The notes under the pieces are model-generated. The model was not told the DNA's origin. It was given only the letters and a program-made list of their open reading frames with translations, and did no database searches. Made by a program: the position numbers and the translations under genes. From Thermoflexus hugenholtzii JAD2 (lineage in GTDB: Bacteria > Chloroflexota > Limnocylindria > Limnocylindrales > Limnocylindraceae), in the NCBI GenBank assembly GCA_945862225.1, contig CAMAXG010000006.1, positions 1 through 32,324 of the forward strand: DNA of 32,324 nucleotides. Reading direction: 5' to 3'. Positions within the stretch are counted from its first letter, which is position 1. Each line of letters begins with the position of its first letter. Positions 1-32,324 of this stretch are shown here, piece after piece.

Positions 1-399
1 GAAGCCACGGTCACGAAGCCGCGCCGGATCGGTGGGAATCGGCACGAGCGTCGCGTTACCGCCGAGCTCCTGTTGCACGGCACCGATCGCGCGCTGCAGG
101 GCGAGGCCGAGCGGCTCGGCAAGGGCGGGGAGGTCGTGGAACTTGAGCGTGCGCACGATCTCGCCGAGGCCGCCCTCGTACGGACCGACCCATGCGCCAG
201 CGGCGCAGCCCGGTGGCGCTGCACCGCGCTCAACGCAGCCAGCACCAGCCAGACCAAGCTCATCGCAACACTCCGAGCAGAGCAGCGCCCCCTCGACGCC
301 GCAGGCGCCGCAACGTTGCGGGGCGAGGAGCGCTAACACGGGTGCGGCGGCACGCTGCAACTCGGCGAGTGCATCGCGGGCACGCTCGGTGATCTGCAT
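1..399 (-). CDS. comF: ComF family amidophosphoribosyltransferase-like protein (partial, 3' end beyond the window)
   Basis: The minus strand is open from an ATG at 399 to the window edge (133 codons, no stop). The visible part has the ComF layout: a four-cysteine zinc knuckle (C30xxC33 and C41xxC44) near the N-terminus, then at the edge the sequence VPIPTDPARLRDRGF, which matches the conserved 'P-x-P-x-x-x-R-x-x-x-RGF' segment just before the PRTase core. ComF proteins are cytoplasmic and, in naturally competent bacteria, help take up single-stranded DNA; in many others the role is unclear. The phosphoribosyltransferase core lies outside the window. The gene is divergent from the acetyltransferase at 457, with 57 bases between starts. 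The sequence GATCCT ending six bases before the ATG could be a weak leaderless -10. Confidence 0.85.
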   Translation of the reverse strand, partial: MQITERARDALAELQRAAAPVLALLAPQRCGACGVEGALLCSECCDELGLAGAGCVERGAAPPGCAAGAWVGPYEGGLGEIVRTLKFHDLPALAEPLGLALQRAIGAVQQELGGNATLVPIPTDPARLRDRGF

Positions 400-444
400 C
401 CCCGCAGGATCGTGCGTCACACGTACCCCCTGCGTATCGGGCGG

Positions 445-450
445 TACGAT
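445..450 (+). promoter_or_regulatory. Leaderless -10 element (TACGAT) of the acetyltransferase gene
   Basis: TACGAT ends exactly six bases before the ATG at 457. With the usual 6-8 base distance from -10 to transcription start, the mRNA would begin at or next to the start codon, leaving no room for a ribosome binding site. The same spacing recurs at six other genes here, which supports the call. No good -35 is visible. Confidence 0.6.
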
Positions 451-456
451 AGGCGC

Positions 457-1467
457 ATGACTTCCACCACCGCCTGGACCGTACGAACCTTGCCGCTCGC
501 CGAGCTGCCGGCAAGTGAGTGGGAGCGACTTCTGGCAACAAACCCAACTGCAAGCGCCTTCAGCAACCGCGCCGTGCACGAGGCATGGTGGATCGGCTAC
601 GGCGCGGAAGCGACCGACATCTCTCTTGCGGTCTACGACGCCGCGGGTACGCTCTACGCCTATCTCCCACTCATGCTTCGACCCGACGGCGTGCGCTACC
701 TCGGCGCCACGTATCACATTGATTACGCAACGGTACTAATTGATCTCACCAGCGCAGAGAGCACCGCCGCTATTGATGCACTCGTCGCGCATCTCTTTGC
801 CGATACATCCGCACTCGACCTACGACGTCTGCGCCGTGCCGATCGAGCGCACGAGATGCTCATGAGCGCACTCGCGATGAACACCACCAGAACCGCAACG
901 GCCACGATTGAAGATCCCGCGCCAGCAATTGATCTCACAAACATCACGACGTTTGATGAACATCTCGAGCGCATCGATAAGAAAGATCGTCATGAGATTC
1001 GCCGCAAGGTACGACGCGGCGAAGGAGCCGGCGTGACGATCAGCGCGAAGACGCACGCCGTTGACGACCTTGCAGAGTTCATCAAGCTACACCGTGCACG
1101 GTGGGGACATCACGGTCTCTTCACCGAAGATGTGAAAGGCGTGCGCGATGAGACGTTCATGCGTGAACTGTTTGCACGCGCACCAGAAGGGCTGATCACG
1201 ATCATCGTTGCGCGCAATCTTGAGTTCGGCGCCTTTGCGGCGGGACTCTTCTTGCGTGATGACACGGGCATTCGCTATTGGAATGCTGGCGGTGAACTTG
1301 CAGCGCGCGCGCTCTCGCCAGGGATCCTGCTCTTTGCGTATGGTTTGCAGACGGCAATCACCGAACGAAAGCAGGTCTTTGACTTCTTGCGCGGCAATGA
1401 GGGCTACAAGTACGAGGTTGGTGCGACAGATGTGGACGTGTTGATGATTACGGTGCCAGCAGCATGA
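457..1467 (+). CDS. GNAT family acetyltransferase, FemAB/BioF2-like (Acetyltransf_6)
   Basis: A 336-residue cytoplasmic protein. The C-terminal half has the Acetyltransf_6 pattern: a basic helix with DKKDRHEIRRKVRR, a central FAAGLFLRDDTGIRYWNAG strand pair, and the terminal FDFLRGNEGYKYEVG motif characteristic of BioF2-like/FemAB-related enzymes that work in surface-glycan or peptidoglycan assembly. The length is normal for the family. The ATG at 457 is preferred over an in-frame GTG at 412 because a TACGAT -10 sits six bases upstream and the extra residues show no conservation-like features. The stop codon directly abuts the next gene, a GT4 glycosyltransferase, suggesting one operon for envelope polysaccharide modification. 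The acceptor substrate cannot be inferred. Confidence 0.85.
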   Translation: MTSTTAWTVRTLPLAELPASEWERLLATNPTASAFSNRAVHEAWWIGYGAEATDISLAVYDAAGTLYAYLPLMLRPDGVRYLGATYHIDYATVLIDLTSAESTAAIDALVAHLFADTSALDLRRLRRADRAHEMLMSALAMNTTRTATATIEDPAPAIDLTNITTFDEHLERIDKKDRHEIRRKVRRGEGAGVTISAKTHAVDDLAEFIKLHRARWGHHGLFTEDVKGVRDETFMRELFARAPEGLITIIVARNLEFGAFAAGLFLRDDTGIRYWNAGGELAARALSPGILLFAYGLQTAITERKQVFDFLRGNEGYKYEVGATDVDVLMITVPAA

Positions 1468-2703
1468 GTGCGACACATGACTAAGCCGAAGTTCGGTGAG
1501 CGATGTGGCGGGCGTACACCGGTAGGGCCGCTCCCCGACGGCACGCGACTGCGTGTGGTGCAACTGCTGGCAACGGGCACGAATGGTGGCGCGCAAGAGA
1601 GCGTGGTGAGCACGGTGCTGCGCCTTGATCCATCGCGACATGAGACGCACGTAATCTCGCTCTCGCACGGCAGCACCATGGCCCGCCTGCAACGCATGGG
1701 CTACGCCACAGAGGTGATCGAAGAGCCGAGCGACGAGCGATCTGCTGAGCTCCTTGCCGACCGGTTGATCGCACTCAGCACGCAGGTGCTGCACGCCCAC
1801 ATGTATCGCGCCGAGGTGGTTGGCGTGGCCGCACTCGACATCGTGGAGCAGCGCACCGGGCATCGCCCCTACATGGTCTCTACCGTGCATTCGAGCCGCT
1901 TCCGCTCCCCCGACGACCGCGAGTTGCTGGAGCGCATCACCCCCAAGATCAATCGCCTCATTGCGGTGAGCGACGCCATCGTCGACAAGCTGGTCGCCGA
2001 GGGGCGCGACACCACGGCAATCAGCCGCATCTATAACGGCGTCGACCTGGAGCGCTTCGATGAGGCGACTGGTGGCGAGGCGATTCGTGTGGAGTTCGGC
2101 ATCCCTGCCAGCGCCCCCCTCGCGGTAGTGGTGGGGCGCCTTGAGCCTGAGAAGGGGCATCCAACGCTAATTGAAGCCTGGCCCGTGGTGCATCACCACT
2201 TCACATCGGCGCACCTCCTTGTGGTTGGCGAAGGCTCCGAACGAGATCGCCTTGAGGGCCTCGCCGCCGCGCACCTGCGCGCGGAGATCTGCTGTGCCAG
2301 CGTGCACTTCCTTGGCCGCCGTGAAGACGTGCCGCAGATCCTTGCCGCCGCAGATGTGGTCGTCATGCCGAGCTACCGCGAGGCGCAAGGGATCGCGATC
2401 GTCGAAGCACTCGCCGCGAATCGGCCAGTGATCGCCAGCAACGTTGGCGGCATCCCCGAGATGATTCACTCCGGAGAGAATGGTCTGCTGGTGCCATCAC
2501 ACGACCCATCCGCGCTCGCATCAGCGATTGCGCTGCTGTTCCGCGATCGTGCATTCGCCGATCGCCTCGCAAGCGTTGGACATGATTTGGTGCATGAGCG
2601 GTTCTGCGTCGACGACATGCTGCGCGATATTGAGGCTATCTATCTACTTGCTGTGGGTGGTACAGTCAGTGACGTACCTGATCGAACAGGCGTTAGGCGT
2701 TAA
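1468..2703 (+). CDS. Glycosyltransferase family 4 (GT-B fold)
   Basis: A 411-residue protein (408 if the ATG at 1477 is used). The N-terminal Rossmann domain begins with RVVQLLATGTNGGAQESVV, the glycine-rich acceptor loop of GT4 enzymes. The middle has IAVSDAIVDKLVAEG and IYNGVDLERF. The C-terminal donor domain has VVVGRLEPEKGH, the EX7E motif (E305 and E313 in SYREAQGIAIVEAL) and VGGIPEMI. These enzymes transfer a sugar from a nucleotide-sugar to a growing glycan on the inner face of the membrane. The GTG at 1468 follows the previous stop codon without a gap; the ATG nine bases on is an equally good start and neither has a clear ribosome binding site. Donor sugar unknown. Confidence 0.92.
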   Translation: MRHMTKPKFGERCGGRTPVGPLPDGTRLRVVQLLATGTNGGAQESVVSTVLRLDPSRHETHVISLSHGSTMARLQRMGYATEVIEEPSDERSAELLADRLIALSTQVLHAHMYRAEVVGVAALDIVEQRTGHRPYMVSTVHSSRFRSPDDRELLERITPKINRLIAVSDAIVDKLVAEGRDTTAISRIYNGVDLERFDEATGGEAIRVEFGIPASAPLAVVVGRLEPEKGHPTLIEAWPVVHHHFTSAHLLVVGEGSERDRLEGLAAAHLRAEICCASVHFLGRREDVPQILAAADVVVMPSYREAQGIAIVEALAANRPVIASNVGGIPEMIHSGENGLLVPSHDPSALASAIALLFRDRAFADRLASVGHDLVHERFCVDDMLRDIEAIYLLAVGGTVSDVPDRTGVRR

Positions 2704-2715
2704 CGGAGGGCTGAA

Positions 2716-2997
2716 ATGGCCAACACACCTAAGCCGAACCAAGCAATCATCACTCCGCGCTATTGGCTCGTGCTGAGCGCCGTTGCTGGCGTCGTCGCCC
2801 TCTCTCCGCTCGCCGTACTTCTGGTGAACTTCGCAGCAAACCCGTCAAGCAATCCGTTTGACGAATCCGGCTACGGTGCCGCGATTTGGATGTTCTTTCT
2901 CTCAGTGCCGACAGGCGGCATCATCTTTGCGGCAGGAGCCTTAGCGGCTGTCGCGATCGAGTGGATTTCTGGGCTGAAGCGCAACCGTTCGCGCTAG
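2716..2997 (+). CDS. Small membrane protein, two predicted transmembrane helices
   Basis: A 93-residue protein with a strong Shine-Dalgarno sequence (GGAGGG) six bases before the ATG, 12 bases after the glycosyltransferase stop. Two hydrophobic stretches (about residues 17-39 and 54-82) are joined by a short Asn/Ser-rich loop, and the tail is basic (KRNRSR). I do not recognise a family. It is probably the last gene of the acetyltransferase-glycosyltransferase operon. Its stop codon overlaps the stop of the convergent deacetylase gene in a shared CTAG. Confidence 0.7.
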   Translation: MANTPKPNQAIITPRYWLVLSAVAGVVALSPLAVLLVNFAANPSSNPFDESGYGAAIWMFFLSVPTGGIIFAAGALAAVAIEWISGLKRNRSR

Positions 2998-4079
2998 CTG
3001 CGCACCGCGCTCCAATAGCGCTCGACTGCACCACCGCGGCCGCTCTGCAGTGCAACCGTTGCACCTTGCGTTCGCACGGCGTCGGCCATCTTCTCAACGG
3101 AGCCGAAGAGGTGTGGCACCTGTGATTCGTATTGCGCAATCCCCTGCACCTTCTGCTCGAGCACATCGGTGACGTCGGCGATCTCTGGCGTAAGACGAAT
3201 GCCGGCTGGAAGCCCAGCGGTGTAGTTCGCGGGCAAGCCCGCCGACGGATCAAACTGCTGCCAGTAGGCGTACGGGAAATCTTCGTAGAAGGCGACCTTG
3301 TCGCTCCAGTCAATGCCAGGCATCGTCCAGGCTTGCGCATCGCCGAGCAGTGCGGCACCAACGCGTCGGCAGAGCTGGTGATCAACGTGTGAGCCAATGC
3401 CGAGCGGGAAGTAGACGCGCTGCGGCTCAAGTCGTGCGATCTCTTTGCGCAGCAGGTCAATCGGCGCAGCGTCGCTCTCGCGCACGGTGCCAAGGAGCTG
3501 CTCATCGCCCTCGTACCCGCGGAAGACAGCGTCAGGAAGATCAAGGAAGACAACGGCTGCTTCAGCGAAGAGTGCGTAGCGCTCGTCTTCTTGTCGTCGC
3601 TGCGCCATCGCTTCGCCAGCGGCGGCGGCAACGGCAACGGCGCCAGGATCGATGACACCCTGCCCGTTGCTGGTGTCGCGCGTGCGTCCGCCTGGAAGTG
3701 AGGTGGCGCTGATGTCGGCGCGGCGATACCACGACGCGCGCTGCCAAAACTCCTTGGCGCTCTCGTCGGCTTCGCGCTGTGTCTGCTCCAGTCGTGCCGG
3801 CTCGGCCTGCCACGGGGCAAGTGCGTCGGCGGTTTCACCAGGTACTGCGTTGTCGGCGGCAATAGAGCCACTGTCGAACGCTTGGGTTGCGGGCCAGATC
3901 GCCTTGCCACCAAAGCCGAGCGCCTGTCGCTGGTACGAGGTGAGGCGATCCAGGTCACCGTGGCCGGAGTAGACGCTGAGGATGATCACGTTCTGACCGA
4001 GCTCGCGCAGGTTGGCGATCAGGCCGCCACAGGAGAGTGCCGCGTCGTCGGGATGGGGCGAGACGAAGATGTGGCTCAC
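2994..4079 (-). CDS. PIG-L/LmbE-type zinc-dependent N-acetyl-sugar deacetylase
   Basis: A 361-residue protein. The zinc-binding PHPDD motif is at residues 8-12, followed by a cysteine- and glycine-containing CGGLI turn. The second metal site HxxH is at H231-H234 in GIGSHVDHQL. Family members hydrolyse the N-acetyl group of GlcNAc linked to inositol, malate or lipid carriers, in mycothiol or bacillithiol synthesis, glycolipid synthesis or antibiotic glycosylation. The protein is longer than the roughly 230-residue core, with an insertion around residues 75-165 rich in Ala and Glu. With a GT4 enzyme convergent to it, a role in glycoconjugate synthesis is plausible, but the exact substrate is not shown. 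It is the last gene of the long minus-strand run. Confidence 0.88.
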   Translation of the reverse strand: MSHIFVSPHPDDAALSCGGLIANLRELGQNVIILSVYSGHGDLDRLTSYQRQALGFGGKAIWPATQAFDSGSIAADNAVPGETADALAPWQAEPARLEQTQREADESAKEFWQRASWYRRADISATSLPGGRTRDTSNGQGVIDPGAVAVAAAAGEAMAQRRQEDERYALFAEAAVVFLDLPDAVFRGYEGDEQLLGTVRESDAAPIDLLRKEIARLEPQRVYFPLGIGSHVDHQLCRRVGAALLGDAQAWTMPGIDWSDKVAFYEDFPYAYWQQFDPSAGLPANYTAGLPAGIRLTPEIADVTDVLEQKVQGIAQYESQVPHLFGSVEKMADAVRTQGATVALQSGRGGAVERYWSAVRS

Positions 4080-4095
4080 GCGCCGCGGCCCGTCG

Positions 4096-4320
4096 TTACG
4101 GGGTTGCGCTGGTCGACGGTGAGGCGCTCGGCGAGGCGGACGGGGTTGGGGTGGCGGTGAGGAACTCGTTTACCGAAGCGGCGAAACCGTCGGGTCCAGA
4201 GATCAGCGCATAAGCGATCACGCCACCAATCACCAGGTAGGTGAAGGTCACGAAGCGACGGGCGCCGCGGTCGCGCGGGGCGACCTTCGGGGCAACTGGC
4301 TGGGAGCCGTTCTCTGTCAT
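4096..4320 (-). CDS. Small single-pass membrane protein with Pro/Ser/Thr tail
   Basis: A 74-residue protein. A charged, basic N-terminus of about 22 residues is followed by one hydrophobic helix (about residues 23-42, FVTFTYLVIGGVIAYALI), a short linker, and a low-complexity tail of Pro, Ser, Thr and Ala. The tail probably lies outside the membrane or in the wall. No family recognised. A TAGAAT -10 ends six bases upstream of the ATG, so although it lies within a run of same-strand genes it probably has its own leaderless transcript. It sits 16 bases upstream of the deacetylase gene and may carry that gene with it. Confidence 0.65.
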   Translation of the reverse strand: MTENGSQPVAPKVAPRDRGARRFVTFTYLVIGGVIAYALISGPDGFAASVNEFLTATPTPSASPSASPSTSATP

Positions 4321-4326
4321 TCGCCG

Positions 4327-4332
4327 ATTCTA
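4327..4332 (-). promoter_or_regulatory. Leaderless -10 element (TAGAAT) of the small membrane protein gene
   Basis: On the minus strand TAGAAT is followed by six bases and the ATG at 4320. It lies in the short gap after the lipocalin gene's stop at 4342, so it would act as an internal promoter of the minus-strand gene run. Confidence 0.6.
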
Positions 4333-4341
4333 GCGGGAGAG

Positions 4342-5481
4342 CTAGCGAACGGTCGCGTAGCCAGTGAGTTCAACATAGGAGCGCCCCGTGATCGGGCGCC
4401 CGCCCAGGGTCCCGGTCACCGCGTTCGCCCCCTCCCAGTAGATGACCCCAGTGCTCTCCACGGTGTTGAGCTCCTGGTCGGCCAACTCGGGGGTAACCGT
4501 CACATTGAGGCCGATCTGTGCGATCTGCACCCGCCACCCTGAGGGCCAGGTCGCCCCGGTGCGTGGGCTGGTCCAACTCCCAAGGGCGGTCAGGCTGATC
4601 TGGTCACCCTCGATATGTTGCACCACGCCGTTGGCCCCGACCCAGGTGCCGTACACAAGTGGGAAGGTGCCATCCTTCGCGCGCACGAACGAGAGCATCA
4701 GGTCGCTACCGTCACTAAGGTTCAGCGCGAACCAATCCCACCCCCCACTACCGATCGCAATGAAGTCGCCCCACTGATGGTCGAACCAGGAGCTTCCCGT
4801 CACAGCAAGCGTCTCGCCGCCAATGGCGAGGGTGCCAGCGGTTGGCATACGCGTGCGTGAGTAATAGTAGGAACCGCCGGCATCGGCAAAGCCAACCCAA
4901 CCATCAGTGTCGTGCAGCACGGGTGCGCGACCGGCACCCAACTGCAACATCAAGCCGTTGCCGCCAATCTCCATACCGCCATCAGGAAGCACGAGCATCA
5001 CCCATGGATCGCGCCCAAGTGTTGAAGGATCCAACGGATTTGCACCAGTAATCGCAAACGCAGCGCTCACTGCGCGCGACATCACCGGTGCAATGTTTAC
5101 CTGCGGACCGATCTCTGCACGCTGGTCATAGGTGAACGAACCGGCACGACCACCGCGCGGCTTCTCGGTGATGGCGATGTGCGACGCCCACGCGACGGGG
5201 AACTCTCCTCGTTGCGCGCGGAAGACCACCGCCTCGTAGCCAAACTCACGCGCGCCATCAAGCGTTGCCAAGTGGCCGGTCACGTACCACCACTCTGTGA
5301 GGCGATCGTGTGGCGCATCATCGCGTGGCAACTCAACAGCGATCGGATCAACGGCGCTCGGCCGCGGCGTTGGCTTCTCATACGGCGCACCAGTTGGTGC
5401 TGGTGAGTTCGCCAAGATTGGACCGGAACATGCAGCGGCAAGAACCGCGCTCAGCACTAGAAGAAGCGAGCGGCGCATCAT
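4342..5481 (-). CDS. AttH/CrtC-type lipocalin-like lipoprotein (putative hydroxyneurosporene synthase family)
   Basis: A 379-residue lipoprotein. The signal peptide ends in a lipobox LAAAC with the lipidated cysteine at residue 18, followed by a Pro/Ala-rich tether. The mature part has the hallmarks of the CrtC/AttH double-lipocalin fold: TEWWYVTGHL near the start, GSSWFDHQWGDF in the middle, WDWFALNLSDG, and GRSYVELTGY near the C-terminus. Members near exporters are often predicted to bind or hydrate a hydrophobic lipid at the cell surface; CrtC itself hydrates carotenoids. Its start overlaps the end of the MMPL exporter gene by four bases (ATGA), so the two are translationally coupled and probably act on the same lipid. 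No carotenoid genes are seen nearby, so carotenoid hydratase activity is doubtful. Confidence 0.85.
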   Translation of the reverse strand: MMRRSLLLVLSAVLAAACSGPILANSPAPTGAPYEKPTPRPSAVDPIAVELPRDDAPHDRLTEWWYVTGHLATLDGAREFGYEAVVFRAQRGEFPVAWASHIAITEKPRGGRAGSFTYDQRAEIGPQVNIAPVMSRAVSAAFAITGANPLDPSTLGRDPWVMLVLPDGGMEIGGNGLMLQLGAGRAPVLHDTDGWVGFADAGGSYYYSRTRMPTAGTLAIGGETLAVTGSSWFDHQWGDFIAIGSGGWDWFALNLSDGSDLMLSFVRAKDGTFPLVYGTWVGANGVVQHIEGDQISLTALGSWTSPRTGATWPSGWRVQIAQIGLNVTVTPELADQELNTVESTGVIYWEGANAVTGTLGGRPITGRSYVELTGYATVR

Positions 5482-7793
5482 CGTCGCTCCGCCTCTGCTT
5501 CGGTGGCGATGCGACCCTCAAGGAGCCGCTCCATCCATTTCGGCGCCCACCAGTTCTTGTCGCCAAGGAGTCGCATGGTTGCGGGCACCAGCAGCGCGCG
5601 AACAATTGTTGCATCGAGCGCCACTGCAATTGCCACACCAACGCCGAGCGCCTTGATCAGAACAATTTCAGCGAAGACAAACGAACCTGCAACAACAACC
5701 ACGATGAGCGCAGCACTCGTGACGATGCGCCCACTGCGCTCTAGCCCGCCAGCAACGGCGGCGGCGTTGTCACCAGTGCGGTCGTAAATCTCGCGCATGC
5801 GCGTCAGCAAGAACACCTCGTAATCCATCGAGAGACCAAAGAGCACGCAGAACAGGATCACCGGAATCGTTGTCTCAACAAAGCCGAGTGGCGCAAAACC
5901 GAGAAGCGCAGAGAGGTTCCCATCTTGGAAGATCCAGACCAGCGCGCCGAAGCTTGCCAGAATAGAGATGGTGTTCATGATGACCGCCTTGATCGGCAGC
6001 ACGATCGAGCGCAACAGCACGGCAAGAATAATGAGTGTTGCAAGAATCACTACGAGTGCGCTGCGCGGGAACTCTGAAGAGATCGTGTCAACGACATCAA
6101 CGATCTCGGCCGCACCACCACCAGTGAGCGTTGTGAGCCCGGCCGGCGGCGTCAGCGCGGTTACCTCACCTGCACCAACGGCGTCGGGCGTTGCGGCGCG
6201 CAGTTCGGCAACGAGTGCGCGCGTGTCGGGGCGATTTGGCCCTTGCGCTGGCGTAATGGTGACAGCGGTGAGATTACCCTTCGTTGTGACCGAGAGCAGT
6301 TGCTGCACGTAGCGGTCGGGTGGCGCACCCGTTGGTGAGTCGTAGAGCAACTGGTACTGCGCGAGCGTGATGCGCTCATCAATAGAGACGATCGAGTCGA
6401 CGCGCGCAACACGCGGATCGGCCTCGAGTGCGCGCACCCAATCAAAGAGCAACGCGATGTTCTCTGGCGATGTTGCATCACCGGTGGTGCGCACCGCAAC
6501 GGTCATTGGCGCGAACTCACCCTCGCCGAATGAGCTGGTGAGTGCGTCGAGTGCCTGGCGGCTCGGTACGCGCTCAGGCAGGATGCTGCCGTCTGGCGCA
6601 TTGAACTTCACGCCGAGCCATGGCGAACCGAGTGCGACCAAGAGCACCAGGGTTGGTATGGCAACAGCAAGTGGGCGGCGCATGACCCCACGCGCGAGGC
6701 GTGCCCAACGACCCTGCTCACTCGGCTCCTCGTAGCTCACCTTGCGCACCGCGAGGCGGTCCACCCGTGCTCCGAGCACGCCCAGGAGGGCGGGGAGGAG
6801 GGTGAGGCTGGCGACCACGGCGAGCGCCACGGTGATCGCGCCAGCGATACCAATAGAGCGAAGGATGGCAAATTCGAAGAGCACCAGGCCCACAAGACCG
6901 AGCATCACCGTAACGCCACTAAAGAAGACGGCGCGACCGGCGGTTGCCACTGTGCGCTGCACCGCCGTCGCCACACGGTCGGCGCGCTTTGCGCTGCCGC
7001 GACCGAGCTCTTCGCGGAACCGCGACACCATCAGCAACGAGTAATCAACGCCAAGGCCAAGGCCGAGCAGTGTGGTGAGGTTCAACACGAAGACGCTCAT
7101 GCGCGTCACCTGTGCCACACCAAAGATCGCGGCGAGCGCAATCAGTACCGCCGCTCCACCAACAGCGAGTGGCAGCCCCGCCGCAATCGCAGAGCCGAAC
7201 ACTAAGAGAAGCACGATCGCCGCAAGCGGCAAGCTGATCAACTCGCTGCGACGCAGGTCACTCTCCGAAACACTTTGAATGTCGGCGTAGAAGGCAGGGC
7301 CACCAGCGATCTGCACGGTGAGTCCGTCAACAGGAACGAGTGCCGCTGCAACGCCTTCGAGCGCCTCCGGTGAATCGTCGGGCTTGAGATCTAAGAAGAC
7401 AACGTCATAGACAATGCCGTTGGCGACACTCACCTGTGTTGGTGCGATCAGATGTGAACGAATGCCAACAACGTGTGGCGCCTGCGCAACGCCGGCAACC
7501 GCGCGCGCCGCTGCCGTTTCAAACTCGATGGATCCTGGCACCATGGTCTCCGAAGAGATCGCCAGCACCAGCGCCGAAGGTGGTGCACCAAGCTCCTGTT
7601 CGAGCAGCGTGCGAGCACGTGCAGACTCAAGCGTTGGCAGGTCGAATCCACCCGCCTGCAGTGCGCCTGGTGCTTGTGGTGCAAACGGCAGCGCAAGAAG
7701 CAAGATGCCCAGCCAGACACCGATCACCGCGCGTCGATGCGCATACATGAAGACACCGAGTCGTTCGAATGGCGGGAGCCGTCGCGCAGCCAC
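5478..7793 (-). CDS. MMPL family RND transporter
   Basis: A 771-residue inner-membrane protein with the twofold MMPL layout: an N-terminal helix after FERLGVFMYAHRRAVIGVW, a large extracytoplasmic domain (about 45-180), a cluster of five helices with GLGVDYSLLMVSRFREEL near residue 248, then a second helix, a second extracytoplasmic domain (about 410-570) and a second cluster with GLSMDYEVFLLTRMREIYDR near residue 652. The paired Asp-Tyr motifs are the proton-relay region. These transporters export lipids and hydrophobic compounds in high-GC Gram-positives. The start is a GTG two bases after the stop of the metallophosphoesterase gene. The downstream lipocalin lipoprotein overlaps it, making an exporter-plus-lipid-binding-lipoprotein pair. 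Confidence 0.93.
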   Translation of the reverse strand: MAARRLPPFERLGVFMYAHRRAVIGVWLGILLLALPFAPQAPGALQAGGFDLPTLESARARTLLEQELGAPPSALVLAISSETMVPGSIEFETAAARAVAGVAQAPHVVGIRSHLIAPTQVSVANGIVYDVVFLDLKPDDSPEALEGVAAALVPVDGLTVQIAGGPAFYADIQSVSESDLRRSELISLPLAAIVLLLVFGSAIAAGLPLAVGGAAVLIALAAIFGVAQVTRMSVFVLNLTTLLGLGLGVDYSLLMVSRFREELGRGSAKRADRVATAVQRTVATAGRAVFFSGVTVMLGLVGLVLFEFAILRSIGIAGAITVALAVVASLTLLPALLGVLGARVDRLAVRKVSYEEPSEQGRWARLARGVMRRPLAVAIPTLVLLVALGSPWLGVKFNAPDGSILPERVPSRQALDALTSSFGEGEFAPMTVAVRTTGDATSPENIALLFDWVRALEADPRVARVDSIVSIDERITLAQYQLLYDSPTGAPPDRYVQQLLSVTTKGNLTAVTITPAQGPNRPDTRALVAELRAATPDAVGAGEVTALTPPAGLTTLTGGGAAEIVDVVDTISSEFPRSALVVILATLIILAVLLRSIVLPIKAVIMNTISILASFGALVWIFQDGNLSALLGFAPLGFVETTIPVILFCVLFGLSMDYEVFLLTRMREIYDRTGDNAAAVAGGLERSGRIVTSAALIVVVVAGSFVFAEIVLIKALGVGVAIAVALDATIVRALLVPATMRLLGDKNWWAPKWMERLLEGRIATEAEAERR

Positions 7794-7795
7794 GA

Positions 7796-8545
7796 CTACT
7801 GACCTGCTGCTAGTCGTTCGGCGAGAAATTCTGGCAGACCTGCCGCACGCACCCCCGACTGTGTTCGCGCAATGTCATAGGAGACTCGTCGCCACTGCAC
7901 CGTGCCGAGCGCACCAATCGCCGAACCGTCGTCGCTGCGATCCCAGAGCACCCAGCTGGCACGCACATCGCCATCGCGCGGCTGCCCAACGGAGCCAACG
8001 TTGATCAGTGACGGCGAGAGGAGCCGTTGCGCGCGCCCATCAATATCGATCAGGCTTGACTGGCCGCCGCGGAGCGCCCAATAGGCGGGAACGTGCGTGT
8101 GGCCGTGAAAGAGCACCGGCGTAGGGAGCGCCAGCAAATTCTCGCGCGCACCTTCAGCGTCAATGACATATTCGCCGAGCGGTTCGCGCGGGCTGCCGTG
8201 CACGAGCGTTGCGGCACCCATCTCGCTGATCTTCGGCAGTGCATGCAGCCACGTGGCGTTCTCAGGGGTGAGGTGGGTGGCCGTCCACTTCACCGCAGCG
8301 GCAGCCTCTGGGTTAAACCACGAAACATCAAGCTCGCCGAGCACTGCGGCATCGTGATTCCCCATCACGCCAGCGGCACTACGTTCGCGCAGTAGCGCAA
8401 TGACCTCGTTCGGCTCGGCGTTGTAGCCAACGATGTCACCGGTGTGCCAAATAACTGCATCAGGTGCAACGGCATCGATATCGGCAAGCACCGCCTGCAA
8501 CGCAGCAAGGTTGGCGTGAATGTCACTAACGACCGCAATCTTCAT
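7796..8545 (-). CDS. Metallophosphoesterase, YfcE/Calcineurin-like superfamily
   Basis: A 249-residue cytoplasmic protein with the complete two-metal site in order: D8 and H10 in SDIHAN, D37 in TGDIVGY, N63-H64-D65 in GNHD, H116 in VHGSP, and H147-H149 in HGHTH. Members hydrolyse phosphodiesters or phosphomonoesters; the SDIHxN...GDIVGY pattern is that of the PF12850 group annotated as predicted phosphodiesterases. It lies six bases after the DedA gene and two bases before the MMPL gene, so it appears to be the second gene of the operon. Substrate not inferable. Confidence 0.9.
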   Translation of the reverse strand: MKIAVVSDIHANLAALQAVLADIDAVAPDAVIWHTGDIVGYNAEPNEVIALLRERSAAGVMGNHDAAVLGELDVSWFNPEAAAAVKWTATHLTPENATWLHALPKISEMGAATLVHGSPREPLGEYVIDAEGARENLLALPTPVLFHGHTHVPAYWALRGGQSSLIDIDGRAQRLLSPSLINVGSVGQPRDGDVRASWVLWDRSDDGSAIGALGTVQWRRVSYDIARTQSGVRAAGLPEFLAERLAAGQ

Positions 8546-8551
8546 AAGACC

Positions 8552-9226
8552 CTATCCGCGACGATCGTGGCGAGCGCCACGCAGCCGAGCGAGAAGCCCG
8601 AGTCGCCACGCGCCAAGCAACAGCAGCGCTGGAACGCCAACGACCAGCAGCAGCGTGTCGAGCGGCTTCAGCCACTCCTTCACCTGCTCCCAGTTCTGGC
8701 CGAGCGCAGCACCACCACCAATAAGGGCGGTGTTCCAGAGCAGCGAGCCAGCGGCACTATAGAGAAGGAAGCGACCGAGCGGCATGCGGGCGATGCCAGC
8801 GGGGAACGAGATGGCGGTGCGCAGCAGTGGAATGAAGCGGCTCCAGAAGACGATCTTGCCGCCGTGCCGCGCGAAGAAGGCGTCGGCGCGGTCGAGGTCG
8901 ACGGGGTCGATGCGCACGATTCGGCCGAAGCGGTTCAGCAGCGGTCGGCCGCCATAGGCGCCAATGGCGTAGGCGCCCCAGGTGCCGACCAGGCCGCCCA
9001 GGGTGGCGGCGGCGATGGTGGGGAGCAGAAGCCAGCGCCCGCCGGTGAGCGGCTCGACCGCCGTGGGGTCGGCCACCAGGAAGCCCGCGAAGGGGAGGAT
9101 GAACTCGCTCGGCACGGGGAAGCTCGAGGCATCGACCGCCATGGCGATCGCCACGCCGAGGTAGCCGACCGCCTCGTACATGCTCGTGATCAGGGGGATC
9201 AGGAACTCGTCTAGCCAACTCAACAT
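8552..9226 (-). CDS. DedA family membrane protein (VTT/SNARE-associated domain)
   Basis: A 224-residue multi-pass membrane protein. It has the DedA signatures: SSFPVPSEFILPFAGFL in the first re-entrant region (about residues 34-51) and FWSRFIPLLRTAISFPAGIARM (about 126-147), with the conserved arginines. DedA proteins include flippases for undecaprenyl phosphate or phosphatidylethanolamine and help maintain the proton-motive force. It is the first gene of the minus-strand run. CACGAT ends six bases before the ATG, one mismatch from the TANNNT leaderless pattern seen elsewhere. Confidence 0.92.
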   Translation of the reverse strand: MLSWLDEFLIPLITSMYEAVGYLGVAIAMAVDASSFPVPSEFILPFAGFLVADPTAVEPLTGGRWLLLPTIAAATLGGLVGTWGAYAIGAYGGRPLLNRFGRIVRIDPVDLDRADAFFARHGGKIVFWSRFIPLLRTAISFPAGIARMPLGRFLLYSAAGSLLWNTALIGGGAALGQNWEQVKEWLKPLDTLLLVVGVPALLLLGAWRLGLLARLRGARHDRRG

Positions 9227-9254
9227 GCCCTGATCGTGCCAGAGTTCCGCCCGC

Positions 9255-9260
9255 TATGAT
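9255..9260 (+). promoter_or_regulatory. Leaderless -10 element (TATGAT) before the 108-residue membrane protein
   Basis: TATGAT, close to the bacterial -10 consensus, ends six bases before the ATG at 9267. It lies in the 40-base gap between divergent starts. Confidence 0.65.
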
Positions 9261-9266
9261 TGCGCC

Positions 9267-9593
9267 ATGGATATGTTCACGCTCCCGTTCCTTCACCCAG
9301 CCGAGTTCTTCATCTCGCTGGCGATCGGCGGTGCCTTTGTCTACGTCTTCCAGAAGGCGGCGATGAGCTCTGAGCAGCGCGAGACCCCGTGGGTTCGTCG
9401 CTTCGTGACCGGCCCCAACGGCAAGGTGCTGTGGGGCGTGGCCTGGCTCGTGTGGGCGGTTGGCTTCGGCCTGCTGCTCGGCACCTTCACCGACAAGACC
9501 GCCGAATCACCATATGGCGCGGTCGGCCTCGTCGCCCTCTTCTCGGGATTCTTCGTGATGATGGGCTTCATCTGGGCCACGATCGGCGAATAG
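9267..9593 (+). CDS. Small three-helix membrane protein, function unknown
   Basis: A 108-residue protein with three hydrophobic segments (about residues 10-29, 50-70 and 80-104) separated by a charged loop with SSEQRETPWVRR. No signal peptide and no recognised family. It is transcribed from a leaderless TATGAT promoter and is followed after five bases by the secreted protease gene, which therefore probably shares its transcript. Confidence 0.7.
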   Translation: MDMFTLPFLHPAEFFISLAIGGAFVYVFQKAAMSSEQRETPWVRRFVTGPNGKVLWGVAWLVWAVGFGLLLGTFTDKTAESPYGAVGLVALFSGFFVMMGFIWATIGE

Positions 9594-9598
9594 CCACC

Positions 9599-12322
9599 AT
9601 GTTGCACCGCCTACCTGCCGCCGTGATGGCGGCACTTTTTATCTTCGGCGCCATCGCAGCCCCAGCACCCGCACGCGCCACATCGACACAAATAACAGCC
9701 GCACCTGAACCATTCGATTCACTCACCGTGCGCTTCGCCTACAACACCACCGTCGGCACGGCGGTGAGCGACGACGGCAAGACGCGCGAGATCCAACTGC
9801 GACCTGGCCAAGATGCAGAGACGGCACTCGCAGCATGGGAGCAGGCACCCGGTGTCGTTGGTGTCATTCCTGATCTGCAAGCCTTCCCGGTCATCGATCC
9901 GATCGATCCGTTCTACGCGTCGCAGTGGGACATGCACGTACCGACTGCGGGGAAAGATGGCGCTGCAAATGTTCTGCCAGCATGGAGCAACGCAACAGGT
10001 GCAGGAGCAGTTGTCGCGATCATCGATACCGGAAGCACCGCTCATCCGGATCTTGTTGCCAATACACCAGAAGGTTGGGGCGTTGACATGGTTGAGGACG
10101 CCGCAGGCGCCCGTGATGGGAATGGTCGTGATACTGACCCAACCGATGAGGGTGATTGGTATAGCTACACGGATAGCGCTGGAAAAACGTACTGGAAGTA
10201 TTCCTCATGGCATGGCACGCATGTCGCTGGAACGATTGGCGCCGCGCAAAACAACATCGGGGTGAGCGGTGTGGCGCCCAACGTTTCAATTTTCCATGTG
10301 CGCGTGTGCCACTCCGGCGGCTGCTGGTTCAACGACATTATTGACGGAATTCGCTGGGCTGCTGGCCTCACCACCACGTGGGACGGCCAGCAGTGGAGCA
10401 ACTACGGCCTTGCCGTTAACGCGCACCCGGCAGACGTCATCAACTTGTCGCTTGGTGGCGTCGGCGCGTGCTTTCCAGCGCTGCAAAATGCAATCACAGC
10501 GGCGCGTGCAGCTGGAACAGTTGTGGTGACGGCGGCAGGAAACAACACGATTGATGCGGCGAGGTTTCTGCCAGCAAACTGCAACGACACGGTGACCGTC
10601 GCGGCGACGGGCCGCGTTGGCGGGCTCGCTGGATACTCTAACTTCGGAAGCAGCATCGACATTGCTGCACCGGGTGGTGACATGCCACGTGATTCTGGAG
10701 TTCTCTCCACGATTGCTACAGGGGCAACAACACTCACCGGCTATGGCTACACGAACTACCAAGGCACGAGCATGGCGGCACCGCACGTTGCTGGCGTTGC
10801 AGCGCTTGTTGCAAGCCTGCACCCAACATGGGGCCCAGATGAAATTGAAGCGGCAATCTACGCGGGGGCTCGGCCATTCCCGGCCGACTCGCTTCGGCCC
10901 TGTGTCACAACAAGCGAAACCCCAACGGGAAGCCAGCGTCAATGCGGCGCAGGGCTATTGGATGCGGTCGGTGCGCTCAACATGGCGCAACCAACGTTAA
11001 CCATCACTGCACCAGATCGTCTTGCGGCTGGTGAGACCGCAACCGTTTCGGCAGCGAGTGATCTGCCTGGCATCGTCACGCTGGCGGTTGCGAGTGCAAC
11101 CGCGGCAAACTGCACCTTGGACGGCAGCACACTCACCGCCACCCAGACAGGAACCTGCACCCTCAACGCCGCAACACCAGCTACCGCCGACCACGTAGCG
11201 GCTAGTGCAACGTTCCATGTGACGGTCACCGGCACGCCGCAATCAATCAACTTCGGCGTTGGTCCACTGCTTACAGAGGGGGATGTGCCGTTCGGCACCA
11301 CCCCACCAGAACTCACCGCCACAGCCAGCTCGGGTCTTCCTGTGAGCTATGAGATCAGCACGCCGACCATTTGCGAGGCGCTGGCCCCAGATGGTCTCGT
11401 CAACGCTTGGCGCTTGCGCCTACTGAACGTGGGGACCTGCACCGTGCTCGCTACCCAGGCGGGGAGCACGGTCTACGAGCGCGCGACCTCAATTAGCCGC
11501 AGTTTCACCATCGTGCAAGGGAGCCAAACGATTGGGCTTGACGTCCTGACCGATCGCACCTTTGACCCGACCGCTCTGCAGGCCTTGCCGAGCCGCAGTA
11601 GCGCCGGCCTGCCACTCAACTACTCGGGCCTCTCGAGCAGCGTGTGCGATCCGCGCTTTAACGGCACCGGCTTTGAGCTCCACCTCCTTACACCGGGGAC
11701 CTGCACGATTCGCGCAGAGCAAGAGGGAACGAGCACCTATCGTGCGGCCGATTCGGTGACCCGAACGTTCGAGGTGCTCAAGCTGACGCAGACGCCGCTC
11801 ATCTTTGACGCGGGCCCCAGTTTCCACGTGGTCAAAAGCTCGAGTGGCTATGGGAGCGGTGGCGGCAGTTCCAGTGCGCCGTTCGTTGTAACGAGCTTGA
11901 CCCCAACAAAATGCTCCGTCAGCGGGCGCACGATTCGCTACCTCGCGACAGGCACCTGCATCTTGCAAGGCTCGAAGGCGGGTGACGTGTGGCACCAGCC
12001 CGCATACAAAACGATTCGCGTTACCGTCTTCGCCCCGGCACGGTCGACGGTTACGCCACGCATTCGACAGGTGGGGAAGATCGTGTACGGCACGCGTGGC
12101 ACCTGGGTCGGTAGCCCAACGCCAAGCTACAAGTACCAGTGGTACAGCTGCACCACTGCACGGCGCACGAGGTGCAGTGTGATCAGCGGCGCCACGTCGG
12201 TAAACCTGAAGGTCTCCAGCAAGATTGTTGGCAAATATGCCTTCTTGCGCGTCACCATGTACCAATACGGGAGCGAGCGCGCGCGACGTGACTCGAACGT
12301 TATTAGAATCTCCGCAAGATAA
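9599..12322 (+). CDS. Secreted subtilisin-like serine protease (peptidase S8) with C-terminal Ig-like repeats
   Basis: A 907-residue protein. A signal peptide (about residues 1-26, ending APARA) is followed by a short propeptide-like segment. The S8 domain (about 130-455) has the complete catalytic set: D143 in IIDTG, H205 in HGTHVAG, oxyanion N315 in AAGNN, and S391 in GTSMAAPHVAG. After it come an Ig-like segment (about 463-545), then two or three related repeats of roughly 90 residues, each with a cysteine pair and a GTCT(I/L)xA segment, and a final domain with YKYQWYSC. Such tails bind or span the cell envelope. The open frame extends to 9389, but that part overlaps the upstream gene and only the ATG at 9599 gives a signal peptide. 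There is no C-terminal anchor, so it is probably released or wall-associated. Confidence 0.92.
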   Translation: MLHRLPAAVMAALFIFGAIAAPAPARATSTQITAAPEPFDSLTVRFAYNTTVGTAVSDDGKTREIQLRPGQDAETALAAWEQAPGVVGVIPDLQAFPVIDPIDPFYASQWDMHVPTAGKDGAANVLPAWSNATGAGAVVAIIDTGSTAHPDLVANTPEGWGVDMVEDAAGARDGNGRDTDPTDEGDWYSYTDSAGKTYWKYSSWHGTHVAGTIGAAQNNIGVSGVAPNVSIFHVRVCHSGGCWFNDIIDGIRWAAGLTTTWDGQQWSNYGLAVNAHPADVINLSLGGVGACFPALQNAITAARAAGTVVVTAAGNNTIDAARFLPANCNDTVTVAATGRVGGLAGYSNFGSSIDIAAPGGDMPRDSGVLSTIATGATTLTGYGYTNYQGTSMAAPHVAGVAALVASLHPTWGPDEIEAAIYAGARPFPADSLRPCVTTSETPTGSQRQCGAGLLDAVGALNMAQPTLTITAPDRLAAGETATVSAASDLPGIVTLAVASATAANCTLDGSTLTATQTGTCTLNAATPATADHVAASATFHVTVTGTPQSINFGVGPLLTEGDVPFGTTPPELTATASSGLPVSYEISTPTICEALAPDGLVNAWRLRLLNVGTCTVLATQAGSTVYERATSISRSFTIVQGSQTIGLDVLTDRTFDPTALQALPSRSSAGLPLNYSGLSSSVCDPRFNGTGFELHLLTPGTCTIRAEQEGTSTYRAADSVTRTFEVLKLTQTPLIFDAGPSFHVVKSSSGYGSGGGSSSAPFVVTSLTPTKCSVSGRTIRYLATGTCILQGSKAGDVWHQPAYKTIRVTVFAPARSTVTPRIRQVGKIVYGTRGTWVGSPTPSYKYQWYSCTTARRTRCSVISGATSVNLKVSSKIVGKYAFLRVTMYQYGSERARRDSNVIRISAR

Positions 12323-13612
12323 ATGGCGCGCGCCGTAACGATCACCAAGAACAACCCGCGCGACCTGCGCCTCGTAACCGCCGGGCAAGGCATCTCACTG
12401 ATTGGTGACTCCATCACGCAGCTCGCACTGCCGATCATGGCGGTCGACCTGCTTGGCGCCGACTCACTCGGCACCGGCTTCCTCGGCGCGGCATCAACGC
12501 TCGCATATCTCTTCATCGGGCTACAGGCTGGTGTCTGGGTAGATCGTTCGTCACGACGTGCGTATCTGCTCGCCGCCGACCTGGTGCGCGTGGTGCTGCT
12601 CCTCGCGATTCCACTTGCATACGTGCTCAACGTGCTCACGCTGCCGTTGCTCATCGTCATGCAGGTTGGACTTGGCGCTGCAACGGTTTTCTTTAACGTG
12701 GCGTGGCCGGCGTACATTCCGCGACTCGCGAGCGGCGTCACGCTGCTCAAGCTCAACGCACGTATGGCAATCATGGGCGAGGGCGCCGGTTTCGTTGGTC
12801 CAGGCCTCGCCGGCGCACTGATCAACATCTTCAGTGCCCCCTTTGTGTTGGTGGTGGATGCAATCACCTTTGCGGTGAGCTACGTCAGCCTACGGGCGAT
12901 TCGCACGCCAGAGCCTCCGTCGCCCAAGAAGCGGAACACTTTGGTGCACGACCTTAAGGAAGGCCTGCGCGAGCTCTGGATTCGACCGAATCTTCGACTC
13001 ATCACTCTTGAGGCGGTGAACGGCAACATCGCCTTTAGCGTGATGATTGGACAGGCGATCATCTTTCAGCGCATCGACCTAGGCTTCGAGCCTGCGCTGA
13101 TTGGCGCCGTTGCATCAGCAGGATTCCTGGGTGGGCTCTTCGGTAGCCTCTCAGCACCCTACCTGGTGAAGCGTGTGGGCTTCGGCCGACTCATGATCGT
13201 TGGCACTGCGCTCTTCGGTATCAACGAGTTCCTGCTACCCGCGGCGGCCTTTGTGCCGCGAGAGTTCGCGCCACTCTTCTCACTCGCCAACTTCTTCATT
13301 GGGGGCTACTTCCTGCTGATTTATGTGGTGCCGGTCACCACCTTCCGGCAGCAGGCGGTTCCCGACCGGCTGCTTGGGCGCGTGATGTCGATCAATCGCA
13401 CCCTTACCTGGGGCTTTGGCGCCACTTTCGGCTACCTGCTCGGTGGCGTGCTCGGCAACGCCTTCGGCCGACCCACCGCCCTCATCGTGGGCGCCGTGCT
13501 TCAGACCCTCGTCCCTCTGGTCATCTTCGGCTTCGCCCGAATCTGGCGCTACCCTACGATTGAATCGGCGGCGAAGTTTGACAATCGCGCTGCCGCCGCA
13601 GCAGAGAGGTAA
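12323..13612 (+). CDS. Major facilitator superfamily transporter (MFS_3/EntS-like)
   Basis: A 429-residue protein with about 12 hydrophobic segments. The N-terminus RLVTAGQGISLIGDSITQLALP is the typical first helix of drug/siderophore-type MFS exporters, and VWVDRSSRRAYLLAADLVR matches the DRxxRR loop between helices 2 and 3. Symport or export substrate cannot be told. The ATG follows the protease stop codon with no gap. A TAGAAT at 12304-12309, inside the end of the protease gene, could give a transcript with a very short leader. Confidence 0.9.
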   Translation: MARAVTITKNNPRDLRLVTAGQGISLIGDSITQLALPIMAVDLLGADSLGTGFLGAASTLAYLFIGLQAGVWVDRSSRRAYLLAADLVRVVLLLAIPLAYVLNVLTLPLLIVMQVGLGAATVFFNVAWPAYIPRLASGVTLLKLNARMAIMGEGAGFVGPGLAGALINIFSAPFVLVVDAITFAVSYVSLRAIRTPEPPSPKKRNTLVHDLKEGLRELWIRPNLRLITLEAVNGNIAFSVMIGQAIIFQRIDLGFEPALIGAVASAGFLGGLFGSLSAPYLVKRVGFGRLMIVGTALFGINEFLLPAAAFVPREFAPLFSLANFFIGGYFLLIYVVPVTTFRQQAVPDRLLGRVMSINRTLTWGFGATFGYLLGGVLGNAFGRPTALIVGAVLQTLVPLVIFGFARIWRYPTIESAAKFDNRAAAAAER

Positions 13613-13617
13613 CCACC

Positions 13618-13779
13618 ATGTGCCATGAGATTGCCTGCGCCCGCTGCGGTAAGCCAACCTGGGAGGGGTGTGGCGAGCACATTGAGTACGCCCTGAAGGG
13701 CGTGCCGCTTGACGAGCGTTGCACCTGCCCGCGGCTACCCGTAGCGGTCGAGCCGAAGCCGACCGGTCGCACCGCTTAA
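13618..13779 (+). CDS. 53-residue zinc-ribbon-like small protein
   Basis: A short gene between the MFS and glycosyltransferase genes. It encodes 53 residues with CARCGKPTWEGCGEH near the start and RCTC later, giving a C-x2-C ... C-x-x-H ... C-x-C arrangement that would bind one zinc ion. The pattern C-x-x-CGK-x-TW-x-GCG-x-H is one I associate with widespread small uncharacterised bacterial proteins. A GAGAGGT Shine-Dalgarno sequence lies about seven bases before the ATG, the stop of the previous gene is five bases upstream, and the next start is three bases after its stop, all as expected for a real operon member. Function unknown. Confidence 0.72.
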   Translation: MCHEIACARCGKPTWEGCGEHIEYALKGVPLDERCTCPRLPVAVEPKPTGRTA

Positions 13780-13782
13780 CTC

Positions 13783-15615
13783 GTGGCCATACACCTCAGC
13801 ACACTCCCGCGCACAACGAAGCGCCTGGTGCTGCGCACCGCCCGACTCACGAAGGCGAAGCTGCTGGGGGAGGCGAAGCGCTTCTATCGCAGCTACGTCT
13901 CCAAAACGGCGCTCAAGCACACCGTTGAGCGCACCACCACCACCGAAGGGCCGGCCGGCGTTGCAATCGTGGCGCTCTATCCGCGCGGACCCCTGCTTGC
14001 ATCTGTCACGCGCCTGATCAGCACGCTTGTCGACGAGGGGTATCACGTGATCGCCGTCGTGAACAAGAGTCGCCTCGCCCCTGCGTGGATTACCGCCCTG
14101 TCACAGCTGAACATCACGCTGCTGAGTCGCCCCAACGTTGGTCGTGACTTTGGTGCGTACAAGGTCGGCTACCTATTTGCAGAAACCCACGGGCTTCTCG
14201 CAACAGCAAAGCACCTGCTCTTCGCGAATGACAGCGTCTTCTATGGGCCGCGCTCACAGGCGTTCATCAGCGATTTGCTCAAAGATGAGCACGTCTGGAC
14301 AGCAATGTTCGTAAGCAACCAGATTGATACGCATGCCCAGAGCTTCTTCCAGCGTTTTAGCAGCGAGCAGTTCCTGCACAGCGCATTCAAAAAGTTCTGG
14401 CACACCTACTACCCATCGGAAGAGCGGAACCACACGATCCAGAAGGGCGAGATCAGACTCTCTACCACGCTCACCGCGCTGGAGTACACACCGCACGCCT
14501 ATGTCACCGCTGACCGCGTGCTGTCCAACAGCGCGTTCGGTGACTTCACCGAGAACGAGAAGCACAACATCCGCCATGTGGCCATCGCGCGGCGCACAGC
14601 ACAGCTCTCACTAGAGCGACATCAGCTTGAGACACTCATGCGAGCGCAATATCACACGTCAAATATCACCCACGTGCAGGGGACGCTCACCTCGCGCGTA
14701 CTTGGTGCCCCCATGAAGCTCGACATACTCACGCTCTACGTGACGCAGGAGGCGGTGCGTGACGCGCTGACCGCACTCGGCACCCCGCCAGATGAGACGC
14801 TCGCAACCCTTACGTTCATGGTTACTTCGCAGAACAAGCGCAGTGCGCAAACTGTGCGCAGCCTACATTCGCTGATGAGCGCACTGCACCACACTCTTGC
14901 GCCGCGCACCTACCTCGAGGTGGGCGTTTTCACAGGGAACAGCCTCAAGCTTGCAACCTGCCCAGCGGTTGGCATTGACCCCGCGCCACAGGTGACACAA
15001 CCCCTACCCGCCACCGCACGGGTGATCACAAGCACCGGCGACGACTTCTTTGCGCAGTCACGCCCGCTCGAGAGCGTGTTCCCCACCAGTGCCCCGCGAC
15101 GCGGAGACGGCGAACTCTTCGCCGAACTCGCGCTCATCGACGGCATGCACCACGCCGAGTTTGCCTTGCGGGACTTCATGAACATCGAGCGCAACTCCGC
15201 GCCGTGGAGCGTGATCGTGTTTGACGATGCGCTTCCCGAGAACCCCGAGCAGGCGCTCCGTATCCGTGCCACCAGCAGCTGGACGGGTGACGTTTTCCGC
15301 GTGGAGCAGGTGCTCAAGAGGTATCGACCTGACCTTGTGACCCTGCGCGTGGACACCGCCACCGGTGCACTCCTGGTATTCGGCCTAAACCACCTCGACC
15401 AGCGACTCACCACCTCGTACGAGCAGATCGTTGCTGAGTACGTGCAGCCCGACCCGCAGGTCGTTCCCGACGAGGTGCTCCGCCGCGATGGGGTCATCTC
15501 CATCGACGCCCTGATTCAGAGCGGCGTGCTCGAAGTAATTCGTACCGCTCGCGAGCAGAAGGCCTCGAGCGAGTGGGTCGCCCACGCGGTGCGCGCGAGG
15601 CTTAGCGGACAGTAG
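13783..15615 (+). CDS. Two-domain protein: RgpF-like glycosyltransferase fused to a class I SAM methyltransferase
   Basis: A 610-residue protein starting at a GTG three bases after the previous stop. The N-terminal half (about residues 45-250) resembles rhamnan synthesis protein F: VALYPRG, the motif GRDFGAY at 120-126 and FANDSVFYGP from 147, which in RgpF-type enzymes form the nucleotide-sugar site. The second half (about 365-560) is a Methyltransf_24-like Rossmann domain: YLEVGVFTGNS at 377-387 is the SAM-binding loop, AVGIDPAP follows, and LALIDGMHH and VIVFDDALPEN are the acidic strands. Together they suggest an enzyme that extends and methylates a cell-surface glycan in one polypeptide. 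Sugar and acceptor are unknown. The domain boundary is inferred, not measured. Confidence 0.75.
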   Translation: MAIHLSTLPRTTKRLVLRTARLTKAKLLGEAKRFYRSYVSKTALKHTVERTTTTEGPAGVAIVALYPRGPLLASVTRLISTLVDEGYHVIAVVNKSRLAPAWITALSQLNITLLSRPNVGRDFGAYKVGYLFAETHGLLATAKHLLFANDSVFYGPRSQAFISDLLKDEHVWTAMFVSNQIDTHAQSFFQRFSSEQFLHSAFKKFWHTYYPSEERNHTIQKGEIRLSTTLTALEYTPHAYVTADRVLSNSAFGDFTENEKHNIRHVAIARRTAQLSLERHQLETLMRAQYHTSNITHVQGTLTSRVLGAPMKLDILTLYVTQEAVRDALTALGTPPDETLATLTFMVTSQNKRSAQTVRSLHSLMSALHHTLAPRTYLEVGVFTGNSLKLATCPAVGIDPAPQVTQPLPATARVITSTGDDFFAQSRPLESVFPTSAPRRGDGELFAELALIDGMHHAEFALRDFMNIERNSAPWSVIVFDDALPENPEQALRIRATSSWTGDVFRVEQVLKRYRPDLVTLRVDTATGALLVFGLNHLDQRLTTSYEQIVAEYVQPDPQVVPDEVLRRDGVISIDALIQSGVLEVIRTAREQKASSEWVAHAVRARLSGQ

Positions 15616-15630
15616 CCACAGAGAACGTCG

Positions 15631-15972
15631 CTAGGCGCGCGCCGGCCCCTCGCCGTACTTGTTGGCGCCAGCGTCAGAGGCCCGCACCAACCAGTAGAAG
15701 AGCACTGGGATTCCGATGATGGTGAAGACGATCAAGAACCACCAGCCGCTGCGACCCACGTCGTGCAGGCGTCGAACCAGCAGCGCCAGTCCTGGCAGGA
15801 AGAAGGCGAGCGAGGCAAGGTTCCCCAAGGTGCCGCCGTACGTGTCGGCCGCAGCCGTAACGAGCACCGTAAACAGGTAGAACCACCAATACTCAGACCG
15901 GCTGGCCCGCCCCGTGATCTGGGCATAGGCCGCTGTGGTCATGTTGCGCTTTACCGCACTAAAGAAATCCAT
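15631..15972 (-). CDS. DUF805 family membrane protein
   Basis: A 113-residue protein with about four hydrophobic segments and both DUF805 signatures: GRASRSEYWWF (residues 21-31) and RRLHDVGRSGWW (67-78). Function of the family is unknown; these are small inner-membrane proteins found in most phyla. An AGGGGG Shine-Dalgarno sequence precedes the ATG, and it lies eight bases after the 56-residue membrane protein gene, so the two form an operon. Its GC content looks like that of the surrounding core genes, higher than in the protease gene upstream. Confidence 0.9.
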   Translation of the reverse strand: MDFFSAVKRNMTTAAYAQITGRASRSEYWWFYLFTVLVTAAADTYGGTLGNLASLAFFLPGLALLVRRLHDVGRSGWWFLIVFTIIGIPVLFYWLVRASDAGANKYGEGPARA

Positions 15973-15980
15973 GGTGCCCC

Positions 15981-16151
15981 CTACTTCGAATCTGGCGAAA
16001 ACACACCGATCAGAAGTCTATACCCACCGTAGATCATTGCTCCCCACATAATGAAATACGACCCGCCGTTTGCGGCGGATTCGTACGTGTAAAGCGTGAT
16101 CATTCCACCACCAATAAGCCAGATGAGTCCCCATTTAATGTCGTTGTTCAC
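15981..16151 (-). CDS. 56-residue membrane protein with two predicted helices
   Basis: A short gene starting at a GTG with a very good GGGAGG Shine-Dalgarno sequence five bases upstream. It encodes two hydrophobic segments (about residues 6-22 and 31-50) separated by a short Tyr/Asn/Gly loop; the second contains YFIMWGAMIYGGYRLLIG, a Gly-rich pattern common in small membrane proteins found with DUF805-type genes. The coding frame is open for all 57 codons and the stop lies eight bases before DUF805. It begins 21 bases after the protease stop, so it is likely co-transcribed with it. Function unknown. Confidence 0.7.
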   Translation of the reverse strand: MNNDIKWGLIWLIGGGMITLYTYESAANGGSYFIMWGAMIYGGYRLLIGVFSPDSK

Positions 16152-16172
16152 AGTAACCTCCCATGAATGTTG

Positions 16173-17027
16173 TCAGTTTGCATTTGTCGAGTCTAACTTC
16201 ACTGATACAGTGCGCCGCTGACCGCCACGCAACACCTCAACCTTTGCCGAACCGGTACCAAATAACGCGCAGAGTTCATACCAAATGTCAATTCGTCGGC
16301 TCACCTGAGAACCATTGAATTTTGTCACGACGTCGCCTTTTACCAAGCCTCTCTTCTCGTCCGCAGTGCGGACAATCTTCACAAACTGCGAACCGGTTGC
16401 GGAGAAGTCTTCAAGAAGGGACACCCCAAGACGAGCTCGCTTTAACGTCGTTTGCTTACGAAGGTGTGGAATGACGAACTTGATCATCTCCGCGGAAACC
16501 GCGTAGTTGATGCCCTGCATCGCGCCACCCAAAAACGGCATGCCAATGACCTCGCCACGAAGGTTCAGCAGCGGGCCACCTGAGTTCCCAGGATTGATAA
16601 CCGCATCTGTCTGCAATACATGTTCGAACAATCGGCCATCTGGACCGTAGGCCGCTCTTGCCAGCCCACTGACAACCCCGCGTGTGACGGTATTGATCAA
16701 GCCGCCCGGTGAACCAATGGCAACACACGCCTCCCCGAGGGAGACGTTTTTCTGGAGCGATAGCTTTGGCGCCGTAGAATCGCAGTAGAGTAATGCAAGA
16801 TCTACCTCCTCAGCAGTTCCAAGTATTCGTGCATTGAATACTTTCTCATTGCAGCGCACCTTAACGGAGTCATGAGCTGCGTCGTTAATCACATGGAAGT
16901 TTGTAATGAACAACTTTGGTCCAACGCAGAAACCACTCCCAGTTCCAGAAGAGGTAATGACATACGCAGTGGATGGCAGCGCTGCTGCCACAACCTGTTC
17001 GACGCTCTTGAGTCGTTTGGTAACCAT
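16173..17027 (-). CDS. HtrA/DegP-like trypsin-fold serine protease with PDZ domain, no signal peptide
   Basis: A 284-residue protein. The protease domain (about 10-190) has the full triad: H45 in TNFHV, D76 in EVDLAL, and S149 in GNSGGPL. The C-terminal part (about 200-280) looks like one PDZ domain, with RLGVSL, GLVKGDVVTKFNG and a closing VEVLRGGQRRTVSVKL. Unlike usual HtrA proteins there is no signal peptide or membrane anchor; the N-terminus MVTKRLKSVEQVVAAALPST runs straight into the domain, so the enzyme is probably cytoplasmic. Its ATG overlaps the stop of the YbjN-like gene (ATGA), so the two are translationally coupled. The coding sequence is AT-richer than most neighbours (24 of 60 GC in the line beginning 16861). 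Confidence 0.9.
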   Translation of the reverse strand: MVTKRLKSVEQVVAAALPSTAYVITSSGTGSGFCVGPKLFITNFHVINDAAHDSVKVRCNEKVFNARILGTAEEVDLALLYCDSTAPKLSLQKNVSLGEACVAIGSPGGLINTVTRGVVSGLARAAYGPDGRLFEHVLQTDAVINPGNSGGPLLNLRGEVIGMPFLGGAMQGINYAVSAEMIKFVIPHLRKQTTLKRARLGVSLLEDFSATGSQFVKIVRTADEKRGLVKGDVVTKFNGSQVSRRIDIWYELCALFGTGSAKVEVLRGGQRRTVSVKLDSTNAN

Positions 17028-17689
17028 CAGAGGCTGGAAATCATTCGGCGGCCGTGAGTATTGTCTGGCACATCCACATCGGCCGTTTCGCCATCAACCT
17101 CTTTTGCGATGTTGGTATCAATCTCGTCAACCCAAACAACAAATGTTATTGCAAGTTCGACCAGATAGTTGGCCGTTAACCAACGTGATGGGACTGATGC
17201 GCTGGCAATGAGGTCGCTCTCCTCATGGAGTTCAACCGTGCCAATAATCGGATAGGAAGCGTTCAACTCAGCGGCGATTTCCAGCGCACGTTCCTTCTTT
17301 TTCACATCTTGAACTAAGAGTGAGAATATGCGTACGACTGGGCTGCCTGTCTCAAAAGCGCTCTCTTTGTCGTGCTCCAGATTGATGTGCGCAGCAGCAC
17401 TTCCATATTCAAAAAACACGATTCCAGGTTTCTCATCCATGCGAGAAACTGTGCAACCGGTGGATTCAGTCCGCTCAACTGCAACCGCGAAGAGCAAGTC
17501 TGGATCAACCGTGTACCCCGTTTTTTCAGAGGCTTCGTGATCCCAGACACCTAAGCCCACTGATCCACTACCGACTCGTTCTGCGAGCGTTGCAAGCAGT
17601 ACTTCAGCTGCGCGGCTGATTTCCCCTGACCGTCGTCGTTTGAATAGGCCGTCGGTCCGCCTTGAAAGACTTTTGAGCCATGTGAGCAT
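17027..17689 (-). CDS. YbjN/CesT-like (TY-Chap type) protein, possible peptide chaperone
   Basis: A 220-residue cytoplasmic protein. The C-terminal two thirds have the alternating pattern of YbjN and type III secretion chaperone-like proteins: a strand pair with PGIVFFEYG, RIFSLLVQDV, then the conserved helix AAELNAS, SYPIIGTVELHEESDLIASASVP, and a closing helix ending VVWVDEIDTNIAKEVDG. In this fold the 'Asn-Ala... Gly... aDe.d' pattern is typical. The ATG at 17689 is chosen because GGAGGG lies just upstream; the open frame continues far beyond but only as a shadow of the opposite gene. It overlaps the trypsin-like protease gene by ATGA, suggesting that the two proteins work together. Family assignment is by pattern only. 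Confidence 0.6.
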   Translation of the reverse strand: MLTWLKSLSRRTDGLFKRRRSGEISRAAEVLLATLAERVGSGSVGLGVWDHEASEKTGYTVDPDLLFAVAVERTESTGCTVSRMDEKPGIVFFEYGSAAAHINLEHDKESAFETGSPVVRIFSLLVQDVKKKERALEIAAELNASYPIIGTVELHEESDLIASASVPSRWLTANYLVELAITFVVWVDEIDTNIAKEVDGETADVDVPDNTHGRRMISSL

Positions 17690-17759
17690 GACCACCCTCC
17701 CTACTGACAATTGGCACTGCGGTGGGGCAGCATAGCGAATGTTCTTCACGTTGAGAAGG

Positions 17760-17765
17760 TAGAAT
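17760..17765 (+). promoter_or_regulatory. Probable -10 element (TAGAAT) of the deoxyribonucleotidase-like gene
   Basis: TAGAAT lies 19 bases upstream of the GTG at 17785, with a strong GGAGGAG Shine-Dalgarno sequence in between, so this promoter would give a short-leader mRNA rather than a leaderless one. No convincing -35 is seen. It lies in a 95-base divergent promoter region; TATGCT at 17729-17734 on the minus strand may serve the opposite gene. Confidence 0.4.
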
Positions 17766-17784
17766 TCAAAAAGGAGGAGCAGCA

Positions 17785-18267
17785 GTGAAAAAGACCCTCT
17801 ACATCGACATGGACAACGTCCTGGTGGACTTCCCCTCGGGGATGGCCGCCTGCGACCCAGCGCTGCTCGAGCAGCACAAAGAGAGCCCCGACGAGATCCC
17901 TGGGATCTTCGCGCTGATGCAGCCGATGCCGGGCGCCATCGAGGCTTATCACGAGCTGAGCGAGCTCTTTGACACGTACATCCTCTCGACGGCGCCATGG
18001 GAGAACCCGAGCGCCTGGTCCGACAAGCTGGAGTGGGTGAAGCGGCACCTTGGCGCACCCGCCCACAAGCGGCTGATCCTCTCGCACAACAAGCACCTCA
18101 ATGCTGGGCACTACCTAGTAGATGACCGTTCGAAGAACGGTGCAGATGCGTTTGGGAAGGTGCCTGGTCAGGAGTGGATTCACTTTGGGCATGAGCCGTT
18201 CAGCTCGTGGGCAAAGGTTGTGGCGTACCTTAAAGAGAACGCAGCACCTCCCGAACCAGGAGCATGA
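17785..18267 (+). CDS. 5'(3')-deoxyribonucleotidase-like HAD hydrolase (NT5C family)
   Basis: A 160-residue cytoplasmic protein. HAD motif I is DMDNVL with nucleophile D8 and acid D10, followed by VDFPSGMAACDP, the cap region typical of cytosolic deoxyribonucleotidases. Motif II is LSTAPW, then KLEWVKRHLG, and motif IV is LVDDRSKNGADAF. Family members dephosphorylate deoxynucleoside monophosphates, tuning nucleotide pools. Length is slightly short but normal for bacterial members. The GTG start is fixed by a GGAGGAG ribosome binding site eight bases upstream. The secreted protein gene follows nine bases after the stop. Confidence 0.87.
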   Translation: MKKTLYIDMDNVLVDFPSGMAACDPALLEQHKESPDEIPGIFALMQPMPGAIEAYHELSELFDTYILSTAPWENPSAWSDKLEWVKRHLGAPAHKRLILSHNKHLNAGHYLVDDRSKNGADAFGKVPGQEWIHFGHEPFSSWAKVVAYLKENAAPPEPGA

Positions 18268-18276
18268 GGTAGTCAA

Positions 18277-18909
18277 ATGAAGCGCATCCGCCCACTCTTC
18301 GCAGCCAGCGTGATACTTGCCTTGGCGACACTTTTGCCCGTGGCGGTGCTCTCTGTAGAGCCAGCCGAGGCGCCTGGACCACCGCGAGATACGAGCTCGG
18401 CGGTGATCATCAATATGGGTCTTGATTCGGCTGCGGTAAATGAGATCTGCGCGCGCGTTGCGGCCGGCGAGATCGTGGAGGGGATTGCCTACGACTGCAC
18501 CGCATACATCGAGTTCCAGGAGCGGTGCGCTGATCCAGAGCGTGCATCGGTGGATTGCTTCCCAAATGCCACGCCAACTCCAGACAACTGCTGGGATTGT
18601 GAAGGCAGCACGATGACTGAAGCAGAGAAGCTTGCCGCGGCGTGCACCCCGGCAGTACTGGCGGCGAACCCGCAGCATCTTGATCTCTGCTTCCCCGAGA
18701 AGTGGGCGTGGGTATGTTTCACCGCAGACCCAGATCGAAACATCACAGAGCACTGTGAGATGTACCGACGAGACCTGGATCCGTATGGGATCTTTGCGCC
18801 GCAGCCACCACCGCCAACGCCAGGAGTACCACCGACACCTGAACCCACTGCGACACCAGACCTAACACCAGTGCCAGAGCCGGAGATTCCTGCAACAGCG
18901 ACGCCGTAG
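18277..18909 (+). CDS. Secreted Cys-rich protein with Pro/Thr-rich tail, function unknown
   Basis: A 210-residue protein. An N-terminal signal peptide (basic KRIR, hydrophobic core to about residue 25, probable cleavage near AEA) is followed by a compact acidic domain with ten cysteines, including DNCWDCEG, an even number as expected for extracellular disulfides. The last 40 residues are a low-complexity tail of Pro, Thr and Glu, such as a wall-spanning or glycosylated stalk, but there is no anchor helix after it. I do not recognise the family. GAGGTAG seven bases before the ATG is a plausible ribosome binding site, and it lies nine bases after the nucleotidase gene. Confidence 0.7.
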   Translation: MKRIRPLFAASVILALATLLPVAVLSVEPAEAPGPPRDTSSAVIINMGLDSAAVNEICARVAAGEIVEGIAYDCTAYIEFQERCADPERASVDCFPNATPTPDNCWDCEGSTMTEAEKLAAACTPAVLAANPQHLDLCFPEKWAWVCFTADPDRNITEHCEMYRRDLDPYGIFAPQPPPPTPGVPPTPEPTATPDLTPVPEPEIPATATP

Positions 18910-18926
18910 CGGCCGTGCAGCGCCTG

Positions 18927-18932
18927 TAGAAT
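18927..18932 (+). promoter_or_regulatory. Leaderless -10 element (TAGAAT) of the K+ channel gene
   Basis: TAGAAT ends seven bases before the ATG at 18940, in the 30-base gap after the secreted protein gene. No ribosome binding site is present between them. Confidence 0.62.
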
Positions 18933-18939
18933 CGCCCCT

Positions 18940-19704
18940 ATGACCCTCCGCCGCCGCTGCCATCGATTCGTAGAGAAGCACCTCCGCGCGTGGGAGCTGT
19001 TGCTAGCGTTGTTTGCCGCAGCGTCGGTATATGTGGGCGTGCGGGCGACGGAGCTCGGGGAGCCTGAGTACCTCACGAACATTGAGTGGGTCTTCACGGG
19101 CCTCTTTGTGGCGGAGTACCTGTTCCGCCTCTGGATTGCACCGAGCCGCTCTGGGTACTTCAAGAGTGCGCTGATTGATTTGGTGAGCATCTTCCCGCCA
19201 GTGAGAGGCGTGCGACTGCTGCGCCTGGTGCGACTGCTGCGCGTGGCGGAGAACATCGGTGCGGCGCTCGAGACCACGGCGATGGGTCGGCGCGCGATCG
19301 CCCTCTCGCGCATCGCCATTCTGTGGATCGCGGTCGTGGGCATTGCGGCCGTGGGGCTGTATAGCGCCGAGCTTGGGCAGAACCCGTCGATCCAGTCGGG
19401 GTTCGATGCGCTCTGGTGGGCGGTCGTCACCACCACCGTGGGATTCGGCGACATTGCCCCCGTGACCGCCGAGGGGCGCCTCGCCGCAGCGCTGCTGATG
19501 GTGCTGGGCGTAGGCTTCTTTAGCTTCTTTGTGGCCACCATCACCGCCTCACTCGCGGCCGAAACCGCCAGTGGGAGCCAGAAGCCGGCCAAGAGCGCAA
19601 CCCTGAACGCACGCTTGGCAGAACTCGACGAGGCCCTGGCCGCCAAGCGCCTCACCCGGGCCGAGCACAAGCGCCTTCGTGCCAGGCTCTTGGCACAGTT
19701 CTGA
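18940..19704 (+). CDS. Voltage-gated-type potassium channel (six-helix, Kv/KvAP-like)
   Basis: A 254-residue inner-membrane protein. Helices S1-S3 lie at about residues 18-34, 46-64 and 75-86. S4 has arginine at every third position (R89, R92, R95, R98, R101), the hallmark of a voltage sensor. S5 is about 120-141, then the pore loop with TTTVGFGD at 164-171, the K+ selectivity filter, and S6 (about 184-207). The C-terminus ends with a short helical LDEALAAKRLTRAEHKRLRARLL segment, which looks like a SHOCT-type oligomerisation tail. The start is supported by the leaderless TAGAAT. It is the last gene of normal GC before the defence island. Confidence 0.92.
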   Translation: MTLRRRCHRFVEKHLRAWELLLALFAAASVYVGVRATELGEPEYLTNIEWVFTGLFVAEYLFRLWIAPSRSGYFKSALIDLVSIFPPVRGVRLLRLVRLLRVAENIGAALETTAMGRRAIALSRIAILWIAVVGIAAVGLYSAELGQNPSIQSGFDALWWAVVTTTVGFGDIAPVTAEGRLAAALLMVLGVGFFSFFVATITASLAAETASGSQKPAKSATLNARLAELDEALAAKRLTRAEHKRLRARLLAQF

Positions 19705-19759
19705 AGTAGCTTCACCGAGTAACATCATCTAGACAAAAAACCAATGGAAGCTGACCAGA

Positions 19760-20740
19760 TTGCCAAATTCACAGATATCAGAGGTGAGCCCCTTGCAATC
19801 ACAATATCTAGACATCAACGGCTACACCACAACCCTTGGCGAAATGCGCCTTGGGGATTCTCTTGAATTCCTAGAGTCTGAGGACGGACATGCGCTTAAG
19901 GAATCAGTGAGCACAATCGTAACGTCACCGCCATTTCCGTTGCTAAGCGAAAAAGCTTATGGAAATCTAGAAGGCAAGGAATACATAGACTGGTTGTGTT
20001 CATTCGCCCAACCATTGCGAGAAATTATGAAACCAGACGGCTCCTTGTTCATTGAAATTGGTAACACCTGGGTTTCAGGCGAACCGGCAATGTCAATGGT
20101 TCCACTAAAGGCACTGATGGCCTTTGCCGAGAGCGGAAACTACACAATTTGCCAGCATTTGATTTATCACAATCCTGCTCGCCCACCAGGACCAGCATCC
20201 TGGGTCACTGCCAAACGGCTACGCCTCAAGGATGACTTCACCCATTGGTTTTGGCTGGGAAAATCAGCTGATGTAAGGGCGGACAACAGCGCTGTCCTTA
20301 AGGAATACAGTCCAGCAATGACAAGATTGCTGGATAAAAAGTTGGATACAAGCGGGACGCGACCTTCCGCGCACAAGATCAATGGTAAGAACTTTTTCAA
20401 AGATAATGGCGGTTCCATAGCAGGAAGCGTAATTTCAATTCCGAATACTGGTTGGGACAACTACCACCGCTGGTGCACAAATGAGGAAATTGCAGCGCAC
20501 CCAGCTCGTATGCCTTTTGATCTTGCGCGCTTTTTCATTGATCTGACAAGCACAACGGGAGATCTAATCTTTGACCCATTTGGCGGTAGCAACACGGTAG
20601 GTGCTGCAGCCGAGGTGCTGGCTAGGCGATGGATGACTGTTGACCTTGAATCGCAATACATCGCGGGATCACTTGGTCGTTTTGCTGATGAGTCAGGGAC
20701 ACTCCCAATCGACCTAAAAGTGTCCAGAGCAAATGGCTAG
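19760..20740 (+). CDS. DNA methyltransferase, beta-class amino-methyltransferase (probably N4-cytosine or N6-adenine)
   Basis: A protein of up to 326 residues. The catalytic motif IV is TSPPF (residues 55-59) and comes before the SAM-binding motif I, FDPFGGSNT (271-279), the order of the beta class. LGDSLEFL precedes motif IV, HPARMPFDLARFFI precedes motif I, and WMTVDLESQYI closes the fold. TSPPF with this order suggests N4-cytosine methylation, but adenine cannot be excluded. There is no separate specificity subunit in the window; the region between motifs (about 140-250) would be the target recognition part. The start is uncertain: TTG 19760, GTG 19784 or TTG 19793 are all in frame. It opens a four-gene operon and overlaps the helicase gene by eight bases. 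Its GC content is lower than that of genes to the left. Confidence 0.88.
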   Translation: MPNSQISEVSPLQSQYLDINGYTTTLGEMRLGDSLEFLESEDGHALKESVSTIVTSPPFPLLSEKAYGNLEGKEYIDWLCSFAQPLREIMKPDGSLFIEIGNTWVSGEPAMSMVPLKALMAFAESGNYTICQHLIYHNPARPPGPASWVTAKRLRLKDDFTHWFWLGKSADVRADNSAVLKEYSPAMTRLLDKKLDTSGTRPSAHKINGKNFFKDNGGSIAGSVISIPNTGWDNYHRWCTNEEIAAHPARMPFDLARFFIDLTSTTGDLIFDPFGGSNTVGAAAEVLARRWMTVDLESQYIAGSLGRFADESGTLPIDLKVSRANG

Positions 20741-21917
20741 CAAGCCCCTTCGTGACTGGCAGAACAAAGCAATAGCGGCTTGGACAGCAAACAATTTCCG
20801 CGGCATTGCGCAAGTCGTAACCGGCGGAGGAAAAACATTCTTGGCAGGGGCTGCATTCAAGCTTTTGCAAGCGAGCAAGCCTGATGCGAAGCTATTTGTC
20901 GTAGTGCCCACAATTGCCCTAGCTGACCAATGGTTTGTGGCCCTCGTTGAGGACCATAAGTACCTCCCAGACGAGATCGCAATTTGGGGAGGTGGGAACA
21001 AGATCAGCGCGGGGAAACTAATCACGATCGCGGTCACACCTACCGCTATTAAGTTAACGCCAGGGTTAAGTAACGCATTAGACATACTGCTTGTGTTTGA
21101 CGAGTGCCACCACGCCGGAGCACCAACCGTCGCGGCGATTGCATCGATTAAGTTTGGGGCAACACTCGGGCTGTCAGCTACCCCAGAGCGTCAGTACGAC
21201 GAGTCATTCAATGAGCAAATTGTTCCACTACTTGGTCCGATCATTGTCAATTATGGCTACGAAGAGGCGCTCGCAGATGGTGTTATTTGCCCATTTGAAC
21301 TTACTCACGTATTTGCCCCAATGGATGCAGTTGAAGACGAGAAGTTCAGGAAGCTTTCTCGCAATGTGGCTGTGGCCATAGGGAAATTTGGCCACGGAAG
21401 CCCTGAGGCAACTATGGCCTTGCGGGCTCGCGCGCGAATGGTTAACTCTGTTCGCAGTCGCGTGATCATCGCAATCGAACTCATCAAAAAGTACTCACAA
21501 GGGCGAACAATCGTTTTTGACGAATCAATTGAGCGCGTTGAACTTATCAAGTCTGGACTGCTAATGAATCAAATGACAGCACTTACGTACCACAGTCGAA
21601 TGTCGCCGGCAGCTGCGCGATCAAATTTGTTGATGTACAGGCGCGGCCAAGCGCAGGTACTTCTGACATGCCGCGCGCTTGACGAGGGCGCGAATATTCC
21701 AGAAACCGAAACAGGGATTATCGTCTCAAGCACTGCAAGTGAACGTCAGCGAGTGCAGCGCCTAGGGCGAGTTTTGCGGGCACTTCCAGGAAAACAGTCG
21801 GCCAGCATCTACACCATTTATTCAACAGAACAAGAGAAGCAGCGGCTGCTCAAGCCGGGCGCCGAACGCAACACGCGATGGATGACCACAGAGTTTGGAG
21901 CAAACAAGAGTGGATAA
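20733..21917 (+). CDS. DEAD/DEAH-box SF2 helicase (SSL2/type I-III restriction-like)
   Basis: A 394-residue protein with the complete SF2 motor: Walker A TGGGKT (residues 30-35), motif Ia VVVPTIALADQW, Walker B DECHH (123-127), motif III SAT (148-150), motif V ALDEGANIP (315-323) and motif VI QRLGRVLR (342-349) with its arginine finger. The arrangement resembles COG1061-type helicases that move along DNA in restriction and defence systems. It has no accessory nuclease domain; the nuclease would have to be supplied by another gene. It overlaps the methyltransferase stop (ATGGCTAG) and its own stop overlaps the start of the next gene, so translation of three genes is coupled. Confidence 0.92.
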   Translation: MASKPLRDWQNKAIAAWTANNFRGIAQVVTGGGKTFLAGAAFKLLQASKPDAKLFVVVPTIALADQWFVALVEDHKYLPDEIAIWGGGNKISAGKLITIAVTPTAIKLTPGLSNALDILLVFDECHHAGAPTVAAIASIKFGATLGLSATPERQYDESFNEQIVPLLGPIIVNYGYEEALADGVICPFELTHVFAPMDAVEDEKFRKLSRNVAVAIGKFGHGSPEATMALRARARMVNSVRSRVIIAIELIKKYSQGRTIVFDESIERVELIKSGLLMNQMTALTYHSRMSPAAARSNLLMYRRGQAQVLLTCRALDEGANIPETETGIIVSSTASERQRVQRLGRVLRALPGKQSASIYTIYSTEQEKQRLLKPGAERNTRWMTTEFGANKSG

Positions 21918-22683
21918 AGTGTTTGTGGGAGAAAGCGAATATTCCGCAGTCAGCAACCTCGGAATGCTTGAAGATCATTTCGAGCAAATCATTTACCAAC
22001 ATGCCCATCAGCTTTATCCTGGATATTACGTGGTTCCATTTGCACCACTTGTCGAATCCTTGCACGGCGCGAACCAGCCTGATATTGCCTTGGTTTCCCG
22101 CAATCTTGATTACTGGTACGTAGTAGAGGCCGAGATGGCGCACCATAGCTTGAATGGGCATGTACTGCCACAAGTCAGAACTTTTGCGCACGCGAATTAT
22201 GCCACCCGGCAAGTAATTGAAGCGCTCCAGTCTGGCCTGCCTAAGGTTGATCAACGCGATCTAATTAGACTAGTGCGCGATGTTCACCCTGAAGTGCTGG
22301 TCATCGTTTACGGCTCTGCTTCAGACTGGCGCGAGCCTTTGCTTGGCGTACCTTCCCTCCTTCATGAAATTAGGTTGTTCCGTCCGCTACAGGGCCCCCC
22401 TGTGCTGTACATGGACGGCCCAACCTTGCGTCAACCTTCCCTGCTTGCATTCAGTTGTGTTCACCGAATCGAGATGGCAAGCCTATTGTTTCTAGACGGC
22501 ACAATGGGTGACACGATTCCCAAGCGAATTGAAATTGAGGTTGAAGAAGCGATCATTCAGGCTGAAGTTCTTGACCAAGATCACCTCACAGTCCTGAGAT
22601 CCCCAGCATTTCGAGACCTAGCACCAGGCCAATACCAACTGATACAATCCGAGTCTGGTTCATTTAATCTCGGCAAGATCTAA
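21910..22683 (+). CDS. Operon protein of unknown family, possible PD-(D/E)xK-like nuclease
   Basis: A 257-residue protein read from a GTG that overlaps the helicase stop by eight bases, with GGAG nine bases upstream; an in-frame TTG at 21895 is less likely. No family is recognised with certainty. The N-terminal part reads helix (LEDHFEQIIYQH), strand (YYVVPFAPLV), an acidic turn with D58 in QPDIALV, then WYVVEAEMAHHS with E73 and E75. A helix with acidic residue, Asp, and Glu-x-(Lys/Glu) spaced about 15 residues after the Asp is the layout of PD-(D/E)xK nucleases, here with Glu in place of the usual Lys. In a methyltransferase-helicase operon that lacks another nuclease, this gene is the best candidate for the effector. 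The C-terminal half (about 130-257) is beta-rich and unassigned. Confidence 0.6.
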   Translation: MDKVFVGESEYSAVSNLGMLEDHFEQIIYQHAHQLYPGYYVVPFAPLVESLHGANQPDIALVSRNLDYWYVVEAEMAHHSLNGHVLPQVRTFAHANYATRQVIEALQSGLPKVDQRDLIRLVRDVHPEVLVIVYGSASDWREPLLGVPSLLHEIRLFRPLQGPPVLYMDGPTLRQPSLLAFSCVHRIEMASLLFLDGTMGDTIPKRIEIEVEEAIIQAEVLDQDHLTVLRSPAFRDLAPGQYQLIQSESGSFNLGKI

Positions 22684-22708
22684 GCGGATTTAGAGTTTTG
22701 GAGGGGCA

Positions 22709-24304
22709 ATGAGTAAAGTAAATATGGTAATTGAGCCTGAGTCAATCCTTACCTATAAGCGCCTAACGTATTACCCATGGACCGCCCTAGCAGAACTCAT
22801 TGACAATTCAACAACGAGCTATGCGCTGAATAAAGACGCTCTTGATGCTGCATACCGAGCAGAAGGAGCCGATGAGCGTGTCGAAGTTCGGGTGACTATT
22901 GGAGAAACTGAAGGTGAAAAGTGGGTGCGGGTAACCGACACCGCATTAGGCATGGACTTACCCACCTTGATCAATTCGCTAAAGATCGGCCGCCCACCGG
23001 TTGACACTTCCCATCGGTCGAAATACGGCATGGGCATGAAAACCGCTTCATGTTGGTTTGGCGATCGATGGACTATTACAACAAGTCGGCTTGGCGAAAA
23101 AGGCGGGCACAGAGTGACTATTGACGTCAATGCAATCGCGGCGGGTAACAACGATCTCAACTATGAATTCTTGAAAAATCACGGAGAAAACGAGCACTTC
23201 ACAATCATTGAAATCTCAAGTCTTCATCAAACCAGTCTTGCGGGACGCACTTTGGGAAGGATTAGGACCTATCTACAGGGAATCTATCGGAAAGATCTCG
23301 GGACCGAAACTCAACCTGGTGAGATTCGGCTGTATGTGAATGACGTAGCAATCAGTGGGGATGTGTTCAAAGACACGGATTTCTTGCAAGACGCCTCAGG
23401 GAATCTTTACAAGAAGCCGTTCAACAAAGAGTGGACTCGACCCGGCGGAAAACGCCAGGTTGCTCAAGGGTGGATCGGCATTCTGGAATCAGGAAGTCGC
23501 TCAAAGGCTGGGTTTTCGCTCTTTGAGTCTGGCCGAATGCTTAAAGGTCACCCCGAAGCGTGGCGCCCGCAGGGGATTTTCGGTCAGCTGCTGGGGACAA
23601 ACGACTTGATCAATCAGCGTCTAGTTGGAGAAGTAGAACTATTTGGGTTTATTCCAACCCACACCAAGGACGACGTTTCCTGGCAGGGCGACGAACAGGA
23701 TGAAGTAGAGAGCTATCTTGAGGAAGTCGCCAAAGACTATCGACAGGTAGCGCAAGCACGGCGAAAGCATTCAGATGATGAGCGAGGGCCTTCCGCAAAA
23801 GAGCGGGCCATGGCTGTATCTGAGCTTCGAACAGAGTTTGGTACCCCTGAGTTCCGTGAAGTCTTCAACGATCGTGTTCCACTTCCGCCACGCGAGTTAA
23901 TCGAAGCAGACCTTGCAACATTAAAGGCGAATCTTGCGAATCGACGCGAATGGGAAATTGAAGTACCGCTGGAGACTGTTGACGGGGAGCCGATGTTGGC
24001 GCGAGTGGGGATTGATGAAGATCTGCGAACGAACGACCCATACATCGTTTGGCAGCAATCTGCGTCAGGGAAACAAGTTGATGTGGTGATCAACTGGAAT
24101 CACCCTGCGATTGAGATGATTTCTGGCGCCGACGATTTAGTGGTCTATATGCGTCTTGCTGCATACGAAGCCTTGTCCGAGTGGCAAGCGGTGCGATTGG
24201 GCGAACGAGTCCGGCCGGATGAAATTCGTCTCATTAAAGGAAGACTGTTAGCGATTGCTTACGCTACAGAATTTCTTGCGAGGAACGAAGACCGAAACGC
24301 CTGA
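22709..24304 (+). CDS. GHKL (HATPase_c_3) ATPase, MORC/MutL-like
   Basis: A 531-residue protein with the Bergerat fold of GHKL ATPases at its N-terminus: the N-box WTALAELIDNST (E29 and N33 bind Mg-ATP), motif II DTALGMD (D77 to D83) and the lid SKYGMGMKTAS (104-114). An S5-like domain follows, then a Gln/Glu-rich helical region (about 330-420) that may dimerise, and a C-terminal region of unknown fold ending in ARNEDRNA. Motif II has Ala where the usual DxGxG has Gly, and the N-box lacks the usual Asp after NS. Prokaryotic MORC-like ATPases are known from restriction-modification-type operons. A strong GGAGG ribosome binding site lies six bases before the ATG. It is the last gene of the operon. 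Confidence 0.85.
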   Translation: MSKVNMVIEPESILTYKRLTYYPWTALAELIDNSTTSYALNKDALDAAYRAEGADERVEVRVTIGETEGEKWVRVTDTALGMDLPTLINSLKIGRPPVDTSHRSKYGMGMKTASCWFGDRWTITTSRLGEKGGHRVTIDVNAIAAGNNDLNYEFLKNHGENEHFTIIEISSLHQTSLAGRTLGRIRTYLQGIYRKDLGTETQPGEIRLYVNDVAISGDVFKDTDFLQDASGNLYKKPFNKEWTRPGGKRQVAQGWIGILESGSRSKAGFSLFESGRMLKGHPEAWRPQGIFGQLLGTNDLINQRLVGEVELFGFIPTHTKDDVSWQGDEQDEVESYLEEVAKDYRQVAQARRKHSDDERGPSAKERAMAVSELRTEFGTPEFREVFNDRVPLPPRELIEADLATLKANLANRREWEIEVPLETVDGEPMLARVGIDEDLRTNDPYIVWQQSASGKQVDVVINWNHPAIEMISGADDLVVYMRLAAYEALSEWQAVRLGERVRPDEIRLIKGRLLAIAYATEFLARNEDRNA

Positions 24305-24355
24305 TAGCGGGCACGTATCACGCAAGAGCTTTGCAGATCTATAGATAGCGCAATC

Positions 24356-26251
24356 TCAAGGCTTGATCCGTGATTCAACGAATCTCTTCGTCTCCGCGTC
24401 CGTGAACGTGACCACGCACCCATTCATACCCCTCGTCAGGAGTACCCGATACGTCTGGGCAATGAGCTGCTTGTAGAACTCAGGGTCCTTCTTATCCGCA
24501 CGCTTCACGACGGAGTCGAATGAATGCTGGGCTTGAGCGACCCATCCCTTGCCAGCTCGCCACACCAGGTCATCGCCCCAGATGACGCCAACGCGATCAA
24601 ACTCGAAGCCCTGAGCGGTATACACACAGCCAACCTGGTGGACCCCTTCTGGGTCAATCGCCCACGCATTAGAGCTCGGGATTCCAGGTGCCAAGCGACC
24701 AGCTGTTGGCTTCGCGTTCCACGGTCGCTGCCAATCGCCAACGACAACGTCGTTCACAAGCGTGCCATCCCCAAGAGGTTCACTCCACGGCCAGCAGAAA
24801 CCAGCCACGAGCCGGGAATTCTGCCCCTTCTTGAGCGACTGTTGTACTTCCCGCTCCAGTGCAGCCGGCGATTCCACAACGGAGAAGTCAAACCCAGCCT
24901 GCTCAATTTCAAGGATCTCGTCACCGTCTGTGCTGACGCCGAGGAGTCGATCCACCCAGCGCACATACGTATCGGATCCACCGCAACGGAATTGCGCTGC
25001 TAGGTCATATTCAAACACTGGTTGACCACGCTTTGCGCTTGCTTCCCGAATTAGTGCGGCACTGCCGACCTCTCCTGGTCGCACAACCTGCCGGTCGTCA
25101 ATGAAGAATGCGGCGATCTTTGCTGAATCAAGAAGCTCTTCAATTTGTGAGCCGCCACGGTCTTCCTTCTTCGTCCATTGGTTTGCGCTTGTTTCGCGGA
25201 TACGGTGTGCTTCGTCGGCAACAAGCAAATCAAATGGCTCACCCTTCTTCATGAATGAATTGAAATACTTCATGAGCTGCCCGGCGCGCGGTCCAACACG
25301 CTTGCGAAGACCCTCCGTGAACGCGCGTGAGCCAGTGGCGTGGGCAACGGTCTTCCCTTCCGCTGCAGCACTCGCCAGCAACTGCAGTGCGATCAGGCTC
25401 TTTCCTGTACCCGGCCCTCCATTAATGATGAACGTTGACGGCTTGCTCTTCTTGCCAGCGCGCTGAAGTTCATCGTGCACTGCCATATATGCCGTGACCT
25501 GTTCGTCAAGCAGCACGAATGCCTTTTCGTTAGAGATAACGGCAGCGACGTGATCCAAGAGCTTCTTGCTTGGGCGATATTCAGATGAAGAGATTTTCTC
25601 AATAAGATCAGTGCTATCCCCAGCCCCAACTTGGTCTGATAGGTGGCGTGCAAGGTCTTCAAACTGGTCTTGCGCATAAATAGGGGAGGTGCTGAGAAGT
25701 TCCTTGAACTTCGGATCGTAGAGCGGGGCTGCGCCAGACGAGGTTCGATCTAGGTTATGGAGGAATGCAAGCGAGCTAAGTCCGACGTCGCCCGATGCAA
25801 ATATTTCACTCATGTCGCGAAGGAACTGCTCATACCTGTGGACTTGGGCGCTAGGGTGCAGTGTGTCCTTCGGGCTGCCGCCGGCGAACGCTACTGCAAC
25901 GTGTTCTGTCATGGAGCTTTCATCCACATGGCTCCACTGCTTTAGTTCGATGATGATGGCGTTGTCAGCTGGTCCACCTCCGGTCGCCGAAGTGCGCTTA
26001 CCGGCAACCATCACGTCCAGCCGTTTCGAGGTGAGAGGTAGTTGAAGCTCAACAAGCACTCCCTGGGGGCCGAGCCCAGCGAGAGTAAACACGTTTGACA
26101 TCTGCTGAAGGGAGTTCCGCCAAGAGTTCAGCTCGCCTTTGTTGGCGTGGTGGCCCTTTTCAATGGCATAGGCCTCATCGATCTTGTCGGCAAGCCGATT
26201 AAGCTGGGCGTCGCGGATGAATTCCTTTACGGCGCCTTGATAGAGGTACAT
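24356..26251 (-). CDS. PD-(D/E)xK nuclease fused to DUF2075-type DNA/RNA helicase
   Basis: A 631-residue protein. The N-terminal domain (about 1-180) has a PD-(D/E)xK layout: E68 in VLVELQ, D79 in KRLDVMV, then E102-x-K104 in IIIELKQW. The C-terminal part is a DUF2075/SF1-like ATPase: Walker A GGPGTGKS (278-285), Walker B LLVADEAHR (342-350), a DDRQVVRPGE motif (sensor-like), AAQFRCGG, and later GCVYTAQGFEFDRVGVIWG and the closing YRVLLTRGMNG, which match helicase motifs V and VI. The fold and domain pairing are those of mobile-element restriction factors. It is convergent with the methyltransferase-helicase operon 52 bases away, and has its own TACGAT leaderless promoter. It could be a separate defence gene or a fifth part of the same system. 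Confidence 0.87.
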   Translation of the reverse strand: MYLYQGAVKEFIRDAQLNRLADKIDEAYAIEKGHHANKGELNSWRNSLQQMSNVFTLAGLGPQGVLVELQLPLTSKRLDVMVAGKRTSATGGGPADNAIIIELKQWSHVDESSMTEHVAVAFAGGSPKDTLHPSAQVHRYEQFLRDMSEIFASGDVGLSSLAFLHNLDRTSSGAAPLYDPKFKELLSTSPIYAQDQFEDLARHLSDQVGAGDSTDLIEKISSSEYRPSKKLLDHVAAVISNEKAFVLLDEQVTAYMAVHDELQRAGKKSKPSTFIINGGPGTGKSLIALQLLASAAAEGKTVAHATGSRAFTEGLRKRVGPRAGQLMKYFNSFMKKGEPFDLLVADEAHRIRETSANQWTKKEDRGGSQIEELLDSAKIAAFFIDDRQVVRPGEVGSAALIREASAKRGQPVFEYDLAAQFRCGGSDTYVRWVDRLLGVSTDGDEILEIEQAGFDFSVVESPAALEREVQQSLKKGQNSRLVAGFCWPWSEPLGDGTLVNDVVVGDWQRPWNAKPTAGRLAPGIPSSNAWAIDPEGVHQVGCVYTAQGFEFDRVGVIWGDDLVWRAGKGWVAQAQHSFDSVVKRADKKDPEFYKQLIAQTYRVLLTRGMNGCVVTFTDAETKRFVESRIKP

Positions 26252-26257
26252 GTCAGC

Positions 26258-26263
26258 ATCGTA
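26258..26263 (-). promoter_or_regulatory. Leaderless -10 element (TACGAT) of the nuclease-helicase gene
   Basis: On the minus strand TACGAT is followed by six bases and the ATG at 26251. The same hexamer and spacing precede the acetyltransferase gene at 457, so the defence gene uses the host's own promoter style. Confidence 0.6.
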
Positions 26264-26375
26264 GCGACCCTCGTGCCACCTATCTGACGCATGCTCAAAT
26301 CCTCAGCCCCACCTGTGCCACGCTCCACCCACGGAGGCACCCTGCCTGCCTGTTATCAGGTAAGGAGTGCCATAC

Positions 26376-26555
26376 ATGTCTGCCAAGCCAACTCGCCGTT
26401 CCACCCTGCTCGCGCTCGCACTGCTCATGGCTGCGGCCGTGCCGGTGCGTGCCACTACCCCGCCGACCTTTACGGTGGTCGACAGCATCTATCCAGGTGG
26501 CGATAGCTCTGGCGCCATGGTGGCTGCGTCGCCCGTGCTGAAATCCTTTCAGTAG
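26376..26555 (+). pseudogene. Truncated ELWxxDGT surface protein: signal peptide and first residues only
   Basis: An open frame of 59 residues from an ATG with an AGGAG ribosome binding site. Its first 36 or so residues are nearly the same as those of the full gene at 26629, including the identical ALLMAAAVPVRATTPPTFTV stretch, and the bases upstream are also similar. It then diverges and stops at TAG 26555, before any ELW repeat. A perfect hairpin CTGAAATCCTTTCAG (26538-26552) covers the end. It reads as the remnant of a tandem duplicate. If translated it would yield a secreted peptide of about 30 residues. Confidence 0.7.
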
Positions 26556-26589
26556 ACCGCTCTAAAGAGGCGTGCCAAAATCCACTGAC

Positions 26590-26606
26590 GCAGGCACCCC
26601 GCCTGC
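26590..26606 (+). other. Short inverted repeat in the leader of the first full ELWxxDGT gene
   Basis: GCAGGC and GCCTGC pair around the five-base loop ACCCC, 22 bases before the ATG at 26629. It is a six-base-pair stem with no T-run, so not a terminator. The truncated copy upstream has a mismatched version. It could affect mRNA stability or be an operator half-site pair; chance cannot be excluded. Confidence 0.35.
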
Positions 26607-26628
26607 CTCTATACATAGGAGTACCAAC

Positions 26629-28125
26629 ATGCCCGCCAAGAAGCTCCGCCGTTCTGCCGTGTTGGCCCTCGCACTCCTCATGGCTGCGGCCGTGCCGGTG
26701 CGTGCCACCACCCCGCCGACCTTTACTGTGGTCGATAGCATTCAGCCAGGGAGCGGCTCCTCGTACGCAATGGATGCCTCAGAGAGCGTTGCGATCGGTG
26801 ACTACCTCTATTTCACTGCCGATGACGGCACCCGCGGCTTTGAACTTTGGCGCACCAACGGCACCACGACCGAGCTCGTCTCTGATATTCGGACGGGTGG
26901 AGCCAGCAGCTACCCGTATGATTTCACTGCACTTGGGGACAATCTCTACTTCTCCGCCGAAGACGGCACCACCGGCCGAGAGCTCTGGCGCACTGATGGC
27001 ACTGAGGCAGGCACCACGCGCGTTGCCGACATTCGGAGCGGCAGTGGAGACAGTGACGTCGGCTTTTTTCGGGCGTTTGGTGGCGACCTCTATTTCACGG
27101 CCAACGATGGCACGAATGGTCATGAACTCTGGCGCACAAGCGGCACCTCAACCACGCGCGTCACTGACATCAACGTTGGTGCTGGGCACAGTTATCCATG
27201 GGAGCTCACCGCATTCGGCGGTTATCTCTACTTCACCGCCGACGATGGCACGGAAGGGAATGAGCTCTGGCGCACCGATGGCAGCACGACAACACGCGTT
27301 GCGGACATTCGCGTGGGCGCCGTTGGCAGCAACCCGTACAATTTCACCGCATTCGGCGGCCATCTTTACTTCGGCGCCGACAACGGTATCGATGGGTTTG
27401 AGCTCTGGCGCACCGACGGCAGCACGACAACACGCATCACCGACATCAATGTCGGCGCTGGTGCCAGTAGCCCACTCGGGCTCACCCCATTCGGCGAGTT
27501 CCTGTACTTCAGGGCCGACGATGGAAGCAGTGGGAATGAACTCTGGCGCACCGACGGCACGGCGCCTGGCACCACACGCGTGATGGACATCAACACCACC
27601 ACAGGTTCCAGCAACCCATGGGGCTTCACTGCGCTCAACGGCCACCTTTACTTCCAGGCAGACGATGGTATGACAGGTGGCGAACTCTGGCGCACCGATG
27701 GAAGCACCACGACGCAAGTCGACGACATCAACACCAATGGCAGTGACGGCTCATATCCGTATGTGTTCATTCCACTCGGGGACTACCTGTACTTCACCGC
27801 GAACAATGGAACAGCCTCGTATGTTTACCGAACCAACGGCACAGGAACGGAGCTCGTGCCGTTCCCAGACGCGGGACAGCGCATTAGTTGCGATTGCTAC
27901 GACTCGCACATTGTGGCTGTGGGTGGTCGGCTCTTCAGCACCGTGGAATCTGATGCAATCGGTCACGAGTTCGCGTATCTCGATGAGCCAACCTATGTGC
28001 TACCAGAGACGAATCGCGAAGGCGGCGTTGGCTCGGCGTGGACGATTGCACTCAGCGCACTGGCACTCGTAACGCTGGCGGCTGGCGTAGGCCTGCGCCG
28101 ACGCACTGGGGCTACTCAGCGCTAG
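26629..28125 (+). CDS. ELWxxDGT repeat surface protein, paralogue 1
   Basis: A 498-residue exported protein. The signal peptide has a basic start (KKLRR) and ends at VPVRA. Residues about 55-405 hold seven clear repeats plus one weak one, each about 46 residues, with the pattern GxxLYFxADDGxxGxELWRTxGT followed by xxVxDIxxG. Seven or eight blades of this length suggest a beta-propeller. A CxC motif follows (SCDCYDS), then LPETNREGG at 458-466, a hydrophobic helix (WTIALSALALVTLAAGVGL) and a basic RRR tail, so it is probably anchored by the C-terminus. The ATG at 26629 is chosen over an upstream start because an AGGAG ribosome binding site precedes it and it begins the signal peptide. Function unknown; paralogues at 28973 and 30451. 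Confidence 0.85.
   Translation: MPAKKLRRSAVLALALLMAAAVPVRATTPPTFTVVDSIQPGSGSSYAMDASESVAIGDYLYFTADDGTRGFELWRTNGTTTELVSDIRTGGASSYPYDFTALGDNLYFSAEDGTTGRELWRTDGTEAGTTRVADIRSGSGDSDVGFFRAFGGDLYFTANDGTNGHELWRTSGTSTTRVTDINVGAGHSYPWELTAFGGYLYFTADDGTEGNELWRTDGSTTTRVADIRVGAVGSNPYNFTAFGGHLYFGADNGIDGFELWRTDGSTTTRITDINVGAGASSPLGLTPFGEFLYFRADDGSSGNELWRTDGTAPGTTRVMDINTTTGSSNPWGFTALNGHLYFQADDGMTGGELWRTDGSTTTQVDDINTNGSDGSYPYVFIPLGDYLYFTANNGTASYVYRTNGTGTELVPFPDAGQRISCDCYDSHIVAVGGRLFSTVESDAIGHEFAYLDEPTYVLPETNREGGVGSAWTIALSALALVTLAAGVGLRRRTGATQR
26797..27843 (+). repeat. ELWxxDGT repeat array 1 (seven full repeats plus one degenerate)
   Basis: A coding repeat of about 135-150 bases. The word CTCTGGCGCAC, coding LWRT, recurs about every 140 bases from about 26848 (once as CTTTGGCGCAC). 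The last unit has YVYRTNG in place of ELWRTDG. Repeat number estimated by eye. Confidence 0.8.
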
Positions 28126-28130
28126 AGGCG

Positions 28131-28136
28131 TATCCT
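28131..28136 (+). promoter_or_regulatory. Leaderless -10 element (TATCCT) of the SRAP gene
   Basis: TATCCT ends seven bases before the ATG at 28144 and begins six bases after the stop of the preceding gene. No ribosome binding site lies between. Confidence 0.6.
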
Positions 28137-28143
28137 GTGCCGC

Positions 28144-28923
28144 ATGTGCGGCCGCATCGTTCAAGCAACCTCGCCGGAAGAGATCGCCCGGGAGTTCGGC
28201 GCCGATCTCAGCGTGGCGCTGCGCGAGAGCCTGAGCACGCCGGCTCCCGGCGATACGTCGTTGGTACGTGCGGGGTGGTATCCGCGCTGGAACATGGCCC
28301 CGTCGAGTCGGGCGCTCGTCATTGCTCCACATATGGGGGAGCGCGGTGAGGGGCGGCAGTTGGGGTACGGCAGCTGGGGCCTGATCCCGCACTGGCAGAA
28401 GGCACGTACCACGCGCGTATCAGGGCTCTTCAACGCTCGGGCCGAGACGGTGGCGACGCTTCCATCCTTTAGAGACGCCTTCCGCACAGGTCGCGTGCTG
28501 GTGCCGATCGACGCTTTCTATGAGTGGGAGAACCCTGAACACCTCGCCGAACTCGGGCGCCCCATTGGGAAGCGCGAGCCGAAGCAACCGTGGGCGTATC
28601 TGCCGAGCACGGGCGGGCGATTCGCCCTGGGCGGCATTGCCACCGAGCACGAGGGGGTCACCACCTTCTCCCTTATAACGACGCAGGCGAACAGCGTGGT
28701 GGGGCGCATTCACGACCGCATGCCGGTGATGCTGCGCGACGAGGCCGCACGTGCTGCCTGGCTCGACGCTGGGACGCATCTTGATGATGTTGCGGGACTC
28801 CTTGGCCCGGCACCTGAAAACTATTTAACGGCGCGCCGCGTCTCGCGCCGCGTTTCCAACGCCCGCAATGAGGGTCCTGACTGTTTGACTGAAGCTGGGG
28901 TCGAGGGCTTAGGGCTCGTGTGA
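28144..28923 (+). CDS. SRAP family protein (YedK/HMCES-type abasic-site DNA-protein crosslinker)
   Basis: A 259-residue protein starting MCGR, in which Cys2 becomes the first residue after removal of Met and forms the crosslink to abasic sites in single-stranded DNA. Other conserved residues are N50 in WNMAPSS, N97 in FNARAET, E127 in FYEWE, and H190 in RIHDRMPVML. The protein shields abasic sites at replication forks from breakage. Its position between two surface-protein paralogues and its own leaderless promoter suggest independent expression; no SOS box was recognised by eye. The last 40 residues after LLGPAPEN are a variable tail. Confidence 0.93.
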   Translation: MCGRIVQATSPEEIAREFGADLSVALRESLSTPAPGDTSLVRAGWYPRWNMAPSSRALVIAPHMGERGEGRQLGYGSWGLIPHWQKARTTRVSGLFNARAETVATLPSFRDAFRTGRVLVPIDAFYEWENPEHLAELGRPIGKREPKQPWAYLPSTGGRFALGGIATEHEGVTTFSLITTQANSVVGRIHDRMPVMLRDEAARAAWLDAGTHLDDVAGLLGPAPENYLTARRVSRRVSNARNEGPDCLTEAGVEGLGLV

Positions 28924-28972
28924 GGTTCGGGGAACGCCGCCGCTGTGTGGCACATTGATTGGAGCCCCGCCC

Positions 28973-30433
28973 ATGCCCGCCAAGCGCTCACTGACTCTTG
29001 CACTCGCCCTGCTGCTTGTTGCGGCAATTCCGGTGCGCGGAGTAACGCCGCCAACCCTTCAGCAGATCGACCTTCGGCCAATGGCCGACAGTTCGAACCC
29101 TGGCGAACTCATTTCGTTTGCGGGGAAGATCTTCTTCTCAGCGAACGATGGAACGAACGGACAAGAGCTCTGGCGAACTGACGGTGCGCCCGACGCCACC
29201 CACGTTGGAACAGAACTCGTATGCGATATCGATACCGACGCAGGTGAAAGCTCGAGCCCGTCCAACCTTATTGTTTATGGCGACCATCTCTATTTCCAGG
29301 CAACGAACGGCGATACGGAGATGTATCGAACCAACGGAGAGATCGACGGGTGCGAAGAGATGGACATCAACCCCACAGGGAGCGGTGGATTTGGTGAGGC
29401 CCGTGTTGTGGGCGACCAACTTTGGTTCAGTGCCACCAATGGCACCGACGGCGTTGAGCCATATCTGTACAACGACGTCGACGGGGGCATGGTGTACGAC
29501 ATCAACCCAACGGGTGATTCATACCCAAGTGGCTTTACCAAATTCGGCGCACAAGTCTTTTACACGGCAAACAATGGCACGGATGGTTACGAGCTATGGC
29601 GCACCAGCGAATCAGGCACAGTGTTGGCGGCCGACATCAATGAGACGCCTGGCGAAGGATCTAACCCACAAGAACTGTTTGCTTCTTCCGCGTACGACAT
29701 CCTTCTCTTTCGGGCCTACTCACCTACCGTTGGCTGGGAGCTTTTTGGGACCGACGGAGTAGACGTAGATGTTATTGACATTAACGTGGGCGTCGATAAC
29801 AGCGACCCAGGGCAGTTCACAGAGATCAACGGAACGATATATTTCACCGCCTTCACCGATGAGACCGGCAACGAGCTCTGGAGCGTTAACGATACCGATG
29901 GGTTCCAGATTGTTTCAGACATCACCCCAGGAACAAATTCGTCGAGTCCCCAGCAGCTCAGGGCAATCGGTGACTGGCTTTACTTCACCGCGCTCACCGA
30001 CGCGACCGGTCACGAACTCTGGCGCACGAACGGCACAACGACGGAAATGGTGATCGATCTTCTGCCGGGGTCAGATGGTGCGTATCCGTTTGGTTTTGTG
30101 GAGCACGACGGCGTGATCTTCTTTAGCGCAAACAATGGATCGAGCTGGACGATATTCCAGACAACCGGCACCGCCGCGAGCACAGTGGAAGCGGTAACAA
30201 CAACGGGCACGAGCCCATACGCCGGCTGTGAGTGCTACACGCCGATTGTCTTCCTGGGTGACCGCGCCTTTACGTACATGGGCAATGCCGAATACGGCTA
30301 CGAGGTCGCTTTCTTTGACCCGCTGCTTCCGAGCACGAATCGCGATGGCTCTGGGCTGCCGTTGATGTTGATCATGGGGGCGGCCCTCACCGCTGCCGCT
30401 TCACTTTCGCTGCGACTGCGCACAAATCGATAG
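28973..30433 (+). CDS. ELWxxDGT repeat surface protein, paralogue 2 (more divergent)
   Basis: A 486-residue exported protein with a signal peptide (KRSLTLALALLLVAAIPVRG). The repeats are present but worn: ELWRTDG, EMYRTNG, EPYLYND, ELWRTSE, ELFGTDG, ELWSVND, ELWRTNG, again about eight units of about 46 residues. The CxC motif (GCECYTP) precedes LPSTNRDGSG at 452-461, a hydrophobic helix and a basic tail ending LRTNR. GGAG eight bases before the ATG marks the start; an in-frame ATT 18 bases upstream is not used. Its first residues are almost the same as those of paralogue 3 (MPAKRSLTLALALLLVAAIP), so these two are close duplicates at the signal peptide, whereas the rest has drifted. Confidence 0.85.
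   Translation: MPAKRSLTLALALLLVAAIPVRGVTPPTLQQIDLRPMADSSNPGELISFAGKIFFSANDGTNGQELWRTDGAPDATHVGTELVCDIDTDAGESSSPSNLIVYGDHLYFQATNGDTEMYRTNGEIDGCEEMDINPTGSGGFGEARVVGDQLWFSATNGTDGVEPYLYNDVDGGMVYDINPTGDSYPSGFTKFGAQVFYTANNGTDGYELWRTSESGTVLAADINETPGEGSNPQELFASSAYDILLFRAYSPTVGWELFGTDGVDVDVIDINVGVDNSDPGQFTEINGTIYFTAFTDETGNELWSVNDTDGFQIVSDITPGTNSSSPQQLRAIGDWLYFTALTDATGHELWRTNGTTTEMVIDLLPGSDGAYPFGFVEHDGVIFFSANNGSSWTIFQTTGTAASTVEAVTTTGTSPYAGCECYTPIVFLGDRAFTYMGNAEYGYEVAFFDPLLPSTNRDGSGLPLMLIMGAALTAAASLSLRLRTNR
29125..30165 (+). repeat. ELWxxDGT repeat array 2 (about eight units, several degenerate)
   Basis: Units of about 140 bases; only three keep a perfect ELWRT, the others have EMYRT, EPYLY, ELFGT, ELWSV or IFQTT at the same place. 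Boundaries by eye. Confidence 0.7.
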
Positions 30434-30450
30434 GCAGTAGGAGAAACACG

Positions 30451-31938
30451 ATGCCCGCCAAGCGCTCACTGACCCTTGCCCTCGCCTTGCTGCTCGTTGC
30501 GGCGATTCCAGCGCGCGGCGCTAGCTTCCCGGCAATTACGGTGGTTGACACGATTCGGCCGGGGGTCGATAGCTCGATGGCGCTTTGGGGTAAGGGCCGC
30601 CTTGGTGATTATTTGTATTTTGGCGCAGACGACGGCGTGAATGGCTACGAACTCTGGCGCACAAACGGCACCAGCACAACCATGGTTGCCGACATCAATC
30701 TGGCATTTGGCTCTGCATCAAGCCCGTATGGATTCACCGCCTTTGGCGAGTGGCTCTACTTCGCAGCTGCCGACGCCACTGAAGGAAGCGAACTCTGGCG
30801 CACGAACGGCACGACCACGGTGCTCTTTGCCGACATCAACACAACGGGGGGAACGGGCAGCTCCGACCCAGGCGACTTCACCGCCCTTGGCGACTGGCTC
30901 TACTTCAGCGCCACTCAGGGGGACGGAGACCGCGAACTCTGGCGCACGAACGGCACGACCACGAACCGCGTGTCTGATATTCGACCTGGGAACGACAGCT
31001 CCAATCCGGAATACCTTACCGCCCTCGGCGACTGGCTCTACTTTGCCGCTGACAACGGAACGATCGGTAACGAACTCTGGCGCACAAATGGCACGACCAC
31101 CGAGATCGTTGAAAACATCAACACTTCCGACAGCGGCGCAAGTAGCTCCTACCCAAACAATCTCACTGCCCTTGGAGACTGGCTCTACTTCCGCGCCGAT
31201 GACGGTTTGATCGGCAGCGAACTCTGGCGCACAAACGGCACGACCACTGAGATCGTTGAAGACATCAACACTCTGGCCTCCGGAGGCTCCGATGCATACG
31301 ACTTCACCGCCTTCGGGGGGTACCTCTACTTTCAAGCAAACGACGTTACGCATGGCAGCGAACTCTGGCGCACAAACGGCACAGCCACCGAACTGGTGGA
31401 AGATATGAATACTTCCGACAGCGGCGCTGGTGGCTCCTATCCATACGACTTCACCACCCTTGGTGATTGGCTCTACTTCCGCGCCGATGACGGTTTGGTC
31501 GGCAGCGAACTCTGGCGCACCAACGGTACGAGTACGAACCGTGTCGCCGACATCAACAGCGGCGTCGATAGCTCATACCCGCGTCACTTCACCACCTTCG
31601 GCGACTATCTGCACTTCACCGCCAATGACGGCACCGATATCGGCAAGACTTGGCGTGTGAACGCCGCAGGCGTGGTTGAGTCGTTGGTACTCCCGGGCAC
31701 CAACGCCTACATCGATTGCATGTGTGACAACGCGTATACGGCGCTTGGTGGGCGACTCTTCGCGGCTTTCAGCTCCAACGAAACCGGCAACGAGATCGCC
31801 TACTTTGACGATCCCAACGTCGGACTTCCCGAAACGAGCCGTGACGGTTCGGCATGGAGCGTGACGTTGGCGCTGCTCGCAGCACTCACAGCAGCAGTTG
31901 GCGTAGGTCTGCGCAGCAAGAGGGCCCAGTACCGCTAA
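30451..31938 (+). CDS. ELWxxDGT repeat surface protein, paralogue 3
   Basis: A 495-residue exported protein. The signal peptide matches paralogue 2 almost exactly, then PARGA. Seven strong repeats plus a last weak one (KTWRVNA) follow, with GDWLYFxADxGxxGxELWRTNGT highly regular. Some neighbouring repeats are nearly the same at the DNA level (those near 31190 and 31480 both read RADDGL(I/V)GSELWRTNGT), suggesting recent repeat amplification or gene conversion. The CxC motif (DCMCDNA) precedes LPETSRDGSAW at 459-469, a hydrophobic helix and a basic tail (RSKRAQYR). AGGAG is nine bases before the ATG. It may be co-transcribed with paralogue 2, whose stop is 17 bases upstream. Confidence 0.87.
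   Translation: MPAKRSLTLALALLLVAAIPARGASFPAITVVDTIRPGVDSSMALWGKGRLGDYLYFGADDGVNGYELWRTNGTSTTMVADINLAFGSASSPYGFTAFGEWLYFAAADATEGSELWRTNGTTTVLFADINTTGGTGSSDPGDFTALGDWLYFSATQGDGDRELWRTNGTTTNRVSDIRPGNDSSNPEYLTALGDWLYFAADNGTIGNELWRTNGTTTEIVENINTSDSGASSSYPNNLTALGDWLYFRADDGLIGSELWRTNGTTTEIVEDINTLASGGSDAYDFTAFGGYLYFQANDVTHGSELWRTNGTATELVEDMNTSDSGAGGSYPYDFTTLGDWLYFRADDGLVGSELWRTNGTSTNRVADINSGVDSSYPRHFTTFGDYLHFTANDGTDIGKTWRVNAAGVVESLVLPGTNAYIDCMCDNAYTALGGRLFAAFSSNETGNEIAYFDDPNVGLPETSRDGSAWSVTLALLAALTAAVGVGLRSKRAQYR
30604..31655 (+). repeat. ELWxxDGT repeat array 3 (seven full repeats plus one degenerate)
   Basis: Units of about 140-150 bases, each with GAACTCTGGCGCAC. The units near 31180-31260 and 31470-31540 are almost the same over tens of bases. 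Count by eye. Confidence 0.8.
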
Positions 31939-31941
31939 ACT
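31936..31941 (+). promoter_or_regulatory. Leaderless -10 element (TAAACT) of msrA, overlapping the previous stop codon
   Basis: TAAACT begins with the TAA stop of the ELWxxDGT gene and ends six bases before the msrA ATG at 31948. Confidence 0.55.
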
Positions 31942-31947
31942 TCGCCC

Positions 31948-32324
31948 ATGATTGAAACTGCCTACTTCGCCACTGGCTGCTTCTGGGGGGCTGATCGCCG
32001 CTTCTGGCAGATGCCGGGCGTCACCGCAACCGCCGTGGGGTACATGGGCGGTCACGCCGCGTCACCCACCTACGAGCAGGTCTGCACTGGCAGCACTGGG
32101 CACGCCGAGATGGTGAAGGTCGTCTTCGACAACCAGAAGATCTCGTATCGCCGACTCCTCGAGGAGTTCCTCACCATGCACGACCCCACGTCGCTGAACC
32201 GCCAGGGTGGCGATGTTGGCTCCCAGTACCGCAGCGCCGTCTACTTCACGAACGACAACCAGCGCGAGGCGATTGAATCTGGCTTCAAGCTCTACGGTGC
32301 AGCACTTGCCGCCGAAGGGCACGG
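31948..32324 (+). CDS. msrA: Peptide methionine-S-sulfoxide reductase MsrA (partial, 3' end beyond the window)
   Basis: 125 codons are visible, open to the edge. The catalytic motif GCFWG is at residues 10-14, with nucleophile C11. GYMGGHAASPTYEQVCTGSTGHAE matches the conserved substrate-binding and YxxVCxGxTGHAE region in this family, and FLTMHDPTSLNRQGGDVGSQYRS follows in order. MsrA reduces methionine-S-sulfoxide in oxidised proteins, using thioredoxin. There is no signal peptide, so it is cytoplasmic. The resolving cysteines, if any, lie beyond the window. The start fits a leaderless TAAACT promoter. Confidence 0.95.
   Translation, partial: MIETAYFATGCFWGADRRFWQMPGVTATAVGYMGGHAASPTYEQVCTGSTGHAEMVKVVFDNQKISYRRLLEEFLTMHDPTSLNRQGGDVGSQYRSAVYFTNDNQREAIESGFKLYGAALAAEGH

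Follow-up and report, generated by a model that had tools for sequence, protein, structure and literature searches.

A cassette of four genes at positions 19760-24304 of the window (the whole stretch of 32,324 nucleotides that was analysed) is probably a mobile ATP-dependent restriction-modification (RM) system, likely directed against phages or other foreign DNA, with the product of its third gene, P3, as the cutting component. The other genes encode a DNA methyltransferase (P1), a helicase or translocase (P2) and a MORC ATPase (P4). Gene identities, motifs, conserved linkage and foreign composition are read directly from the sequence; nuclease activity, discrimination of self from non-self, the roles of motor and clamp, the order of steps, phage defence and the target site we infer.

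Table 1. Features of the four-gene cassette, in coordinates of the window.
Feature	Position	Strand	Remarks
MTase P1	19760-20740	+	TTG start; possible GTG/TTG alternatives within a few codons downstream
Overlap ATGGCTAG, 8 bp	20733-20740	+	MTase stop / helicase start
Helicase P2	20733-21917	+	ORF
Overlap GTGGATAA, 8 bp	21910-21917	+	helicase stop / P3 start
P3	21910-22683	+	GTG start
P3 C-terminal domain, B3-like pseudobarrel (predicted DNA-binding)	22387-22680, about residues 160-257	+	AF2 + Foldseek
MORC P4	22709-24304	+	ORF

All four genes run in one direction, and all four reading frames are open with their motifs intact. The sequence-only reading of this DNA had described same-strand genes joined by 8-base overlaps; two junctions indeed overlap by exactly 8 bp, which likely reflects translational coupling, and a gap of 25 bp lies between P3 and the MORC gene. 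The drop in G+C that it reported was also confirmed: the cassette has 50.3%, whereas the upstream bases 1-15600 have 62.5% and contain no 4,545-bp segment under 60.9%. GC3 is 0.47-0.53 in the cassette and 0.65-0.82 in most genes on its flanks, apart from the gene at 16173-17027 (0.55) and the adjoining SLFN gene (0.60). The low G+C, together with the lack of the MORC gene in same-genus genomes (0/12), suggests that the cassette was acquired horizontally.

Three of the proteins had been assigned as a beta-class methyltransferase, an SF2 helicase and a GHKL ATPase, and these assignments hold in Pfam family matches: N6_N4_Mtase at 1.6e-27 for P1, ResIII at 2.2e-19 (with Helicase_C at 4e-14) for P2 and HATPase_c_3 at 1.4e-16 for P4. 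By its matches and motifs (TSPPF as motif IV, DPFGGSNTVG as motif I), P1 is an M.PvuII-type beta-class DNA methyltransferase, matching M.PvuII (1boo) at E = 2.7e-65 with 41% identity over 286 aligned residues, and from this kinship it probably carries out N4-cytosine methylation. Avoidance of a PvuII-like target left no sign in the window, as CAGCTG is not depleted there (13 sites vs 8.2 expected). A scan of viral contigs for PvuII-like methyltransferases gave 80 loci, seven of them close; P3 or a MORC partner was found within the sequence around none of them (0/80), so that such methyltransferases are frequently solitary.

P2, judged by the same kind of evidence (TGGGKT, DECH, SATP and QRVQRLGRVLR motifs), is an SF2 helicase or translocase resembling XPB, Rad25 and PbeA, and no nuclease is fused to it: its 394 residues stop after the helicase core, and the nuclease is encoded by a separate gene. 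The C-terminal part of PbeA matches it at 2.9e-70 over profile positions 253-635 of 672 (helicase core only), TIGR04095 at 3.6e-53, well under that model's cut-off, and XPBII of the XPB-Bax1 complex at 2.4e-36 by a two-sequence profile. A Z1 domain was not matched in P2 by Pfam.

P3 was matched by no model of Pfam, NCBIfam or PHROGs, and by none of PADLOC at a significant level. The guess that this protein is a nuclease gained support from conserved residues and the predicted fold. In its AlphaFold (AF2) model (pLDDT 88.1) the predicted core runs in the order H21-30, E39-43, E59-63, E69-76, H81-94, E128-134, and E21, D58 and E73-x-E75, plus W69, H79, H84 and Q88, are invariant across the P3 relatives. 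Foldseek matches on the nuclease side include SduA, Bax1, EndoMS, Can2 and MunI, with a Pyrococcus repair endonuclease as a further match; SduA is first by Foldseek probability, at a weak E of 5e-3. Given the predicted alpha-beta core, an E / D / (D/E)-x-K site with K changed to E and the many superfamily matches, the N-terminal part of P3 is probably a PD-(D/E)XK nuclease domain. In 6/6 P3s a Glu stands in place of the canonical lysine, so that nuclease activity is not certain. A Lys-to-Glu change at a PD-(D/E)XK active site has its precedent in BamHI.

The C-terminal domain of P3 is probably a B3-like DNA reader, lying at about residues 165-257. Modelled alone from residue 155, it reached a pLDDT of 80, model residues 12-22 being poor; its best PDB match is the B3 domain of VRN1 (probability 1.00, TMq 0.51, a weak E of 2e-2), and Foldseek also matched it to the N-terminal domain of LlaJI.R1 (probability 0.97, TMq 0.51) and to the B3 domains of LEC2 and ARF1. 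As the Foldseek E-values are weak, both fold calls for P3 rest on many concordant matches and on the conserved residues. With hhalign, P3 matched a second nuclease family (98.1%, E 7e-14) over residues 3-177 only, and one member of that family has a C-terminal RAMA domain and an adjoining HsdM gene; P3 therefore appears modular. Profile similarity to DUF4420 was not detected. Taken together, P3 is probably a restriction endonuclease carrying its own DNA reader, and the earlier statement that the operon has no specificity subunit is probably mistaken, since a B3-like domain is predicted in the C-terminal ~95 residues.

P4 is, on its motifs, a MORC-family GHKL-S5 ATPase. It shows E29/D32/N33, D77-x-A79-x-G81, G107-x-G109-x-K111 and the HTKDD loop of S5; all four GHKL motifs are present, with E29, D32, N33, D77, G81, G109, K111 and T165 conserved. 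The published MORC motif of the S5 domain, GhXhhpXXRhl, is found as GFSLFESGRML at residues 268-278; 15 of 2000 shuffled sequences matched this motif, and the MORC of provirus L033 deviates from it at one position. In the tree a 100/100 branch splits the cassette MORCs from the Z1-linked MORCs. Sequence profiles of P4 run against solved structures reached no MORC, and HtpG, topoisomerase VI-B and MutL were obtained at weak E.

A single-sequence scan of genome contigs with P3 returned zero matches, and relatives were recovered with a two-sequence alignment. The P3-only search of genome contigs gave six loci, 4/6 carrying the same full-length P3 family. The conserved neighbourhood that had been set as a test of the operon was found: in Caldilineaceae (L027), Opitutaceae (L028), Planctomycetales (L029) and Chloroflexi HOG57 (L030) a PvuII-like methyltransferase, an XPB-like helicase and a MORC adjoin P3 in 4/4 cases, so that the four-gene set occurs, with its genes coupled, in four further genomes from three phyla. 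The Opitutaceae order is MORC-MTase-helicase-P3, and its MORC is interrupted by an assembly gap (NN), a frameshift being not proven. The provirus reads integrase-MTase-P3-MORC with the helicase absent; the helicase is thus not universally required. The methyltransferase is kept in 6/6 loci, the provirus included. P3 is rare, the system being present in 2/400 sampled genomes of the phylum. Plasmids searched with P3 and its relatives gave no match, and the plasmid matches of P4 were MORC-Z1 systems in both loci inspected (n=2). The host bacterium has a small genome.

The earlier suggestion that the operon may be undescribed may stand for the exact four-gene set, which is catalogued in none of PADLOC 2023, Pfam, NCBIfam 2026 and PHROGs, but not for its kind. 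Iyer, Abhiman and Aravind (2008) described MORC operons that combine Rad25-like helicases with methylases and nucleases of the restriction fold (PMC2292703), and in the text of that paper group 1 of these MORC-RM operons shares with the cassette a MORC GHKL ATPase, a Rad25-like SF2 helicase, a DNA methylase and a restriction-fold nuclease in one operon. According to the same text, the group 1 helicase is commonly nuclease-fused and the methylases are mostly cytosine, rarely adenine, whereas in the cassette the nuclease P3 stands apart and has a B3-like reader, and the methyltransferase is PvuII-type. The best reading is that the cassette belongs within these operons as a new variant.

The other described precedent, the ATP-dependent RM systems CglI/NgoAVII, likewise has a methyltransferase, a nuclease and an SF2 ATPase as separate proteins, and follows the logic of site binding, ATP hydrolysis and cleavage that we propose for the cassette. 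The CglI/NgoAVII nuclease has a C-terminal B3-type reader, for which the P3 C-terminus is a candidate counterpart, its top Foldseek matches being B3 folds at TM about 0.5 and E 0.02. The CglI/NgoAVII PLD nuclease, DEAD + Z1 ATPase, m5C methyltransferase and three genes without MORC (PMC4267653) differ from the PD-(D/E)XK nuclease, XPB-like helicase without Z1, PvuII-type beta methyltransferase and added MORC here; the cassette has no pairing of PLD nuclease and Z1 ATPase. MORC-Z1-PD-(D/E)XK systems (MzaABCDE-like; L018, L044, similar L017, L019, L020, L034-L036) share a methyltransferase, MORC, SF2-type ATPase and PD-(D/E)XK nuclease with the cassette, but have an m5C methyltransferase, a Z1 protein in place of the XPB-like helicase and a DUF4420 nuclease without detectable profile similarity to P3. 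Pfam, NCBIfam and PADLOC profiles gave no match to Z1, DUF4420 or AIPR in the cassette, and the MzaB score was 24.6 vs a cut-off of 850. Type III RM (Mod/Res) shares a Rad25-like SF2 motor and a beta-class methyltransferase; in Res, helicase and nuclease form one chain whose specificity is supplied by Mod, whereas they are separate here and the nuclease has the probable reader. Type III RM was ruled out, as P2 has no fused nuclease. PbeABCD / CxC-DndE (PMC10853773) supplies in PbeA the closest relative of the P2 helicase core, but the cassette lacks an HKD nuclease domain, an ABC ATPase, DndE and the small protein, and PbeB-D found no match in it. Hma (PADLOC 2021, PMC8565338) shares the theme of helicase, methylase and ATPase, but has three genes, an m5C methyltransferase and no separate nuclease; among the matches listed for the cassette there was no Hma profile.

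In the RM system that we propose, P1 would methylate a specific host sequence, most likely at N4 of cytosine. The B3-like C-terminus of P3 would recognise a DNA sequence and its PD-(D/E)XK N-terminus would cleave, under the control of the two ATPases. P3 on an unmodified site would trigger P2, an XPB-like double-strand translocase or helicase, which may then remodel or move the complex, and a P4 MORC dimer may shut on the DNA as a clamp or loop, licensing or positioning P3. The B3-nuclease of CglI/NgoAVII cuts only with its partner SF2 ATPase and ATP hydrolysis (PMC4267653), and GHKL control of a PD-(D/E)xK nuclease was hypothesised for the anti-phage VcSduA (PMC12137116). It is conceivable, though we put it forward tentatively and rate it as less likely than not, that the cassette represents a distinct RM class, in which MORC is indispensable as the clamp that licenses a site-reading B3/PD-(D/E)XK nuclease and the XPB-like motor, which the provirus form lacks, is an optional accelerator.

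The cassette might instead work as an abortive (suicidal) defence, MORC or helicase sensing phage DNA or replication intermediates and releasing P3 on all DNA, with the methyltransferase as an accessory or regulator and not a protector in the classical sense. The rank of SduA among the P3 nuclease matches is in line with this, as are the precedents of a GHKL-gated nuclease in Shedu with a GHKL domain (PMC12137116) and of a helicase-gated one in the Hachiman nuclease-helicase (PMC12278908). We nevertheless regard it as rather improbable, because a methyltransferase kept in every locus, even in the helicase-less provirus, and of the site-specific PvuII type points to site protection. Methyl-directed DNA repair, in which MORC would play the part of MutL, P3 would nick DNA in the manner of MutH/Vsr/EndoMS, P2 would unwind it and P1 would set the strand mark, has little probability. 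The combination of GHKL ATPase, nuclease, helicase and methylase resembles mismatch repair, as Iyer et al. pointed out (PMC2292703); the matches of P3 include EndoMS and the repair endonuclease from Pyrococcus, and the archaeal XPB-Bax1 pair is matched in both halves, XPB by P2 and Bax1 by P3. However, defence accounts better than housekeeping repair for the sporadic spread, the low GC, the lack of the MORC gene in same-genus genomes and the provirus copy; the methyltransferase is a PvuII-type RM enzyme, and P3 has a probable sequence reader instead of a mismatch sensor. That unrelated genes have come together by chance, or that the cassette is a decayed island without joint function, is scarcely credible: a single copy was seen within the genus and known relatives are few, but the coupled set recurs in four further genomes spread over three phyla, frames and motifs are intact, the MORC group is specific to the cassette, and the conserved neighbourhood already contradicts chance clustering.

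The biochemical role of prokaryotic MORC ATPases is poorly understood (PMC8011034), and they are regarded as the source from which the eukaryotic MORC chromatin silencers arose (PMC2292703). If the reading with an obligatory MORC clamp were true, the cassette would offer a tractable prokaryotic system to measure ancestral MORC biochemistry common to eukaryotic gene silencing. P3 would be an added nuclease family without a matching model in the four libraries named above. The compact cassette, its recognisable methyltransferase, the separable nuclease-reader and the natural helicase-plus and helicase-minus forms make the MORC step testable.

A profile search of genome contigs with the third protein of the cassette (P3) alone yielded six loci. 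Four of them hold full-length members of the P3 family, and 4/4 also carry the methyltransferase (P1), the XPB/Rad25-like SF2 helicase (P2) and the MORC (P4); at the other two the match is restricted to the nuclease domain. The gene order is that of the window in Caldilineaceae (L027), Planctomycetales (L029) and Chloroflexi HOG57 (L030), and MORC-methyltransferase-helicase-P3 in Opitutaceae (L028). The sequence-only reading had named a conserved neighbourhood as the check on its operon, and the four-gene linkage was thus found in other genomes, in three phyla. Among viral contigs, a MORC search picked out provirus L033, which carries a phage integrase, a PvuII-like methyltransferase, P3 and MORC, and lacks the helicase. 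In this provirus (L033:1-4688, IMGVR_UViG_2883794882_000007) methyltransferase-P3-MORC directly adjoins the integrase, a typical site for phage-borne accessory defence genes. The cassette is rare in the host phylum (2/400 sampled genomes); of this pair, G105 corresponds to the HOG57 genome, given the identity of L016 and L030, and the host is thereby placed within the Chloroflexi.

Cassette genes and neighbouring features of the window
Feature	Position	Strand	Basis
P1, methyltransferase gene	19760-20740	+	window translation
P2, helicase gene	20733-21917	+	window translation
P3, third gene	21910-22683	+	window translation
P4, MORC gene	22709-24304	+	window translation
Second low-GC stretch	16173-18058	-	
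SLFN-g3 helicase gene	24356-26251	-	
Truncated repeat-protein gene copy	26376-26555		
Intact repeat-protein gene	from 26572		

The P1/P2 and P2/P3 junctions are exact 8-bp overlaps (ATGGCTAG and GTGGATAA, respectively) and P3/P4 is a 25-bp gap; overlapping genes recur, the methyltransferase and helicase genes overlapping by 4 bp in L027 and L029. The G+C content of the cassette is 50.3% versus 62.5% in window bases 1-15600, where the minimum of any 4,545-bp window is 60.9% or more. The MORC gene was found in 0/20 relatives searched, 12 of the same genus; these are drafts (the same-genus ones 67-92% complete), in which single absences count little, and the overall pattern is consistent. By its foreign composition and the failure to find the MORC gene in relatives, the stretch looks acquired. 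The second low-GC stretch (~52%) encodes a trypsin-like PDZ protease, whose gene adjoins one for a protein bearing a YbjN/CesT-type chaperone domain.

P1 matches Pfam N6_N4_Mtase (1.6e-27) and the solved N4-cytosine methyltransferase M.PvuII (E=2.7e-65, 41% identity), which assigns it to the beta class; its methylation type and site are putative. Since this family often occurs without partner genes, the methyltransferase alone is no marker of the system. P2 is, on sequence grounds, a complete SF2 helicase, nearest to the helicase half of PbeA and to TIGR04095, and a nuclease fusion is missing from it. P4 has a HATPase_c_3 match and the GHKL residues, and carries as GFSLFESGRML the S5-domain motif GhXhhpXXRhl, which according to Iyer et al. 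(PMC2292703) unites MORCs and sets them apart from other GHKL proteins.

P3 is without match in Pfam, NCBIfam or PHROGs, and PADLOC gave nothing significant. Thirteen residues are invariant across six P3 sequences, E21, D58, E73 and E75 among them, and this E-D-ExE pattern reads as a PD-(D/E)XK active site with glutamate in place of lysine, a replacement also known in BamHI. The AlphaFold2 model is confident (pLDDT 88.1) and has the alpha-beta order of the PD-(D/E)XK fold. Foldseek matches in the PDB fell into two main classes, nucleases (E. coli SduA, R2 endonuclease, Bax1, EndoMS, Can2 and MunI) and B3-type DNA-binding domains (ARF1, VRN1, LEC2 and the LlaJI.R1 N-terminal domain), and those in a viral structure library included many PD-(D/E)XK proteins. 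When the C-terminal part was modelled alone, the best matches were again B3 domains (VRN1, prob 1.00, TMq 0.51). As the Foldseek E-values are modest, P3 is a likely nuclease, and a B3-type C-terminal domain is probable rather than certain; the third protein, previously read as a possible nuclease, gains from both the E-D-ExE residues and the structural matches. The domain boundary is independently supported, since only residues 3-177 aligned when the P3 profile was compared to that of a second nuclease family and one member of that family, adjoining an HsdM gene, has a C-terminal RAMA domain instead. Mean identity among the six P3s is 52% round the active site (residues 55-92) and 21% in the C-terminal domain. 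Nucleases with P3's N-terminal domain in common occur at L031:2214-4875 (Thermotogales), L032, L021 and L022; that of L031 is fused to a RAMA domain downstream of an HsdM-type methylase, which suggests another uncatalogued RM layout with exchangeable reader.

The best precedent for the presumptive cassette mechanism is CglI/NgoAVII, in which a B3-domain nuclease binds the unmethylated site, the partner SF2 ATPase hydrolyses ATP and cutting follows only after that (PMC4267653). The division of labour is alike but the parts differ: the cassette has a PvuII-type methyltransferase, a predicted PD-(D/E)XK nuclease rather than PLD, an XPB-like ATPase rather than DEAD-Z1, and an extra MORC. RM-linked MORCs were proposed by Iyer et al. 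(PMC2292703), on the analogy of MutL and topoisomerases, to make DNA loops between the recognition site and the cleavage site. VcSduA, a GHKL ATPase fused to a PD-(D/E)xK nuclease that gives anti-phage protection (PMC12137116), is a second functional parallel. For the cassette itself, nuclease activity, the roles of the ATPases and phage defence are inferred. The best PDB relative of P2 is XPBII/Rad25 (two-sequence profile), XPBII being that of the archaeal XPB-Bax1 complex, and Bax1 is among the P3 structural matches with weak scores; the P2-P3 pair may therefore resemble XPB-Bax1.

In a tree of 15 MORCs, a 100/100 branch separates the six cassette MORCs from the nine of Z1-type loci, and DUF4420, the Z1-system nuclease, showed no profile similarity to P3. 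MORC systems of Z1 type were seen at L017-L020, L034-L036 and L044; L018 and L044, where annotated or scanned, contain a C5-cytosine methylase, a Z1 protein and a DUF4420 nuclease, with an HhH-GPD glycosylase gene also present downstream in L018. The profile libraries searched hold no model matching P3 and none naming the four-gene set, and no description of the set was found in open-access literature, including the text of the 2008 paper. The earlier view of the set as undescribed or poorly described would thus hold, within that scope, for the exact combination and not for the general idea of MORC, SF2 helicase, methylase and restriction-fold nuclease, which dates from 2008 (PMC2292703).

Convergent to the cassette lies a gene for a Schlafen group 3 (SLFN-g3) DNA/RNA helicase (GC 55.7%), whose N-terminal region has a possible ExK motif (IIIELKQW) and which may be a second defence gene. 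A copy 74% identical is present in a same-genus genome (G400) in a different neighbourhood, so the gene moves independently. Between the SLFN-g3 gene of the window and the intact repeat-protein gene lies a short, truncated copy of the latter's beginning, with the same signal-peptide-like N terminus.

What the first reader, a model, noticed from the sequence alone, without database searches (positions are those of the whole stretch)
26376..31938. Family of ELWxxDGT repeat proteins ending in LPxT(N/S)R(D/E)G, helix and basic tail
All three full paralogues end in LPETNREGG, LPSTNRDGSG or LPETSRDGSA, at nearly the same distance (about 35-41 residues) from the end, then a hydrophobic helix and an Arg/Lys tail. 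This tripartite layout is that of sortase substrates, but the fifth position is Asn/Ser followed by Arg, not Gly. The repeats around it have drifted far more than the tail motif in paralogue 2, so the tail seems under selection. No sortase is in the window. This may be a non-canonical wall-sorting or rhomboid/exosortase-like signal.
Basis: partly seen in the sequence, partly recalled or inferred. Interest (0 to 1): 0.65.

Follow-up and report, generated by a model that had tools for sequence, protein, structure and literature searches.

The report
Sorting tails with putative serine sortases
Secreted proteins of a freshwater Chloroflexota bacterium carry real sortase-type anchoring tails (LPxTN-R-D/E-G), and the only candidate enzyme in the genome is an overlooked sortase whose normally essential cysteine is replaced by serine, a swap kept through its whole bacterial class; this is unusual because sortases are known as cysteine enzymes.

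Summary
Three ELWxxDGT paralogues end in LPxT[N/S]R[D/E]G, a hydrophobic helix and a basic tail. The tail is not confined to duplicates: with LPxT[N/S/D] as its core, it ends proteins of nine mutually unrelated families (BspA-LRR, C-type lectin, LamG-fn3 and others) in seven same-genus genomes (Ca. Aquidulcis/Limnocylindraceae, Chloroflexota). In one orthologue pair the body is 90% identical, but the helix and tail have been exchanged and the motif kept.

Pfam's sortase and exosortase models find no enzyme in the genus. A profile built from sister-family sortases does find one, in this genome (G000:C3) and in every tail-bearing genome. It has the sortase His, but the TLxTC cysteine is Ser (LQTS). 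All Limnocylindria members of this sortase group have Ser; those sampled outside the class have Cys, one Ser clade fits, and both Ser codon families are used. In the sister family, 8 of 8 loci of one Ser-sortase subgroup lie next to a secreted protein ending LPxT[S/D].

Best reading: a Ser-substituted sortase lineage processes LPxT[N/S/D] tails. Tail recognition is well supported. Catalysis by Ser, and the pairing of this particular enzyme with these tails, are inferred; co-occurrence within the genus amounts to about one evolutionary event.

The parts
26629..28125 (+). ELWxxDGT paralogue 1 (frame open from GTG 26572; likely start ATG 26629, MPAKKLRRSAVLALALLMAAAVPVRA signal peptide)
   Evidence: TIGR04534 E 2.7e-120; translation
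28000..28122 (+). C-terminal sorting-type tail of paralogue 1: LPETNREGG, helix, RRRTGATQR
   Evidence: matches tail profile E 6.7e-15
28973..30433 (+). ELWxxDGT paralogue 2 (frame open from TTG 28955; likely start ATG 28973)
   Evidence: TIGR04534 E 2.6e-68
30326..30430 (+). C-terminal tail of paralogue 2: LPSTNRDGSG, helix, RLRTNR
   Evidence: tail profile E 1.3e-17; orthologue in G006 has a 90% identical body but a different helix and tail with the motif kept
30451..31938 (+). ELWxxDGT paralogue 3
   Evidence: TIGR04534 E 2.1e-99
31825..31935 (+). C-terminal tail of paralogue 3: LPETSRDGSA, helix, RSKRAQYR
   Evidence: tail profile E 1.8e-18

Best explanation
The tail is a functional C-terminal sorting signal whose core is LPxT[N/S/D], usually followed by R[D/E]G, then a membrane helix and a basic stop-transfer tail. 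Proteins are exported by signal peptide, halt in the membrane by the helix, and are recognised at LPxT. They are then most likely cleaved after Thr and transferred to a cell-surface nucleophile by the genome's only sortase homologue found (G000:C3:14130-14921). In that homologue, as in the whole Limnocylindria group of this sortase, Ser stands where sortases have the catalytic Cys. Shown: the tail, its spread over unrelated proteins, the enzyme's homology, the Cys-to-Ser position, its class-wide conservation, and operonic pairing of one Ser-sortase subgroup with LPxT[S/D]-tailed proteins in the sister family. Inferred: that Ser acts as nucleophile with the conserved His, that cleavage follows Thr, that the enzyme in the window's genome (a different subgroup, with Lys in place of Arg) acts on these tails, and the identity of the acceptor.
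For: The tail ends proteins of nine families with no detectable similarity outside it. LP and T are invariant by selection of the set, but position 5 is N/S/D in 28 of 28 with no Gly although Gly was allowed. The motif is kept when the rest of the tail is exchanged. A sortase profile finds one homologue in this genome (E 3.5e-16) and in all 7 tail-bearing genomes, and no tail-bearing genome lacks it. hhalign of the genus family alone against Cys sortases gives 95.9% probability, E 6e-9, with His on His and Ser on the Cys column; hmmsearch against PDB sortases with the genus plus sister-family profile gives E 1e-6 with the same Cys/Ser alignment. Same-class members of the group are Ser; sequences sampled outside the class are Cys. 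One Ser clade is allowed (AU p 0.69). Ser is encoded by both TCN and AGC within two subgroups. 8 of 8 type-1 Ser-sortase loci in the sister family lie beside a secreted protein ending LPxT[S/D], and that tail profile hits strongly only those 8 of 42 genomes. Six of seven type-1 enzymes hold no Cys at all.
Against: No natural Ser sortase is known to me. SrtA C184A is inactive and C184S has been used as a cysteine-less form (PMC5578623), so a dead enzyme is possible. The third catalytic residue (Arg) is Lys in the window's genus and Glu in family f3. In the window's genome the enzyme is not beside any tail gene. Co-occurrence within the genus is close to one evolutionary event: tail- and enzyme-bearing genomes form one group on the single-gene tree, with weak basal support. 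Three enzyme-bearing genomes show no tail, though they are only 60-82% complete. Close relatives of this subgroup in the sister family (type-2) show no tails nearby. One Cys sortase outside the class also sits beside an LPNTS tail, so the change at position 5 is not strictly tied to Cys-to-Ser.
Confidence: 0.5

Rival explanations
1. The tail is a true sorting signal, but the Ser sortase homologue is a non-catalytic binding protein (pseudo-sortase) that holds or guides LPxT proteins. The tails then act as plain membrane anchors, or are cut by another enzyme.
For: Cys is the nucleophile in studied sortases, and Cys-less SrtA is inactive but still binds its peptide. The Arg is replaced by Lys or Glu in several subgroups.
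Against: His and Ser are kept across 55 distinct sequences. Ser is kept through TCN/AGC codon switches. Type-1 enzymes keep His and Arg and sit in the place of a dedicated sortase next to a tailed protein. A dead site would be expected to drift to Ala, Gly or Thr in some lineages.
Confidence: 0.27
2. The tails are processed by an unrelated protease or transpeptidase (rhomboid, CAAX/myxosortase-like, or unknown); the sortase homologue has other substrates.
For: The enzyme gene is not linked to tail genes in the genus. Type-2 relatives occur in many sister-family genomes without detectable tails. Conserved helix residues (A-LT--AG) could be read inside the membrane.
Against: LPxT is the sortase signature. 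Every tail-bearing genome has the sortase homologue. No exosortase was found in 19 genus genomes. Related Ser sortases are operonic with LPxT[S/D] tails.
Confidence: 0.13
3. The tail is only a membrane anchor spread by gene conversion and domain shuffling; the LPxTNR motif is inherited along with it and not read by any enzyme (relict of a lost sortase system).
For: Helix sequences are similar between proteins (46% mean column identity), so common descent of the tail is likely. The genomes are reduced and have lost many genes (PMC13212565).
Against: LPxT[N/S/D] is kept when helix and tail are exchanged (body 90% identical, tail 54%) and in the most diverged tails (LPPTNTAW, LPATDGDAG, LPSTNGNS). 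Same-genus genomes lacking the enzyme show no such tails.
Confidence: 0.1

Closest known systems
Sortases (MEROPS C60, PF04203), especially classes C, D and E
   Same: N-terminal membrane anchor, sortase domain, conserved His; profile homology to solved sortases; operonic pairing with LPxT-tailed secreted proteins in the sister family
   Different: Ser replaces the catalytic Cys throughout the class group; Arg replaced by Lys in the window's genus; no Pfam or NCBIfam sortase match for the window genome's own protein; sister-family members score below the class cut-offs in NCBIfam
LPXTG cell-wall sorting signal (PF00746) and variants NPXTN (class B), LPXTA (class D), LAXTG (class E)
   Same: Pentapeptide, hydrophobic helix, basic tail; variation at position 5 is known (class B NPXTN, class D LPXTA; PMC5148588)
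   Different: LP kept as in class A, but Asn/Ser/Asp at position 5, usually followed by R[D/E]G; no match in the window's genome reaches the PF00746 cut-off
Exosortase/archaeosortase systems (PF09721)
   Same: Tripartite C-terminal signal on many unrelated secreted proteins
   Different: No exosortase in any of 19 genus genomes at E up to 1; motif is LPxT, not PEP or similar
ELWxxDGT repeat proteins (TIGR04534)
   Same: The window's three proteins are clear members
   Different: Nothing unusual except the tail

Membership tests
Sortase family (PF04203 / C60) | Homology to the sortase domain | tested here: met
   A2 profile E 3.5e-16; hhalign of genus alignment against Cys sortases, 95.9% probability, E 6.3e-9; PDB sortases E 1.2e-6. 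Below detection with PF04203 alone
Sortase family (PF04203 / C60) | Catalytic His | tested here: met
   FIYAH, invariant in all aligned members
Sortase family (PF04203 / C60) | Catalytic Cys in TLxTC | tested here: not met
   LQTS in all genus members and nearly all class members; Cys in those sampled outside the class
Sortase family (PF04203 / C60) | Catalytic Arg after the Cys | tested here: not met
   Lys at +9 in the genus and type-2; Arg in type-1, f4 and f5; Glu in f3
Sortase family (PF04203 / C60) | Cleavage and transpeptidation at LPxT | not testable with these tools
   Needs biochemistry
LPXTG-type sorting signal | LPxT pentapeptide, hydrophobic helix, basic tail at the C-terminus of secreted proteins | tested here: met
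   28 distinct tails in nine families
LPXTG-type sorting signal | Gly at position 5 | tested here: not met
   N 23, S 4, D 1, G 0 of 28, in a scan that allowed Gly
Exosortase system | Exosortase/archaeosortase enzyme in the genome | tested here: not met
   PF09721 0 of 19 genus genomes
ELWxxDGT repeat protein (TIGR04534) | Score over the curated cut-off | tested here: met
   226-392 bits against a cut-off of 65

The most novel reading that the evidence does not exclude
The class Limnocylindria uses natural serine sortases: a single ancient Cys-to-Ser change produced a lineage of transpeptidases that form an oxyester rather than a thioester intermediate and act on LPxT[N/S/D] signals.
Probability: 0.42. 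Interest if true: 0.82.

Novelty: new variant of a known kind. Interest (0 to 1): 0.64.

Why it matters
Sortases are textbook cysteine transpeptidases. A whole bacterial class that has kept Ser at the nucleophile position, with LPxT[S/D]-tailed proteins encoded beside one subgroup of the enzymes, would either be the first natural serine sortase lineage or a class-wide pseudo-sortase that still goes with sorting signals. Either is directly testable with one purified domain and short peptides. It also means that surface-protein anchoring in abundant freshwater Chloroflexota is missed by standard annotation.

Tried and rejected
Standard sortase in the genus: PF04203 found none in 19 genomes, which first looked like absence; a profile from sister-family sortases overturned that. 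Exosortase: rejected. Chance motif: rejected by control pattern and spread. The single hit in G032 is an internal site in a Mur-ligase-like enzyme and a false match. Incomplete genomes as the reason for a missing enzyme: in G009 the flanking S58 peptidase and TrmH genes are adjacent with neither the sortase homologue nor the acyltransferase gene between them, and no remnant was found by tblastn. A relocated Cys nucleophile: unlikely, because type-1 enzymes have essentially no Cys, and the two conserved Cys of type-2 and genus proteins lie near the N-side of the domain and at the very C-terminus, the layout of a disulfide. Strict coupling of Ser enzyme with non-Gly position 5: not upheld, one Cys sortase (G226) is next to LPNTS. 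AlphaFold2 on nine close sequences gave mean pLDDT 47 and was discarded. Literature searches for a Ser sortase found nothing relevant.

Full report
THE OBSERVATION. The three ORFs are real, are ELWxxDGT repeat proteins and end as described. The first paralogue probably starts at ATG 26629, the second at 28973. Tail starts lie 41, 35 and 37 residues from the ends. In the whole 1.11-Mb genome the DNA pattern for LPxT[N/S]R[D/E]G occurs four times and the reversed control never. The fourth copy ends a 465-residue secreted protein unrelated to ELWxxDGT proteins.

SPREAD OF THE TAIL. The same pattern search over 60 relatives found true tails only in same-genus genomes G001, G002, G006, G010 and G014. 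A tail profile widened the set. I collected 28 distinct tails (a few are partial or duplicate copies of one gene). With the tail removed, the proteins fall into nine families without detectable similarity to each other: ELWxxDGT propellers, BspA-type LRR (LRR_5), C-type lectin, LamG with fn3, and others without a Pfam name. LP and T are fixed by the way the set was selected, but position 5 was left open to N/S/D/G and is N 23, S 4, D 1, G 0. R at position 6 is 24 of 28. In the own genome there are six such proteins: three in the window, two on contig 23, one on contig 13 (LPSTNGNS). The orthologue of paralogue 2 in G006 has a 90% identical body, but helix and tail are only 54% identical while LPxTNRDG is unchanged. 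This is the clearest sign that the motif itself is selected.

ORGANISM. These are Candidatus Aquidulcis, class Limnocylindria, Chloroflexota. That f2 equals CSP1-4 is inferred. Chloroflexi are argued to be monoderm (PMC6169038).

THE ENZYME. PF04203 finds no sortase in 19 same-genus genomes but does in 35 of 42 sister-family genomes. An alignment of seven sister-family sortases (A2) finds a homologue in this genome (G000:C3:14451-14864, E 3.5e-16) and in nine other genus genomes. All seven tail-bearing genomes (G000, 1, 2, 6, 10, 11, 14) have it; three have it without a detected tail (G007, G012, G018; 60-82% complete); nine have neither; none has a tail without it. The simple Fisher probability, worked out by hand, is about 0.002. 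On a single-gene tree the tail- and enzyme-bearing genomes group together (94/100 for G010 with the main clade), so this is roughly one evolutionary event and not independent proof. In G009 the flanking genes are adjacent without it, so absence there is not an assembly gap. The protein (263 aa) has a single N-terminal helix and a Pro-rich linker, then the sortase domain. It has no Pfam or NCBIfam sortase match of its own.

SER FOR CYS. The sortase signature TLxTC reads VLQTS here, Ser in 10 of 10 genus sequences. Alignment to solved sortases and to other Chloroflexota sortases puts this Ser on the catalytic Cys column and its His on the catalytic His. I read the column in about 100 sequences. 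Members of this group from five families of the class have Ser. Sequences sampled outside the class have Cys. A few separate Cys-type sortases exist in the sister family too (L005, L018, L024, L246). Parsimony gives two changes on the quick tree; a tree holding all Ser sequences together is not rejected (AU p 0.69) and even has the higher likelihood. Ser is encoded by TCN and AGC codons within family f3 and within type-2. Moving between those codon sets needs two changes, so Ser itself appears to be held by selection. At +9, Arg is kept in type-1 and f4/f5, is Lys in type-2 and the genus, and Glu in f3. Six of seven type-1 enzymes have no Cys anywhere, so no other Cys can act as nucleophile there.

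LINKED SUBSTRATES. At all eight type-1 loci of the sister family the neighbouring gene, on the same strand, encodes a small secreted protein (Big_1-like where tested) ending in LPxT[S/D], a helix and basic residues: LPRTD once, LPRTS twice, LPSTS three times, LPNTS twice. Measured gaps or overlaps to the sortase gene at seven of them are 22-155 bases. A profile of these tails gives strong hits (E below 1e-13) in exactly those eight of 42 genomes. Among 20 neighbourhoods of Cys sortases outside the class, two had a linked tail: LPNTG and LPNTS. Loss of Gly at position 5 is therefore not strictly coupled to Cys-to-Ser.

HOW IT MOST LIKELY WORKS. Export by signal peptide, stop in the membrane at the helix, recognition of LPxT[N/S/D] by the membrane-bound sortase domain, cleavage after Thr and transfer to a surface amine. 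Position 5 is known to vary between sortase classes (NPXTN for class B, LPXTA for class D; PMC5148588), so LPxTN is not strange as a signal. What is strange is the Ser. Catalysis by Ser is unproven; Cys-less SrtA is inactive yet still binds its signal (PMC5578623), so a pseudo-sortase is the main rival. The link between the genus enzyme (type-2-like, His-Ser-Lys) and the tails rests on co-occurrence, on it being the only sortase homologue found, and on LPxT being a sortase signature; type-2 enzymes of the sister family have no known substrates.

LIMITS. Genomes are incomplete assemblies. Structure prediction failed for want of a deep permitted alignment. The paper library is partial, so 'no report of a Ser sortase' is a weak statement.

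Noticed in passing
window 16173-26251: Lower-GC stretch (50-57%) with an N6/N4 DNA methylase, a PbeA-like helicase, a GHKL-type ATPase protein, a Schlafen group 3 helicase and a trypsin-PDZ protein resembling the RT-protease defence family: looks like a defence island next to the ELWxxDGT cluster.
   Followed up: partly
window 28144-28923: A SRAP (HMCES-like) gene sits between ELWxxDGT paralogues 1 and 2, also in G006.
   Followed up: no
L071:2979-4562, L075:5294-6877, L073:2504-3711: A secreted protein gene family, tentatively a zinc carboxypeptidase (not tested), follows the ELWxxDGT genes in several relatives (G006, G014, G002; likely G001) but is missing in the window, where an MsrA gene follows directly.
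   Followed up: no
L100:8131-8922 and type-2 relatives: Two further Cys (FP[WLY]C before the domain core and near the last residues of the protein) are kept in genus and type-2 Ser sortases: probably a disulfide.
   Followed up: partly
L207-L213 (family f3): Ser sortase subgroup with Glu at the Arg position (SQGxNRNxGE), a further departure from the sortase triad.
   Followed up: no
L101:5751-7760 and orthologues: An acyltransferase (OafA-like) gene follows the Ser sortase directly in most genus genomes, but not in the window's genome; possible acceptor-modifying partner.
   Followed up: no
G022, G040, G051, G054, G056: True exosortases occur in a few sister-family genomes.
   Followed up: no
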